This document shows positions 1-59,601 of a stretch of 59,601 bases of DNA, piece after piece. The DNA is from an uncultured Mucispirillum sp. Lineage in GTDB: Bacteria; Chrysiogenota; Deferribacteres; Deferribacterales; Mucispirillaceae. Position 1 is the stretch's first letter. Every line of letters begins with the position of its first letter. A program made the translations under genes and the position numbers. The notes below the pieces were generated by a model that saw nothing but the letters and a program-made list of their open reading frames with translations, ran no database searches and had not been told where the DNA came from. The stretch is from contig CALVEY010000014.1 in the NCBI GenBank assembly GCA_944326705.1, forward strand, positions 1 through 59,601. The letters are read 5' to 3'.

Positions 1-162
1 AGCTCCTTTCATATCTTTTTAGTATATCATAGAAAACTTAAGTTTGCACTATTTACAGACTTTTTTTCACAGGCTCCACCAAAAGCATTGTCTAATGCGA
101 ACAGTCCATTTAGAACAGTTAGTACTCTCTCTGCATATATAGAAGAATTATTAAATATATAA
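1..162 (+). CDS. 3' end of an upstream gene (5' part outside window), possibly a LysR-type regulator
   Basis: The first frame is open from base 1 to a TAA at 160-162, giving 53 residues. It ends 15 bases before the next gene, on the same strand. The opening stretch (IFLVYHRKLKFALFTDFFSQ) resembles the last strand and helix of LysR-type substrate-binding domains. That likeness is weak and rests on about 25 residues. The following tail is rich in Ser, Asn and Ala and is not diagnostic. The frame could also be open by chance, although its position just ahead of a ribosome-binding site supports a real gene end. Confidence 0.35.
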   Translation, partial: SSFHIFLVYHRKLKFALFTDFFSQAPPKALSNANSPFRTVSTLSAYIEELLNI

Positions 163-177
163 TCTAGGAGTCTATAA

Positions 178-1674
178 GTGCTTTTTAATTCAATTGACTT
201 TTTATTTTTTTTTCCTATTGTTACATTAATTTATTTTGTAATACCACACAAGGTTAGATATATTTGGCTTTTGATTGCAAGCTACTATTTTTATATGGCT
301 TGGAACCCAGTATATTCCTTATTAATGCTTACATCAACATTTATAACATATTTGAGTGGTATATTAATAGATAAAGCAAATAATAATGGTGGTGAAAAAG
401 CTGAAAAATTAAAGAAATTATGGGTAACTTTAAGTTTAGTTTTAAATCTTTCTATACTATTTTTCTTTAAATACTTTTACTTTGCTGTGGATAATATTAA
501 TATTTTATTATCAGCACTTCATGTGCAATTAATTCAGCCAAAATTTGATATAATATTACCAGTAGGAATATCGTTTTATACATTTCAGGCATTAAGTTAT
601 ACAATGGATATATATCGTAGGGAAGTATATGCAGAGCGTAATTTTTTGAAATATGCATTATTTGTATCTTTTTTCCCACAGCTTGTAGCAGGTCCAATAG
701 AAAGAAGTAAAAATTTATTAGTTCAAATAAATCAGAAACATACCTTTAATTATGAAAGAATGAAAGATGGTTTACTGTTAATGCTTTTTGGATATTTTTT
801 AAAAATGGTAATAGCAGACAGGGCAGCAATATTAGTAAACTTTGTATTTGAAAATTATGAGGCATATTCTGGGTTAGAAATAGCAATTACAGTAATTGCA
901 TTTGCAATACAGGTGTATGGAGATTTTGCAGGATATTCAGCTATAGCTTTAGGAGCTGCCTGGGTAATGGGCTTTAAACTTATGCAAAACTTTAACCACC
1001 CATATTTTGCAACATCTATACAAGATTATTGGGGACGGTGGCATATATCTCTTTCCACTTGGTTAAGAGATTATGTATATTTACCTATTATTTTTAGTGG
1101 AAAAAAACTCAGTAAGATAAAAAATTATTTTGCAATTATTTTAACATTTTTTATAAGTGGTTTATGGCATGGAGCTAATTGGACTTATGTAGTTTGGGGT
1201 TTATATCATGGCTTTTGTATAGTTGCAGCTGAAATATCTAATCCATATAAGAAAAAATTATATAAAAAATTGAAAATCAATACAAAATGTTTTAGTTTTA
1301 GATTATCGGCAATGATAATAACTTTTTTGCTAGTGAATATAGGGTATTTAATATTTAGAGCTCCAGATTTTTACACAGCATTTGAAATGTGGAAACAGAT
1401 GTTTAGCGTATGGAATCCATGGATATTTTTTGATAACTCCCTTTATGATATGGGGCTTGATAGAAAAGATTTCTGGGTATTATGTTTCTCTGTTGTAATA
1501 TTATGGGTAGTATCATTTATGCAGGAAAAGGGAATAAAAATAAGAGAAGAACTGGCGAAACAGAATTTCATATTTAGAGTTTTAGTATATACTATTACTG
1601 TTTTATTTATACTAATTTTTGGCATATATGGTCCTGAATATAATGAAAGCCAATTTATATATTTTCAGTTTTAG
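178..1674 (+). CDS. MBOAT-family membrane-bound O-acyltransferase (AlgI-like)
   Basis: This is a polytopic inner-membrane acyltransferase of 498 residues, the usual length for the AlgI/DltB group. Such proteins move acyl (usually acetyl) groups across the membrane onto cell-surface polysaccharides. Around residues 285-300 it has the family signature WGRWHISLSTWLRDY. Around residue 330 it has GLWHGANW, which holds the conserved histidine. The start is GTG, with AGGAG at 166-170 seven bases upstream. The next gene follows after nine bases and encodes an SGNH-like protein, the classic partner of these enzymes. The pair probably O-acylates a surface glycan; the substrate cannot be read from the sequence. 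Confidence 0.9.
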   Translation: MLFNSIDFLFFFPIVTLIYFVIPHKVRYIWLLIASYYFYMAWNPVYSLLMLTSTFITYLSGILIDKANNNGGEKAEKLKKLWVTLSLVLNLSILFFFKYFYFAVDNINILLSALHVQLIQPKFDIILPVGISFYTFQALSYTMDIYRREVYAERNFLKYALFVSFFPQLVAGPIERSKNLLVQINQKHTFNYERMKDGLLLMLFGYFLKMVIADRAAILVNFVFENYEAYSGLEIAITVIAFAIQVYGDFAGYSAIALGAAWVMGFKLMQNFNHPYFATSIQDYWGRWHISLSTWLRDYVYLPIIFSGKKLSKIKNYFAIILTFFISGLWHGANWTYVVWGLYHGFCIVAAEISNPYKKKLYKKLKINTKCFSFRLSAMIITFLLVNIGYLIFRAPDFYTAFEMWKQMFSVWNPWIFFDNSLYDMGLDRKDFWVLCFSVVILWVVSFMQEKGIKIREELAKQNFIFRVLVYTITVLFILIFGIYGPEYNESQFIYFQF

Positions 1675-1683
1675 AGGTGTAGT

Positions 1684-3084
1684 ATGAAAAAAGTTATTTT
1701 TTCATTACTTATAATTGTTGTAATTTATTCAGCTATAAATTATGTTTCTGATATAATAAGATTTAAGCAGTATGGCACTATATCAAAAAAACAATTCTAC
1801 AATGAAAATATAGATTATGATGTAATTTTTTTGGGTGACAGTACTGTTTTTTTTGGGATATCTCCACTTTATTTATTTGAAAAATATGGTTTAAGTTCAT
1901 ATAATTTAGCTGTCCCAGGTTGTGCATATGATGATTTATATGCCATTTCCTTAGATGCTATTAATAATAAAAAAACTAAACTTTTTATTTTGGAATACAT
2001 GAGTTTATTAAGGAATCCTAAAAGTCAAACTTATTCTATTAGCAATATATCATCTGTAAAAAATACATGTATCAGATTTAGTGCATTTTATAAAGATGAT
2101 AATTTTACTAAAGCAATACAAGATGCTAGTATTTACTATACTTTTCATGATAGGTGGAAAAAAATAGATAATAATGATTTTTATGCAAATAGATATCTCC
2201 GTGGATATTTTTCTAGAGTATATTTTAAAGAACAACAAATAAATATTGATAATAATTCATTTCAATTATCAGATATACAAAAGAAACAAATAGATGAATA
2301 TATTGATTTATTAGCCAAAAATAATATAAAACTTGTTTTAATAGCAATGCCAAAAACAGTTAAAAGAAGTCTTTGGTCTAGTGCTGCAATAAGTGCGGTA
2401 GAAAATTATGTGTCTAGATATAATATTGAATTTATTGATTTAAATGATTTAAGTATTTTTGATTTAAATAGAGATTTTGAATCATATCCTCATCTTACTT
2501 TCCAAGGTGGTAAAAAATTAATGAACAGACAGGATTTTATTCCGTATATTATGGAAAAGTATAATTTAGCAGATCACAGACAGGAAAAACAGTATGCACA
2601 ATGGCATAAAGATTATGAAAAACAAGAACGCATGATCAATATGCAAGAATTTAAAGTGATACACAATAATATTCAAGCATGGTGGCAAAATAGTTATTAC
2701 GATAACTATACCATGCTTATATCTACTAACGGTGATAATGTGCTAAACAGATTACCGCAGGATATGAAAGATAAATTTAAATCACTGGGGCTTAATAAAT
2801 TTGAAACAGATAAGAAAAATCAGAAATATGTGGCAATAATAGATAATAATCAAGTATTTTATGAAGAAGTATCTGATAAAAAGGCAGAATATAAAGGCAG
2901 AATGAAAAATATAGTAAATTTGCTTGTATCATCAGAGAATAAGAAAGCCACAATTAATGTAAGCGGAAAACCAAGAGCTAAAAATAAGTATGGTATTAAC
3001 TTTGTAATATATGATAAAGTTAACAGAGAGATAGTAGATAGTATATGGCTAGACCCATCAGATTTTAATAAAATTCGCAGATAA
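1684..3084 (+). CDS. SGNH-hydrolase-like exported partner of the MBOAT enzyme
   Basis: The protein has 466 residues with one N-terminal hydrophobic segment (about residues 4-20) that should anchor it facing the periplasm. Around residue 54 the motif LGDSTVFFG fits block I of the GDSL/SGNH fold, with serine as nucleophile. Near residue 267, YPHLTFQGG is a plausible block V histidine, although the usual Asp two to three residues before it is absent (ESYPH). Proteins of this kind (AlgJ/AlgX/DltD-like) complete acyl transfer for MBOAT enzymes. The last 150 residues match nothing I recognise. It is cotranscribed with the acyltransferase upstream and followed by a strong terminator. Confidence 0.65.
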   Translation: MKKVIFSLLIIVVIYSAINYVSDIIRFKQYGTISKKQFYNENIDYDVIFLGDSTVFFGISPLYLFEKYGLSSYNLAVPGCAYDDLYAISLDAINNKKTKLFILEYMSLLRNPKSQTYSISNISSVKNTCIRFSAFYKDDNFTKAIQDASIYYTFHDRWKKIDNNDFYANRYLRGYFSRVYFKEQQINIDNNSFQLSDIQKKQIDEYIDLLAKNNIKLVLIAMPKTVKRSLWSSAAISAVENYVSRYNIEFIDLNDLSIFDLNRDFESYPHLTFQGGKKLMNRQDFIPYIMEKYNLADHRQEKQYAQWHKDYEKQERMINMQEFKVIHNNIQAWWQNSYYDNYTMLISTNGDNVLNRLPQDMKDKFKSLGLNKFETDKKNQKYVAIIDNNQVFYEEVSDKKAEYKGRMKNIVNLLVSSENKKATINVSGKPRAKNKYGINFVIYDKVNREIVDSIWLDPSDFNKIRR

Positions 3085-3088
3085 ATTT

Positions 3089-3117
3089 ATCCCCTTTTGT
3101 AAAAAAGGGGATTTTTT
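3089..3117 (+). terminator. Rho-independent terminator of the MBOAT-SGNH pair
   Basis: A perfect 10-bp stem ATCCCCTTTT / AAAAGGGGAT with a 4-base loop is followed by a run of T. It begins 4 bases after the stop codon. Confidence 0.85.
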
Positions 3118-3137
3118 GTATATTAAATCTATTTCTA

Positions 3138-3166
3138 TTGCATTTTTTCTAATGAATAAATATTAT
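3138..3166 (+). promoter_or_regulatory. Candidate sigma70-type promoter of cysK
   Basis: TTGCAT and TATTAT are separated by 17 bases and lie just after the preceding terminator. The leader to cysK is about 20 bases, too short for a riboswitch. Confidence 0.45.
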
Positions 3167-3191
3167 ATATAATATTTTAATGGAGTAGATT

Positions 3192-4106
3192 ATGAAAATA
3201 GCAGAAAATATGTTAGAATTAATAGGTAATACCCCTATAGTAAAAATAAATAAATTAAATAACACAGATGCATTGATATATGCAAAATTAGAATCATTTA
3301 ATCCATTTTCCAGTGCAAAAGACAGAGTTGGGCTTGCTATGATAGAGCAGGCAGAGCGTGACGGACTATTAAAAAAAGGCGGCGTTATTATTGAGCCAAC
3401 AAGTGGAAATACAGGTATTGGTCTTGCTGGTGCTGCCACAATAAAAGGTTATCGTCTTATCCTTACTATGCCAGAAACTATGAGCATTGAAAGGCGTAAA
3501 CTGCTTAAAGCATTTGGTGCAGAAATTGTATTAACTGAAGGCAGTAAAGGTATGAGCGGAGCAGTTGCAAAGGCAGAAGAGCTTGCAAAAGAGATAGATG
3601 GTGCATTTATGCCACAGCAGTTTAAAAATAAAGCTAACAGCAGTATCCATAAAGCAACTACTGCAAAAGAACTTTATAATGATATGGATGGGAAAATTGA
3701 TATTTTCATAGCAGCAGTAGGCACTGGCGGCACAATTACTGGTGTTGGTGAGTATTTAAAAGAAAAAAACAGCAATATAAAAGTAATAGCAGTAGAGCCT
3801 GCATCATCGCCTGTTTTATCTGGAGGAAAAGCAGGTCCCCATAAAATACAGGGGATAGGTGCTGGGTTTGTGCCTGAAGTATTAAATACAAAAATATATG
3901 ATGAAGTAGTGCAGATTACTGATGATGAAGCATATAATATGGCAAAAGAGTTGGCTAAAAAAGAAAGTATTTTAGCAGGTATATCATCAGGAGCGGTGGT
4001 GGCTGCAGCTTTAAAAGTGGGTGCAAGAAAAGAAAATGCAGGCAAAAATATAGCTGTATTATTACCAGATACTGGTGAAAGGTATCTTTCTGTTTTAGCA
4101 GAATAG
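3192..4106 (+). CDS. cysK: Cysteine synthase A (O-acetylserine sulfhydrylase)
   Basis: A PLP enzyme that makes L-cysteine from O-acetylserine and sulfide in the cytoplasm. Its 304 residues match the family length. NPFSSAKDR carries the PLP-binding lysine at residue 43. TSGNTGIGLA (about residue 75) is the substrate-binding loop and GTGGTITG (about residue 178) is the phosphate-binding loop. The start ATG has GGAG at 3182-3185. It has its own terminator upstream and candidate promoter. rnr follows after 15 bases, so the two are probably cotranscribed. A CysM assignment is less likely given the motifs and length. Confidence 0.93.
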   Translation: MKIAENMLELIGNTPIVKINKLNNTDALIYAKLESFNPFSSAKDRVGLAMIEQAERDGLLKKGGVIIEPTSGNTGIGLAGAATIKGYRLILTMPETMSIERRKLLKAFGAEIVLTEGSKGMSGAVAKAEELAKEIDGAFMPQQFKNKANSSIHKATTAKELYNDMDGKIDIFIAAVGTGGTITGVGEYLKEKNSNIKVIAVEPASSPVLSGGKAGPHKIQGIGAGFVPEVLNTKIYDEVVQITDDEAYNMAKELAKKESILAGISSGAVVAAALKVGARKENAGKNIAVLLPDTGERYLSVLAE

Positions 4107-4121
4107 TTTAAGGATATTATT

Positions 4122-6245
4122 TTGGATAATAAATTAAGAAAAAAAGCGTTAAATATATTGGTAAAATTTCCAAGTATTTCTTCTTATGAACTTGCTAATA
4201 TTTTATGTATTGATGAAAGGCAGGCAAGAAAGCTCATAAAAAATCTGCCGCAGGATATTATAGAAGAAAATGTAAGAAAAATAAAAAAAGAAAAAAAGGA
4301 AGAAAAGCAGGAAGCAAGGCAGGATAAAAAAAGCCATATTGGAGCAACCCTTAAGGGCACAATATCTATTCATAAAGACGGGTATGGCTTTTTTATACCT
4401 GATGATAAAAATATAGAAGATGCTTTTATTCACCCTAAAAAATTAAAAGGTGCCAGTCATAATGATGTGTGTCTTGCCCGTATTGGTATATATAAAGGCA
4501 AACGGGAAGCAGAAGTTGTTCAGATTATAGAGCGAGGCATCGAGCAGGTGGTGGGAGTTGTTGAAAAATACAGAAATAACTACCACATTATACCATTTTC
4601 TAGAAATTTTCAAGGTCATATCATTATAAAAAACAGCAGTAAAGAATTAAATGATGATGATGTAGTAATATGTAAAATAGAAAAATACCCATCACAGAAT
4701 AATTTTGCAACTGGTAAAATATTAGAAAAAATAGGCACTTTAAGTGATAAAGATATAGATAATAAAATAGTGATGTATAAATATGCTTTAACTCATGATT
4801 TTCCAAGTGAAGTTATGCAGGAATGCGAAAGCATTGAAAATGGCACATTTAAAATAAATAAAAAAAATCTTACTGATTTTAGAGAGCTTTATACCGTTAC
4901 AATAGACGGGGAAAGTGCAAGAGATTTTGATGATGCAATAAGTATATCTAAAAAAGGTCATGATTATGAGCTTTATGTGCATATTGCTGATGTTTCAAGA
5001 TTTGTGGAGCGAGGAAGTTATTTAAATAAGGAAGCTATGGAGCGCGGCACAAGTGTATATTTTCCAGAATTTGCTATACCTATGCTTCCAGAAGTGCTTT
5101 CAAACGGCGTATGCAGTCTTGTGCCCCATGAAGACAGGTATACTGTTACATGCAGAATGGTTTTTGATAAATCAGGTCATAAAAAAGAAGCTGAATTTTA
5201 CCGCTCTATAATTAATTCTAACCACAGGCTTACATATAACTATGTAAATGACATATTTAATAACACGGCAGAAAGTGATGACGAAAAACTTATTCCATTT
5301 CTGCAGACTGCTAAAGAATTAACTGAAATTCTGCTTATAAAGCGTGAAAAAGATGGTGTTATTGATTTTGATTTGCCAGAAGCAGAATTTTTCTTTGATA
5401 ATGAAGGTGAAATTATTGATATTAAACCTAGAGAAAGGGGATATGCAGAAAGGTTAATAGAATGTTTTATGATTGCAGCAAATGAATCTGCAGCAGAATA
5501 TTTTGAAGAGCATGATTTAAAAGGCATATACAGAGTCCATGGTGAGCCAGATGTTAAAAAAATAGATGACTGGATAGAAATGGCAAGAAATTTTGGCTTA
5601 AAAGTGCCGCCTGTTGAATATCCTGTTACACCAGAAACTGTTGCAGAGTTAAGCAGGATTGCTTCATCTTCAAAACATGCAGACCTTTTAGGCTCTCTGC
5701 TTATAAGAAGTATGATGCGGGCAGAATATACCACAGAAAATCAAGGCCATTTTGGGCTTGCTTCCAGTGCTTATACTCATTTTACAAGTCCTATTAGACG
5801 CTACCCTGATTTATTAGTTCACAGGGCATTACTTGCAGGTCTTAAATTAGGCAGCATAAGTGAGCCATTAGAAGAATTAAAAGAGCTTGCTGCTCACTGC
5901 TCAAAAAGAGAAAGGGTTGCTCAGGATGCAGAACATGATATAGGTGCATTTAAAAAGCTTGAGTATATTTCAAGCCATTATGATGATATATTTACAGGCT
6001 ATATTAACAGGATTACAGGCAACGGCATATTTATATATATAGAAAAATTAATGATGACAGGCTATATTGATTATTCATACATTGATTTTGATATTTTTTA
6101 TAAGTATGGAGAATCAGCCATAGGGGATAGAAGCGGAGAAAGGTATAGAGTAGGGGATAAAATAAGAGTAGTTCCTTATAAATTAGATATTGCTTCATTA
6201 CAGGCAGATTTTACAATATACAGGAAAAAGGGCAGAAAAAAGTAA
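4122..6245 (+). CDS. rnr: Ribonuclease R (RNase II/RNB family 3'-5' exoribonuclease)
   Basis: A processive 3'-to-5' exoribonuclease that degrades structured RNA. Its 707 residues show the standard order: an N-terminal winged helix (about 1-60), a Lys/Glu-rich linker, cold-shock RNA-binding domains (about 75-225), the RNB catalytic domain (about 250-580) and a C-terminal S1 domain (about 625-700). The catalytic acidic cluster is in DGESARDFDDAIS near residue 265. FGLASSAYTHFTSPIRRYPD, further on, is the other RNB signature. The start is TTG with AAGGA at 4110-4114, seven bases upstream. It follows cysK closely. Confidence 0.93.
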   Translation: MDNKLRKKALNILVKFPSISSYELANILCIDERQARKLIKNLPQDIIEENVRKIKKEKKEEKQEARQDKKSHIGATLKGTISIHKDGYGFFIPDDKNIEDAFIHPKKLKGASHNDVCLARIGIYKGKREAEVVQIIERGIEQVVGVVEKYRNNYHIIPFSRNFQGHIIIKNSSKELNDDDVVICKIEKYPSQNNFATGKILEKIGTLSDKDIDNKIVMYKYALTHDFPSEVMQECESIENGTFKINKKNLTDFRELYTVTIDGESARDFDDAISISKKGHDYELYVHIADVSRFVERGSYLNKEAMERGTSVYFPEFAIPMLPEVLSNGVCSLVPHEDRYTVTCRMVFDKSGHKKEAEFYRSIINSNHRLTYNYVNDIFNNTAESDDEKLIPFLQTAKELTEILLIKREKDGVIDFDLPEAEFFFDNEGEIIDIKPRERGYAERLIECFMIAANESAAEYFEEHDLKGIYRVHGEPDVKKIDDWIEMARNFGLKVPPVEYPVTPETVAELSRIASSSKHADLLGSLLIRSMMRAEYTTENQGHFGLASSAYTHFTSPIRRYPDLLVHRALLAGLKLGSISEPLEELKELAAHCSKRERVAQDAEHDIGAFKKLEYISSHYDDIFTGYINRITGNGIFIYIEKLMMTGYIDYSYIDFDIFYKYGESAIGDRSGERYRVGDKIRVVPYKLDIASLQADFTIYRKKGRKK

Positions 6246-6281
6246 AAAATATATAGGTTTGAAAGAATTAAGGTAATGTAT

Positions 6282-7916
6282 CTATCTTATTTCAAACCTT
6301 TCATCAGCATTTACTTCAAATACTGGTATCATAATTTCATCAGAGTCTTCTAAATCTTCTATTTTTTTGCCTTCAGCTATTATGCTGTTAATAGAAAAAC
6401 TCATGCTGATAAATTTATTATATATAATATCTCTTTTTTCTGTATCTTCATATCCATCAAATATTTCCCATACAGCTCTGTATATTCTGCTGTAATCTGC
6501 AAACTGGGTATAGTTAATAGATACAGGTTCTTCTTCGTCCTGCATATAAATTACTATATTTTCAGGAAATGCTATACCTTCATACAGGTTAGCAGCAAAT
6601 ATTTCTGGTATAAATATTAAAGATTCAATACATAATGTAAAATCATTAACTGCATCATCGAGCTTATCTATAAGATAGAAAAAAGCATCTTCTGCATCTT
6701 CATGCTCTTCTTCATCAAAAGGTTTTAAGTTATAAATTACATTGCATATTTTTTTTAAGTTATTTTTCAGCTCTACATATCCTTCTTTTCCTTCATATTT
6801 ATAAGGCAGTGTTGTATCTTCATGCTGAGTAAGAATTATATACTGCCTTAAAGTATAAAAATGGTCTGGAATATTAAGGGAGTTATCTATATAGTCGCCT
6901 ATTATATTGCTAAGTTCATTAATATAAATATCGTCAATACAGCATTCGCTTATAATATTGCCTGCAAATTTTGCAGCATATATTTTAACGCATACAGATT
7001 TCTGGTTGCCAAGATATTTGTGGAGTATATTTTCAATTTGATTCCAGAATATTAAATCATCAAGTCTGCCAGACTGCATTTCATCTCTTGCAACAAGCAG
7101 CGGATTATAATATACATTCCAGTTATGGTAATGTTTATTAAATTCAGATGAATATGTAAGTTTTGCAGGGGTTTTTGATAGTATGCTTTTTATAGTCTGT
7201 AATAAAGATGCAGTAAAAGTGCCAACAGCAATAAAAACTGCTTCATGCAGGTTTTCACCAGCTCCAAAAGTTAATTCTTTTATACTGTTATCAAATACAG
7301 GGCATGTAATATTCCATTCTATTTCTATTTTTTCATTATCAAAGGCAATAATTACAGGTCTTATTACAAGCATCCATTCTGGTACATATATGCTGTTATC
7401 TGTAACAATATCTTCCTGCGGCAGACTTCTATGGAGCAGATTAAAAAGGATAAAATCAAGAGTTTCTTTTTCAGAAGCATTTTTACCTGTGCCAAATTTT
7501 TCTTTTATCTGCTTAGCTTTTATAATATCTTCACATTCGCCTATGAAATATCCGATATTAAAATCACGCCATTTTACTGCACTTTCTTTTGTTTTTGGTA
7601 TAAGTTCTACTGCTTTTTTGAAATGCTCTAATGCTTCTTCTTCCTTATCTGCATAAAAATATGCAAAGCCTGCACGATAATGCCAAAGTGGGTCATTTTC
7701 GCCCATATCTTTTACAGAAAGTAAAAGAGAAAGCCCTTTATTAATATATTTATTATCATCATCAGCCATTACAGGCATATTACAGTATGCTCTGGCTAAA
7801 AGGCATGTAAGCTCGTAATCAAGGGTTTCATTACTATTTTCAAGAAGCTTAATAATTTCTGCATGTTTTTCTTCAGTATGCAGTTTTTCGATTTGTTTTA
7901 AGATAGATTGTTTCAT
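6282..7916 (-). CDS. TPR-containing cytoplasmic protein, larger member of a paralogous pair
   Basis: A 544-residue acidic soluble protein without signal peptide or membrane segments. The first 115 residues form tetratricopeptide-like helices, for example LWHYRAGFAYFYADKEEEAL. The rest matches no family I can name. It has predicted mixed secondary structure and strongly acidic patches near residues 400 and 520. The N-terminus resembles that of the upstream gene, which ends inside its start codon (ATGA overlap), so the two are translationally coupled. A role as scaffold or immunity-type protein would be a guess. An inverted repeat at 6255-6264/6290-6299 overlaps its 3' end, between it and the convergent rnr. 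Confidence 0.75.
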   Translation of the reverse strand: MKQSILKQIEKLHTEEKHAEIIKLLENSNETLDYELTCLLARAYCNMPVMADDDNKYINKGLSLLLSVKDMGENDPLWHYRAGFAYFYADKEEEALEHFKKAVELIPKTKESAVKWRDFNIGYFIGECEDIIKAKQIKEKFGTGKNASEKETLDFILFNLLHRSLPQEDIVTDNSIYVPEWMLVIRPVIIAFDNEKIEIEWNITCPVFDNSIKELTFGAGENLHEAVFIAVGTFTASLLQTIKSILSKTPAKLTYSSEFNKHYHNWNVYYNPLLVARDEMQSGRLDDLIFWNQIENILHKYLGNQKSVCVKIYAAKFAGNIISECCIDDIYINELSNIIGDYIDNSLNIPDHFYTLRQYIILTQHEDTTLPYKYEGKEGYVELKNNLKKICNVIYNLKPFDEEEHEDAEDAFFYLIDKLDDAVNDFTLCIESLIFIPEIFAANLYEGIAFPENIVIYMQDEEEPVSINYTQFADYSRIYRAVWEIFDGYEDTEKRDIIYNKFISMSFSINSIIAEGKKIEDLEDSDEIMIPVFEVNADERFEIR

Positions 7917-8620
7917 AAAGCTATTTTACAATGTTCTCTAAATTCTTTATTAATGATACCTGCAAACCTGTTCAGCGCATCAGCAATACCATTTTCATAA
8001 GTAGTAGAATCGCCGTCAATACAGTATTTTTTAGTGCAGTCATCTGGATACATTATTTCAAATGAAAGTCTTGCGCCGCTTCTGTGCATATGGCTTATTT
8101 CCATCTTTAAGTGAATATTATATTTTGGGAATAATAGTTCTATTTTATTATCATCAATATTGCATATAGTCATTTTATCGTCTTTTGATGCTTCTTTTAA
8201 AACAACGAAAATAACAGCTAATGCTCTATCAAATAATAATTCTCTGCAGCTGTCAACAAAGTGCTGCATATTCATTAATTCTGCAATATCTTTATCTTTT
8301 TGGACTATTCTTCCAATTTTATCAAAATACTCAATGGCATACTCTTCCTGACTCATAGTAAAGTAAACTTTTCCAGTAAGATAAAGCCATTTTAAATCAA
8401 ATTCTCCCTGGTCGGAAATTTGTTTAAGGATTTTTAATGCACAGTGCTGGTTATCATCATCATCGCCTTCAAGATTATCACTGTAAGCCAGTGCCAGCAG
8501 ATAAAGCAGATGATAAGTTTTCTGTTCTTCTGGAAGTGACTGTATAAGTGAGATAACTTCGCTGTATTCTCCAATATTATAAAGACTTTCTGCTTGTGTA
8601 ACTAATTCTTCTTGTGTCAT
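7913..8620 (-). CDS. TPR-containing protein, smaller member of the pair
   Basis: A 235-residue soluble acidic protein. Residues 1-110 form TPR-like helix pairs, for example YHLLYLLALAYSDN and KWLYLTGKVYFTMSQEEYAIEYFDKI. Residues 130-235 form a separate domain with a Cys-Asn-Ile-Asp stretch that I do not recognise. A TTG two codons upstream also opens the frame. The ATG at 8620 is the better start because AAGGA sits six bases before it, while the TTG would touch that site. Its stop overlaps the start of the larger paralogue by four bases (ATGA). Confidence 0.72.
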   Translation of the reverse strand: MTQEELVTQAESLYNIGEYSEVISLIQSLPEEQKTYHLLYLLALAYSDNLEGDDDDNQHCALKILKQISDQGEFDLKWLYLTGKVYFTMSQEEYAIEYFDKIGRIVQKDKDIAELMNMQHFVDSCRELLFDRALAVIFVVLKEASKDDKMTICNIDDNKIELLFPKYNIHLKMEISHMHRSGARLSFEIMYPDDCTKKYCIDGDSTTYENGIADALNRFAGIINKEFREHCKIAL

Positions 8621-9031
8621 AAACAATCCTTATAAAATATTTTATACTTTAATGATTATAACCAGTATTAAGAAAATTGCAACAATTGATTAAATTGTTT
8701 TAAACTTTTTATTTCCTGCCTGCATAAATATTACAGCAGACAGGAAATATATATAATAGATTAAGTGCTGAATTTATACATTAAACTTTAAACTGACCTA
8801 TTTAAAAGACGCATGTGAATGCAAAAAGGTTACATTTTATCTTAATTATTTTATAAAAAAAAAGAAAATGTCAAATATTAAAATTATTTTTTAATATATT
8901 TATTGTTATAAATATAAAATAATAAGTTTACAGCATAATTTTTTATTTATTTACAACAGTATACCATAGAATGTATTAAAATATTTACTTTATATGGATA
9001 ATGTATTATAAATATTTTTAAGGATTTGTTT
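8621..9031. other. Divergent intergenic region with one dyad
   Basis: About 410 bases between the divergent TPR pair and modE. It holds one strong dyad, ATTTCCTGCCTGC at 8711-8723 against GCAGACAGGAAAT at 8736-8748 (one mismatch). There is no T-run after it on either strand, so it is not a typical terminator. A shorter CTGCCTG hairpin of similar core occurs at 45664-45686. The rest is AT-rich and I see no gene. Confidence 0.5.
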
Positions 9032-9820
9032 ATGAAAAATAATAATCGTAAAATTGACGGCAGATTTTGGCTTACAAATAATGGTGAATATTTTGCAGGC
9101 AGGGGGCGTATAGAGCTTTTAAAGCATATTAGAGAGACTGGCTCAATTGCTCGTGCTGCAAAAGTTATGGGAATGAGTTATAAGGCAGCCTGGGACAGTG
9201 TTGATGCTATGAATAAAATGACTGGTCAGACTCTTGTTCTTAGAACAAGCGGCGGCAGACATGGCGGCGGCAGTAAAATAACAGATGCTGGCTTAGAATT
9301 TATAGAAAGATATGATAAATATACAGAAACTTTTGATAAAGTGCTTTCTATTATTGACAATAACCCTGATATAGAAAGCCTTATTAACAGCTTTGATATA
9401 AAATCTTCTGCTGATAATGCTTTTAATGGAAAAGTATTAAATATTTCTGAAGGTGCAGTTTATTCTGCTGTGGAAATAGACTGTGTATCTTTTAAAATAT
9501 ATGCTTCTGTTTCAAAAAGCAGTGTAGAGCGTATGGCACTTACTGCTGGTGATGCTGTTACTGCATTAATTAATTCTAATCAGTTGATTTTATCCCTTGA
9601 TGAAGATATACATTTAAGCTGCAGAAATAAATTTACAGGCACAGTTAATTCTGTAAAAAAAGGTGCAGTTAACAGCGAAGTATTTATAGATTTAGATAAC
9701 AGTAATAAGTTATGTGTTATGGTAACTAATGAAAGCATAGACAGTATGAATATTGCTTATGGAAGTAAAGTATCTGCTTTTTGTAAAGCATCGTCTGTAT
9801 TAATAGTAAAACGAGTATAA
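9032..9820 (+). CDS. modE: ModE-type molybdate-responsive transcriptional regulator
   Basis: Binds DNA in response to molybdate or tungstate. Residues 1-110 are the ModE/LysR-type winged helix. It carries the typical SIARAAKVMGMSYKAAWDSV helix-turn-helix and the RTSGGRHGGGSKITDAG wing. Residues 130-262 hold two Mop/TOBE oxyanion-binding repeats, beginning FNGKVLNISEGAVYSAVEI and FTGTVNSVKKGAVNSEVFI. The length of 262 is that of full ModE. I chose the ATG at 9032 over the TTG at 9026 because AAGGA (9020-9024) is correctly spaced only for the ATG. No mod transport genes are next to it. The downstream neighbour is a lipid A deacylase one base away. Confidence 0.9.
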   Translation: MKNNNRKIDGRFWLTNNGEYFAGRGRIELLKHIRETGSIARAAKVMGMSYKAAWDSVDAMNKMTGQTLVLRTSGGRHGGGSKITDAGLEFIERYDKYTETFDKVLSIIDNNPDIESLINSFDIKSSADNAFNGKVLNISEGAVYSAVEIDCVSFKIYASVSKSSVERMALTAGDAVTALINSNQLILSLDEDIHLSCRNKFTGTVNSVKKGAVNSEVFIDLDNSNKLCVMVTNESIDSMNIAYGSKVSAFCKASSVLIVKRV

Positions 9821-9821
9821 A

Positions 9822-10853
9822 GTGAAGAAACAAATTATCTTATTTTTTGCAGCTTTTTTATCGCTGCAGAGCTTTTCTTATGCAGAAATTACAGCAGAAG
9901 ATAATGATATTGAGTATTTAAAGCCTTATAAAAAACATAAGGTTGTACTTTTATCAGATAATGATGCTTATGTAGATATATACAGCGATAAATATTATTC
10001 AGCAGCACACAGAGTAGAATATATTTCTCCAGAATGGAATTTCCATGGCGAAGATAATGAAAGTAAAGCATCATGGCTTGGTAAAATATCCGTTTATCCT
10101 AAAAATAATGTTACAAGTTACTTTGTAAGCATTTCGCAGGAAATATATACTCCAGATGACAAGTCAGAATATGCTTCTGTATCAGACCATCCCTATGCAG
10201 GCGGTCTTTATTTTTCTATTGGAGTAAATCAAAGGCGTGATACATCTTTTGAGCGTATATGGATAGATATTGGTGTAGTAGGTAAATACTCTTTTGCATC
10301 AAATGTTCAAAATGGTATCCATACATCAGTAAATACTGCACATAATTCTGTTCTTCCCTGGAGCAATCAGGTAGGTGATGAATTTATTATGAACCTGCAT
10401 TACAGCTGGACAGGAAAGCTTCGTGTAATTAATACAAGTATTATTAGTGCTCATTTGATGCCTTCTGCTGCCATATCATTAGGTAATGCGTCTACATTTC
10501 TTGATTTAAATATGCGCTTAAAAATAGGTCATAATTTAGATGCTTCTTTTGGCACTCCAAAAATGAACTTTGGGCAGGATTTTAACGGCGTTATAAGTGA
10601 TGATTTTTCTATTTATGTATATGGTGGTATAGGATACCGTTTTACAGCAAGAAACATATATATACAGGGTAACACTTGGGAGAGACCTTTCAGGCAGGAT
10701 TTAGACCCATTTGTTCATTATTTTGAAGGCGGCCTTGCTGTTGCTTATAAAGGTTTTGAGCTTTCATACAGCATAACCTATAAAAGCAAAGAATATTTTG
10801 GCCAGCCTTCAAACCATACTTTTGGTTCTATAATGCTCAGTTTTGCAATATAG
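9822..10853 (+). CDS. lpxR: LpxR-family lipid A 3'-O-deacylase (outer membrane)
   Basis: LpxR removes the 3'-acyloxyacyl chain of lipid A at the outer-membrane surface, which lowers immune recognition. The 343-residue protein begins with a signal peptide (cleavage after FSYA). It has SDNDAY and DKYYSAAHRVEY near residues 43-70 and SDHPYAGGLYFS near residue 120, in line with the family's conserved Asn/Asp and Tyr positions. Alternating strands to a C-terminal SIMLSFAI fit a beta-barrel. The start is GTG with a poor ribosome site, one base after the modE stop, so translation probably depends on modE. Its stop abuts that of the convergent antiporter gene. Confidence 0.83.
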   Translation: MKKQIILFFAAFLSLQSFSYAEITAEDNDIEYLKPYKKHKVVLLSDNDAYVDIYSDKYYSAAHRVEYISPEWNFHGEDNESKASWLGKISVYPKNNVTSYFVSISQEIYTPDDKSEYASVSDHPYAGGLYFSIGVNQRRDTSFERIWIDIGVVGKYSFASNVQNGIHTSVNTAHNSVLPWSNQVGDEFIMNLHYSWTGKLRVINTSIISAHLMPSAAISLGNASTFLDLNMRLKIGHNLDASFGTPKMNFGQDFNGVISDDFSIYVYGGIGYRFTARNIYIQGNTWERPFRQDLDPFVHYFEGGLAVAYKGFELSYSITYKSKEYFGQPSNHTFGSIMLSFAI

Positions 10854-12464
10854 TTATGTATGGTTTATAATCAGCACATCACCATTTTCAATAACAGTAT
10901 TGCCTCGTGGTATAATTACATTATTATTTCTCTGTATCATAACTATCAGCATATTTTCTTCTGCTTTTATTTCAGCTACCTTTTTACCTATTAACTGGCT
11001 TGTATTATCAATTTGCTTTTCTGATATTTTAACACCTTCAACATTATCACCTGCTTTTGCACACATAATTAATATATCATTTTCTCTTAATATTGTATTA
11101 CCTTTTGGAACTATTTTTTCATTTTTTCTTTGTAAGAGAGCAATGATGGTATCTGGTGGTAAAGTTATCTCTTTAACAGGTTTATCTATCCATGGGTGCT
11201 GGTTAGAAAGAACGCTTTTTATAAATTTCACAGGAGATTCATCAGAATAATCTGTAAATGTTTTCATAACATCTTCGCTGTCATCAATCATTTTTAATTT
11301 TTTAGATGCCCATGGCAGTAAAGAGCCCTGTAATAAAATTGAAAATAAAACTATTATAAAGACAATATTAAAAATAGCATCTGCATAATTACTAAAATCT
11401 GAATTTTTCAGTCCATTTTGTGCCATAATAGCAAACACGATAGAAGCTGCCCCTCTTAATCCTGCAAAAGAAACAAGCAGCTGCTGGTTAAGTGGAGCCT
11501 TAAATGGAGTCATCAGTATAAAAGAAGCAAGCGGTCTTGCTATAAATGTTAAAAATACAGCTATGGCTATTGCTACATAGATATAATCTGAGAAATGTGA
11601 TGGAAATGATAATAAACCAAGCAGGAAGAAAAGCCCCATCTGCATAAGGTCTGTTACTCCGTCAAAGAAATATACAAGTGGTTTTTTATCTTCCAGTTTT
11701 GTATTACCAAGAACGATACCTACAATATATGCACTTAGCAGTCCATTTCCACCTATAAATGTAGGCAGAGCATATGATAATATAGCTACTGCAACAAAAA
11801 ATATCATTCTCATACCATCTGATGAAAAATTATAATATTTTAAAATTTTCACTGCACCATATGCGATTAATGCACCAGCTAAAAGTCCAAAAACTATTTG
11901 TGTAAAAAGCATATATAGAAATGAGCCGGTGCTAAAATCACCAGTTATTAGAGTAAGCATAATAATTGTAAGCATATATGATGCTGGGTCGTTACTTCCG
12001 CTTTCAAATTCTAATAAAGGTGCTGTTCCGTCTTTTAAATTAAGTTTTTTTGACCGCAAAATAGAAAATACAGAAGCTGCATCTGTTGAACTTATAACAG
12101 AACCTATTAAAAAGCTAATCAATATTGGAAGTTTTAAAATATAATAACAAAATAATCCTACAAATAATGCAGTTAATATTACACCAAGAGTTGATAACAC
12201 AACTGCTTTTACAACAATAGGTTTTGCTGTATCCCATTTTGTCCCAAAACCGCCATAAAATATAATAAATATAAGGGCGATTGTGGCAATCTGTTCCATT
12301 ATAATAGAATTATCAAAAGGAATTTTAAATATACCGTCAGAGCCAAAAAGCATACCTAATATAATGAATGCAAGCAGCATCGGCATACCCATTTTATTTG
12401 ACACTTTTGTAAGCATAATACATAATATTAAAACAAATGATAAAATTAAAAGTGCTGATGTCAT
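10854..12464 (-). CDS. K+/H+ (or Na+/H+) antiporter, CPA1/NhaP2 (CvrA) type
   Basis: A cation/proton antiporter of 536 residues. About 390 residues form 12 or 13 membrane helices. The CPA1 signatures GSVISSTDAASVFSILR (about residue 120) and ESGSNDPASYMLT (about residue 153) contain the ion-site Asp residues. The C-terminal part carries one or two TrkA-C-like ligand-binding domains (about 400-536), as in the NhaP2/CvrA subgroup that exports K+. The start ATG has only a short AGG upstream. A decayed copy of a GNAT gene tail lies directly upstream in the same direction, suggesting this gene once followed that acetyltransferase. Stops of this gene and lpxR are adjacent, with no room for a terminator. 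Confidence 0.88.
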   Translation of the reverse strand: MTSALLILSFVLILCIMLTKVSNKMGMPMLLAFIILGMLFGSDGIFKIPFDNSIIMEQIATIALIFIIFYGGFGTKWDTAKPIVVKAVVLSTLGVILTALFVGLFCYYILKLPILISFLIGSVISSTDAASVFSILRSKKLNLKDGTAPLLEFESGSNDPASYMLTIIMLTLITGDFSTGSFLYMLFTQIVFGLLAGALIAYGAVKILKYYNFSSDGMRMIFFVAVAILSYALPTFIGGNGLLSAYIVGIVLGNTKLEDKKPLVYFFDGVTDLMQMGLFFLLGLLSFPSHFSDYIYVAIAIAVFLTFIARPLASFILMTPFKAPLNQQLLVSFAGLRGAASIVFAIMAQNGLKNSDFSNYADAIFNIVFIIVLFSILLQGSLLPWASKKLKMIDDSEDVMKTFTDYSDESPVKFIKSVLSNQHPWIDKPVKEITLPPDTIIALLQRKNEKIVPKGNTILRENDILIMCAKAGDNVEGVKISEKQIDNTSQLIGKKVAEIKAEENMLIVMIQRNNNVIIPRGNTVIENGDVLIINHT

Positions 12465-12476
12465 AATATACCTGAT

Positions 12477-12563
12477 TTATAGATTTTAAATAAACATTAT
12501 CATATCTTTTAAAATAATACAATTATTAATAACAGGAAATTCATAATTTTCTACAAAAAAGTT
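12477..12563 (-). pseudogene. Decayed duplicate of the GNAT acetyltransferase 3' end
   Basis: Read on the minus strand this encodes FFVENYEFPVINNCIILK followed by DMIMFI and a stop. That is nearly the same as the C-terminus of the intact acetyltransferase at 13597-14043. Over the first 84 bases 75 match 13597-13680, including 30 consecutive identical bases. The copy stops two codons early and an in-frame stop lies just upstream of it. It ends 12 bases before the antiporter start codon. With the intact gene end it forms direct repeats about 1.1 kb apart. Confidence 0.8.
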
Positions 12564-12624
12564 TATTTGATACAGTCAGGTATGATATTAAATAGCAAAT
12601 ATATGATAAATAATATATATATGC

Positions 12625-12653
12625 TTGCATTAAGAGGAATATAATAGTATAAC
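12625..12653 (+). promoter_or_regulatory. Candidate promoter of the small toxin-like mRNA
   Basis: TTGCAT and TATAAC are separated by exactly 17 bases. The predicted start, about seven bases after the second box, is near 12660, the first base of the 11-base inverted repeat. Confidence 0.5.
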
Positions 12654-12720
12654 AATAATGCAGTTAGTGAAAAAAGCGGTTTGCCTGAAACACCTAAATT
12701 TTATAGGGGGTGAAAGGCTT

Positions 12721-12798
12721 ATGATAAATGAAAGCTGGGTAACAATCATTGTCCTGACTTTTATAATTGCCGTAGCTTTGATATTTATTAAGCGATAG
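12721..12798 (+). CDS. 25-residue single-span hydrophobic peptide, candidate type I toxin
   Basis: The peptide is MINESWVTIIVLTFIIAVAL followed by IFIKR. It is a short polar N-terminus, one membrane helix and a positive C-terminal tail, the shape of Fst/Ldr/TxpA-type membrane toxins. I do not recognise it as a member of a named family. GAAAGG lies five bases ahead of the ATG. The preceding GGGGGTG (12706-12712) can pair with CACC (12691-12694), which may hide the ribosome site. It lies between a sense promoter, a convergent antisense promoter and a shared hairpin terminator. Codon content is richer in GC than the neighbours. The gene is too short for automated callers. Confidence 0.6.
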   Translation: MINESWVTIIVLTFIIAVALIFIKR

Positions 12799-12808
12799 CA
12801 CACAACAT

Positions 12809-12845
12809 CATAAAAACCGCTTGGTCGCAACAAGTAGTTTTTATG
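12809..12845. terminator. Hairpin terminator shared by two convergent transcripts
   Basis: CATAAAAAC (12809-12817) pairs perfectly with GTTTTTATG (12837-12845). An inner CTTG/CAAG stem follows, with a loop of seven bases. The A-run before and T-run after the core let it work as a terminator on both strands. It starts ten bases after the small peptide's stop codon. Confidence 0.6.
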
Positions 12846-12872
12846 ACTATTAGGCTGACCGCTCACTAACTG
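12809..12872 (-). ncRNA. Candidate antisense antitoxin RNA, about 65 nt
   Basis: Predicted from a strong minus-strand promoter (12906-12878) to the shared hairpin terminator. It would overlap the 3' untranslated part of the toxin-like mRNA through the whole terminator. Its first 11 bases equal those of the mRNA. The sizes, about 65 nt and 185 nt, are close to the RNA II/RNA I pair of the Fst par locus. No expression evidence is available. Confidence 0.45.
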
Positions 12873-12877
12873 CACTT

Positions 12878-12906
12878 AATATATAATCTTTAACACAGCT
12901 TGTCAA
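12878..12906 (-). promoter_or_regulatory. Strong candidate promoter of the antisense RNA
   Basis: On the minus strand TTGACA (12906-12901) and TATATT (12883-12878) are separated by 17 bases. The predicted start falls at about 12871-12873, the outer end of the inverted repeat. It is closer to consensus than the sense promoter, as expected for an antitoxin RNA. Confidence 0.6.
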
Positions 12907-13179
12907 TATCTATCTATTTAAAAGTTATTCATTGTAAGATTTAAAAACGATTGCAGCAATTTAAGAAGTTATTAAAGAACTTATAAAAAAAATATTATTA
13001 CCCAATTAATAATTAAATAATTTTCCAGAGTAGTAATTATTCAGTCTTGTATGTTTCTAAATATATTGTAGTTCATTTAAATACTACATTATACGCTGAT
13101 TTTTATATGTGTGCAGTGGATTTATTAAGATAAAAATATCTGTAAAAGTTACCATTAAACTAAAAAATGGAAAAAAACG
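12907..13179. other. Gene-free AT-rich stretch inside the inserted module
   Basis: I see no open frame with a ribosome site, no clear dyad and no promoter pair better than expected in DNA this rich in AT. Confidence 0.4.
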
Positions 13180-13303
13180 GAAATACAGCCTGAAAAGGCT
13201 TGTGGCTACCCTAATAAAATTTTTTATAGGGTAGCAAAACAAAACAATTTTAAAAAAATCTTATAAAAAAGGTTTTCCTGCTAGTAAAGGCTAGCAGGTT
13301 TTT
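13180..13303 (+). ncRNA. Candidate structured RNA: three hairpins ending in a terminator
   Basis: Three dyads occur in order. AGCCT/AGGCT with a GAAA loop lies at about 13188-13201. GCTACCCTA (13205-13213) pairs with TAGGGTAGC (13227-13235), with further A/T pairing inside. CCTGCTAG (13277-13284) pairs with CTAGCAGG (13291-13298), followed by TTTTT. The last is a good terminator ahead of a small gene. It fits no riboswitch or tracrRNA pattern I know. It may be a small RNA or a transcribed leader. Confidence 0.4.
13277..13303 (+). terminator. Rho-independent terminator upstream of the 69-residue gene
   Basis: An 8-bp perfect stem CCTGCTAG/CTAGCAGG with a six-base loop, then TTTTT. Confidence 0.7.
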
Positions 13304-13359
13304 AAAAGATTATAAAGTATAATATAGTAAAATATATTATATTGTCAAGGGGGTTTAAA

Positions 13360-13569
13360 ATGATTTTTGATGTTTTTGAAATTTTAGACAGTAAAAATAT
13401 CAATTATAGAAAAAATAGACACAATTTTATTGACTGTAATATAAACGGATATGATTTCACAATAGACAATTATGACCAAGAAACAAGAATTACAAGTTTA
13501 ATAAATGCGATAATAGAATTATCAAAAGAAAATGAAGAACTTAAAAAAGATAATAAATTAAAAATTTAA
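13360..13569 (+). CDS. Small hypothetical protein (69 residues)
   Basis: An acidic and basic mixed small protein. Residues 1-45 look like a compact alpha/beta unit and residues 46-69 form a charged helix (IIELSKENEELKKDNK) suited to a short coiled coil. AAGGGGG at 13348-13353 places the start at the ATG 13360; the TTG at 13342 lies upstream of that site and is unlikely. It sits alone, convergent with the GNAT gene, inside the module bounded by the duplicated GNAT 3' end. I do not recognise a family. Confidence 0.6.
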   Translation: MIFDVFEILDSKNINYRKNRHNFIDCNINGYDFTIDNYDQETRITSLINAIIELSKENEELKKDNKLKI

Positions 13570-13596
13570 TAGAAATTTAGAAGTATTTGCAAAATA

Positions 13597-13683
13597 TTAC
13601 AGATTTTTAATAAACATTATCATATCTTTTAAAATAATTCCATTATCAATAACTGGAAACTCGTAATTTTCTATAAAAAAATT
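13597..13683. repeat. Right-hand direct repeat (GNAT 3' end) flanking the 1-kb module
   Basis: Partner of 12477-12563, with 75 of the first 84 bases identical. The two copies bracket the toxin-like locus, the hairpin RNA and the 69-residue gene, in the way an attachment-site duplication would. Confidence 0.75.
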
Positions 13684-14043
13684 TTTTTTAGTTTTATAGT
13701 ATTTATATCCCTGCTTTTCATAATATTTTACAATATTCTCTGATGTACCTATTTTCATATATTTAATACCGCCAAGTCGTGCTTGATTTTCTGCAAAAGA
13801 AATAAGTAGTTTTCCAATATTTTTATTTCTATATTTTTCTAAAACTGCCAGATTAATAATTTCAGCAGTAATATTATTATGAAATATTAAAAGACAAACT
13901 CCTGCAAGTTCCATATGGTAAAAAGCTCCAAATAATATCCCAGAAGATAAATACTTATCAACTAATTCTTTAGAAGGGTCTGCATCAAGCAGTAAATGAT
14001 AAGGTATTGCAAGTTCCTGCGGATATTGTTTAATTATAAGCAT
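13597..14043 (-). CDS. GNAT-family N-acetyltransferase
   Basis: Transfers an acetyl group from acetyl-CoA to an amine; the substrate is unknown. At 148 residues it is a complete GNAT domain. The acetyl-CoA loop motif is in AVLEKYRNKNIGKLLISFAE (about residues 66-85), close to the family's R/Q-x-x-G-x-G/A. The late strand YYEKQGYKYYK (about 107-117) is typical of motif B. Its start overlaps the stop of the NYN gene by one base (TAATG), so translation is coupled. Its last 28 codons are duplicated at 12477-12563. Confidence 0.85.
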   Translation of the reverse strand: MLIIKQYPQELAIPYHLLLDADPSKELVDKYLSSGILFGAFYHMELAGVCLLIFHNNITAEIINLAVLEKYRNKNIGKLLISFAENQARLGGIKYMKIGTSENIVKYYEKQGYKYYKTKKNFFIENYEFPVIDNGIILKDMIMFIKNL

Positions 14044-14849
14044 TATTCATCTAAAAATTGTTTTTTTATTCTTTTGTCTTTAATATAAATCTGTTTAATG
14101 TTTGGTGCTCTTTCATCTTTTCTTTCATCTATTTCAAAAAGCTGTATAGATTTCACCAAATCTTTAAGTTTTGCATATCCGTAGTTGCGGGCATCAAACT
14201 CTGGCGACTGTTTAGTAATATGCTGGCCTACTTCACCTAAAAATGCCCAGCCGTTTTCATCCATTGATGCAATAACAGCAGAGCGCAGCAGATTTACAAG
14301 GCGGGTATCCATTTTAAGATCGTTTGTAGTTTTCCTTTTTACCTGCTGTGGCTTAGTATCTTTATCATTATTTTCGCTGTCTGTTTCATCATCTAATTCC
14401 TGCAGAATTTCAGTGTAAATAAATTTGTCACAGGCACTTATAAAAGGCTGAGGCGTTTTCTGTTCACCAAAGCCATACACATTTAAGCCGCCTTCTCTAA
14501 TGCGTGAAGCAAGGCGTGTAAAATCGCTGTCACTTGATACTATGCAGAATCCATCAAATTTACCACTGTATAGTAAATCCATAGCATCAATAATCATGGC
14601 GCTGTCTGTTGAGTTTTTGCCTTTTGTATAGCCAAACTGCTGCACAGGCTGCAGAGCGTGTTCTAAAAGAATATCTTTCCAGCCTTTTAAATTAGGGCTT
14701 GTCCAGTCGCCGTATATTCTTTTAACATGGGCAGTGCCGTATTTTGCAATCTCTGCCATAAGTCCGTATATTATGCTGGGTGATGCATTATCTGCATCTA
14801 TTAAAACTACTAATTTTTGCTGTGAATTATTAATATCTTTTGTCATCAT
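14043..14849 (-). CDS. NYN-domain (LabA/DUF88) RNase-like protein with OST-HTH/LOTUS domain
   Basis: Residues 8-150 form a PIN/NYN nuclease-like domain. Conserved acidic residues are in VVLIDADNASPS, STDSAMIIDAMDLL and VSSDSDFTRLASRIREGG. These aspartates would bind the metal for RNA cleavage. After an acidic linker (about 155-180), residues 185-262 form an OST-HTH (LOTUS) RNA-binding domain with DENGWAFLGEVGQHI. The architecture of 268 residues is a known bacterial form. Two adjacent ATG codons are possible starts. The first overlaps the upstream stop as ATGA. It is coupled at both ends, to the cNMP/CBS protein and to the GNAT gene. Confidence 0.88.
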   Translation of the reverse strand: MMTKDINNSQQKLVVLIDADNASPSIIYGLMAEIAKYGTAHVKRIYGDWTSPNLKGWKDILLEHALQPVQQFGYTKGKNSTDSAMIIDAMDLLYSGKFDGFCIVSSDSDFTRLASRIREGGLNVYGFGEQKTPQPFISACDKFIYTEILQELDDETDSENNDKDTKPQQVKRKTTNDLKMDTRLVNLLRSAVIASMDENGWAFLGEVGQHITKQSPEFDARNYGYAKLKDLVKSIQLFEIDERKDERAPNIKQIYIKDKRIKKQFLDE

Positions 14850-16735
14850 ATTTCATTTAAAAATTTAACACCGTAGCTTGTGTATATTGTTGCAAACTGC
14901 AGTGCGCGTTTTAGTTTCTCCTGATAAAATAGTGATAATGAGGCAGGGGAAATATAACTTGTTACTTTCTGGTTATTTACTGACTGGTTAACCTGCTCAT
15001 TTATTAAAGTTTCTGTAATAGTATCAAAAGCAATAATTGCTTGAGTTGCAAGCTCTTCTGATATAATTTTTTTTCTTTCTAAATGTTCTATGCGCTCTAT
15101 TGTGCCCATATCTGTAATACCTGCATAGATTGCTAGAAGCCTTGTAATATTAACTATATATGAAAGAGCCTGTGTTTTTAAGTTAAACATTCCTTCATAT
15201 TCGCCGTCTTTTTCTACAATAAAGCTGCCGAACTGGGATACTGGTATTTTAATTGCAGGATACTGTTTAACTAATGCTGAAAGAATAGCAGGTCTGTCTG
15301 CTGCTTTTTTTAATACATAGTTTCTAATAGACCAGGCAAGTTTAATATCTCCTTCAAGGGCAGCAATATCAATCAGCATTGCAAAAGCATATTTTTTATC
15401 TGACTTATTACCTTTTGATGACCAGCCGTCTATTTCTTCTATCCATTTAGAATATTTATGCACCATATTAACAGTCATAACATCATCATTACTGTTATGT
15501 GGATAATAGCCTATATTTACAAGGTTTTCATGGTATTTTGCAGCAAATTCCACAAACATTTTTTCAGCTGTTTCAGGCACATCATCTGCTAAAATAAAGG
15601 CATTATTTATCTGCGGGCGCAAATCCATTTCGCGCCTTGCACCTGCCCCTAAAAGCAGATAGCAGTATGAATAATCAGTTAATTTAAAGTTTTTCTCTGC
15701 CTTAAAAGCATCGCTTGTAAGCTGAAATGCTTTTTTATGTATTGCTCTATGTATTGAAGATAATGCAGTTAATTCTTCCCTTGATACTCTTGATGATGTT
15801 GCAAGTGTTTTTGCAGCCCTGTATATTTGAGTAAAGACTATTTTTAATTCATCAAAGTTAGTCATATTATCAATATGGGCACAGTATAAGTGGGAGTTTT
15901 CAAAAAGCATTGTAGAAATATTATGAATAGATACAATACCTGCAGGTTTTGAATTCTGCATAACTACCCCATGGGTTTTGCCTGCAATTTGCAGCTCATT
16001 TAAAGCTTCCACAATAGGAAATTCAGGTGGGAATGTAACAGGCTCTAAGTCCATATAGTTTTCCACATCCTGATTATTAATATTGTTTTCTAAGTCTACT
16101 AAAAACTTTCTTGTAAGGTCAGTTGATGTAACAAGACCTTTTACAATCTGTTTTCTGTTTACAACTAAAAGGCTGCTTATTTTATGTTCTTTCATAAGGT
16201 TTGCAGCAACTACCACAGACTTGCCTGTTTGTATAGTAATAACAGGTGAGCTCATAACACCTGATACTGTCTGGTAAACAGACTGCATTAAAAAAGTGTT
16301 TGATGAATTTTCAAGATGGGTAAGCCTTACCTGAATATCTTTAATCAGTTTTGTTCTAAAATCATCAGAAAGCTCCATAAGTCTGTATATGCAAAGCTCA
16401 TGTACAAATAACAAGTCGCAGTCCGACTGAGCAACAGCATTCATTGTATACATTGTTTTGCCTAAAAATGTAGAAAGCCCAACAGGACAGTTATGGCATG
16501 ATACATTTATTGGTGAGTTTGGGTTAGAAAGCGTAATATCACCATTAAGCAGAAAATATATACCTTTATGATAACGCTCACCTTTTCTAAAAGCAAGTTC
16601 ACCAGTAAGAATGTGTATTTCTTCAAATCTTGTAATAGCTGATTTAATATCTTCACTGGCAAGGTTTTCAAAAAGATGCTGCTTTTTTAGCTTTTCAATA
16701 ATAGTATCTGATAGTGTAGCTGATTCTTCAATCAT
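14846..16735 (-). CDS. cNMP-binding/CBS/DUF294 signalling protein with altered nucleotidyltransferase site
   Basis: The 629-residue protein has a cyclic-nucleotide-binding-like domain (about 20-140, with FRKGERYHKGIYFLLNGDI) and a CBS pair (about 160-285). A DUF294 putative nucleotidyltransferase domain (about 305-450) and a DUF294 C-terminal helical domain (to 629) follow. The family's active-site motif G-S-x-G-R-x-E...D-x-D-N-A aligns without gaps to GAGARREMDLRPQINNAF, so both catalytic aspartates are replaced (by Gln and Asn). It therefore probably senses or binds nucleotides without transferase activity. It heads the series NYN-GNAT on the same strand. Confidence 0.82.
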   Translation of the reverse strand: MIEESATLSDTIIEKLKKQHLFENLASEDIKSAITRFEEIHILTGELAFRKGERYHKGIYFLLNGDITLSNPNSPINVSCHNCPVGLSTFLGKTMYTMNAVAQSDCDLLFVHELCIYRLMELSDDFRTKLIKDIQVRLTHLENSSNTFLMQSVYQTVSGVMSSPVITIQTGKSVVVAANLMKEHKISSLLVVNRKQIVKGLVTSTDLTRKFLVDLENNINNQDVENYMDLEPVTFPPEFPIVEALNELQIAGKTHGVVMQNSKPAGIVSIHNISTMLFENSHLYCAHIDNMTNFDELKIVFTQIYRAAKTLATSSRVSREELTALSSIHRAIHKKAFQLTSDAFKAEKNFKLTDYSYCYLLLGAGARREMDLRPQINNAFILADDVPETAEKMFVEFAAKYHENLVNIGYYPHNSNDDVMTVNMVHKYSKWIEEIDGWSSKGNKSDKKYAFAMLIDIAALEGDIKLAWSIRNYVLKKAADRPAILSALVKQYPAIKIPVSQFGSFIVEKDGEYEGMFNLKTQALSYIVNITRLLAIYAGITDMGTIERIEHLERKKIISEELATQAIIAFDTITETLINEQVNQSVNNQKVTSYISPASLSLFYQEKLKRALQFATIYTSYGVKFLNEI

Positions 16736-17121
16736 ATTTCACCTACTGCAAATAAAATACAGTTTTTATACCGTATTATGTAAAATAATAACATAGTTAT
16801 ATTTATAACCAGCATTTATGTAGTAAAACATAGATATAATAAAAAATCAACGATAAATATAAATATACCTATAAAAAATTCATAAATTACAGAACATATT
16901 TATATTATATTTTAGATACTTTATATAAATTTAGTGTTATAATTTGGTAGTATAAGTTTTTAGGTGATATATTCAACTTTTTAGATAAGCTAAGGTAGTA
17001 ATTTTTGTATAAATTATATTTTTATTTGAATAATTTTTTGATTTAGTATATTTTGCCTTGTTTTATTTTAAAAAAATATATAATATTCGCTAGATTATAT
17101 TAGAGTATTAAGGTGAAAATT
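16736..17121. other. AT-rich divergent promoter region
   Basis: About 385 bases between divergent genes, close to all A and T. Several TATAAT-like hexamers are present but none has a convincing partner at 16-18 bases. No gene or strong dyad is visible. Confidence 0.4.
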
Positions 17122-17856
17122 ATGCTAAACAATGCAGCATACAGATATATAAATGGCGTTTTAGAAGAAGCTTTTGTTGAAAGTGATATTAGTTTAAATG
17201 AGCTTTTAGCTGTTAGTGATAATGTGCAGCTTGCTGATAAAAATATGGCTTCTTTTGTATCAAGCGGTCCATGTTTAAATATGCTTTTATGGGGCGAAAA
17301 AGGCAGTGGTAAGTCTACTCTTTTGAGACTGCTTGCTTTAAAATATGCTCCAGCTGGGCTTGTTACTATTGAGTTTATTGATGAAACTCCTGGTGCAATT
17401 TATGGTCTTTATAAAATAATAAGAGAAAACAGTAATAAAAAATTTCTTTTATTTTTTGATGATATATCTTTTAAAGATGGTGATACTGCATACAGGCGGT
17501 TTAAGTCAGCTATTGAAGGCGGTATAGAGTCAAAACCTGCAAATGTTATTTTTGCAGCTACATCTAACAGGCGCCATATAGTGTCTGCTTCATCATCAGA
17601 TACTGGTGATATTTATGACAGAGATGAGGCATCAGAGCAGACATCTTTACAGGCAAGGTTTGGTTTATCTATAGGGTTTTATCCGCTTAATAAAAATGAT
17701 TATTTAGAAATTGTAAAAATGTACTTGCAAAAGTACAATATAAGTATGATTGATGGCTGGGAAAAAATGGCAGAAAGCTATGCAATAGACAGGGGCGGCA
17801 GAAGTGGACGCCTTGCAAAACAGTTTGCTGCTTATTTATATCTCACTATACAATAA
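17122..17856 (+). CDS. DUF815-type AAA+ ATPase
   Basis: The protein has 244 residues with a single P-loop ATPase domain. Walker A is GEKGSGKST (about residue 60) and Walker B is FLLFFDDISF (about 112). VIFAATSNRRHI (about 145-156) fits sensor 1 and GGRSGRLAKQF near the end fits sensor 2. The start is ATG 17122. AAGGTG at 17110-17115 is its ribosome site, so the GTG at 17113 is part of that site and not the start. It is followed after nine bases by the DinI-like gene. Function of the family is not established. Confidence 0.82.
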   Translation: MLNNAAYRYINGVLEEAFVESDISLNELLAVSDNVQLADKNMASFVSSGPCLNMLLWGEKGSGKSTLLRLLALKYAPAGLVTIEFIDETPGAIYGLYKIIRENSNKKFLLFFDDISFKDGDTAYRRFKSAIEGGIESKPANVIFAATSNRRHIVSASSSDTGDIYDRDEASEQTSLQARFGLSIGFYPLNKNDYLEIVKMYLQKYNISMIDGWEKMAESYAIDRGGRSGRLAKQFAAYLYLTIQ

Positions 17857-17865
17857 GGGGGAATT

Positions 17866-18093
17866 ATGTATATTGAAATTAATTTATCTATTGATAAGTC
17901 TGGCGGGGAAGAAAATCTTCCTAAAGTGATTGAAGCTGTAAAAGAAGCTGTTACAGGTAAATTTCCAGAGGCAGAAGTTATAGTCCGAAAAGGTTTTTTT
18001 AAAACTATTGACGGTATTTATTCTGATGATTTATATGCAGAAGGGGAAGTAAGACAGCTTGTAAATACTGTTAGAGAAAGAGTATTAAACTAA
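17866..18093 (+). CDS. DinI-like small protein
   Basis: This 75-residue protein resembles the DinI fold: an N-terminal strand MYIEINLSID, a helix, then FPEAEVIVRKG and a C-terminal helix with acidic residues. In enterobacteria DinI binds RecA filaments and tunes the SOS response. The likeness rests on pattern and length only, and no SOS box is visible upstream. AGGGGG precedes the ATG. It lies between the AAA ATPase and an exported protein, with one base to the latter. Confidence 0.45.
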   Translation: MYIEINLSIDKSGGEENLPKVIEAVKEAVTGKFPEAEVIVRKGFFKTIDGIYSDDLYAEGEVRQLVNTVRERVLN

Positions 18094-18094
18094 A

Positions 18095-19342
18095 ATGCGT
18101 ATTATATTATCTTTTGTTACATTATTAATGCTTGCAGTATATGTTTATGCAGATGACAATACTACTGTATCTACAGATGAAGCAGTATTTGATAATGTTA
18201 CAACTGATAATGTAACAAAAGGTAAGAAAACAAGTAACCCTTTAAAACTAAAGATTAAGCCAAAACTTGTTCCTGACAGGTTAATTAATGATAAAAACAG
18301 CTTTATGAAAGATTTTGGATTTCCAGAAAGAGAAGAATTTAAAATCAATACAGATATTAATGCAGTAGATAAAGGTCTTTATAAAGATGTAAAACTTTCT
18401 ATGAAAAACAGGTGGTCTAAAACAAATATCTGGGGTAAAGACTTTTTATATATAGAAGGTATGCTTTCTGGTGGAATTTATGGATTTAATATGTTTTCTA
18501 TAAGGCCTTCAAATGCAGTTCAGAAAGAATATATTATTCCATATGGCGCTTTATCATTAAAGTTATTCAGCGGGACAGTTTTTTCTCCAGAATTAACTAT
18601 ACATGATTCCAGATTTATGTTTTCAGAAAATGGTGCTTCTATTGACGAGCAGGCAGGTAACTATAATTACTATTACTTAAAACTGCCCCTTGGTTTTTAT
18701 ATTCCATTTTTTGGCTGGAAAGCAGAAATGTATTTAGACGGAAGCTATTCAAGCCTTAATAATAATTTTTCAGTGAAAGATAACTTAATGGTGCAGGGCA
18801 GCTTACTATCAAGCGGCAGCAGTTTTCATTTATCATCATCTTCCTGGAATGTTCGCCTTTATTTAGATACACCTGTAGTGTTAAAACCTTCCATTACAGA
18901 ATATGCTTATTTTGGCATATATTATGAAGAAGGAAGAAGTGCAAGAACTGCTTTACCTGGCGAAGATTATGCAGGTGGCAATACTCTTTTGGTAGATTAT
19001 ACTTCCCGTACAGGTGGTATTTTTTATGAAATGAGGCAGGATTTATATAAAGGCTTTATGTTTGGCATAAATGTATACGCTGGTATTGGCGATATAGAAA
19101 CAAGTGATAAATATAATGTATCATATGGCAATACTGAAGGTCTTGTAGCATATAAAGCAGAAATCACTCTTGGGTATCAGCATATTTTTAAACAGCAGGG
19201 AGTAGGCGTTGCTTTTGATGCTGGTGCCAGCTATGCAGGGTTTGTTGAGTTTTTCTTTGGTAAAAAAGATAAACCATACAGCTTAACTTTAGATGGTGAT
19301 ATAAGATATTTTGCCGAGCTTAGATTTTTATTTGGCTATTAA
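18095..19342 (+). CDS. Exported, probably outer-membrane beta-rich protein
   Basis: The 415 residues begin with a signal peptide (cleavage after VYVYA). A charged, Lys-rich stretch to about residue 110 is followed by alternating polar and aromatic strands. It ends in FAELRFLFGY, with the aromatic final residue usual for outer-membrane barrels. Glycine- and tyrosine-rich strands (for example GIFYEMRQDLYKGFMFGINV) support a barrel. I recognise no family. The start ATG lies one base after the DinI-like stop, so it belongs to the same transcript. Confidence 0.7.
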   Translation: MRIILSFVTLLMLAVYVYADDNTTVSTDEAVFDNVTTDNVTKGKKTSNPLKLKIKPKLVPDRLINDKNSFMKDFGFPEREEFKINTDINAVDKGLYKDVKLSMKNRWSKTNIWGKDFLYIEGMLSGGIYGFNMFSIRPSNAVQKEYIIPYGALSLKLFSGTVFSPELTIHDSRFMFSENGASIDEQAGNYNYYYLKLPLGFYIPFFGWKAEMYLDGSYSSLNNNFSVKDNLMVQGSLLSSGSSFHLSSSSWNVRLYLDTPVVLKPSITEYAYFGIYYEEGRSARTALPGEDYAGGNTLLVDYTSRTGGIFYEMRQDLYKGFMFGINVYAGIGDIETSDKYNVSYGNTEGLVAYKAEITLGYQHIFKQQGVGVAFDAGASYAGFVEFFFGKKDKPYSLTLDGDIRYFAELRFLFGY

Positions 19343-19496
19343 TGGCTAATATCATAAGTTTTAGTTAAAAAAATTGAAGCTGTTAAATCCTGCCTTACTA
19401 TTATTTTTTATAAGTTTGTTCATTCAAAAATATATTTAAAAACTATTAATTAGTTAGGCTGTTACTACATAAAAATACTGGTAAACAGTAAATAGA

Positions 19497-19525
19497 TTGA
19501 CAATGTAATACTTTCTTACTATATT
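19497..19525 (+). promoter_or_regulatory. Candidate promoter of the transglutaminase-like lipoprotein gene
   Basis: TTGACA and TATATT are separated by 17 bases. The leader is about 28 bases and ends with AGGGGG six bases before the ATG. Confidence 0.6.
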
Positions 19526-19559
19526 AGTATTAGTAGTATAATTTAGTAGGGGGTATTGT

Positions 19560-21200
19560 ATGAAAAAAATAATCTTTTTAATTCCTTTCATGTTAATTAT
19601 ATATTCCTGTGCTGATACAAATTCTGGAACAGTAAGTACTGTAAGTTCTGATAGTTCAGGTGGAAGCAGTATGATTTCGCAAGGTGGCAGCAGCGGCAGC
19701 AGTAGTGATGGTGGAACATCAAACCCTGCAGGTGATGGAAGTGCAGGTGGCGAAACAGGTGATAATCCTAACGAGCCAATAGATACAGGCAGTGATACAG
19801 GTGATAATACTGATGAGCCAGTAGATACAGGCAGTGAAACAGGTGATAATCCTAACGAGCCAGCAGATACAGGCAGTGAAACTGACAGCAATACTGACGG
19901 TAATACTGATGTGACAGTAGATACAGGCGGGGAAACTGGTGGCAATACAGAAGTAACAGTAGACCCAGGCGGTAATACAGGTGATGTAGTGGTAGATGTT
20001 GAAGAGCCGGGAGGTGGTGATGTTGTAGTAATAATTCCACCTTCTACAGAAGACCCTGAATATAACAATTTTACAAATACAATTTTTGATTATATTAACA
20101 GAGATAATCTTTATTACAGGTCTACTTTATCTGAACTTGAGAAAAAAGTTTATGACAGGTTATACGATTCATTTCAATCATTTTATGGAAGAAATGAAGA
20201 AGAAAGTGAAGAATGCACAGCAGGTGTTTTATGCCATGCTACTGATGTTTTTGTAACTGCAAAATGTATAGATGATGAAACTGGATTTGAGCTGACTAAT
20301 TTAAGTCAGGAAGATAAAGAATACTGCACACCTGAAGAAGTGCAGAAACAGTATAACGAATGGGCTGATAAACACTGTATAAATTCTGAAACTGGTGAAG
20401 CAAGATTAAATGCATCTACTGGTGCACCAGTTTGTGGTGAAGATAACTATAATTATAAATATGCTGAATGGCTTTATAGACAAACAACTGGTGTTCCTGT
20501 TGGTTTTCTTGATATGAAAGAAATTTTTGTTGCAATGGTATTCCAGAATTATACTCAAGGTAATATAATGTCAGTAAATGATATTATAAAATCAATTGAA
20601 GAAAAACTGATGTTAGATTTAAATAATCTGTATCTTTTTAAAGCTGGTGGACAAGTTAGTAATACAAAATATGATTTATTAAATTACTATAAAATACAGA
20701 CTGTTCCTTCATTTAATAATAATGAAGAACTGAAAACTCAGTGGGTAAGCCAGATGAAACAAATTCAGGAACGAGTGTATTTTAGTATTAAAAACTATAC
20801 TAGATTTAAATTTGATACTTTTGATGATTTAGTTTATAATTATAAAGTAAGCAGTTATAGTAAAAAGTATAATGAAAATGGTGCTGCAGATATTACTGGT
20901 GTAATAACAGAGCAGTTTAATGGAAAAGGGCTGGCACGATTATTTGCCTTTGCATGCCAGATATCTTCAAGCTTTCAATGTGCCTATGTTGAAGGAAAAG
21001 CAAATTATTCAACTGGCTTTGGAAATCATGGTGGTCAGGAGTTTGACCATGCATGGGTTAAAGTAAAAAATACTTTTGCTTCAGAATGCAGCGGCGATAT
21101 AATCATAGACCCTCTGCGGTTTTATGAAGAAAAAGAAACTATACCGTATCTTTGTATGTCAGATGCTGAAAATGCAGGGTATAAACCTTCTGTAGAATAA
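19560..21200 (+). CDS. Lipoprotein with Asp/Thr/Gly-rich repeats and a transglutaminase-like domain lacking the usual Cys
   Basis: Residues 1-18 form a lipoprotein signal with lipobox cysteine in IIYSCAD. Residues 25-160 are low-complexity repeats of the type ETGDNTDEPVDTGS, a surface spacer. The folded part runs from about 165 to 546. Near residue 460, KGLARLFAFACQISSSFQCA resembles the start helix of the transglutaminase/papain-like fold, with alanine where the nucleophile cysteine normally stands. DHAWVKVK and IIDPLRFYE supply the expected His and Asp positions. Either a nearby Cys substitutes or the domain only binds. It has its own promoter and terminator. Confidence 0.65.
   Translation: MKKIIFLIPFMLIIYSCADTNSGTVSTVSSDSSGGSSMISQGGSSGSSSDGGTSNPAGDGSAGGETGDNPNEPIDTGSDTGDNTDEPVDTGSETGDNPNEPADTGSETDSNTDGNTDVTVDTGGETGGNTEVTVDPGGNTGDVVVDVEEPGGGDVVVIIPPSTEDPEYNNFTNTIFDYINRDNLYYRSTLSELEKKVYDRLYDSFQSFYGRNEEESEECTAGVLCHATDVFVTAKCIDDETGFELTNLSQEDKEYCTPEEVQKQYNEWADKHCINSETGEARLNASTGAPVCGEDNYNYKYAEWLYRQTTGVPVGFLDMKEIFVAMVFQNYTQGNIMSVNDIIKSIEEKLMLDLNNLYLFKAGGQVSNTKYDLLNYYKIQTVPSFNNNEELKTQWVSQMKQIQERVYFSIKNYTRFKFDTFDDLVYNYKVSSYSKKYNENGAADITGVITEQFNGKGLARLFAFACQISSSFQCAYVEGKANYSTGFGNHGGQEFDHAWVKVKNTFASECSGDIIIDPLRFYEEKETIPYLCMSDAENAGYKPSVE
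19770..19970 (+). repeat. In-gene tandem repeats coding the Asp/Thr-rich spacer
   Basis: About five imperfect copies of a 33-45 base unit built on ACAGGTGATAATCCTAACGA and GTAGATACAGGCAG. Unit lengths vary in steps of three, which keeps the reading frame and allows length variation. Confidence 0.75.
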
Positions 21201-21227
21201 ATTATAACAGCAGTATAATTTAAATAT

Positions 21228-21278
21228 TCAGGTGGACCAGTTTATTAAGAAAATAAGTATGGTTCGCCTGATTTTTTT
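21228..21278 (+). terminator. Terminator of the lipoprotein gene
   Basis: TCAGGTGGACCA (21228-21239) pairs with TGGTTCGCCTGA (21260-21271) through two G-U pairs, followed by seven T. Confidence 0.75.
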
Positions 21279-21400
21279 AAAAATATATTTTTTCTTATAT
21301 TTACAGCAGTTTATGCAATATTTTTGTGTTATTTTATAGTATAAAATCTTTTCAAATTTCTTTTAATCTTAAAAATGGAGATAATGAAGTTATTTCATTA

Positions 21401-21429
21401 TTGCAAAAATCTTTATTATAATATAGAAT
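21401..21429 (+). promoter_or_regulatory. Candidate promoter of pheST
   Basis: TTGCAA and TAGAAT are separated by 17 bases, giving a leader of about 35 bases. No T-box or attenuator is visible. Confidence 0.4.
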
Positions 21430-21468
21430 ATTCCGTTATATTATAAAATCTTTTGTTAAGGGTTATAT

Positions 21469-22488
21469 ATGAATAATGATGAATTAAAAAAAGCTTCAGA
21501 ATTTGAAGAAGAAATTGAAAAAAGTTCTTCGCTTGATGAATTAAACAATGTTCGTATTAAGTATATGGGTAAAAAAGGGATTATAAGCCTTTTAAATAAA
21601 GTGTTAGGCACTATGAGCCCAGAAGAACGCCCAAAAATGGGCGAAGCTATACAGAGCTTAAGAAATAATTTTGAAACAAGATTTAATGAAAAAGCAAACA
21701 CAATAAAAAAAGCATTAAAAGATGCTGCTTTATCTCAGGAATATATAGATGTTACATTAAGTCCTTATCCTTTTACTAAAGGCTCACTGCATCCTGTTAA
21801 AAAAATATATGATGAAATAGTGGATGTATTTACTGCTGCAGGCTATTCTGTGGCACAGGGGCCTGAAATAGAAGATGACTTTCATAACTTTGAAGCATTA
21901 AACCTGCCTAAAACTCACCCGGCAAGAGATATGCAGGACACTTTTTATATAGATGAAAATAATATTGTGCTTAGAACTCACACTTCCCCTGTGCAGGTGC
22001 GTGTAATGGAAAGCCAGAAACCACCTATAAAAATTATTGCTCCAGGGACAGTTTACAGATGTGACTATGACCAGACTCACTCTCCAATGTTCCACCAGAT
22101 AGAAGGGCTTGTGGTGGATAAAGGTATTACTATGGCAGATTTAAAAGGCACATTAAAGCTTTTTATTTCCCGTATATTTGGTGATGATTTAGATGTTCGT
22201 CTGCGTCCAAGTTTTTTCCCATTTACTGAGCCATCTGCAGAAGTTGATATGGGCTGCGTTCACTGCCGTGGCAAAGGCTGCAGAATGTGCAAAGGCACAG
22301 GCTGGATAGAAATTGCCGGCTGCGGTATGGTAAACCCTGCTGTATTTAAACATGTTGGCATTGACCCAGAAGTATACAGCGGCTTTGCTTTTGGTATGGG
22401 TATTGAGCGTATTGCACTGCTGAAATACGGCATTGATGATATACGCCTGTTTTATGAAAATTCTCTTAAATTTTTAAAACAATTTTAG
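21469..22488 (+). CDS. pheS: Phenylalanyl-tRNA synthetase alpha subunit
   Basis: Catalytic subunit of the alpha2-beta2 enzyme that charges tRNA-Phe. The 339 residues have the N-terminal coiled-coil (about 1-85) followed by the class II core. Motif 2 is at TVYRCDYDQTHSPMFHQIEG (about 200). A CxxC/CxxC cluster is in VHCRGKGCRMCKGTGW and motif 3 is GFAFGMGIERIALLKYGIDD. The Cys cluster is typical of delta-proteobacterial and related PheS. AAGGG precedes the ATG. pheT follows after eight bases. Confidence 0.97.
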   Translation: MNNDELKKASEFEEEIEKSSSLDELNNVRIKYMGKKGIISLLNKVLGTMSPEERPKMGEAIQSLRNNFETRFNEKANTIKKALKDAALSQEYIDVTLSPYPFTKGSLHPVKKIYDEIVDVFTAAGYSVAQGPEIEDDFHNFEALNLPKTHPARDMQDTFYIDENNIVLRTHTSPVQVRVMESQKPPIKIIAPGTVYRCDYDQTHSPMFHQIEGLVVDKGITMADLKGTLKLFISRIFGDDLDVRLRPSFFPFTEPSAEVDMGCVHCRGKGCRMCKGTGWIEIAGCGMVNPAVFKHVGIDPEVYSGFAFGMGIERIALLKYGIDDIRLFYENSLKFLKQF

Positions 22489-22496
22489 GTGTTAAT

Positions 22497-24896
22497 ATGA
22501 ATGTTAGTATAAACTGGTTAAAAGAATATATTGATTTAAATGATAAATCCGTTAAAGAAATAGCTGACGGCTTAACATTAGCAGGATTAGAAGCAGAAGG
22601 CTTTCATGAAATTGCAGCTCTTTCAAATGTGGTTACTGCAAAAGTAATAAATAAAGAGAAACATCCAAATGCTGATAAATTAAGTGTATGTAAAGTAACT
22701 GACGGCACAGAAGAATATCAGGTAGTGTGTGGCGCTCCAAATGTAGCAGCAGGTCAGATTGTGCCATTTGCAAAAATAGGTGCTGTACTTGGTGATATTA
22801 AAATTAAGGAAGCAAAACTTCGCGGTGTAGAATCTTTTGGTATGATTTGTTCAGAAAGAGAGCTTGGATTAACTGATGAGCATAACGGCATTATGGTGCT
22901 GCCGGAAGATACTCCACTTGGTGCAGATATTAACGGGATTGTTGGCACAGGGGATACTATTGTAGAATTTAATGCTACTCCAAACAGACCAGACTGGCTT
23001 TCTGTTATAGGTGTTGCAAGAGAAGCTGCTGCAGTATTTAAAAGACCTTTAAAACTGCCCGAATGTAAAGTTATAGAAAATAATGAAAATGTATCAGATT
23101 TTATAAAAGTAGATATTGAAGAAAAAGCAAAATGTCCAATATATTTTGCACGCATAATAAAAGGTGTTAAAATTGCACCATCTCCATTATGGATGCAGGC
23201 AAAATTAAGGGCGGCAGGTGTCAGACCTATTAATAATATTGTAGATGTTACAAACTATGTATTAATGGAATGGGGACAGCCGCTGCATGCTTTTGATATA
23301 AGAAATATTGATAAAGGTATTATTGTCAGGAACGCTTTTGATAACGAAAAAATCACTGCTCTTGACGGCAAAGAGTATACATTAAATAATGATATGCTTG
23401 TTATTGCTGATATTTCTAAACCATTAGCAATAGCTGGTGTTATGGGCGGCGAATATACTTCTGTTATGAGCGATACAGATACAGTTGTGTTAGAATGTGC
23501 TTACTTTGAACCTGCAACTGTTAGAAAAACAAGTAAAAAACTTGGTCTTTCTTCTGATTCATCATATAGATATGAGCGCGGTATAGATTATGGTGCAACT
23601 GAAAAATTAGCAGACTATGCAGCTTCTTTAATTGCAGAAATCTGCGGCGGCACTGTATTAAAAGGAAAAGCAGGCTCAAATAACTTAAAAATTGAAGAAA
23701 GAAAAGTTACATCTTCATGCAGCAGAATAAATAAACTTTTAGGCTCAGATTATAAAATAGAAGATATGAAAAATATTTTAGACAGTCTTTTAATAAAAAC
23801 AGAGATAGACGGCGATAATTTAATATCATCTATCCCTACTTTTAGAAACGATATTGCTTTAGAATGTGATATTGCTGAAGAAGTAGCAAGAATTATGGGC
23901 TATGATAAAATAGGATATACTATGCCGCACATGGATAATGAAATAGATATACAAAGCCCAAAAGTAAGATATTCTAGAACCGCAAGAAATACTTTAGAAA
24001 ACTTAGGATATAATGAAGTATTAAACTTTTCATTTTTAGGCGCAGATTATTTATCTATATTTGATACTAATGAAGAGCATTTTGTAAAACTTTTAAACCC
24101 TATTTCTCAGGATATGGCATGGATGAGAACATATATTTTCCCATCTATTATCAAAAATATGCAGACTAATAAAAATATGGGTTATTCAAGTATCAAGCTT
24201 TTTGAGCTTTCAAGTATTTATATATCAAATGGTAAATCAAACCTGGCAACAGAAAAGCTCCATTTATCACTTGGTGTTATGGGCAGCTATTACGATGATA
24301 CATGGATAAATCTGCCAAAACTTGATACTTTTTATTACTTAAAAGGTGCTCTTGATAATGTGATAGGCAAGTTTGATATGGTGGCAGAATATAAAAGATT
24401 AGAAGACTGTCATTTTCTTCACCCTGGAAAATCTGCATCTATACATATAAACGGAAAATATGCTGGCTTTATTGGTGCATTACATCCAGATATATTAGAA
24501 AAACTTGATATTAAAAATAACTGCTATATTGCAGAAATTGATTTTTCTTTATTAATTGATGAAGCATATAATAAAAATGAAGCTGCAAAATCAACTATGC
24601 GATATACTAAATTTTCAAGATTTCCTTCAATACAGAGAGATTTAGCATTAATCGTAAAAAGCAGAGTTAATGCAGCTGATTTAATAAATACTGTTAAATC
24701 AATAAGTCCAATAATTACTGATACAATAGTGTTTGATGTATTTGAAGGCAAACCAATCAGTTTTGGCTATAAAAGTATTGCTGTCCGCATAACTTTTACA
24801 GATATGGAAAAAACATTAAGAGATGATGATATTAACCCGATAATAGATAATATCTTAAGAGCCCTTGAGAAAGAACACGGGGCAGTTCTCAGGTAA
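22497..24896 (+). CDS. pheT: Phenylalanyl-tRNA synthetase beta subunit
   Basis: The 799 residues show the full bacterial beta-subunit order. There is an OB-fold tRNA-binding domain (about 39-150, with HPNADKLSVCKV), then the B3/B4 editing domain (about 200-380). The B5 domain, a catalytic-like core and a C-terminal FDX-ACB anticodon-binding domain (about 705-799, with FSRFPSIQRDLALIV) follow. It works with PheS. AGGTG, overlapping the pheS end, precedes the start. Confidence 0.97.
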   Translation: MNVSINWLKEYIDLNDKSVKEIADGLTLAGLEAEGFHEIAALSNVVTAKVINKEKHPNADKLSVCKVTDGTEEYQVVCGAPNVAAGQIVPFAKIGAVLGDIKIKEAKLRGVESFGMICSERELGLTDEHNGIMVLPEDTPLGADINGIVGTGDTIVEFNATPNRPDWLSVIGVAREAAAVFKRPLKLPECKVIENNENVSDFIKVDIEEKAKCPIYFARIIKGVKIAPSPLWMQAKLRAAGVRPINNIVDVTNYVLMEWGQPLHAFDIRNIDKGIIVRNAFDNEKITALDGKEYTLNNDMLVIADISKPLAIAGVMGGEYTSVMSDTDTVVLECAYFEPATVRKTSKKLGLSSDSSYRYERGIDYGATEKLADYAASLIAEICGGTVLKGKAGSNNLKIEERKVTSSCSRINKLLGSDYKIEDMKNILDSLLIKTEIDGDNLISSIPTFRNDIALECDIAEEVARIMGYDKIGYTMPHMDNEIDIQSPKVRYSRTARNTLENLGYNEVLNFSFLGADYLSIFDTNEEHFVKLLNPISQDMAWMRTYIFPSIIKNMQTNKNMGYSSIKLFELSSIYISNGKSNLATEKLHLSLGVMGSYYDDTWINLPKLDTFYYLKGALDNVIGKFDMVAEYKRLEDCHFLHPGKSASIHINGKYAGFIGALHPDILEKLDIKNNCYIAEIDFSLLIDEAYNKNEAAKSTMRYTKFSRFPSIQRDLALIVKSRVNAADLINTVKSISPIITDTIVFDVFEGKPISFGYKSIAVRITFTDMEKTLRDDDINPIIDNILRALEKEHGAVLR

Positions 24897-24931
24897 TTAT
24901 ACCCCTGATACTGCATATTATCTTAACTATG

Positions 24932-24979
24932 AAACACAGCAGATTAAGCATATATATTTATGTTTAGTTTGTTGTGTTA
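24932..24979 (+). terminator. Possible weak terminator after pheT
   Basis: AACACAGCA (24933-24941) pairs with TGTTGTGTT (24970-24978). The pairing continues inward (TTAA..CATA with TATG..TTAG). It is AT-rich, with only a short T-run after it. Confidence 0.35.
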
Positions 24980-24989
24980 GTTTAATATA

Positions 24990-25025
24990 ATAATCATTTT
25001 TGCATATAAAAAGTAAAATGATTAT
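24990..25025. repeat. Perfect 11-bp inverted repeat
   Basis: ATAATCATTTT (24990-25000) and AAAATGATTAT (25015-25025) surround a 14-base loop. There is no T-run, so it could be an operator or an mRNA-stabilising hairpin upstream of the ankyrin gene. Confidence 0.5.
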
Positions 25026-25145
25026 AAAAAGTCTGCAAAAATATTATATTTTTATATAATTTATGCAGAATACACTATTAACTGCTTGAAAGTTTTAAAA
25101 AATTATGGTTAAAATAATTTTTTAAGCATACTTGTCGGAGCGATT

Positions 25146-26669
25146 ATGAATAAAAAAATAATCTTATTTGTTACTGTAATATTAATGTCATTCACCTGCA
25201 AAGTTTATGCAGTTGAACCTTATTTAAATACACAGCTTTTAGAAGCAGCATCTGTTGGGGATGCTGATGCAGTTAAAGATGCACTTTATAATGGTGCAGA
25301 TGTTGACGCTAGAGACAGGCTGGGAAATACTGCCCTTATTTTGGCAGCTGATGGCGGCTATCAGGAAGTAGTAAGGCTGCTTATTGCATATAAGGCATCA
25401 GTAAATGCAGTAAATAAGTTTGGTTATACTCCTTTAATGTCTGCAGTAACTAACTCCCACAGATATATTGCATCACTTCTTATAAAAGCAGGGGCAGACC
25501 CAAAACTTCCTAATAAATATGGCACTACTCCAGAAATGTATATTAAAGCTCAGGGCTTTTTTACAATGAATGAGTATATCAGTGACGAAAAGCCAGTTAT
25601 AACTTCCCGTATAGATGACAGACCTGCAAGAAGAGGCTCTATGGCAGCAATTCACAGTGCACCATGGAGAGAAGAATTTAATCAGCTTATTTCTCTTGGC
25701 AAAACAAATGAGGCGGCTGAACTTTTAGTAGGTTATGCTAATACAAAAAATCCTGAAGCATGCTACCTTTTAGGCACATTATTTTTATCAAAAGGCAATA
25801 CTGAACAGGGTATTTTCTGGGTGAAACAGGCTGCTGCTCTTGGAGATTCTATGATGAAATACCGTGCTGCAAAATCTATTATAGATAATGGGGCAGGAGC
25901 AGGTATGAAAGAAGCTATCGCCATGCTTAAAGAATCTATTGCAGAAGGCAATAACTTTGCTAAAACTGAATATGCAAAAGCTCTTCTTTTTGGCAATGGT
26001 GTTCCAAAAGATAACGCTAATGCTTACGCTTTATTTAAAGATGCTTCAAGCTATGATTTACCAGAGGCAGTATACTATACAGGTATGCTTGAATATTTAG
26101 GAAGAGGCACTGTAAAAGATGAAACAAAAGGCTCTGCTAAAATACAAATGGCTGCAGATATGGGCTTTTATGAAGCAGAACAGTTTATAGATAAACTAAA
26201 TGCTCAAAAACATATAAATGTATTAGTTAATTCAAAAGTAGGCGACAGGGCGACTGTTAAAGCCTATCTTATATCTATGGGTGCTCCTATTAATATAGAT
26301 AACCCAGAATGTGATGTTTACACAATAGGCAGTGCATGGAATAATGCTTATAAAATATCAAAAGTCCAAATGTGCTATCCAGGAGACGGCACAGTAAATG
26401 CTGAATTTGTTTTAGGTGAAGCTATAGATAATGTTGAATTTTCATACTTAAAAGGCTTATACCCTACAGCTAAATTTAGTATGCCTTCAATACATAATGA
26501 AATACCAGTTAAAGAAAAGCCAGATGAAATAAGTGCTTTTGATTTAGGACTTTCTTCTGATAATAATACTCAGGATAATATAAGTGTGCAGGATAATAAT
26601 TCAGATAGTAAAACTGATATAGATTTTTCTAAACCTGTATCAATTGATAATAAAAGCAGTAAAAATTAG
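25146..26669 (+). CDS. Exported ankyrin-repeat and Sel1-repeat protein
   Basis: The 507 residues begin with a signal peptide (cleavage near VYAVE). Three ankyrin repeats follow (about 30-135), such as DRLGNTALILAADGGYQEVV and NKFGYTPLMSAVTNSHRYI. Sel1-like repeats occupy about 190-345, for example AKTEYAKALLFGNGVPKDN. Both repeat types mediate protein binding, so a periplasmic adaptor is likely. The C-terminal 100 residues are Asp/Asn/Ser-rich and probably disordered. GGAG precedes the ATG. The next gene starts five bases after its stop. Confidence 0.82.
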   Translation: MNKKIILFVTVILMSFTCKVYAVEPYLNTQLLEAASVGDADAVKDALYNGADVDARDRLGNTALILAADGGYQEVVRLLIAYKASVNAVNKFGYTPLMSAVTNSHRYIASLLIKAGADPKLPNKYGTTPEMYIKAQGFFTMNEYISDEKPVITSRIDDRPARRGSMAAIHSAPWREEFNQLISLGKTNEAAELLVGYANTKNPEACYLLGTLFLSKGNTEQGIFWVKQAAALGDSMMKYRAAKSIIDNGAGAGMKEAIAMLKESIAEGNNFAKTEYAKALLFGNGVPKDNANAYALFKDASSYDLPEAVYYTGMLEYLGRGTVKDETKGSAKIQMAADMGFYEAEQFIDKLNAQKHINVLVNSKVGDRATVKAYLISMGAPINIDNPECDVYTIGSAWNNAYKISKVQMCYPGDGTVNAEFVLGEAIDNVEFSYLKGLYPTAKFSMPSIHNEIPVKEKPDEISAFDLGLSSDNNTQDNISVQDNNSDSKTDIDFSKPVSIDNKSSKN

Positions 26670-26674
26670 GCAGT

Positions 26675-27985
26675 ATGAAAAAATATATATTAATTTTATT
26701 TACAGTATTTATCCCATTAGAAATTTTTGGTGCTGATTTAGAAAGCACTGTTAGAGATGCTTTTGAGCTCTATTCTGTTAATAACTTTGCTGAGGCTGCT
26801 CCTATGTTTGAAGAAGCATATTACATGGCAAAGAAAAATACTCCAAAAGATATATCAAGCAGATTTCGCACATCTTTATATGCTGGGCTTAGCTATCGTG
26901 GTATGAATGAATACCAGCAGGCAGCAGCCTGGTTTGCAGTAAGTCTTGCTCTTGCAGAAAAAGCAAATGATTTATACGATATTCCTACACTGCTTGCCTA
27001 TATTGCAGAATCTGAAAGAATGGCAGGCAACGCAAAACAGGCAGAAGAGTATTATGCAAAAGCTTTAATGTATGCAGATTTAACAGATAAAGATAAGGCA
27101 GTTTTATATTACGGCATTGCAGAAAGCAGGCGTATTAATGAAAACTATTCAGGCTCAAAAGAAAGCTGTGATGAAGCATTAAAATATGCAGGTAATTTAA
27201 GACTTTTTAAAATACTTTCATCATGCGATATAATATACGGCGAATATTACAGAGTAAATAAAGACTATGCAAAAGCAATGTATTATTTTACAAGGGCCCA
27301 CGATACATCACGAGCAAAAAAATATACTGATATTTTAGTGCCTGCACTAAACGGTATGGCTTTAACATCAGAAGCATTACACCGCTCAGATGCAGCAAGA
27401 GAATATTTTGAGCAGGCTTTTTTTGTGGCAGTAGAAAATGGAGCTGTAGATAATACAGATATTATATATAAAAAAATAATCAGCTATATGCCAGAAAAAG
27501 GCAGTTTTAAATATCAGGGCGATAAAGCATTAGAACTTGCATCATTAGAGTTTTTAGATGATGAAACATCTTTACTGTTATACAGTCTTTCAGCTCTTTA
27601 TTATAGAACTGGCGGCAGATATAAAGAATTATATCCTGCTGCAGAAACTGGATATAATTTAGCAGTTAATTTATCTGATGATAGTCAGGCAGCAGAGTTT
27701 TTATATGATATGGCACTTTCTTTATTTAAATCAGAAGAGTATGAAGAGTGTGCAGCACGAAGTGAGGAGGCTGTATCCCGCTTAAAATCAACTGATAAAA
27801 AACATTTATTAAAAGATGCTTATTTAGTGCAGTCAGATTGTTTATATAACTTAGGCTACTACAGCCAGGCATATAATGCAGTAGAAAAAGCATTAAGCCA
27901 TGCAAAACTTTCTGAGCATGAAAAAATTAATGCTAAAATTGCAGAAATCAAAGAAAAAATTAATATAGAAGATTTGGCAGAATAA
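26675..27985 (+). CDS. Exported tetratricopeptide-repeat protein
   Basis: A signal peptide (cleavage after LEIFGA) is followed by about ten TPR-like helix pairs across residues 20-430. Examples are RTSLYAGLSYRGMNEYQQAA and SEDYLYNLGYYSQAYNAVEK-like units. The 436 residues carry no other domain. It is cotranscribed with the ankyrin/Sel1 protein, and the two probably act together in the periplasm. What they bind is not evident. Confidence 0.8.
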   Translation: MKKYILILFTVFIPLEIFGADLESTVRDAFELYSVNNFAEAAPMFEEAYYMAKKNTPKDISSRFRTSLYAGLSYRGMNEYQQAAAWFAVSLALAEKANDLYDIPTLLAYIAESERMAGNAKQAEEYYAKALMYADLTDKDKAVLYYGIAESRRINENYSGSKESCDEALKYAGNLRLFKILSSCDIIYGEYYRVNKDYAKAMYYFTRAHDTSRAKKYTDILVPALNGMALTSEALHRSDAAREYFEQAFFVAVENGAVDNTDIIYKKIISYMPEKGSFKYQGDKALELASLEFLDDETSLLLYSLSALYYRTGGRYKELYPAAETGYNLAVNLSDDSQAAEFLYDMALSLFKSEEYEECAARSEEAVSRLKSTDKKHLLKDAYLVQSDCLYNLGYYSQAYNAVEKALSHAKLSEHEKINAKIAEIKEKINIEDLAE

Positions 27986-28521
27986 TTTCTTATTGCAAAT
28001 ATGCAATAATATTGTTGCATATTTTGTAACTTATTAATATTTATTACAAAATATTTTATGTATCTTAAATTACTTAGCAGCTGTAAAAAATAAGCAGTAA
28101 AATCTATATATTCTATAAAAGAGATTTAAGGGTAAAATATACTGCATAATACTTTTTATATTACGCATAAGAATAAATGAATAGATGTTTTTAAATTAAT
28201 ATTGATTAGTATAAGCATAACTTTTAAACTATTACATATTAATGCAGTTTAGATATGTTTTATGGTTAAAACAGATAAATATTAAGCTGCCTGTAAAGCT
28301 GTTATAAATAAGAAAAATTTAGACAGTAAGTTTTGCAGCGGTATAATATATGAAATAATCTAAATAAATTTCCCTTTTATCTTTATTCATAAATTATATT
28401 TTCAGCAGATTTATACATATAATATGCTTTTTAATATATTTTAACATCTGCAAAATAATATAATGTATTACATATCATATATTTTAGGCAATATATGCTG
28501 TTTTAAAATATATATTATAAA
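27986..28521. other. 536-bp gene-free region between convergent genes
   Basis: Very AT-rich. It contains an operator-like palindrome and an overlapping AAATATGCAA/TTGCATATTT hairpin (10 bp) just after the TPR gene. That hairpin could stop transcription weakly. I see no tRNA, no coding frame with a ribosome site and no similarity to the dispersed repeats elsewhere in the window. Confidence 0.45.
27991..28008. promoter_or_regulatory. Palindrome resembling the S24 repressor operator
   Basis: TATTGCAAATATGCAATA differs from the site inside the repressor's divergent promoter (TATTGCGAATAAGCAATA) at two positions. It lies 5 bases after the TPR gene and about 0.5 kb beyond the repressor gene's 3' end. 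It may be a second binding site or part of a weak terminator hairpin. Confidence 0.35.
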
Positions 28522-29196
28522 CTAAACCCCTGCAATTTTAGCTGCCACTTTTCCTAATATTATAATAGTTTCATCCTGCATTTCAGCAACAGAGTATACC
28601 TGTGTTTCATAATTTTTATTATCAGATATAACTTTTAAGTTGCCGTCTTTATCTTTATCAAGCCTTTTTACTCTTAAACCGTTAATATTATCTTTTATTA
28701 CATAAATACCGTTTAATGAAAGAGAAAAATTTCTATCAATTACAACTAAATCATTATCATTTAAAGTTGGTGTCATACTGTCCCCATTTACTTTAACAAT
28801 TAAGGCATTTTCTGGAGCAATACCCTTTGAGTGCAGAAATGATAATGGTATAGGAAAAGACAGTATCTGACCATCGCTGTCCCAGTCAAGCCCATGACCT
28901 GCTGATACGCCAATATCTCTGTAAAAGCTTATATATGCAATATCACTTCCAGTAATAATTTCAGCACTATTACTTGATGTTTTTTTCAGCTCCTGTATAA
29001 ATCTATCCATCGGTTCATTATAATATGCTGCAATTTTTTGAATAGTTTCAATATTAAGGCTTTTAATCTCTCTGGATATAAATCGGGTAATTGTGCTTGG
29101 AGTCACACTGCCTACTTTTGCAATTGTGTTAGCACTTATATTTTTTTCCTTCATGAAATTATTAAGATTTTGTGCGATATTATCATTGATACTCAT
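28522..29196 (-). CDS. Phage-type transcriptional repressor: XRE helix-turn-helix with S24 (LexA/CI-like) domain
   Basis: Residues 8-65 form an XRE-type helix-turn-helix with SANTIAKVGSVTPSTITRFI. Residues 95-224 form the S24 autoprotease/dimer domain. The catalytic serine is Ser140 in GDSMTPTL, the catalytic lysine is probably Lys177 in LRVKRL, and a cleavage-type Ala99-Gly100 lies in GVSAGHG. All parts needed for RecA-triggered self-cleavage are present. It is divergent from a small HTH gene, with a palindrome in the shared region. No integrase or structural phage genes adjoin it, so it may be a domesticated or orphan regulator. Confidence 0.88.
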   Translation of the reverse strand: MSINDNIAQNLNNFMKEKNISANTIAKVGSVTPSTITRFISREIKSLNIETIQKIAAYYNEPMDRFIQELKKTSSNSAEIITGSDIAYISFYRDIGVSAGHGLDWDSDGQILSFPIPLSFLHSKGIAPENALIVKVNGDSMTPTLNDNDLVVIDRNFSLSLNGIYVIKDNINGLRVKRLDKDKDGNLKVISDNKNYETQVYSVAEMQDETIIILGKVAAKIAGV

Positions 29197-29234
29197 ACAT
29201 TTTCCTGTAAATTAAATTTTCGCAAAAAAAGTGC

Positions 29235-29263
29235 TTGACTTTATTGCGAATAAGCAATATATA
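29235..29263 (+). promoter_or_regulatory. Promoter controlled by the S24 repressor (candidate)
   Basis: TTGACT and TATATA are separated by 17 bases. The 18-base palindrome fills the gap between them. A bound repressor would block polymerase. Transcription would run toward the small HTH gene at 29420. Confidence 0.55.
29242..29259. promoter_or_regulatory. Candidate operator of the S24 repressor
   Basis: TATTGCGAATAAGCAATA is a near-perfect dyad with half-site TATTGC. It lies 46 bases upstream of the repressor start and inside the divergent promoter. This placement fits repression of the small HTH gene and autoregulation. Confidence 0.55.
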
Positions 29264-29419
29264 TAATTATAGTTGCATTTAAGGAAAAATGCAAGATAAA
29301 ATTTTATGTGTTTTAGCAATATAGTATTGTTGTAAAAAAATGTGTAGATATTATAAACAATAAAATAAATAGGCAGGCACATAAAAGTAATATAACAACA
29401 TACATTTTGGAGGCATTAT

Positions 29420-29659
29420 ATGCATGAAAGTTTTGTAGATGAAATAATGAATACTATACCACAGTTTAAACAGATGCTTACAGTAGATTACATTGCTAGA
29501 AAGATTGATTTAAGTGACAGAACAGTTCGCAGATATATTGAAAATGGCAAGCTGGAAGCATTAAATTTCAGTATTGAGGGCAGGTCTGTTTATAGAGTGC
29601 CGCGAAGTGCTTTCAGACGCTTTTTAGAAACATATTATACAATGAGCGACTGTTTATAA
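29420..29659 (+). CDS. Small helix-turn-helix protein (excisionase/MerR-like)
   Basis: The 79 residues carry an HTH_17-type DNA-binding domain: LTVDYIARKIDLSDRTVRRYIENGKLEAL followed by a wing VYRVPRSAFRRFL. This is the shape of excisionases and Cro-like partners of phage repressors. GGAG lies eight bases before the ATG. It is transcribed away from the S24 repressor under the operator-bearing promoter and ends in a terminator, so it is a single-gene unit. It may be the other half of a two-state switch. Confidence 0.75.
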   Translation: MHESFVDEIMNTIPQFKQMLTVDYIARKIDLSDRTVRRYIENGKLEALNFSIEGRSVYRVPRSAFRRFLETYYTMSDCL

Positions 29660-29669
29660 ATTTAAAATA

Positions 29670-29705
29670 AACTGAGCTTGTAATAAAGGCAAGTTCAGTT
29701 TTTTT
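29670..29705 (+). terminator. Terminator of the small HTH gene
   Basis: ACTGAGCTTG (29671-29680) pairs with CAAGTTCAGT (29690-29699) through one G-U pair, followed by TTTTTT. Confidence 0.8.
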
Positions 29706-29888
29706 ATAAATAAAGTAATAATTTATAGACATTATAAATAATAGAAAAAATTACTTTATAAAATCTGTTTTATCAGAATATGTTATAATTTTATTATATA
29801 AATATTTTATTTAATTTTTTTCATTATAGACAATCAGATAAAATTTCTGTATATTTATACATTCAATATTTAAGTATACAGGTGTTTT

Positions 29889-30938
29889 ATGGAGTTTTTA
29901 AATAATATTTCAACTTTCCTTCACAGCCATACATATTTTAACAACAGTCTTTTTAATTATATGATAGCTTTTATTTTATTTGTATTAATTGTTCTTGCTA
30001 TCACTTTATTTATTAAATTTGTTATTAAAAGAATACCTTTAGAGGATAGAGTATCAAATGCATTTTTAGCAGCAGTTATTGAAACATTTCGCAAGCGTTT
30101 AGTATATATCACTTATGCTTTAGCAGTTTATGCTGCCTTAACATACCTTACAACTCCTGAAATTGTAACAAAAGTTATAGATAAAGCAGTGCTTATATAT
30201 ATAGTATTGATAGTGGTTCTTGCTTTAACTGATATATTAAAAGATTTTAATACAGAAAGTCTTGAAAAAACAGGCAAAAATAAAGTGCCTGCTGGTATTA
30301 TTACTATAATAAAAGCTTTTGTATGGATTGCAGGTCTTCTTTTTATATTTTCTAACTTAGGATATAATGTATCAACATTTATTACAGGACTTGGTATTGG
30401 TGGTATTGCTGTAGCTCTTGCTGCCCAGAATATATTAGGTGATTTATTTAACTACATTGTTATTCTTTTTGATAAACCATTTACTAAAGGCGATTTAATT
30501 CAGTTTAATTCTGTTGTGGGCAGGGTAGAATATGTTGGTATAAAAAGTACAAAAATCAGAAGCTCAAATGGAGAGCTGCTTTCTGTTTCAAATACTGACC
30601 TTACTAAAACTATAATCCATAACTATGAGCTTGCTTCAAGAAGAAGAAATGTATCTATAATAGGGGTGGAATATGAAACAAGTGTGGAGCTTGTTCATAA
30701 AATTCCAGAGCTTTTAGAACAGGCTGTCAGGTCTGTAAAAAATGCTGAATTTGCAAGGGTGCATTTTTCTGCATTTAATACATCAAGTCTTGATTTTGAA
30801 CTTGTATACTTTATTGAAACAAATGATTATACAGAATATACTCGTGGTGTGCAGGCAGTAAATTTTGCTATACTTGATATTTTTGCTAAAGAAGGTATTA
30901 ACTTTGCATATCCTGCACAAAGAATGATAAGCCAGTAA
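29889..30938 (+). CDS. MscS-family mechanosensitive ion channel
   Basis: Opens under membrane tension to release solutes on osmotic downshock. The 349 residues have four hydrophobic segments (about 20-45, 75-95, 100-120, 140-190). The last is the glycine- and alanine-rich pore helix with GLGIGGIAVALAAQNILGD. The MscS beta domain follows (FDKPFTKGDLIQF, GRVEYVGIKSTKIRS) and then an alpha/beta vestibule. Extra N-terminal helices make it longer than E. coli MscS. Confidence 0.92.
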   Translation: MEFLNNISTFLHSHTYFNNSLFNYMIAFILFVLIVLAITLFIKFVIKRIPLEDRVSNAFLAAVIETFRKRLVYITYALAVYAALTYLTTPEIVTKVIDKAVLIYIVLIVVLALTDILKDFNTESLEKTGKNKVPAGIITIIKAFVWIAGLLFIFSNLGYNVSTFITGLGIGGIAVALAAQNILGDLFNYIVILFDKPFTKGDLIQFNSVVGRVEYVGIKSTKIRSSNGELLSVSNTDLTKTIIHNYELASRRRNVSIIGVEYETSVELVHKIPELLEQAVRSVKNAEFARVHFSAFNTSSLDFELVYFIETNDYTEYTRGVQAVNFAILDIFAKEGINFAYPAQRMISQ

Positions 30939-31008
30939 GAATATTTACTTGACGATTTATAAGTATTGATTTAATTTATCGGCAGAGTTTTCTTATAAAA
31001 GAAATAGA

Positions 31009-31032
31009 TTCTTCGCTTTGCTCAGAATGACA
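31009..31032. repeat. Half copy of a dispersed palindromic element
   Basis: AGATTCTTCGC followed by GCTCAGAATGACAT matches one arm of the palindrome found in the tandem array at 36301 and, more diverged, at 42072. Confidence 0.6.
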
Positions 31033-31046
31033 TAATTATATATACA

Positions 31047-31592
31047 GTAAAGCAAAGAATAACAGCCGAATTTATTTCGGTGTAGCGTGGTTTTTTAAAT
31101 TTTATGGACGAGCGTATTTTGCGAGAGCTGTCTTTTCCCGACTGAGTAGGGAGGAAACAGAAAAGCAGCTTTAAAAAATTTTGAAAATAAGTTTAACAGC
31201 CACAGGGGAGCAAAGCGACGCAAGCATTTCCCGACGAATAGGCAGGAAGAAGAAATGCGCAGCTGGGTGTGGCGTCGCTTGCGCGAACGATTTTTGTGAG
31301 GACTGCCGATTTCCTGAGCGAATAGCGAAGAATAAGAAATCGCACAGGCTGTGAGCGACAGCCGAATTTATTTCGGCGGAGCGTTGTTTCAAAATTTTAT
31401 GGACGAGCGTATTTTGCGAGAGCTGTCTTTTCCCGACTGAGTAGGGAGGAAAAAGAAAAGCAGCTTTAAAAAATTTTGAAAATAAATTTAATAGCCACAG
31501 GGATGTGGCGTCGCTTGCGAGAGCGACAGCCGAATTTATTTCGGCGGAGCGTGGTTTCAAAATTTTATGGACAAAATTTTGAAAATAAATTT
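31047..31592. repeat. Composite hairpin repeat, two-module mosaic upstream of dnaX
   Basis: Module 1 is marked by GCCGAATTTATTTCGGC, then TTTCAAAATTTT and its inverse AAAATTTTGAAA. It occurs at about 31051-31206 and 31367-31502, with a deleted form at 31526-31592. Module 2 is marked by GCGACGCAAGC, GCATTTC/GAAATGC and GCGATTTC-type dyads, and lies at about 31213-31372. All long hairpins end in a loop with GAATAG or GAGTAG flanked by TTTCC and GGAAA. The last copy reaches the dnaX ribosome site. Open frames here on the minus strand are products of the repeat. Confidence 0.8.
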
Positions 31593-31604
31593 AAAGAGGT
31601 TTTA

Positions 31605-33380
31605 ATGTCATATTTAGCACTTGCCCGCAAATACAGACCGCAGACATTTTCAGAAGTATTATCGCAGGATTTTATTACTTCTACACTGCAGAATGCAATA
31701 AACATGGGCAGAGTAACACATGCATATCTTTTTACTGGTCCGCGGGGTGTAGGTAAAACATCTACTGCCCGTATTTTTGCAAAAGCATTAAACTGCCAAA
31801 ATCCAGTAAATGCTGCCCCATGCGGTGAATGTGACAATTGTCTTGAAATTACAGGTGGCACTTCTCTTGATGTAATAGAGATAGATGGTGCATCAAATAG
31901 AGGTGTGGAAGAAATACGCTCTTTAAGGGAAGCTGTAAAATTTGTTCCTGTTAAAAGCAAATATAAAATTATAATAGTAGATGAAGTGCATATGTTAACT
32001 GAGCAGGCTTTTAATGCTCTTTTAAAAACATTAGAAGAACCACCAGAATATGTTATATTTATTTTTGCAACAACTGACCAGCATAAAATACCTGTAACTA
32101 TACTTTCCAGATGCCAAAGATATGAGTTTAAGAAAATCTCTTATGAAGAAATGAACTCTAACTTAAAAAGTATACTGACAAAAGAAAATATAGAATATGA
32201 ATCAGATGCGTTAAATTATATTATCCGCAATTCTGACGGCTGTATGAGAGATGCACTTTCACTTTTAGACCAGGTTATAGCATACGGCGGCGGTAAAATA
32301 ACATTAGAAGATACATCATATCTTTTAGGCATAACTGATTCTTATTTATCTAATGATATTTTTAGTGCCATACTAAAAGAAGAAACTGAAAAACTGCCTG
32401 ATTTAGTAAGCCTTGTAGATGAAAAAGGCATAGACTATAAATATATGACAGAGTGTCTTATTGAGCACTGCAGAAATATGATGATTTATGGTATTTCTAA
32501 TAAACTGCCAAGCCAGGATTTTACAAGCAGAGAGGAAGAATATTATTCATCACTAAAAGAATATGCTGAAAAAGCAAAGCTTTACAGTTTATTTCAAATA
32601 CTTACAAAGCTTATAAATGATTTAAAATATTCTGATTTTGCAAGATATGTTTTTGAGTTTGCAGTTATAAAGGCATCAAATATATCATCTATTATTAATA
32701 TAATAGACGGAAACAGCCCTGTATCTGCCCCAGTTAAAAAAGTAGTAACTGCACCGCTAAATAAAGCAAATGAAAATACAGACATACCAGTCAGACAGGA
32801 AGCTGCTCCTGCTGCTCAGGAAAAAACACAAGAAATAGAGCCAGCACACAGCACTGATACAGAGGTAAATAATGAGCCTGTTCCTGTGCTTAAAGGCAGT
32901 GATGAAGGTATTTGGACTAGAATATTAAATATAGCTTCATCAAAAAACCCTATGATTTATGCAATGCTTCAGCATGCAAGGCTTATAGAAGATACTGCCG
33001 AACATTTAGCTATCAGTTTTCCACTTGAGCGTAAGTTTCAGTATACTCAATTGAAATCTGGCAACTCAAAAGATATTTTTGAAAATATAGTTTTTATGGT
33101 AAGCGAAAAACATACGAAAATAGATATTGAGCTTGACAGTAATATTGGTGATAGTAAAAAAAAAGTTAGTATAGATACTGGAACAGAAAAAAAAAGCTCT
33201 GATTTAAAAGGGAATAACAGTATACAGGAAAATATGCAGACACCTGTAAAGAGAGTGCAGTCACACAAAATAGAAAGTTTTGCTGTGCAGAAAATGAAAG
33301 AAGAAGTAAAAGATAATGTATTTTTAAAAACGGCAGAAAAAGAGTTAGGCGGTAGAATAATTAATATAGAAAAGAATTAA
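31605..33380 (+). CDS. dnaX: DNA polymerase III subunit gamma/tau
   Basis: Clamp-loader ATPase of the replisome, 591 residues. The AAA+ part (1-220) has Walker A GPRGVGKTS (about residue 45), a zinc module with CGECDNC and Walker B IIVDEVHML. Domain III reaches about 370, followed by a Pro/Glu/Ala-rich linker and a C-terminal tau-type part. The ATG at 31605 has AGAGG five bases upstream; longer frames run into the repeat. Two A9 tracts at 33156-33164 and 33187-33195 fall near residues 518-530. Either slip would cause a stop within a few codons, giving a shorter gamma-like product. It heads the standard dnaX-ybaB-recR operon. Confidence 0.95.
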   Translation: MSYLALARKYRPQTFSEVLSQDFITSTLQNAINMGRVTHAYLFTGPRGVGKTSTARIFAKALNCQNPVNAAPCGECDNCLEITGGTSLDVIEIDGASNRGVEEIRSLREAVKFVPVKSKYKIIIVDEVHMLTEQAFNALLKTLEEPPEYVIFIFATTDQHKIPVTILSRCQRYEFKKISYEEMNSNLKSILTKENIEYESDALNYIIRNSDGCMRDALSLLDQVIAYGGGKITLEDTSYLLGITDSYLSNDIFSAILKEETEKLPDLVSLVDEKGIDYKYMTECLIEHCRNMMIYGISNKLPSQDFTSREEEYYSSLKEYAEKAKLYSLFQILTKLINDLKYSDFARYVFEFAVIKASNISSIINIIDGNSPVSAPVKKVVTAPLNKANENTDIPVRQEAAPAAQEKTQEIEPAHSTDTEVNNEPVPVLKGSDEGIWTRILNIASSKNPMIYAMLQHARLIEDTAEHLAISFPLERKFQYTQLKSGNSKDIFENIVFMVSEKHTKIDIELDSNIGDSKKKVSIDTGTEKKSSDLKGNNSIQENMQTPVKRVQSHKIESFAVQKMKEEVKDNVFLKTAEKELGGRIINIEKN

Positions 33381-33407
33381 TATATATAAGAATATGAGGT
33401 GAATATT

Positions 33408-33716
33408 ATGAACATGCAGCAGATTATGCGTCAGGCGCAAAAAATGCAGAAAAAAATGGAGGAAGCTCAGGCAGAAGCAGCAGCACAAGTAGTAGAAGCA
33501 AGTGCCGGCGGCGGTATGGTATCTGTTAAAGTAAACGGCAGACAAGAGCTTTTAGAAGTAGTAATAGAAAAAGATGTAGTAAACCCAGATGATGTGGAAA
33601 TGCTGCAGGATTTAATTGTGGCAGCAGTTAATGAAGGTATGAAAAAAGCTCAGCAGCTTATGCAGGATAAACTTCAAGGTATTACTGGCGGTTTAAATAT
33701 TCCAGGAATGTTTTAA
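33408..33716 (+). CDS. ybaB: YbaB/EbfC nucleoid-associated DNA-binding protein
   Basis: A 102-residue dimeric nucleoid protein. It has the usual N-terminal basic Gln/Met-rich helix (MQQIMRQAQKMQKKMEEAQ), the VSVKVNGRQELLEVVI strands and a C-terminal helix. AGGTG at 33396-33400 sets the start at ATG 33408; the GTG at 33399 overlaps that ribosome site. It lies between dnaX and recR, the conserved order in most bacteria. Confidence 0.93.
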   Translation: MNMQQIMRQAQKMQKKMEEAQAEAAAQVVEASAGGGMVSVKVNGRQELLEVVIEKDVVNPDDVEMLQDLIVAAVNEGMKKAQQLMQDKLQGITGGLNIPGMF

Positions 33717-33734
33717 TTAAGGATATAGTTTATA

Positions 33735-34337
33735 ATGCAGAATATTCAAGTCTTTGATGACTGTGTTCATGAACTTTCAAGACTTCCGGGGGTGGGCAGA
33801 AAAACTGCTGTCCGCCTTGCACTGCATATATTAAAAATCAAACCAGAGCAGGCATATAAACTTTCTGATGCTATTAAAAAACTGAAAGATAATATTAAAT
33901 TCTGCAAAGAGTGCGGCTCTATTGCAGAAGGCGAAATATGCAAAGTATGCAGTGATGAACACAGAAATAAAGATATAATATGTATAGTTGAAGAAGCAAA
34001 AGATGTATTTTTTATAGAAAATACAGGCAGGTTTAATGGACTTTATCATGTTTTAGGTGGTAAAATATCGCCACTTGATGGTATAGGTCCATCAGATTTA
34101 AGTTTTAATAAATTAATCGAAAGAGTGGATAAACTTCATATAAAAGAAGTGATTATTGCCACAAATCCAGATGCGGACGGTGAAACTACTGCATCATACA
34201 TAGGAAAAATACTTCAAAATGTACCTAATTTAAAAGTTACAAAACTTGCAAGCGGTATTCCTATTGGCTCTCACTTAGAATATGCAGATGAAATAACTGT
34301 TTTAAGAGCTTTGGAAAACAGGGTTGATTTATCATAA
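33735..34337 (+). CDS. recR: Recombination mediator RecR
   Basis: Acts with RecO (and RecF) to load RecA on single-stranded gaps. The 200 residues have a helix-hairpin-helix (LSRLPGVGRKTAVRLALHIL), a C4 zinc finger (CKECGS...CKVC, about residues 57-72) and a Toprim domain (ICIVEEAKDVFFIENTGRF to PDADGETTASYI). AAGGA at 33719-33723 is slightly far (11 bases) from the ATG. It is the last gene of the dnaX operon and is followed by repeats. Confidence 0.95.
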   Translation: MQNIQVFDDCVHELSRLPGVGRKTAVRLALHILKIKPEQAYKLSDAIKKLKDNIKFCKECGSIAEGEICKVCSDEHRNKDIICIVEEAKDVFFIENTGRFNGLYHVLGGKISPLDGIGPSDLSFNKLIERVDKLHIKEVIIATNPDADGETTASYIGKILQNVPNLKVTKLASGIPIGSHLEYADEITVLRALENRVDLS

Positions 34338-34385
34338 CTTAACATTAATAGGGAATGTAATTTATCCTAGTGAACAACTTATCTC

Positions 34386-34675
34386 TGCAGAGCGTGGTTT
34401 AAAAAATCCAAGGCGAACAAAGTGACGCAAGCATTTCCCGACGAATAGACAGGAAACAGAAATGCGCAGCTGGGTGTGGCGTCGCTTGCGCGAACGATTT
34501 TTGTGAGGACTGCCGATTTCCTGAGCGAATAGCGAAGAATAAGAAATCGCACAGGCTGTGAGCGATAGCCAAACTTGTTTTGGCAGAGCGTGGTTTAAAA
34601 AATCCAAGGGGAACAAAGTGACGCAAGCATTTCCCGACGAGTAGGCAGGAAAAAGAAATGCGCAGCTGGATAGGA
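34386..34675. repeat. Composite hairpin repeat between recR and rng
   Basis: One complete module 2 copy (about 34422-34570) and a partial second copy (about 34617-34672). They are nearly identical to 31213-31372, with the same TTTCCCGACGAATAG and TTTCCTGAGCGAATAG loops. The last copy ends 20 bases before the rng start. A minus-strand open frame follows the same codon pattern as in the dnaX copy, with no ribosome site. Confidence 0.8.
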
Positions 34676-34694
34676 TTTTTTAATAGGAGTTTAT

Positions 34695-36260
34695 ATGTCT
34701 AAAGAAATACTCATAAATTCAGGAATACGAGAAGTGCGTGCTGCTGTATTAACAGGCGGTAATGTATCAGAAATTTTTATAGAAAGAGTTAATAAAAAAA
34801 GTGCAGCAGGCAATATATATAAAGGAAAGGTAGTGAAAGTGCTGCCTGGAATGCAGTCTGCATTTGTAGAGATTGGGCTGCAAAGGGCTGCTTTTTTGCA
34901 TATTGCAGATATTTATACAGGCAGCAGTGATGAATTAAGCTATGAAGAAAATATCTCAGAAGATGACAACGAATCAAGCGAAAGCTATGATAAAGAAAAT
35001 AGTCAGCCAAGAGATACAGAAGAAATTCATTCAGAACAGCAGCATTATGCTCCTATTGCAGAAATATTAACAGAGGGGCAGGAAATTATTGTGCAGGTTG
35101 CAAAAGATGCAATTGCAGCAAAAGGGGCAAGGCTAACTACTCACTTAACAATCCCAGGAAGATATCTTGTTTTAATGCCAGGTTATGAACATATTGGCGT
35201 ATCAAGAAAAATAGAGAACGAAGCAGAACGAGAAAGATTAAAAGATATATTAATTAAACTTCGTCCAGAAGGTATGGGGCTTATTGCAAGAACAGTAAGT
35301 GACGGCTTAAGTTTAGAAGAGCTGGCGGCGGATTTAGAATATATTAAAGGTGTTTGGGCAGGGGTGGAAGCTGTTACACATACATCTACTGCACCATCTC
35401 TTTTATATGAAGACCATAACTTAATATATAAAATTCTTCGTGATGTTGTTACTGCTGATACTACAAGAATATTAATAGATAACAAAGCAGATTATGAAAA
35501 AATGCAGGAATTTTTTGTTAACCATTTATCTAATCTTGACTTAAAAATAGAATATTATCAAGGTGATGAGCCACTTTTTGATTTATATAATGTGGAGATA
35601 GAAGTAAACAGACTGCTTGATAAAAAAGTATGGCTTCGTTCCGGCGGCTCTATTGTGATAGACCAGGCAGAAGCTTTGACTGTAATTGATGTTAATACTG
35701 GTAAATATGTAGGCAGGCATAATTTTGATGATACCATATTAAAAACAAACTTAGAAGCATCAAAAGAGATTGCTCATCAGTTAAAAATGCGAAATATTGG
35801 CGGCATTATTATTGTAGATTTTATAGATATGGAAAGAGTGGAAGACAGAGAAAAAGTTTTAACCACTTTAGAGCAGTATCTAAAAGAAGACAGGGCAAAA
35901 ACATCTGTTGTAAATATATCACCCCTTGGACTAGTGGAAATCACAAGAAAAAGAGTTCGTGACAGTGTAACTCGTATAATCAGTGAACCTTGCCCATACT
36001 GCGAAGGCAGGGGTGTAATTAAGTCTAAAATTACAGTATGTTATGAAATAATGCGTCAGCTTACTCAGCTTGCAGCTCATCATAAAGGAGCAAATATATT
36101 GATAGAAGCTAATGTAGATGTGGCAGATTTAATATTAGAACACGAAAGAGAATCTATTGATAATATGGAACAAGTCTATGGTGTGCATATAGAAATACAG
36201 CAAAATAACAGCGGTATTTTTGACAGATATAAATTAAAGATAACAGGTTATAAACATTAA
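34695..36260 (+). CDS. rng: Ribonuclease G (RNase E/G family)
   Basis: Endoribonuclease that processes rRNA and turns over mRNA. The 521 residues begin with the family's S1 domain (about 35-130). That domain is split by an acidic insertion (about 78-112, rich in Glu, Asp and Ser), which is common outside enterobacteria. The DNase I-like catalytic part has the metal-binding aspartates in LTVIDVNTGKYVG (about 328) and IIVDFIDM (about 375). The zinc-link CPYCEGRG is near 434. The RNase E scaffold region is absent, so RNase G is the better name. AGGAG precedes the ATG. Confidence 0.92.
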   Translation: MSKEILINSGIREVRAAVLTGGNVSEIFIERVNKKSAAGNIYKGKVVKVLPGMQSAFVEIGLQRAAFLHIADIYTGSSDELSYEENISEDDNESSESYDKENSQPRDTEEIHSEQQHYAPIAEILTEGQEIIVQVAKDAIAAKGARLTTHLTIPGRYLVLMPGYEHIGVSRKIENEAERERLKDILIKLRPEGMGLIARTVSDGLSLEELAADLEYIKGVWAGVEAVTHTSTAPSLLYEDHNLIYKILRDVVTADTTRILIDNKADYEKMQEFFVNHLSNLDLKIEYYQGDEPLFDLYNVEIEVNRLLDKKVWLRSGGSIVIDQAEALTVIDVNTGKYVGRHNFDDTILKTNLEASKEIAHQLKMRNIGGIIIVDFIDMERVEDREKVLTTLEQYLKEDRAKTSVVNISPLGLVEITRKRVRDSVTRIISEPCPYCEGRGVIKSKITVCYEIMRQLTQLAAHHKGANILIEANVDVADLILEHERESIDNMEQVYGVHIEIQQNNSGIFDRYKLKITGYKH

Positions 36261-36297
36261 AAAATATAAAAAACCTTAACTTTGGGCGTGTACCAGA

Positions 36298-36951
36298 TAG
36301 ATTCTTCGCTTTGCTCAGAATAGACAGTGTTTGTATGTTTATTATAGTTTGTCATGCTGAGCCTTTAAGGCGAAGTATCTAAAAAATTGCAGCAGTATAA
36401 ATGAAAATATTTATATTGTATATGTTACATTTATGTATAGCTTTTAAGTTTTATATATAAGTGGTATTTTTACAATATAGATTCTTCGCTGCGCTCAGAA
36501 TAGACAGTGTTTGTATGTTTATTATAGTTTGTCATGCTGAGCCTTTAAGGCGAAGTATCTAAAAAATTGCAGCAGTATAAATGAAAATATTTATATTGTA
36601 TATGTTACATTTATGTATAGCTTTTAAGTTTTATATATAAGTGGTATTTTTACAATACAGATTCTTCGCTTTGCTCAGAATAGACAGTGTTTGTATGCTT
36701 ATTTTAGTTATGTCATGCTGAGCCTTTAAGGCGAAGTATCTAAAAAATAAAGCAGTATAAATGAAAATATTAATATTGTATATGTAACATTTATGCATAG
36801 CTTTTAAGTTTTATATATAAGTGGTATTTTTACAATACAGATTCTTCGCTGCGCTCAGAATGGACAGTGTTTGTATGTTTATTATAGTTTGTCATGCTGA
36901 GCCTTTAAGGCGAAGTATCTAAAAAATTGCAGCAGTATAAATAAAAATATT
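36298..36951. repeat. 180-bp tandem repeat array, three units plus a partial fourth
   Basis: Units begin at 36301, 36481, 36661 and 36841, exactly 180 bases apart. Units 1 and 2 are almost identical; unit 3 has more changes. Each begins with a palindromic element. Its left arm is AGATTCTTCGC..GCTCAGAAT.GACA. Its right arm is TGTCATGCTGAGC..GGCGAAGTATCT, followed by AT-rich spacer. Units 1 and 3 have TTTGCTC where units 2 and 4 have GCGCTC. The region holds no gene. Confidence 0.92.
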
Positions 36952-36981
36952 TATAAACAAATTAAAAATCAGGATAAATTA

Positions 36982-37575
36982 ATGGCAGTATATAACAGAA
37001 AAGACAGTTATTATAAAAAAGCAAAGCAGGAAGGTTATAAATCCCGTGCTGCTTATAAGTTAAAAGAATTAAACACAAAATATAAGATTATTAAAAGTGG
37101 ATATAAAGTGCTGGACTGTGGTGCTGCCCCTGGCGGCTGGAGCCAGGTTGCCTTAGAAATTGTGGGAGAAAAAGGCTTTGTAGTTGGCGTTGATTTAAAT
37201 GAAATTACTGGTATAAATAAAAAGAACTTTGTAAGTATAGCAGGTGATTTTACAACTGATGAAATATTAAATCAGGTATTAGATATATGTCCTTTATATG
37301 ATGCTGTGATTTCAGATATTGCACCCCATACAATAGGCATAAGAGATGCAGACCATACTAATTCATTAGAACTTGTAGAAAAAGTATATGCTTTTACAAT
37401 GAAAACCTTAAAAAAAGGCGGTTCATTTTTATTTAAACTTTTTGAAGGAGAAGGTCGAAAAGGCTTAGTAGACAGGCTTAAAAAAGATTTTAAAGATGTA
37501 AGAATAATAAAGCCAGATGCAACAAGACAGGGTTCTATGGAAATATATATTGCTGCCCTGAATAAAGTAAATTAA
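36982..37575 (+). CDS. rlmE: 23S rRNA 2'-O-ribose uridine methyltransferase RlmE (FtsJ)
   Basis: Methylates the 2'-O of U2552 (E. coli numbering) in the A-loop of 23S rRNA. At 197 residues it matches the family. The SAM site is VLDCGAAPGGWSQVALE (about 43-60). The K-D-K-E catalytic set is visible in SRAAYKLKEL, VISDIAPHTIG, FLFKLFEGEG and GSMEIYIAAL. The start ATG follows AGGA within 10 bases. It comes just after the 180-bp array. The following LarB-like gene is 17 bases away and probably cotranscribed. Confidence 0.94.
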   Translation: MAVYNRKDSYYKKAKQEGYKSRAAYKLKELNTKYKIIKSGYKVLDCGAAPGGWSQVALEIVGEKGFVVGVDLNEITGINKKNFVSIAGDFTTDEILNQVLDICPLYDAVISDIAPHTIGIRDADHTNSLELVEKVYAFTMKTLKKGGSFLFKLFEGEGRKGLVDRLKKDFKDVRIIKPDATRQGSMEIYIAALNKVN

Positions 37576-37592
37576 TTTTATGGAGAAGTAGT

Positions 37593-38303
37593 ATGTTAGA
37601 TAAAAATGAATTAGAAGATTTATTAGTAAAATTAAGGCTTGGAACTATATCAATAGAAAGTGCAGTTAATGAAATAGAGCAGAATTTTTATTCAGTAGAT
37701 GATAATGATAATTTAACAGTATGGCAGAAACTTGGCTGCCCTTTTGATGAAATGGCAGAATGCAACGGCAAAGACGCCCATTATGTAGAAATGCTTATTC
37801 ATCAGATGTATAAAAAATATAATAATTTTATATTAACTGGAATCGATGAAAATATAATGAGAGAGCTTGCTCCAAAATTTAATAAGTGTATGTTTTTATA
37901 CGATGCAGGTATTATCACATATATAGAAGAAGAGCAGGCAGTAAAATATGATAAAACAGTAGTTGTGGTTACTTCCCTTGCGCAGGATGATAAAATGATA
38001 AAAGAACTGGAAGCAGTATTTAATATTTTAGGTATGCCTGTTGAGATATGCTCTATATCAAAATATGAAACAGTTTCTATGCAGGTAGTAAAAAACTATC
38101 TTTCAAAAGCAAAAGCAGTAATTGTTGCATTTGATAAAGATATACGACTTACATCAATCATCTCAAATATTTCTAAAAAACCAGTTGTTCTTTTAAGCAA
38201 AAATAAAAATATAGAAGAATATATGCTTTCAAATGGGGCATTGCTGGCAAAACCTGGCAGTGCATTATCTGCTGCTATGGCAGTCGCAAGGATTATTGGA
38301 TAA
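37593..38303 (+). CDS. Divergent LarB/PurE-like protein without the expected active-site cysteine
   Basis: The 236 residues follow the LarB (pyridinium biscarboxylate synthase, AIR-carboxylase-like) layout. An N-terminal helical part LLVKLRLGTISIESAVNEIE comes first. LGCPFDEMAECNGKD then stands where LarB has G-F-P-E-x-I. The Rossmann-like PurE domain begins KTVVVVTSLAQDDKMIKELE, where LarB has A-G-T-S-D. The end (MLSNGALLAKPGSALSAAMAVARIIG split over residues 210-236) matches the LarB S-C-A-P-G...G-A-A region but has no cysteine. LarB-type lactate racemase cofactor synthesis is therefore unlikely. GGAG precedes the ATG. No larC or larE is nearby. Confidence 0.55.
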   Translation: MLDKNELEDLLVKLRLGTISIESAVNEIEQNFYSVDDNDNLTVWQKLGCPFDEMAECNGKDAHYVEMLIHQMYKKYNNFILTGIDENIMRELAPKFNKCMFLYDAGIITYIEEEQAVKYDKTVVVVTSLAQDDKMIKELEAVFNILGMPVEICSISKYETVSMQVVKNYLSKAKAVIVAFDKDIRLTSIISNISKKPVVLLSKNKNIEEYMLSNGALLAKPGSALSAAMAVARIIG

Positions 38304-38329
38304 ATAACTTTCTAGGATGGTGTTTATTT

Positions 38330-39271
38330 ATGAAAAAACAGTTTATTTCTGTTTTAATTCCTGCATATAATGAAGAAGAATGTCTGCATGAACTTTATAA
38401 AAGAGTAAGTGATGTTTTATCAAAACTTGAAAAATATGATTATGAAATATTAATAATCAATGACGGCTCAAAAGACAAAACATTAGAGATACTGCATGAT
38501 TTAAATGCAAAAGATAAACATCTGCAGTATGTAAATCTTGCAAGGAACTATGGTAAAGAAATAGCGATGGCAGCAGGTCTTGATTATGTAAAAGGCGATG
38601 TTGTTGTTATATTAGATGCAGATTTGCAGATTCCCCCAGAATATATTCCAGAAATGCTTAAATATTATGAAGAAGGTTATGATGATATTTATGGCAGAAG
38701 AAAATCAAGAGATGATGAAAGTTTTTTTAAAAGATTAGGAACAAAGATATACTATAAAGCATTACAGTCATTAACTCGTGTTGATATTCTAAAAAATACA
38801 AGTGATTTTAGGCTTTTAAGCCGCAGGGCAGTGGAAGCATTAAAGCAGTATAAAGAGCAGAGAAGATATACTAAAGGTTTATTTGCTTTAATAGGCTTTA
38901 AAAAGAAAGAGTTTATATATGAACCTGTTAAAAGATATGCAGGCAAGTCTAAGTGGAATTATTTTAGTCTTATAAATCTGGCAATAGAAGGTATTACATC
39001 ATTTTCTACATTTCCGTTAAGATTAAGCTCATTTTTAGGGATAATTGTTGCCACTATCGGGTTTATATATATACTTTTTTTAATACTTAAAACTATAATT
39101 TTTGGCGAGCCGGTTCGTGGATATCCAACTTTATTATCAATCATAGTATTTTTAGGCGGTATTCAGCTTTTATCCCTTGGAGTAATTGGTGAATATCTGG
39201 GTAGAATTTTTGATGAAGTGAAAAACAGACCACTTTATTTTGTAGAAAAATACAGCGGTGATGATAAGTAG
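38330..39271 (+). CDS. gtrB: GT2 family polyprenyl-phosphate glycosyltransferase (GtrB/DPM1-like)
   Basis: Transfers a sugar, usually glucose, from its UDP form to undecaprenyl phosphate on the cytoplasmic face. The catalytic domain (1-220) has LIPAYNEEECL, NDGSKDKTL and the DxD-type ILDADLQIPPEY (about residue 96), with RRYTKGLFALIGF and KSKWNYF later. Two C-terminal membrane helices (about 232-255 and 266-288) are typical for GtrB. A GtrA flippase gene starts directly after its stop and a Gtr-type glucosyltransferase follows, so the order is gtrB-gtrA-gtr. Confidence 0.88.
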   Translation: MKKQFISVLIPAYNEEECLHELYKRVSDVLSKLEKYDYEILIINDGSKDKTLEILHDLNAKDKHLQYVNLARNYGKEIAMAAGLDYVKGDVVVILDADLQIPPEYIPEMLKYYEEGYDDIYGRRKSRDDESFFKRLGTKIYYKALQSLTRVDILKNTSDFRLLSRRAVEALKQYKEQRRYTKGLFALIGFKKKEFIYEPVKRYAGKSKWNYFSLINLAIEGITSFSTFPLRLSSFLGIIVATIGFIYILFLILKTIIFGEPVRGYPTLLSIIVFLGGIQLLSLGVIGEYLGRIFDEVKNRPLYFVEKYSGDDK

Positions 39272-39679
39272 ATGAAGTTTATAAAAATATTTTATGATAA
39301 AACATTTTTAAAATTTATAATAGTAGGCATAGTTAATACAGCAGTTGGTGCAGCGGTAATGTTTGCATTATATAATATATTTCACTGCACTTACTGGGTA
39401 TCTTCTACTATGAATTATGTTGTAGGAAGTATTGTCAGCTTTTTTTTAAATAAATATTTTACATTTAAAAGCAAGGTTTTTTCTTTTAAAGAAGTGCTTT
39501 ATTTTACAGTAAATATTGCAGTCTGCTTTTTTATCGCTTACTCTCTTGCAAAACCATTTGCTATGTATTTATTAAGTGGTTATTCTATAACTGTGCAGGA
39601 AAATACAGCAATGTTTATTGGTATGGTAATATTTACAGGTCTTAATTATTTATCACAAAGATTTATTGTTTTTAGATAG
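39272..39679 (+). CDS. gtrA: GtrA-family flippase
   Basis: A 135-residue protein with four membrane helices and the family motifs FLKFIIVGIVNTAVGAAVMF near the start, then YVVGSIVSFFLNKYFTFK. GtrA moves the undecaprenyl-phosphate sugar made by GtrB to the periplasmic side. The ATG lies directly after the gtrB stop codon with no gap. Confidence 0.88.
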   Translation: MKFIKIFYDKTFLKFIIVGIVNTAVGAAVMFALYNIFHCTYWVSSTMNYVVGSIVSFFLNKYFTFKSKVFSFKEVLYFTVNIAVCFFIAYSLAKPFAMYLLSGYSITVQENTAMFIGMVIFTGLNYLSQRFIVFR

Positions 39680-39688
39680 GGAGTAATA

Positions 39689-41173
39689 ATGGTAAAGAAA
39701 TTAAATAATATAAGTTTAGAATTGTTATTGGTTGATATTTATGAATTTTTTATAAAATATAAGTTTATAATTTTAACTGGTTTTTTAACTGGCATAATTA
39801 TAAATGCTATTGACATATTTACAATTAAATTTGGAATAGATTCTGAAGTTTATGCAATTATAGACAGCCCGCAAATATATTATGATACTCAACGTTATGG
39901 GTCTTGGTTATTATACTATTTAATTCCTTTTGCAAGATACCATATAGTTTCACAAATTATTGGCATATTTACTCTTACTCTAGCTGGACTTTTAACAGTT
40001 TCAAGGCACAATCTGCCAAACAGTGCTAAATTATTATTTGTATTATTATTTGTAACTTATCCAAATTTTGCATTTTTACAGTATTTTTATTTTCAATCGG
40101 CTTATAATTTTATAGGACTTTTATTGGTAGTTATTGCATACAGACTTATAGAAAAAAATAATATTTTATTATATATTCCAGCAGTCATATTTTTATTTAT
40201 TGGTATTTCTTCATATCAGTCAAATATAGCAGTTTTTTTATCAGTTATGATGATAAATGTTATTCTTGATTATCTTGATAATAAAAATATTAGAATTTCA
40301 ATAATGCATATGATTAAACCAACAATTATGTTGATTATATCTGTTCTTATTTACTATATAATTATTATATTTGCACACAAAGGACTAGATGGTTATCACA
40401 GTGATTTTATTGGATATAAGCATGGAATAATTGAAGGCTTAGGAAATGCATTTACAAATATATGGCGTGTTTTATCAAGTAATGGTTTTCAAGGCAGTCA
40501 TACTGCAAATATAATTATTACAGTTCTTGCAATAGTATATGTATTATATTTTATTATTAATTATAAAAAATATAAAGAAAATATTAAATTTATTTTTTTA
40601 ATGCTTTTATGGCTGCTTTCTATTTTTTCTTTAAATATTGTTTTTGGAAGTGCACTACCTATAAGAGCAAAATTAGCTGTTGCATTTTATCCTGCATTTA
40701 TTTTAATGCTTGTATATTATTTTAATAATAAATTAAAATGTTTAGTTATTATTTTATCAGTTTTTATTATAGGTTTTCATACAGTCTATATTGTAAAATA
40801 TCAAATGAGTTATTATATTTCGTTTAAGCAGGATGAAGTTACAGCAAATAATATAATCAATAAAATTTATAGTAAATATCCAGAAATAAATACGGGTAAG
40901 TATAAAATCAATTTTACAGGTGTAGTAGACAACTCTAATAAACATCCTTTAATAAACGGAAAAGATATATTTAGTGCATCATTTTTTTCATGGGACGGTG
41001 GAAATAGTTATAGAATACTTTCTTTTTTAAAACTTTTAGGGTTTCCTGCTGAAATATCATTAGGTAATATTACAGATGATATGATGAACAATGTAAAAGA
41101 TATGCCAGCATATCCAGATAATGACTGTGTTCAATTAATAAATGATACAGTTATTATTAAACTAAGTAATTAA
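39689..41173 (+). CDS. Gtr-type membrane glucosyltransferase (Glucos_trans_II-like)
   Basis: A 494-residue protein with about 10-12 membrane helices and a periplasmic C-terminal domain (about 385-494). The N-terminal region (GIDSEVYAIIDSPQIYYDTQ, then RYGSWLLYYLIPFARYH) matches the GtrII-like glucosyltransferase group, with acidic residues in the first large loop. Such proteins attach the flipped glucose to O-antigen or another surface glycan and set its linkage. Low-GC codon use is stronger here than in gtrB/gtrA, as common for the variable member of gtr operons. GGGAG precedes the ATG. Confidence 0.78.
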   Translation: MVKKLNNISLELLLVDIYEFFIKYKFIILTGFLTGIIINAIDIFTIKFGIDSEVYAIIDSPQIYYDTQRYGSWLLYYLIPFARYHIVSQIIGIFTLTLAGLLTVSRHNLPNSAKLLFVLLFVTYPNFAFLQYFYFQSAYNFIGLLLVVIAYRLIEKNNILLYIPAVIFLFIGISSYQSNIAVFLSVMMINVILDYLDNKNIRISIMHMIKPTIMLIISVLIYYIIIIFAHKGLDGYHSDFIGYKHGIIEGLGNAFTNIWRVLSSNGFQGSHTANIIITVLAIVYVLYFIINYKKYKENIKFIFLMLLWLLSIFSLNIVFGSALPIRAKLAVAFYPAFILMLVYYFNNKLKCLVIILSVFIIGFHTVYIVKYQMSYYISFKQDEVTANNIINKIYSKYPEINTGKYKINFTGVVDNSNKHPLINGKDIFSASFFSWDGGNSYRILSFLKLLGFPAEISLGNITDDMMNNVKDMPAYPDNDCVQLINDTVIIKLSN

Positions 41174-41184
41174 ATAGGCTGCTT

Positions 41185-42006
41185 ATGTCATTTATAATAA
41201 TTATCCCCACATATAATGGCTGTAACACTATTGAAAGGCTTTTACAATCTATTAAAAAGCAGAGTATTCAGCCAGAAAAAATATGTATTATTGATTCATC
41301 ATCTACTGATAATACAGTAGAGATATGCAGAAAATACGGCTGTGATATTACTGTTATTGATAAAGGCAGCTTTAATCACGGATTAACAAGGCAAATGGGA
41401 ATAGATAATAATAACGGCTGTGATTATGCAGTATTTATGACACAGGATATTTTATTGTATGATAATAATACCTTAGAAACTTTGCTTTCATCATTTAATC
41501 ATGAAGATGTATCTATCGCTTACGGCAGGCAGCTGACAGATGAAACTTCATCATTTATAGAAAAAATAAGCAGACAGTTTAACTATCCACCATATTCTAT
41601 TATAAAATCAAAAAATGATATTGAAAAATACGGCATATCAACTGCTTTTTGTTCCGACAGCTTTGCAGCATATAAAATAAAGGATTTACTTTCTGTTGGT
41701 GGTTTCCCAAAAACTGATTTTGCAGAAGATATGCTTGCAGCAGCAAAAATTATATTAATGGGCAAAAAGGTTTATTATAATGCAGATGCTGAGATAATAC
41801 ACAGTCACCCATATTCTATAAAAACTGAATACATGCGCGGCAGAGCAATAGGTAAGATGCATAAAGAAAATAAATGGCTTATAGATACTTTTGGCAGAGC
41901 AGAAAGTAAAGGAAAAGAGCTTTTAAACTCTCTTCCAATCCATAAAAAAATATTATATATGTTACAAGCTTTGCCTAAATTTTTAGGTTATAAAAGAGAA
42001 ATTTAA
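41185..42006 (+). CDS. GT2 glycosyltransferase (rhamnosyltransferase-like)
   Basis: A soluble 273-residue GT-A enzyme. It has IIIPTYNGCNTIERLLQSI and IDSSSTDNTVEICRKYGC at the start, followed by SFNHGLTRQMGI, MTQDILLYDN (metal and nucleotide-sugar site) and GGFPKTDFAEDMLAAAKI. The H-G-x-T-R motif and the F-x-E-D-x-x region are seen in dTDP-rhamnosyltransferases, but the sugar cannot be assigned. It follows the Gtr enzyme after 11 bases, so it should act on the same glycan. Confidence 0.82.
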   Translation: MSFIIIIPTYNGCNTIERLLQSIKKQSIQPEKICIIDSSSTDNTVEICRKYGCDITVIDKGSFNHGLTRQMGIDNNNGCDYAVFMTQDILLYDNNTLETLLSSFNHEDVSIAYGRQLTDETSSFIEKISRQFNYPPYSIIKSKNDIEKYGISTAFCSDSFAAYKIKDLLSVGGFPKTDFAEDMLAAAKIILMGKKVYYNADAEIIHSHPYSIKTEYMRGRAIGKMHKENKWLIDTFGRAESKGKELLNSLPIHKKILYMLQALPKFLGYKREI

Positions 42007-42071
42007 ACTTATTCAAAAAATGGAGTAAATCATCGAAAGTATTTTATCTGTAAAAGTGTAAATATGTTTTT

Positions 42072-42160
42072 AGACTCTTCCCTTCGGTCTGAGTGACAAG
42101 GTATTAATAGTCCACCGCACTCTATGTCATTCAGAGCCTACGATAGTAGGCGAAGAATCT
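42072..42160. repeat. Diverged copy of the palindromic element
   Basis: Left arm AGACTCTTC..GTCTGAGTGACA and right arm TGTCATTCAGAGCC..GGCGAAGAATCT. It is the same design as the core of the 180-bp array, with different loop sequence. Confidence 0.65.
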
Positions 42161-42169
42161 AATTTAACA

Positions 42170-42515
42170 ATAATAAAAATTTCGGTCCAGCTACGGACTT
42201 TTGATTCCTTCCTATTCGTCGGAAAGTCCTTGCGTCGCAAAAATCGCTCCCCATGAAATTTTTATTTAGGCGTTTGGTCGGGGGAGCCCCCTCCCGCACT
42301 TACGCAAGCGACGGCTCGTCCTGAGCCTATCTTACAATATACCAGCTAGTAAAATTATAGACTCTTCGGTAGCAGGCTAGCTAGCCTGTGCGATTTCTGA
42401 TTCCTCCCTATTCGGCGACTGAAAGGAGGACAGCTTTTTCCAACGAATAGGCAGGAAATAAAAAAGCTGGCTGGACGGGAAATCGGCAGTCCTCGCAAAA
42501 ACCGCTCGTCTGAGT
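42170..42515. repeat. Scrambled hairpin-repeat cluster
   Basis: Contains the family loop in both orientations: CCTATTCGTCGGAAA (about 42210), CCTATTCGGCGA (about 42407) and CCAACGAATAGGCAGGAAA (about 42440). Fragments of module 2 (TGCGTCGCAAAAATCG, ACGCAAGCGACG, GGAAATCGGCAGTCCTCGC) and a GC-rich GGGGGAGCCCCCTCC dyad (42280-42294) also occur. It looks like rearranged or nested copies. No coding sequence is evident. Confidence 0.7.
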
Positions 42516-42568
42516 GACAAATGTTTTTTGTCTATATAAATTTTTCATGAATTTTTCAATCTTATTTC

Positions 42569-42597
42569 TTGACAAATATTATAATAAAATATAAAAT
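42569..42597 (+). promoter_or_regulatory. Candidate promoter of the Ig-like lipoprotein gene
   Basis: TTGACA and TAAAAT are separated by 17 bases. The leader is about 18 bases, with AAGGAG before the ATG. Confidence 0.5.
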
Positions 42598-42621
42598 AAA
42601 CAAATTTTTTAAGGAGTTTTT

Positions 42622-45600
42622 ATGATTAAAAGAGGTATTGTTTTTATTATTTTATTATCTTTTTTATTTCCTCTTTTATTTTCATGCTCAAGTAGTAGTG
42701 GAAATTCAAGCTCCGGTAGTGTTCAGCATATTTATGAAGATTCTTCTGATAGTGCTGTTCAGGTTTCAGGCATTAAAATTGCCAGTAACTACATAGAGCT
42801 TGTAAAAGAGGCTGGTGTGGATTTACAGTATAATATAAGTGCTGTTATCCAGCCAGAAAATGCGGAGAATAAGACTCTGCACTATACTTCCAGCAATCCA
42901 GATATTGCAGAAGTTTCATCAGATGGTTATGTAACCATAAAAGATTTTGGCACATTTAATGTAAAAATCCAGTCAGAAGCCAGACAGGAAATATGGCAGC
43001 AGGTGGATTTTTATGTTAGGGAAAACATTATTACTAACATAGATGTTGAAAATAACCCATTATCTTTTTTTGGTTCATATAGTATTTCTCAGTATGGTAT
43101 TGATAAAGAGCCTGATACAAATATCGGCGGCAGTTTATCAATTAATGTTGACAGGTCAGCGGAAAATACAGTGGAGCTTAAGCTGTTATTTAATGGCTTA
43201 GATATGCCAGTTAGTATTGATATGGATAATTTATCAGAAATGTCTTATGAAGAATCTGGTGCTGCCTTATTTTCATATCTGCAGGGTGATGTAAAAGATA
43301 GTGAGAGTGTAGTAGTTAAGTTAAAAGCAGATGAAAACTTATCACTTATTGATAATGGAATATTACAGTCTGGTCAAACACTCTATCTTGCATTGAAAAA
43401 AGAATATGATTTAGTTCCTGGTCAATCACATGTGGAAGAAGTGCCTGTATCTGTTACTGAGATTAAAGTAAATGATGAGCATAAACTAGACAGACTTATA
43501 AGCACAACTTACACATTAAGCCCTGTAGTGCTTCCTGTTAATGCCAGCAATAAGGCAGTAACATATTCTACAAGTAATGAGCAGGTAGCAACTGTTTCAC
43601 CAACGGGTGTGGTGACTGCATTAAAAGAAGGTTCTGCAGATATTACTGTTACATCTGTATCAAATGGTGAGGTAATAGGTAAAACTGCTTTTGCTGTTGT
43701 AGACAGCACAAAGCGTGTGGAAGATATAGTTTTTGATGAGATGGATACAAATATATATATAGGGACACCTGCAATGGTTAAGGCTGCAGCAGTGCCAAGT
43801 GATGCTACATATAATGATATTACATATTATTCTAAAAACCCAACAGTTGCCACAGTAAATAGTGCAACAGGTGTAGTTACTCCAAGAAGGGTAGGCACTG
43901 CCATAATTGCAGCTGTATCAGATAAGGGAAGTTTTGAGAAAACGATTACATTAAATGTAGGAATCAATGAACAACTAGAACCAGTTAAGGGTATTATTAA
44001 TATACCATCTAAACTGGAAGTTTCTCTTGAATCACAAACATCTATACAGCTTAGCGGCAAGGTTGTGCCTACTTATGCAGATAATACTGCACTTGATTAC
44101 AAGGCAGATGATAAGGGCTGCGTATCTGTAAATGAAAGCGGGCTTATTACTGCTTTAGCAGCAGGAACATGTACTGTAACAGTTTCTTCTGTAAAATATC
44201 CTGATATTAAAAAAGAAGTATCTGTTGCTGTCAGGCAGGATGAAGAAAAAATATATGTTACATCAATAAATGTAAATGAAGCGCCTTCTACTTTGTATAT
44301 AGGTCATACAGACCATACTATTATTCCAGAAATAATACCTGCAAATGCTAATGTAGACCATGAGCTTACAGCTGCTATTGATGATACTACTGTTGCCAGA
44401 CTAGAGCAGGTGGGTAGCGGGTATAAAGTAACTCCTTTAAAAGAAGGCTCTATAATAGTTACACTTGAAACAGCTAATGGTGTTACTCAGGAAGTGCAGT
44501 TAAATGTTAAAAAAGTTATGAATGTAAAAGGATATTACACTATTGATAAAGTGGAATATACTCTTGGAAATAAAACTGAAACATTTACTCCAGAAAATGA
44601 TAACCTGCAAGGCGAATTTGCAATTAACTTATTAGAAGATAAATATAATATTAAAGGCAGGTTGCAGTTAACACCGCAAAATCCACTTACTTCATACACT
44701 TTTAATAACTGGCGTTATCTTTATGAAAATAAAGAAATTATGCTTGATACAGAAGATAAATATTCTACCCAGACTAAAGAAATATTAGCCACTCAGAATA
44801 TTAAAGTAACAGGTGCAGATACAATAGAATATACATATACTCAAGAAAGTTTCAAAGCTGTTATTTATCTTACAAAAGTAAATGATAACACAAAAGATAT
44901 ACTTGATAGAACTATGTATGTAACACCAGTTGATATGGAAAAAGACCCGCACAGTGCAGAAGGCTACTATGAAATGACATGGTTTTATGGCAACTCATTT
45001 AATACTACAATGCTTGAAAGATATCCTGCAATATATTCTGGTTCTAAAGATGAAATGCCATTATCAAGCAATATTGGTACAAAATATCATAAAGAATGTC
45101 CAGATAAAACTGCCTGGTATGACTGGTCAGCATGTTATAATGGCGGCGGCGGAGCAAATGACTCTGTTACAAATTATAAAGGGGCATTTGCTGTAAAAGT
45201 CGATGGAACTGGAGAAAGTGCGCAGTTATCATCAATTATGAAAGTGCAGACACAAGGTCATCAGAATTATAATTTACAATCATGGGCAAAATATATTCAT
45301 AGCACATTTGGTTCTTCTGAGCTTTTACAAAATTCATCTCATAATGGCGTATTAGTTAATACAAGTTTAGATGCTTTAGTACAGACATATAAGTCTAATG
45401 AAGGTTCAAAACCAGCAATGATAGCGTATACTCAAATGCAGGATAATATTATACAGTTTGAAGTATTTTTAGACCTTAATTTTGAATACAGATTTATGTA
45501 CAAAGCTAAAAAAGTAAGTGACAGGTATATAGAATTACCTACTGATAAATTCGTTGATGGTGATGTAAGCGATAGAACACCGCCTGAAATACCAGACCTT

Positions 45601-45654
45601 GCTAAAATTGTGCCAGTAGAAACATTTACTGGTGATGTAACACCTATAGAATAA
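42622..45654 (+). CDS. Large lipoprotein with bacterial Ig-like (BIG_2) domains
   Basis: The 1010 residues begin with a lipoprotein signal whose lipobox cysteine is in LLFSCSSS. At least five BIG_2-type domains follow (about 48-135, 270-355, 360-445, 450-535, 540-640). They are marked by repeated phrases such as YTSSNPDIAEVSSDGYVTI and YSTSNEQVATVSPTGVVTAL. The last 350 residues form a different beta-rich, Trp/Tyr-rich part beginning KGYYTIDKVEY. Such proteins display binding domains at the cell surface. The next gene is a paralogue of the same design. AAGGAG precedes the ATG. Confidence 0.85.
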   Translation: MIKRGIVFIILLSFLFPLLFSCSSSSGNSSSGSVQHIYEDSSDSAVQVSGIKIASNYIELVKEAGVDLQYNISAVIQPENAENKTLHYTSSNPDIAEVSSDGYVTIKDFGTFNVKIQSEARQEIWQQVDFYVRENIITNIDVENNPLSFFGSYSISQYGIDKEPDTNIGGSLSINVDRSAENTVELKLLFNGLDMPVSIDMDNLSEMSYEESGAALFSYLQGDVKDSESVVVKLKADENLSLIDNGILQSGQTLYLALKKEYDLVPGQSHVEEVPVSVTEIKVNDEHKLDRLISTTYTLSPVVLPVNASNKAVTYSTSNEQVATVSPTGVVTALKEGSADITVTSVSNGEVIGKTAFAVVDSTKRVEDIVFDEMDTNIYIGTPAMVKAAAVPSDATYNDITYYSKNPTVATVNSATGVVTPRRVGTAIIAAVSDKGSFEKTITLNVGINEQLEPVKGIINIPSKLEVSLESQTSIQLSGKVVPTYADNTALDYKADDKGCVSVNESGLITALAAGTCTVTVSSVKYPDIKKEVSVAVRQDEEKIYVTSINVNEAPSTLYIGHTDHTIIPEIIPANANVDHELTAAIDDTTVARLEQVGSGYKVTPLKEGSIIVTLETANGVTQEVQLNVKKVMNVKGYYTIDKVEYTLGNKTETFTPENDNLQGEFAINLLEDKYNIKGRLQLTPQNPLTSYTFNNWRYLYENKEIMLDTEDKYSTQTKEILATQNIKVTGADTIEYTYTQESFKAVIYLTKVNDNTKDILDRTMYVTPVDMEKDPHSAEGYYEMTWFYGNSFNTTMLERYPAIYSGSKDEMPLSSNIGTKYHKECPDKTAWYDWSACYNGGGGANDSVTNYKGAFAVKVDGTGESAQLSSIMKVQTQGHQNYNLQSWAKYIHSTFGSSELLQNSSHNGVLVNTSLDALVQTYKSNEGSKPAMIAYTQMQDNIIQFEVFLDLNFEYRFMYKAKKVSDRYIELPTDKFVDGDVSDRTPPEIPDLAKIVPVETFTGDVTPIE

Positions 45655-45663
45655 TTTTTATTC

Positions 45664-45686
45664 CTGCCTGTAACATAAGCAGGCAG
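45664..45686 (+). repeat. CTGCCTG hairpin between the two lipoprotein genes
   Basis: CTGCCTG (45664-45670) pairs with CAGGCAG (45680-45686) around a nine-base loop. There is no T-run after it, so it probably shapes the mRNA and does not end it. A longer version of the same core occurs at 8711-8748. Confidence 0.55.
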
Positions 45687-45706
45687 TATTATAAATGAGA
45701 GATTAT

Positions 45707-48550
45707 ATGAAAAAATATAAAATATTTAATAAGTTATTACTTCTTTTTGCTGTGATTTTTGGTATTTTTGGCTGCACAACATCAGGAGATAAGGGCGGTG
45801 GTGTGCAGGTAGTGTATCATCCTGCAGAAACAACACCACAGGTAGTTGTTTATTCTAAATATGTACCTGTGAATATTGCAGAAACGCAGAGTTACAGCAT
45901 AAATGCTTCTGTTATTCCAGAAGAAGAGTCTTCATCTGCACTTGTTTATTCAAGCAGTGATAATTCAATTGCTGCTGTATCTAATGATGGTAATGTAACT
46001 ATTAATAAAGCAGGTATTGCAGTAATAAATATTGCTCTTGAAAAAGACAACACAGTGAATAATCAAGTGATTATTAATGCATATGATACACTATCAGATG
46101 AAGAAAATAACAGCACACCAGTTATGGCAGTTGCTGTTGATACTACTTATATAAAACTGCAAAAGGGCAGCGGACTGCAGGTATTTCCAAGTGTCCGCCC
46201 GGGTAATGCAGCAAATAAAGAGCTGGTGTATCTTTCTACTAATACTAATGTAGCAGAAGTGAAAGATGGTTTTATTCAGTCTAATAATGAGGGTAGTGCT
46301 GGAATTATAATTTATTCTAAATCAAACCCTGAAAAATATGCATTTATAAATGTAGATGTAGTTACTGCGGAAGAAGGTAATATTAGTAGTGATTGGACAG
46401 CCCCAGAAGGCACTGCTCCAATTGATTTAAATAAAGACCCTATGTCATTAATTGCAAAATATAAGATATTAAATTATTCAATTAATGGTGCAGAATTAGA
46501 AAATGCAGATGATGAAAGCAGTCTTCGTGTAAATGTTAATTTAGATGAACTTGGAGCAGGTATTGTAAAAATCTTAATGTATGTAAACCTAAACGGTAAA
46601 GAAGTTCGCCTTATTCAAAAGAAAAATATGGGCGATTACGGCAGTATACCAGATATTTTTACATCACTTGGTGCAAAAATAACAGGTGATTATACAATGG
46701 AGTTTACTCTTGACCCTGTAAATTATACAGAGCTTGCAAGGCAGGGTATGGTAAATAAAGGTGATACACTTGTATTAAATATTGGTAAAATGGAAGCCCT
46801 TGCTCCAGCTGGTGGTTTAGGAAGCGATATTGTTTTTGATGAAAGCACTGTGCCAGTTGAAGGGGAAAATACAGATGATATTGTAACAGAAAATCCAGAA
46901 GATGATTCAAATGAAAGCACTGAAACTCCAGATAATGCTGCTCCAGAAGAAATACAAGTAGAAAGTATTAAATTTGATATATCAGAATTCAGCCCTATTA
47001 AGATTAATGAGACTGTGCAGATAAATGCAACAGTTTATCCAGAAACAGCAGATAATAAAACTCTTACATGGTCTAGTTCTAACGAAAGTGTAGCCACAGT
47101 AGATAGTGACGGTCTTGTAACTATTCATCAAAATGGCAGTGCAGTAATTACTGCAAAAGCTGTAAATGGCAAAAAAGCAGAAATGAAAATACAGCCAGCA
47201 ACAACTATTGACAGCTATACTCTTCATAACGATACAATAGAGCTGACTATGAATGTAGATGCTGAAGCTTATTTAACTTATAAAGTTTATCCTGAAATAT
47301 TAAATGGAACAGATCTTAATGCAGAATATGTTTCTGATAATGAATATATAGTTACTGTTGATAATACAGGTAAAATTACAGCAGTAGGAGTTGGCGAAAC
47401 ATTTGTGCGTGTTACAATTAATAATATTTCAAAAGAATGTTATATAGTAGTAAAACCAGAGCCTGAAAATGTAACCCCAGTTAGTGAAATACAGCTTCCT
47501 AATGGTAATGAAGGACGATATAAATTATCAGAAGGGCAGTTGACACTGGAACCAAAGGTTATACCAGAAGATGCATATAATAAAAGATTAAAATATCAGT
47601 CATCAAATACTCAAGTTGCAGATGTAGATGCTAATGGTTTAGTAACATTTAAAAAGACAGGCGAAACAAATATTACAATAACTTCTTCCAGCAACCCAGA
47701 GATACAAGCAGTATATAAGCTTATTGTAGAAACACTGCCAACAAAAATAGTATATGAAAGGTTTGATTATGGTATAGAGATTAATAAAACTGAAAGCATT
47801 ATACCAATATTTGAAGGCAACCCGTCTAACACTAATGCTGTATATTCAATAGATAATCAGTCAGTAGCATCTGTAGATGCTCAAACTGGTGCAGTTACAG
47901 GTTTATCATCTGGCTCTGCCACATTAACTGCGAAAAGTGATAATGGCTTAACTGCTACTACACTTATTACTGTATATAATCCTGTAAAACAAGGTGATGT
48001 ATCATCATTACAAGGCACTTATGAGATAGTAGACTTTAATCAGGCTAACGGTCATTTAGATGTTGGAACAAACGCTTATGGCGGTGTTGAAAGAATGATA
48101 GGTGAAATGACTATTGAAGTTACAGGCAATACTGTTAAGATAAAAAGTAAAATCCAAATGGACAGCAGTGCTATGAATAATTTTAGTGGTGTGCTTGGTC
48201 AAGGTATAGAGCAGGCTAGGAAAGGTCAATTCCAATATACTGAATATACTGCTGCAGAATATAATCAAAATGGTTTTGGCACAGCAGGGCAGACAAGTGC
48301 AAGAGTTACCCATGATAATGATAAGCTAAAACTTTATCAGGAGTGGAAAGAAATGGGTATTGCAACTGTTCAGGTTAATACATGGATTAAGAAAAAATCT
48401 GACAGTATAAAAGATTTGAAAAAAGATTATTTCCATTGGAGTAAAAACGGGGCAAATTATGATACACCAGCAAATGCTACAGCACATCATACTAATATAA
48501 AAGCTCCAGAAAAAGAGCCGTATTATACTTATGGTTTAATTACAAAATAA
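45707..48550 (+). CDS. Large lipoprotein with BIG_2 domains, paralogue of the preceding gene
   Basis: The 947 residues start with a lipoprotein signal whose lipobox cysteine is in FGIFGCTTS. About six Ig-like units follow, for example WSSSNESVATVDSDGLVTI (about 460) and YQSSNTQVADVDANGLVTF. An acidic spacer lies near 395-420 and a C-terminal beta-rich part begins QGTYEIVDFNQANG. GAGAG four bases before ATG 45707 makes this the start; the ATG at 45695 overlaps the ribosome site region. It lies 52 bases after its paralogue, probably in one transcript, and ends in a clear terminator. Confidence 0.83.
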   Translation: MKKYKIFNKLLLLFAVIFGIFGCTTSGDKGGGVQVVYHPAETTPQVVVYSKYVPVNIAETQSYSINASVIPEEESSSALVYSSSDNSIAAVSNDGNVTINKAGIAVINIALEKDNTVNNQVIINAYDTLSDEENNSTPVMAVAVDTTYIKLQKGSGLQVFPSVRPGNAANKELVYLSTNTNVAEVKDGFIQSNNEGSAGIIIYSKSNPEKYAFINVDVVTAEEGNISSDWTAPEGTAPIDLNKDPMSLIAKYKILNYSINGAELENADDESSLRVNVNLDELGAGIVKILMYVNLNGKEVRLIQKKNMGDYGSIPDIFTSLGAKITGDYTMEFTLDPVNYTELARQGMVNKGDTLVLNIGKMEALAPAGGLGSDIVFDESTVPVEGENTDDIVTENPEDDSNESTETPDNAAPEEIQVESIKFDISEFSPIKINETVQINATVYPETADNKTLTWSSSNESVATVDSDGLVTIHQNGSAVITAKAVNGKKAEMKIQPATTIDSYTLHNDTIELTMNVDAEAYLTYKVYPEILNGTDLNAEYVSDNEYIVTVDNTGKITAVGVGETFVRVTINNISKECYIVVKPEPENVTPVSEIQLPNGNEGRYKLSEGQLTLEPKVIPEDAYNKRLKYQSSNTQVADVDANGLVTFKKTGETNITITSSSNPEIQAVYKLIVETLPTKIVYERFDYGIEINKTESIIPIFEGNPSNTNAVYSIDNQSVASVDAQTGAVTGLSSGSATLTAKSDNGLTATTLITVYNPVKQGDVSSLQGTYEIVDFNQANGHLDVGTNAYGGVERMIGEMTIEVTGNTVKIKSKIQMDSSAMNNFSGVLGQGIEQARKGQFQYTEYTAAEYNQNGFGTAGQTSARVTHDNDKLKLYQEWKEMGIATVQVNTWIKKKSDSIKDLKKDYFHWSKNGANYDTPANATAHHTNIKAPEKEPYYTYGLITK

Positions 48551-48561
48551 TTTTATATAAG

Positions 48562-48589
48562 TGCGGGTGTAAAAGCCCGCATTTTTATT
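48562..48589 (+). terminator. Terminator of the lipoprotein pair
   Basis: TGCGGG (48562-48567) pairs with CCCGCA (48576-48581) and is followed by TTTTTATTTTT. It lies between convergent genes. Confidence 0.8.
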
Positions 48590-48590
48590 T

Positions 48591-49019
48591 TTATATATAT
48601 TCAGGCAGCACAGGCCATATTACATTTTCAGGAAAATCAATCTGCTTTGTAATATCTCTTAAAGTTTGTTTATACTGTAAAAGTGCGTTATAGTATTCCT
48701 GATTTTCTTCTATTATGCCTAAAGCTGCCTGTTCCTGATATTTTAATAAAATAATATCTGCTTCCCGTAACAGATTATCTCGTTTACTGCGTATATATTC
48801 TTCTAAGTTATCTTCTGCCACTTTATAGGCTTTTGGAATATGTTTATCAACTTGAATATTATTTTCAAGAATATATTCTTCTAAAGCATCATATTCCTGT
48901 CTGTATTCATCATTATTTGGTATATGATACGGCATATCATTTTTTATAACAATATATGAGCCGTCATCTTGTTTTTCTATTTTTTTTATCTGGTTTATAA
49001 ATGAAATTTTATTAAACAT
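48591..49019 (-). CDS. Phage tail fibre assembly-type protein
   Basis: The 142 residues end in the pattern of phage tail assembly chaperones: SKRDNLLREADI, a helical stretch, YKQTLRDITKQI and FPENVIWPVLPEY. The usual form is K-R-D-x-L-L...Y-R-x-x-L-R-D-I...P-x-x-v-x-W-P. Such proteins help fold or attach the tail fibre encoded next to them. The first 80 residues are acidic and variable. It is the last gene of a three-gene minus-strand unit and starts 15 bases after the fibre gene. Confidence 0.7.
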   Translation of the reverse strand: MFNKISFINQIKKIEKQDDGSYIVIKNDMPYHIPNNDEYRQEYDALEEYILENNIQVDKHIPKAYKVAEDNLEEYIRSKRDNLLREADIILLKYQEQAALGIIEENQEYYNALLQYKQTLRDITKQIDFPENVIWPVLPEYI

Positions 49020-49034
49020 ATTTTATCTCTCTTA

Positions 49035-51638
49035 TTATGCAATTTTTGTTAGTATATGAATGAAATCATAATAACTGTTATCAAGCAGTGAGCCGCCTGC
49101 CGAAAGGTATACATTTCCTAAATTTATATTGCATGCTCCTGTGCCGGGAGTAAATACAAGAGTTTTTACAAGCCATGTTCCACCTGCTGGTACATACTGG
49201 TTAACAGGGCTGTTTCCATAAGAATATCTGTAAATTACATCACCTGATTTATAATTTGTTCCATTAGATGCTGCAGGTATTAATTTATGGGCTGTGCTTG
49301 TTTTACCTATTGCACCATGGGTTAAACCTGTTCCTCCCATTTTTTCTGGTATAGAACCATCATCATTTCTTATTTTCACCCAGCTGCCAACAGAATTATT
49401 AGGACTGCATATTCTTTCTAATACAAGATGTGAGTTTCTTTCTTTATATATTTGAAGATTATATGTATATGCATCGTTATCTGAAAAAGTAGTTGAAGAC
49501 TGCCCAAGTATTGTTTCAATTAAAATTTCGCCACTGCTGCTTAAATCTGATGAAGGAGCATTTGTTAAGTAATCTTTTCTGCATACAACTACTCCATTTT
49601 TTGCTTTATTTAAATCAACACGTTCATAGTTATTTCTATTAAAATTATTTATTTTTAAATTATACTGTGCTTGTTCAAGGGTATTACCACCTGTGCCGCC
49701 TTTACTTATGGGGAGTATTCCAGTTATGGCATTATTAGTAAGAGCAATATTATTAAGAAGAGCTAATGCGCCTAACGACACACTTAAATTATCTGCATTG
49801 ATTTTGCCGTTACTGTTTATAATTTTAAGCCAGTATGCAGAAGCAGATACTGGGTTTTGGGGACTTGCTGAGCCGTTTGCTGCTTTGCAGTAGTAAAGTG
49901 CATTATCACTTCCTAAAACAAAAGCTCCAGTTTTATACTCTGCTGTGCTGTTCCAGTAAACATTATTTCCTGCCATAAGCTCTAATGCATCAGTTATTTT
50001 ATTATTTATTTCTTCATTTACTTCTTCTTTACTGATTTTTTTAATACTGCCGTTTTCTTCTGCTATAATGTTTGTGATATCAGAATATAATGAATTAGAT
50101 GATACTATTACATTATTATTAGATAAATCAAGATTTTCTATATCTTCCTGTTTTATCATTTTTTTCTGCCAGCTGCTCCATGTATCACTGCTGAAATAAC
50201 GCATATAACCAGTATTAAATAAATAATCTGGACTTATAAACTGATGTATTTTATTATTTTCTTCCTGCACAAGCATATATCCAGTTTCTAAACCAGAGCC
50301 GTTATTAAGATGCTTTTCTATAATATATATTCCTGCTGTTTTTATGCTGTTATAATCATCTATTAAGCTTTCACTTCCTATATTAGTAATTTTTATCTGC
50401 CTTGTATCAAGTGAAGTACATTCAATAAGTAAATCATCGCTGTATACAGGATACTGGGAGCTATTTTTACCAGTTCTATATGCAAGATAATCTTTTAAAG
50501 TCTGGGGATTAACTGCTTTATCTGTATTTTCACCTTGTATTATTTCATTTAAAGTGGCAAACATAATCCCTGCAAGCCCGCCATTTGATGAGCGTACTGC
50601 ATTTAAGTTATTTTCTTCTGCAGCTTCTGAGAATATCATAAAAAAATAATCTGTTCTTAAAATATTATTCCATAAGCCGTAAGGACATGGTGTTTTTATC
50701 CACCTGATACCGTCACTGCTTGCAAGAGTCACCCCTGTTGATGATGCAAGGGTATATACATTTGCACCATAACAGATATCTTTCCACGGTTCATTATAGC
50801 TTAAGCTTATCTTTTGCCATACTGGTGTTTTATTAAGAATATCTTTTTCATTACAGTATATAAGCCGTGTTTCTCCCTCATAAGCACAGGCTGTAAATCT
50901 TTCCTTACCATAAGTTAAAGATATCCATGAAGAAGAGGGCATATCTATTTCATTCCAAGATAAACCGCCATCTATACTGTATATTGAAAGGGGGCTGCCT
51001 GATATACCCACTGCCATTATAATATTTGATGAAGAATATAATATTTTTGAAATCTGCATATTTTCATATTCACATACTTTCTGCCAGCTTTTGCCGTAAT
51101 TTTCTGAAATAAATATTCTGCCAGATACTGTGCCTGCAATAAATTTATTATGGTTATGTGTGATACATGAAAAATTATCATCAGCTATTATACTTTCTTC
51201 CCATGATGCTCCATTATCTGTACTTTTAAAACATTTACCACTATTAGAAAGCAGTATAAATATTTCATTTCCATAAGCTGCAGCAGTTAAGTTATCATTT
51301 ATCTGTTTTTCTTCCCAGTTTGAGCCATAATCATAAGATAAACATATTTTTCCGTCAGCAGATACTGCTATTATAGTATTATTTCCATAAGCAGAAGATA
51401 CCCATAAACCTTGTGGCATATATAATGCGTCCCATGGGGCATATTTTATTTCACTTGCTTTTTGATTAAGTGCATTAGTAAGCCATGATATATCTATCTG
51501 CCCGTTAAAATCGGCAGGTTTTTCTGATATTATATCATTAAGGGAAAGGCTGCCTTTTTCCTGCACATATACAGGGCTTGTTCTGTTTACTGGCTGATTT
51601 TTTGATACTTCTACTGATATATAAGATGTATTATTCAT
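49035..51638 (-). CDS. Phage tail fibre-like protein with Asp-box beta-propeller
   Basis: The 867 residues carry five Asp-box (BNR) motifs, S-x-D-x-G-x-x-W, between about 85 and 340: SYDYGSNWEE, STDNGASWEE, SENYGKSWQK, SIDGGLSWNE and SSDGIRWIK. They predict a sialidase-like propeller, but the sialidase active-site residues are not evident, so binding is more likely than cleavage. Later parts are typical for fibres: a knob-like stretch TGYMRYFSSDTWSSWQKKM, a carbohydrate-binding-like YKTGAFVLGSDNALYYCKA and the fibre phrase ISKGGTGGNTLEQAQYNL. Its start overlaps the preceding coiled-coil gene by eight bases. Confidence 0.72.
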   Translation of the reverse strand: MNNTSYISVEVSKNQPVNRTSPVYVQEKGSLSLNDIISEKPADFNGQIDISWLTNALNQKASEIKYAPWDALYMPQGLWVSSAYGNNTIIAVSADGKICLSYDYGSNWEEKQINDNLTAAAYGNEIFILLSNSGKCFKSTDNGASWEESIIADDNFSCITHNHNKFIAGTVSGRIFISENYGKSWQKVCEYENMQISKILYSSSNIIMAVGISGSPLSIYSIDGGLSWNEIDMPSSSWISLTYGKERFTACAYEGETRLIYCNEKDILNKTPVWQKISLSYNEPWKDICYGANVYTLASSTGVTLASSDGIRWIKTPCPYGLWNNILRTDYFFMIFSEAAEENNLNAVRSSNGGLAGIMFATLNEIIQGENTDKAVNPQTLKDYLAYRTGKNSSQYPVYSDDLLIECTSLDTRQIKITNIGSESLIDDYNSIKTAGIYIIEKHLNNGSGLETGYMLVQEENNKIHQFISPDYLFNTGYMRYFSSDTWSSWQKKMIKQEDIENLDLSNNNVIVSSNSLYSDITNIIAEENGSIKKISKEEVNEEINNKITDALELMAGNNVYWNSTAEYKTGAFVLGSDNALYYCKAANGSASPQNPVSASAYWLKIINSNGKINADNLSVSLGALALLNNIALTNNAITGILPISKGGTGGNTLEQAQYNLKINNFNRNNYERVDLNKAKNGVVVCRKDYLTNAPSSDLSSSGEILIETILGQSSTTFSDNDAYTYNLQIYKERNSHLVLERICSPNNSVGSWVKIRNDDGSIPEKMGGTGLTHGAIGKTSTAHKLIPAASNGTNYKSGDVIYRYSYGNSPVNQYVPAGGTWLVKTLVFTPGTGACNINLGNVYLSAGGSLLDNSYYDFIHILTKIA

Positions 51639-52353
51639 TTGCTGCTCCTTTTGTTTTTATTACTGCAGCATAATGAAGAGCAGAATAACAGCCATTTTCT
51701 ACAGGCACATTTAAAGGAGCACATGCCCATTTTTTACTAATTTCTGCATATTTTTTACATTCATCTGTTTTAGCAGATACTGCATTAATGTATTTATTAT
51801 ATATATTATCCATATTTAATCGGACAGCCATATATTTTGCTGCCACTTTATTTTCTGCCTGCTCCATAAGGTCTGATATATTAACTTGTGCTTTATTAAA
51901 TGAAAATTCTGCTTCTTTGATTTTTGTATCAGTATCTTGTTGAAAGGCTGTAAGTGTTGCTATATATTTTTCTGTTTCCTGCTTTATAGAGTTTTTATAT
52001 TCCTCTGCCTGATTAATAATTTTAATATATTCATTTTTTAAGTTTTCTATTTCCTGTATGCTTTTTTCTACTGCTGCAAGCTGATTTACTGCATTTTCCA
52101 CAGCTTCCTGCATATTTATAAAATTATTTGTTTTTTCTGCTACAATATCTTTTATATCATTTGTAATCATTTCTATATTTGATGATACTGCTTTTAACTC
52201 ATCAATGTTAAAAACAGCACCTAAATCTGTATAACTGCTGTTTTCAAAAAGATGAGCTTTATCATCACTTACTAAGAAAAATGGTGATATTGTTTTTATT
52301 TTTCCATTATCATTTATAGATATTTTTTGTGTGTTCCAAGAATATAGTTTCAT
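51631..52353 (-). CDS. Coiled-coil tail-fibre-associated protein
   Basis: The 240 residues have a short N-terminal beta part. A long coiled coil (about 55-200) is rich in Glu, Lys, Asn and Ala. A C-terminal CYSALHYAAVIK recalls the Y-S-A-x-H-Y-A phrase found in many fibre stalks. It leads the minus-strand tail module. It has GGAG just upstream of the ATG and overlaps the propeller gene. It is probably the stalk or baseplate-side adaptor of the fibre. Confidence 0.6.
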   Translation of the reverse strand: MKLYSWNTQKISINDNGKIKTISPFFLVSDDKAHLFENSSYTDLGAVFNIDELKAVSSNIEMITNDIKDIVAEKTNNFINMQEAVENAVNQLAAVEKSIQEIENLKNEYIKIINQAEEYKNSIKQETEKYIATLTAFQQDTDTKIKEAEFSFNKAQVNISDLMEQAENKVAAKYMAVRLNMDNIYNKYINAVSAKTDECKKYAEISKKWACAPLNVPVENGCYSALHYAAVIKTKGAANE

Positions 52354-52533
52354 ATTATCCTCCGTTGATAGCAGATATTAGCATATATAAAAATAGGGCT
52401 GTCCAATAAATGCAAAAAAGTCCATTAAGGTATAAAAAGTCCGAAAAAACAAATAAACATACTTAAATATGTCAATAAATCATTATTTTTTAATTAAATT
52501 GTGTATTAATTGTTGTTGTGCAGATGCAAATAG

Positions 52534-52562
52534 TTGACACAAGATGCTTAAGTGTATATGAT
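52534..52562 (+). promoter_or_regulatory. Strong candidate promoter of the 501-residue lipoprotein
   Basis: TTGACA and TATGAT are separated by 17 bases. The leader is about 20 bases and includes AGGAGGG (52578-52584). Confidence 0.65.
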
Positions 52563-52589
52563 ATTAATTATAATTTTAGGAGGGTCAGT

Positions 52590-54095
52590 ATGACTAAATT
52601 TTTATCTTTATTAGCAGCAGCTGGTATTGGTATATTAGCTGCAGGCTGTGCAGACGATAGTTCATCTAATTCCAGTACAACGGTAACACCAGAAGTATCT
52701 AATTATGTAGATATTTCAACTTTACCTATTGAAGTAGGAGAGTATTCAACAGAAACTTATACTTTTCGTATAGCAAATCCATTTGATAATGCATCTTACG
52801 AACCTGCTGATAATGCAAGTGCAGATGTAGTTTTAACTTATAATGGAACTCAAATAACAAATATTTCTGAACTTGACAAGGATGATACAACTGCTGCATT
52901 AGGAACTGATTTAATAATATTAAGCTCAACTTGTGGTGACAGCACAACTTATGGCACTATTCCAACAGTTTTAGCAAAAGGTCAAGGCTGCGAATTTACA
53001 TTTAAAATCGCTCCACAGGCTGCTTTTATGTATGTAAATAGACTTGCAGTAGAATATAAAAAACAAAGCTTTTTTGGCACAGGCACTTCTGGCACAGGTG
53101 ATGCAGATAGTAGTGTATTAACAGAAGAAGCATTTCTTGAAAAAGCAAAAGCAAGTGGAGCATATCAGTTAAATGAAACAGTTTTAAAATATGCTGGTAA
53201 AAGAAGTGAATATAATGTTAATGGCACAATTTACAGAGATGCTTCCCAAGGCACAGAAATAAACCATGTATTCAGCAAAGCAACTGGCAGTTTAGCAAAT
53301 GGTGCAGCTGGTGAAAGTGTTATTACAGAAACTTTTGACGGCGGCTCTTACGGGGCAACTCATACTGTTACATTTTTAGATATTGATAATAATGCAGGCA
53401 CTATCACTCCTTTTGCAAGTGGTGTAAATGCTAAAATGGATATGAATACATCACTTTTAACATTCTATACATTTAATTTTTCAAGCCAGAATACTTCTTC
53501 ATCTAATACATGCAGAGTATCAGCAAGAACTGCTGACACAATGACTATAACATGTGATGCTAATGCATCTGCAAACTTGACTATCGGTCTGCATGCTGGT
53601 GATGATACATATTATAAAGAAAAATATCTAAAATATGATAAAGCATATTATATAACATCTTCTTATGCTCAGGCAGCTGATGCTCAAGCTGAACCAGCAC
53701 TTAATATTTATATGCTTTTAGAAAGAGCATCTAGTTCAACTGTAACAACTGATACAACTAACCTTGAATTAAATGTTCAATGCTGGGAAAGTGCGACAAA
53801 TGGCACTTTAAACGGCAGCCCGCAAAATCTTACAAATTTAGATTTACAAATATTTAAAAAATATGAAAATATTTATAACAGTGATGGCTCATTAACACAA
53901 GCTCCAGTAGATTATGTATTAGTAAAAGGAATGTGCGGCAGTGTGGAAGTGAATACAGAATATCCACTTGCAGATTTTACATGGCAGTCTAGCAATGTAA
54001 CTTATCCAACATTAGTTACGCAGGTTAAAACATACAGCCCTGTAACAAAAAGTGCGCTTGACGGTATTGTTCGTCATAATTTGCAAGCTAGATAA
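52590..54095 (+). CDS. Lipoprotein of unknown function
   Basis: The 501 residues start with a lipoprotein signal ending in ILAAGCADD. A Ser/Thr-rich linker follows, then beta-rich, Asp/Thr-rich sequence with several cysteines (for example LSSTCGDSTT, GQGCEFTFKI, SNTCRVSAR, MTITCDAN, NVQCWES, KGMCGSVEV). An early domain of about 130 residues resembles an abnormal-spindle-type or choice-of-anchor fold, weakly. AGGAGGG sets the start at ATG 52590; a longer frame from 52518 would include the promoter. It is a single-gene unit with strong promoter and terminator, which suggests high expression. Confidence 0.72.
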   Translation: MTKFLSLLAAAGIGILAAGCADDSSSNSSTTVTPEVSNYVDISTLPIEVGEYSTETYTFRIANPFDNASYEPADNASADVVLTYNGTQITNISELDKDDTTAALGTDLIILSSTCGDSTTYGTIPTVLAKGQGCEFTFKIAPQAAFMYVNRLAVEYKKQSFFGTGTSGTGDADSSVLTEEAFLEKAKASGAYQLNETVLKYAGKRSEYNVNGTIYRDASQGTEINHVFSKATGSLANGAAGESVITETFDGGSYGATHTVTFLDIDNNAGTITPFASGVNAKMDMNTSLLTFYTFNFSSQNTSSSNTCRVSARTADTMTITCDANASANLTIGLHAGDDTYYKEKYLKYDKAYYITSSYAQAADAQAEPALNIYMLLERASSSTVTTDTTNLELNVQCWESATNGTLNGSPQNLTNLDLQIFKKYENIYNSDGSLTQAPVDYVLVKGMCGSVEVNTEYPLADFTWQSSNVTYPTLVTQVKTYSPVTKSALDGIVRHNLQAR

Positions 54096-54116
54096 TATAA
54101 TAATCTTATATAAAAT

Positions 54117-54148
54117 AAAAGGGCTGGTTAATAAACCAGCCCTTTTTT
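54117..54148. terminator. Terminator between lipoprotein gene and metH, both strands
   Basis: AAAAGGGCTGGTT (54117-54129) pairs with AACCAGCCCTTTT around a short loop. T-runs follow on the plus strand and, less evenly, on the minus strand. It serves both convergent genes. Confidence 0.85.
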
Positions 54149-54166
54149 AATATCTGCATTTATATG

Positions 54167-57100
54167 TTAATATTTAATATCTGGGTGGTGGATAATAAAA
54201 GCAGAAGTAGAATATTCTGGGTGCATTTGGTTAGACTGGCTTAATGTTACACCAATTCTTTCGCTTTGAAGCATATTTGCAATAACAGTATTATTTTCAA
54301 TATCTGGGCAAAGTGGATATCCAAAGCTGAAGCGTTTACTTCTATATTTTCCAGCGACTGCATTTTCTGGCGTATCACTGCTTTTATCAATAAGGTTTAA
54401 TTCTTTTCTAATAAGCCTGTGAGTATATTCTGCTAAACTTTCAGTAAGCTCAGTAAAAAGACCATGAGCCATATAGTAGTTTTTATAGTCGTTATTTTTA
54501 AAAAGCTCTGCACAATACTGGGCTGGTTTTTCCCCTAATGTAACAATCTGCATAGGCAGCACATCAAAGCCATCTTCACTGCTTGATATATAGTCTGCAA
54601 GGCTGTATTTTGGCACAGCTTTACTGTCTGGGAAATTAAATGTATGCAGCAGAGCATCATCTTTAGCATATATTTCTATAGAATTATTTATGCTTCTGCA
54701 TTTAAAATAGCCATATATTGCTTTTGCTTCAACAGCTTTTTTATTAGTAATATCTTTAAACAGGTTTTTAAGCTCTGGAATAACTGTTTCATTAATTAAA
54801 AATTCATATTCTTCGCAGCTTAAATCTTTCTTTTTATAGCCCCATATATTTGAGAATAAAAAGTTTTTATTAAGATATTTATACACATCATAAATATCTG
54901 CACTAATCACTTTTGTGCCATAAAATGGTGGTGTAGGTATATCTTTAATATCTAGCTTTCTAATATCTGCCCGTTCTTCTTTTTTCACATCAAATTCTTC
55001 TATTATTTCTATAACTGGTTTTGCATTTTCTTTAACTGCTGCTGCTTTTTTAGAGCCATCCATTGCAGATATATTATCAAAAGCATCTTTACAGTAGAAT
55101 ACTTTATCAGGCATAATCGGAGCACAGCTTTCATTTACAAATTTATTAGTTAAAGCAGCACCGCCAAGCATAATTTTAATATCAGGAAGTTCTTTTGCTA
55201 TTTCTTCAAGATTTTCTTTCATAATAAGGGTAGATTTTACAAGCAGACCGCTCATTCCAATAGCCTGAGCACCTACTTCTTTTGCTTTTTGTATCATCTC
55301 TGCAACTGGCACTTTTATACCAAGATTATGCACATTAAAGCCGTTGTTGCTCATAATAATATCTACTAAATTTTTTCCAATATCATGAACATCACCTGCA
55401 ACTGTTGCAATAACTATTTCACCTTTTGATGCTCCCTGCTGTTTTTCAAGGTGAGGCTCTAATATAGATACAGCTGCTTTCATAGTTTCTGCAGATTTTA
55501 ATACGAAAGGTAAAAGCATTTTCCCTTCACCAAACATATCCCCAACCTGCTGCATTGCAGGGAATAGTATATTGTTAATAATATCTTCTGCCCTTTTAGT
55601 TTCTAAAAGAGATGATATTATTGTATCTAATTCTGTTTTATCGCCTTTTATAATTTTTAAAGGAAGCACTTCAAGTGGAGGTAAATCTTTACTTATTTCT
55701 TCAGTTTCTACTTTTGCATTTGCAAAATGCTCTATAAAGTTTGGCAGAGCATTTTCTTTAGCATATATTAAATCAAGGCAGTAACTTACATCATCTTGCG
55801 ACATATTTGCAATAGGAGTTAATTTAGAAGCATGAACTATTGCTGTATCAAGCCCTGCTTTTACTGCTTCATTTAAAAATACAGAGTTTAATACCTGTCT
55901 TGAAGCAGGTGATAATCCAAAGGATACATTACTTACACCAAGAGTAGTTTTTACGCCTTTTAAGTTTTCTTTAATCATTTTGATAGCTTCTAATGTTTCT
56001 ATTGCTGCATTTGTTAATGTTTCATCTCCTGAGCCTATAGAAAATGTAAGAGTATCTATTATTAAATCTTCTGGTTTAAATTTATATTCATTTACCCATG
56101 TATTATAAAGTCTTTCAGCAATTTGGAATTTTTTTTCAGCAGTAGCAGCCATTCCTTCTTCATCAATAGTTAAAGCTACAACACAAGCTGGGTGGTCTTT
56201 TACCACATCAAGCATTTTATAAAGCTTTGTTCCACCGTCTTCAAAATTTACAGAATTTATAATAGGTTTACCTGAATATCTTTCAAGGCTTGCTTTAACA
56301 GTTTCTGGGTCAGTAGAATCTATTACAAGTGGAGCCATAAGGAGAGAATTTAAAACAGGCACAATATTTTTATAGTCTTCTATTTCATTTCTGCCAGCAT
56401 AAGCAAGTGATAAATCTATAAAATGGGCGGCATCTTCCTGATTTTTGCATATTGCAGTAATACCGTCAATATCTTCAGCTAAAAGCATTTCTCTAAAAGC
56501 TTTTGAGCCTGTGGCATTTGCTCTTTCGCCAATCATAGCAGGTTTTGGGTTCTGCTCTAATGATACAGCAGTAAAAAGGCTTGCAGCTTCCCCAAGATAT
56601 GCTTTTTCATCTCTTTTTGGCACTGCTCTTCCTTTTGCCATTTCACTTAACATTTTTATATGGGTTTTATCTGTTCCGCAGCAGCCGCCTGCCATAGATA
56701 CTGGATATTTATCCATTAAGTTTTTCATAATGGCAGTAAATTTTTCATCATTCATTGGGTATATTGTTTTGCCGTCTACAGTTTCAGGCATACCAGCATT
56801 AGGAGAAATATAAATTCTGCCCTGCCATATATTAGCCAGTGATGCAATGGCAGGCTCCATCATATCAGGCCCCATTGCACAGTTAAGACCAAGAGCAAAT
56901 ACAGGCATACCAGCCATAACTGCAGAAATTGCAGAAATATCTGAGCCTGTTAAAAGTGTAAAGTTACTTTCAACAGTGAAAGATACAAGTATAGGAGTAT
57001 CAGTATTTTTACGCCTGTTAGCTTCTTTACAGGCATTAACTGCAGCTTTTAACTGTAAAATATCCTGTGCAGTTTCTATATTATATAAATCCACATCAAC

Positions 57101-57520
57101 ACATTCTGCCTGTTCTAAATACTGCTCATAAAGGGATTGGTATGTAGTATGTCCTAAACTTGCAAGTTTTGTACCAGGTCCCATAGATAAAGAAATAAAA
57201 GTGTTTTCTCTGCCTTCTGCTGCACGCCTTGCAATATCAACTGCAGCTCTGTTTATTTCAACAACTTTATCTTCTAAGCCATATTCTGCTAAAACTGACC
57301 TTACAGCGCCAAATGTATTTGTAACTGCTACATTTGCTCCCGCATCAAAATAACCTTTATGTATATCATATATCACTTCAGGATAAGAAATGCATAAAAA
57401 CTCATTACATCCATTTTTACCCTGCCACTTATCTTCACTGATATTTACTTTCTGGATAGATGTTCCCATAGCACCATCAAAAACAACTATGTTGTTCTTT
57501 GCAAACTCTCTTAATGACAC
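54167..57520 (-). CDS. metH: Cobalamin-dependent methionine synthase
   Basis: Transfers a methyl group from methyltetrahydrofolate via cobalamin to homocysteine. The 1117 residues show all modules. The homocysteine domain (about 1-300) starts at FDGAMGTSIQ and has zinc-site GGCCGTDKTH near 277. The pterin-binding domain is at about 325-600 (RANATGSKAFR, PASRQVLNSVFL). The cap and cobalamin domain (about 625-820) has the axial histidine in DVHDIGKNLV near 707. A shortened activation domain (about 870-1117) has SFGYPLCPDIEN. The start is GTG with GAGGG eight bases before it. It is somewhat shorter than the E. coli enzyme (1227). No cobalamin or SAM riboswitch is visible. Confidence 0.96.
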   Translation of the reverse strand: MSLREFAKNNIVVFDGAMGTSIQKVNISEDKWQGKNGCNEFLCISYPEVIYDIHKGYFDAGANVAVTNTFGAVRSVLAEYGLEDKVVEINRAAVDIARRAAEGRENTFISLSMGPGTKLASLGHTTYQSLYEQYLEQAECVDVDLYNIETAQDILQLKAAVNACKEANRRKNTDTPILVSFTVESNFTLLTGSDISAISAVMAGMPVFALGLNCAMGPDMMEPAIASLANIWQGRIYISPNAGMPETVDGKTIYPMNDEKFTAIMKNLMDKYPVSMAGGCCGTDKTHIKMLSEMAKGRAVPKRDEKAYLGEAASLFTAVSLEQNPKPAMIGERANATGSKAFREMLLAEDIDGITAICKNQEDAAHFIDLSLAYAGRNEIEDYKNIVPVLNSLLMAPLVIDSTDPETVKASLERYSGKPIINSVNFEDGGTKLYKMLDVVKDHPACVVALTIDEEGMAATAEKKFQIAERLYNTWVNEYKFKPEDLIIDTLTFSIGSGDETLTNAAIETLEAIKMIKENLKGVKTTLGVSNVSFGLSPASRQVLNSVFLNEAVKAGLDTAIVHASKLTPIANMSQDDVSYCLDLIYAKENALPNFIEHFANAKVETEEISKDLPPLEVLPLKIIKGDKTELDTIISSLLETKRAEDIINNILFPAMQQVGDMFGEGKMLLPFVLKSAETMKAAVSILEPHLEKQQGASKGEIVIATVAGDVHDIGKNLVDIIMSNNGFNVHNLGIKVPVAEMIQKAKEVGAQAIGMSGLLVKSTLIMKENLEEIAKELPDIKIMLGGAALTNKFVNESCAPIMPDKVFYCKDAFDNISAMDGSKKAAAVKENAKPVIEIIEEFDVKKEERADIRKLDIKDIPTPPFYGTKVISADIYDVYKYLNKNFLFSNIWGYKKKDLSCEEYEFLINETVIPELKNLFKDITNKKAVEAKAIYGYFKCRSINNSIEIYAKDDALLHTFNFPDSKAVPKYSLADYISSSEDGFDVLPMQIVTLGEKPAQYCAELFKNNDYKNYYMAHGLFTELTESLAEYTHRLIRKELNLIDKSSDTPENAVAGKYRSKRFSFGYPLCPDIENNTVIANMLQSERIGVTLSQSNQMHPEYSTSAFIIHHPDIKY

Positions 57521-57558
57521 CGCTTTACCCTCATTTATTGATATAAAAATAATTGTTT

Positions 57559-57586
57559 ACTATATATAAAAATAATATTTTTGCAA
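57559..57586 (-). promoter_or_regulatory. Candidate promoter of metH
   Basis: On the minus strand TTGCAA (57586-57581) and TATAGT (57564-57559) are separated by 16 bases. The leader is about 33 bases. Confidence 0.4.
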
Positions 57587-57655
57587 GAAAATATTGCATT
57601 ATAAGGCAACTTTCTATATGATAAAAATAGTGGCAAAAAGTGATAGAGGGATAGT

Positions 57656-59491
57656 ATGAATGACCAGATAAATACATTGTTTTCAGATTCATATAATCAA
57701 AAACAATTTTTTAAAAACAGTATACTTAATTCTGTCATTATATATAGATATATAATTAAAGATTATTTTAAATATTTTTTAAGCAATTTATCCCCATTAT
57801 CAAGATACGAATTCTGGTGCTTCATCTTTTCACTTTTCATTTCAACTGTTATTTTGTCATCTCTGCTTTTTTTTGTATATACATTATTTCCTGCCGCAAA
57901 GTTATTTGCAGATATTATCTTTTACAGTTATGTATTTTTTGCCTTTAATGTTTCTGTGCGGGCATTTGCATGCAGAATAATAAGTGTGCAGATGTATCTT
58001 AATAATATTAAGCCGGCTATGAAGCATTGTAAAGCCGCTTTTGTTGAAAGTTTTGTTAAAAAGTTTTTTATAAATACTAAAACATATTTTGCAGCAGCAT
58101 ATATAAATATTTTCATTATACTGCTTTATATTCTGCATACAATATTTGCAGGTTACGGCTTATGTATGTTTCCATCTGATAATGTACTTTTTCTAAATAT
58201 TACTAAATTTTTAGTTTTTGTAGTGCAGATGTCTGCTGTAATGTATGTTATACTTTTGCTGCTTCCATCCTGCAACAGTCTTGAATATTTTATGGAAAAG
58301 AGTATAAAATATTACACTGTATTTCACTGTTATAACGCATTTTCAAAAAATTATATGGTTGATTATCTTACATTATCAGCTGCTCTTTTATCAGTGATTT
58401 CTGTTGGTCATCTTTTGATTATTGGTTATACTTTATCATGCCATTTAATAATTTGTTCTGCCATTTTACTGCAAAGTATTGCTCTTATGTATTCAAGTAA
58501 ATATTTTTCCTTATTTATTGGTATTTTTAATTTTATATACTGTATAGCATATATGATTATCATATTTTATAATGGAGTATCTGATACATTTTATGATGCT
58601 GATAAAATAATGCATATACTAAATTACTATCAGATTTCTATTGCTATGCTTTTTATAGGCTTATTTTATCATGTTACTTTTGATAAAGATATGATAAAAA
58701 TGGCAGCAGCTCTTGGCTGTTTTTTAGCAGCTATATTTTTATGGGAAGATTATACTGCTATTAAAAATATTGTAGTTTATGATAACCATACTATACCAGT
58801 TTTATTTTATGGGTTAGTTGGGCTTTTAACTTTTTTTGTATATCTTGTAAGGGTCGCAAATTATAAAGGCTATTATATATCAGAAACGCAGATATGGAAT
58901 GAATACAGCCACTATGTTACTCAAGTAACATTAAAGCATATCTATATAACAATATTTTATGCATCTATTTTTCTTGCATGTTATTCTTTTATGCTTGTGA
59001 TACTGCCAGCACTTGATAATCTGCTGAATGTTAGTATTTTTGATGCTTATATACTGAATTTTTTACATAATATAAGAAAAATGCTCACTTTTTACATATT
59101 TTTAGGCTTATTTTTACTTTTTAGATGTTATCAGGATATGTTTTCAATATTTTTAATTACCTTTGTAGTAATATGTGAGCTTTATATTATTATATATAAA
59201 GCATTATGTAATGTTTTTCCATTATATATGGTTTATAATGTGGAATATTTATATACAGCTATTAATGCTGTTTTATGTGTTGTATCTATAAGCCTTGTAA
59301 AATACAGCAGAATAATGGCTTATGGATATTCATTAGCTGGGGTGATTTTTATAATATCACTTATTAATGTTTTTACTCACTTATCATATCAAAATACACC
59401 TGCTATTTTTTATCCGTTTTTTGTATCTCTTTTAGCTGCTAATATTATATTAGCATCAGGGGCATATAAGAAAATTAAACAATATTCATAA
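57656..59491 (+). CDS. Polytopic membrane protein with DUF805-like N-terminus
   Basis: The 611 residues have about 14 hydrophobic helices. Residues 45-110 recall DUF805 membrane proteins: LSRYEFWCFIFSLFI, then an F-N-V-S-V-R-A-F-A-C-R segment where the family has V-R-R-L-H-D. The rest (about 130-611) is a series of aromatic-rich membrane helices with short loops and no enzyme motif I can name. GAGGG precedes the ATG. It is divergent from metH with 135 bases between. No other gene is visible in the remaining 110 bases of the window. Confidence 0.65.
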   Translation: MNDQINTLFSDSYNQKQFFKNSILNSVIIYRYIIKDYFKYFLSNLSPLSRYEFWCFIFSLFISTVILSSLLFFVYTLFPAAKLFADIIFYSYVFFAFNVSVRAFACRIISVQMYLNNIKPAMKHCKAAFVESFVKKFFINTKTYFAAAYINIFIILLYILHTIFAGYGLCMFPSDNVLFLNITKFLVFVVQMSAVMYVILLLLPSCNSLEYFMEKSIKYYTVFHCYNAFSKNYMVDYLTLSAALLSVISVGHLLIIGYTLSCHLIICSAILLQSIALMYSSKYFSLFIGIFNFIYCIAYMIIIFYNGVSDTFYDADKIMHILNYYQISIAMLFIGLFYHVTFDKDMIKMAAALGCFLAAIFLWEDYTAIKNIVVYDNHTIPVLFYGLVGLLTFFVYLVRVANYKGYYISETQIWNEYSHYVTQVTLKHIYITIFYASIFLACYSFMLVILPALDNLLNVSIFDAYILNFLHNIRKMLTFYIFLGLFLLFRCYQDMFSIFLITFVVICELYIIIYKALCNVFPLYMVYNVEYLYTAINAVLCVVSISLVKYSRIMAYGYSLAGVIFIISLINVFTHLSYQNTPAIFYPFFVSLLAANIILASGAYKKIKQYS

Positions 59492-59601
59492 ATTTGCTTA
59501 TACTGCCTTATAAACATACAATAATCTGCTTAACCCCCATTTTTTTACAATAATACTAATAACTATATAATAATTAAAATAAAATATTTACTAGAATTAA
59601 A

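What the first reader, a model, noticed from the sequence alone, without database searches (positions are those of the whole stretch)
48591..52353. Isolated tail-fibre module with an Asp-box propeller in a chromosomal setting
Seen: a chaperone-like gene, an 867-residue fibre with five Asp-box motifs, and a coiled-coil adaptor, overlapping on one strand. They are flanked by lipoprotein genes and metH with no other phage genes. Inference: a relocated receptor-binding cassette for a phage-tail-like particle (tailocin) or prophage encoded elsewhere, or a surface adhesin derived from it. The propeller suggests binding of sialylated or other host glycans such as mucin.
Basis: partly seen in the sequence, partly recalled or inferred. 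Interest (0 to 1): 0.58.

Follow-up and report, generated by a model that had tools for sequence, protein, structure and literature searches.

The report
Orphan phage tail-fibre operon, kept genus-wide
A small set of genes for the grasping fibre of a bacterial virus sits alone at one fixed place in the chromosome of the gut bacterium Mucispirillum, is kept intact by selection across the genus while its gripping tip is swapped with resident viruses, and is present even in genomes where no virus tail to carry it was found.

Summary
The three-gene module is real: a tail-fibre assembly chaperone (Pfam Phage_tail_APC), an 867-residue fibre and a coiled-coil adaptor. It is not a recent stray. The genome belongs to Mucispirillum. 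Adaptor homologues occur in 9 of 10 genus genomes and in 0 of 49 others searched, and all 9 sit at the same chromosomal site. The fibre stem is under purifying selection (dN/dS 0.17-0.23). The tip plus chaperone is exchangeable: between two close species identity falls from 0.96 to 0.18 at the KGGTG collar, and tips come from the pool used by three kinds of resident prophage, whose fibres have different N-terminal anchors. The propeller is seven-bladed without a sialidase RIP motif, so the sialic-acid idea is unsupported. The window's genome carries a contractile-tail prophage with its own fibre. Two genus genomes, one a single 2.35-Mb contig, keep the module but lack Baseplate_J and tape-measure matches; 48% of that contig, read by eye, showed no tail cluster. 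Best reading: a domesticated, selected receptor-binding operon that acts in trans on a tail-like particle or phage not yet identified. New variant of a known kind.

The parts
48591..49019 (-). tail-fibre assembly chaperone, 142 aa (Phage_tail_APC)
   Evidence: Pfam 4.4e-13, over cut-off; PHROG tail fibre assembly
49035..51638 (-). tail fibre, 867 aa
   Evidence: ORF; gene order before a fibre chaperone; collar and tip homologous to prophage fibres; PHROG tail fibre 8.4e-4
50580..51443 (-). seven-bladed Asp-box beta-propeller (fibre residues 66-353)
   Evidence: AlphaFold2 block pLDDT mostly 72-94 over residues 71-340; VIA Z 31.2, rmsd 2.3 over 272 residues to virginiamycin B lyase; Ycf48 first in Foldseek; three strict Asp boxes
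50484..50570 (-). fibre residues 357-385, GIMFATLNEIIQGENTDKAVNPQTLKDYL, a motif typical of phage tail fibres (recalled)
   Evidence: conserved in the orthologues; the label rests on recall
49689..49703 (-). KGGTG collar (fibre residues 646-650); identity between two close species breaks just after it
   Evidence: G000 against G003: 0.96 identity for residues 601-650, 0.18 for 651-700
49038..49688 (-). exchangeable fibre tip (residues 651-867)
   Evidence: tips shared with prophage fibres; dN between G000 and G003 tips 1.13 with saturated dS
51631..52353 (-). coiled-coil adaptor (proximal fibre part), 240 aa
   Evidence: helix of residues 50-211; 9 genus genomes
52359..52363 (-). GGAGG ribosome-binding site of the adaptor
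   Evidence: sequence
52401..52442 (-). triple GGAC element, boxes exactly 19 bp apart
   Evidence: alignment of 9 upstream regions; in 10 genomes 8 matches with at most 1 mismatch, 7 of them at the module
48559..48584 (+). terminator-like hairpin between the convergent lipoprotein gene and the module
   Evidence: scan; consensus match only
38330..42006 (+). gtr-like cluster near the module (GtrB-like glycosyltransferase, GtrA, GtrII, glycosyltransferase 2); possible companion, link unproven
   Evidence: Pfam; the middle gene differs among species

Best explanation
The module is a domesticated phage receptor-binding operon that has sat at one chromosomal site since before the sampled Mucispirillum species diverged and is still under selection. 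The chaperone folds the distal fibre in the cytoplasm. The fibre (anchor, seven-bladed propeller, stem, KGGTG collar, tip) probably trimerises and joins end to end with the coiled-coil adaptor, whose N-terminus would attach to a tail. The conserved anchor, adaptor and propeller keep it compatible with one constant partner; the tip and its matching chaperone are replaced as a unit from the pool used by Mucispirillum prophages, so the fibre most likely recognises variable surface glycans of Mucispirillum itself. With no secretion signal and no tail gene nearby it must act in trans: on a kin-directed tail-like particle whose genes lie elsewhere (as the RcGTA tail fibre rcc00171 does), or on tails of incoming phages. 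Shown: identity, fixed site, purifying selection, tip exchange, conserved upstream element. Inferred: trimerisation, attachment, kin targeting, partner.
For: Chaperone family. Fibre and adaptor architecture. Adaptor in 9 of 10 genus genomes and 0 of 49 others; fibre matched over at least its first 650 residues in 8 of 10. Same left neighbour in 9 of 9 carriers (Big_2 lipoprotein in 8, the gtr glycosyltransferase in G003); metH within two genes on the right in 7 of 9, about 39 kb away in G006, contig end in G004. dN/dS 0.17-0.23 over 7 pairs for fibre residues 1 to about 650, 0.18-0.42 for the adaptor, against 0.07-0.12 for metH and 0.23-0.31 for the neighbouring lipoprotein. Tip break at the collar and tips shared with prophages. 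The long chaperone type goes with one tip family and the short type with the others in 14 of 14 fibre-chaperone pairs looked at. Upstream element. Unlinked fibre gene in a real particle: RcGTA, PMC10218006 (passages).
Against: No partner particle was found. The module is intact in G006 (one contig) and G001, which lack Baseplate_J and PhageMin_Tail; 0 of 10 genomes match Phage_portal or Phage-tail_3; phmmer with prophage proteins and a reading by eye of 48% of G006 gave only a T6SS and no tail cluster. In G004 the adaptor frame holds an in-frame TGA, so it may be broken there; G002 (86% complete) showed no module; G008 is split over contigs. Selection on the fibre is weaker than on metH and about as strong as on the neighbouring lipoprotein. 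The anchor matches no known phage.
Confidence: 0.5

Rival explanations
1. Decoy or hijack: the cell makes a fibre that is built into the tails of infecting or induced phages and spoils or redirects their progeny, a form of phage defence; the nearby gtr-like cluster would be the matching change of the cell's own surface.
For: Module present where no tail genes were detected. Tip pool shared with three prophage kinds. The gtr-like cluster is close and its type-specific gene varies.
Against: The module anchor shares nothing with the anchors of the 12 prophage fibres compared; the only shared stretch before the collar is 67-107 residues with kind B. No precedent was found in the searches made.
Confidence: 0.2
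2. Remnant of an old serotype-converting prophage: fibre, chaperone and gtr genes are the end of a P22- or SfIV-like prophage whose other genes were lost; now little more than a store of tips for recombination with prophages.
For: In Shigella phage SfIV a tail-fibre assembly gene (orf 22) lies next to an IS and the gtr cluster (orfs 25-27) (PMC3851460, passages). Here the gtr-like cluster lies 6.6 kb away, and in G003 it abuts the chaperone. Tips are exchanged.
Against: dN/dS well below 1 and intact frames in most species argue against a mere relic. Two lipoprotein genes lie between where the whole stretch was seen, except in G003. GtrA and GtrB-like genes also occur in chromosomes without phages (recalled). 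No integrase was found among the neighbouring ORFs scanned with Pfam.
Confidence: 0.25
3. The fibre is carried by the type VI secretion system, the only tail-like machine seen in the part of G006 that was sampled.
For: VipB in 8 of 10 genus genomes, G006 and G001 included.
Against: G009 (94% complete) has the intact module and no VipB match; nor has G008, 75% complete. No VgrG, PAAR or other T6SS domain in the three proteins.
Confidence: 0.04
4. Free surface adhesin binding mucin or sialylated glycans.
For: Propeller folds can bind glycans (recalled); the genus lives in mucus (PMC5285517, passages).
Against: No signal peptide-like N-terminus; a cytoplasmic fibre chaperone; seven-bladed fold, not sialidase-like, and no RIP motif.
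Confidence: 0.06

Closest known systems
RcGTA tail fibre (rcc00171) of Rhodobacter capsulatus
   Same: A chromosomal, domesticated tail-fibre gene; fibre and head-spike genes carry distant locus tags (rcc00171, rcc01080; PMC10218006, passages); binds the surface polysaccharide of kin
   Different: There the particle is known (its main cluster near rcc016xx is recalled); here no particle was found. No sequence relation was tested
Carotovoricin tail-fibre loci of Pectobacterium
   Same: Genus-conserved site with tail-fibre exchange among species by recombination (PMC13195805, abstract)
   Different: There the fibre lies inside a complete tailocin cluster
Shigella phage SfIV (tail-fibre assembly gene next to gtr cluster)
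   Same: Fibre chaperone and gtrA, gtrB, gtr(type) genes as near neighbours (PMC3851460, passages)
   Different: Here no other phage gene, no integrase found, and two lipoprotein genes between in most species
Mu-like and P2-like prophage fibres of Mucispirillum (kinds A, B, C)
   Same: Collar, tip and chaperone families
   Different: Different N-terminal anchors; too short for a propeller (266-531 aa) and no adaptor match

Membership tests
phage tail-fibre cassette (fibre plus assembly chaperone) | chaperone of a known tail-fibre-assembly family directly downstream of the fibre gene | tested here: met
   Pfam and PHROG; gene order
phage tail-fibre cassette (fibre plus assembly chaperone) | C-terminal tip homologous to fibres of real prophages | tested here: met
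   for example G009 module tip against G008 prophage tip, 68% over 190 residues
tailocin (R or F type) | headless tail structural cluster in the same genome | tested here: inconclusive
   Baseplate_J and PhageMin_Tail absent in 2 module-bearing genomes; Phage-tail_3 0 of 10; Phage_sheath_1 0 of 10, but it also missed a prophage sheath that PHROG names; 48% of G006 read by eye
gene transfer agent | terminase, portal and capsid without phage replication genes, conserved in the genus | tested here: inconclusive
   Phage_portal 0 of 10; Terminase_6N only in 3 genomes (G002, G005, G008); Terminase_6N missed the terminase of the G000 prophage, so negatives are weak
sialidase (Asp-box) | RIP motif | tested here: not met
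   no RIP string in the 867 residues
sialidase (Asp-box) | six-bladed propeller | tested here: inconclusive
   seven blades counted in a model without templates; best matches are seven-bladed proteins
type VI secretion component | always with a T6SS | tested here: not met
   G009 has the module but no VipB; a 94% complete draft
secreted adhesin | N-terminal export signal | tested here: not met
   no hydrophobic N-terminus; the lipoprotein neighbours have one

The most novel reading that the evidence does not exclude
A free-standing tail-fibre operon kept by selection in cells that make no tail of their own: the cell supplies the receptor-binding end to particles in trans, either a so far unseen kin-directed particle with undetectable structural genes or invading phages whose progeny it spoils. 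The fibre tip and the type-specific gtr gene nearby would form a recognition and self-protection pair that diversifies together.
Probability: 0.22. Interest if true: 0.8.

Novelty: new variant of a known kind. Interest (0 to 1): 0.52.

Why it matters
Fibre cassettes that I know of sit inside a prophage, a tailocin or a gene-transfer-agent system with a known particle. A vertically inherited, selected fibre operon without a detectable tail in a single-contig genome points either to an unrecognised phage-like particle in Mucispirillum, a common mouse-gut bacterium used in defined communities, or to host use of fibres against phages. The tip exchange with prophages makes kin recognition testable.

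Tried and rejected
Viral and plasmid origin: no relative in IMG/VR with the fibre, the adaptor alignment or the fibre alignment. A positive control with the baseplate protein of the G000 prophage was also negative, so this absence says little. INPHARED phages: one weak propeller match, Vibrio phage VP16T, 29% over part of the fibre, none for the adaptor. Plasmids: two Thermus records with propeller matches at 23%.

Regulon: the triple GGAC pattern was meant to lead to a partner cluster, but every match except one (G007:C31, one mismatch) is at the module itself. The control in that call, the pattern read backwards, gave 2 to 7 matches per genome, more than the pattern itself (0 to 2), so the count alone proves nothing; the case for the element rests on its conserved place upstream of the orthologues. 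Rfam on 48000-54500: only matches below the families' cut-offs.

Sheath, portal and terminase HMMs were less sensitive than hoped: sheath and terminase models missed prophage genes that PHROG names, and the portal model matched no genome although prophages are there. In the dN/dS script the G009 chaperone was cut at the end of a stretch (368 bases), and the G004 and G008 genes were left out of the adaptor and chaperone sets, G008 also of the fibre set, being broken or split.

Relic hypothesis: lowered because of dN/dS. Literature: the Loy et al. 2017 main text (PMC5285517, term searches only) gave no mention of a phage tail outside its reference list; searches of 'Mucispirillum' with 'prophage' and with 'tail fiber' listed no title or abstract start about this module. 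Supplements were not read.
Full report
What is there. The window is contig C14 of a 79-contig, 2.39-Mb genome, 96.87% complete. Contigs of six of its nine genus relatives have the same lengths as named Mucispirillum records, so the genus is Mucispirillum. On the minus strand lie a 240-aa adaptor, an 867-aa fibre and a 142-aa chaperone. The chaperone is a clear Phage_tail_APC member with PHROG tail-fibre-assembly matches. The fibre has an N-terminal anchor of about 65 residues, a propeller, a stretch with the tail-fibre motif GIMFAT..EI......K..NP.TLKDYL (family label recalled), a beta-rich domain at about 417-494 that recalls the pyocin knob (recalled, no call), a KGGTG collar and a tip. AlphaFold2 gave a confident propeller for residues 66-353 and little else (mean pLDDT 50.4). 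Its best structural relatives are seven-bladed propellers: Ycf48 first in Foldseek, virginiamycin B lyase Z 31.2, rmsd 2.3 over 272 residues by VIA. The adaptor is one long helix at residues 50-211 in a model of mean pLDDT 73.9.

It is ancestral, not stray. Among 59 genomes the adaptor is found in 9, all among the 10 of the genus, and in none of the 49 others. The fibre is matched over at least its first 650 residues in 8 genus genomes; G002 and G008 show only stretches like those of prophage fibres, and in G008 the adaptor and chaperone lie at ends of two contigs. In all 9 carriers the chaperone side faces the Big_2 lipoprotein gene, or in G003, which lacks both lipoproteins, the gtr glycosyltransferase. 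On the other side metH follows within two genes in 7; in G006 metH lies at about 1,960 kb, some 39 kb from the adaptor, with uvrB-like, flagellin-like and transposase-like genes between (by eye); in G004 the contig ends.

It is under selection. With a Nei-Gojobori script, fibre residues 1 to about 650 give dN/dS 0.17-0.23 over 7 species pairs, the adaptor 0.18-0.42, the chaperone 0.22-0.35, metH 0.07-0.12 (5 pairs) and the neighbouring lipoprotein 0.23-0.31 (2 pairs). Against this, the G004 adaptor frame holds one TGA (a 57% complete draft).

The tip is exchanged. Between G000 and G003 identity in 50-residue blocks is 0.72-0.96 up to residue 650 and 0-0.18 after it; the chaperone falls to 59% while the adaptor is 85% and metH 95%. 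The genus carries three kinds of contractile-tail prophage, which I call A (Mu-like, C1:33.7-60 kb of G000), B (G005:C14) and C (P2-like, G009:C137); PHROG names baseplate, tape measure, sheath, terminase and fibre proteins among them. Their fibres share collars and tips with the module: the G009 module tip is 68% identical over 190 residues to a G008 kind-A tip and 77% over 73 residues to a G009 kind-C tip, while it is 58% and 48% identical to module tips of G006 and G000. The anchors differ: none of the kind A or C fibres matches module residues 1-640, and kind B matches only over 67-107 residues near the collar. In 14 of 14 fibre-chaperone pairs looked at, the long chaperone goes with the IWKKI-type tip and the short one with the others (7 and 7). 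A pool shared with prophages that must infect Mucispirillum suggests that the module tip also recognises Mucispirillum; that step is inference.

Its own transcription unit. Upstream of the adaptor three GGAC boxes lie 19 bp apart (52401-52442). The middle box is kept in 9 of 9 aligned upstream regions and the third in 8 of 9; G006, G004 and G009 have changed outer boxes. With one mismatch allowed, the pattern occurs 8 times in 10 genomes, 7 of them at the module; the backwards control pattern is commoner, so conservation in place is the argument, not the count. What binds there is unknown. A terminator-like hairpin closes the unit at 48559-48584.

Which tail does it fit? In the window's genome there is a tail, that of prophage A, but it has its own fibre and chaperone. 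G006 (one contig of 2,347,083 bases) and G001 carry the intact module and have no match to Baseplate_J (8 of 10 genomes match) or PhageMin_Tail (8 of 10). Phage_portal and Phage-tail_3 match 0 of 10, Terminase_6N 3 of 10, Phage_sheath_1 0 of 10. Portal, terminase and sheath models also miss prophages that are there, so they weigh little. In 48% of G006, taken as alternate stretches, phmmer with prophage proteins found only the module, methylase-like and weak matches, and reading ORF starts by eye showed a T6SS at 520-529 kb but no tail or capsid cluster. That reading can miss diverged genes and anything in the 10.5-kb gaps. The T6SS is not a steady companion: VipB is found in 8 of 10 genomes and not in G009 or G008.

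The neighbourhood. A gtr-like cluster (GtrB-like glycosyltransferase, GtrA, GtrII, glycosyltransferase) lies 6.6 kb from the module. The gene or genes between GtrA and the last glycosyltransferase differ: GtrII in G000 and its 78% identical relative in G003, with an extra gene in G003; DUF6056 in G006 and G001, with DUF6311 in G001; none in G008. In serotype-converting phages gtrA and gtrB are conserved and gtr(type) is unique, and in SfIV a tail-fibre assembly gene is a near neighbour (PMC3851460, passages). So module and gtr may descend from one such prophage, or work as recognition and self-protection. This link is an idea, not a result.

Verdict. Observation confirmed; interpretation partly supported. 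Best reading: a domesticated receptor-binding operon acting in trans, partner unknown; the RcGTA tail fibre gene rcc00171 (PMC10218006, passages) is a precedent for an unlinked fibre gene, and carotovoricin (PMC13195805, abstract) for genus-wide tip exchange.

Noticed in passing
window 38330-42006: gtr-like surface glucosylation cluster whose type-specific gene is replaced by unrelated membrane proteins in related species.
   Followed up: partly
window 42622-48550: Two large Big_2 (Ig-like) proteins with lipobox-like N-termini; at least one lies next to the module in 8 of 9 carriers, both are missing in G003, which also has a different tip.
   Followed up: no
L058-L060 (G000:C1:10001-70000): A contractile-tail Mu-like prophage with fibre, chaperone, baseplate, tape measure, sheath and terminase; kin in G002, G003, G005, G007, G008.
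   Followed up: partly
L093 (G009:C137), fibre 3803-5398: Kind-C prophage fibre with a tip like the module's; the next ORF (130 aa) has no BLAST match to the module chaperone family, and the only chaperone match in G009 is the module's. Borrowing of the module chaperone is possible.
   Followed up: no
L228 (G006:C1:2300001-2309500): Tandem ORFs of 728 and 435 aa with the same N-termini that look like T6SS spike or effector genes (by eye).
   Followed up: no
G000 C30 and C1, G003 C10 and C6: Two VipB loci each, so perhaps two T6SS clusters in some species and none detected in G009.
   Followed up: no
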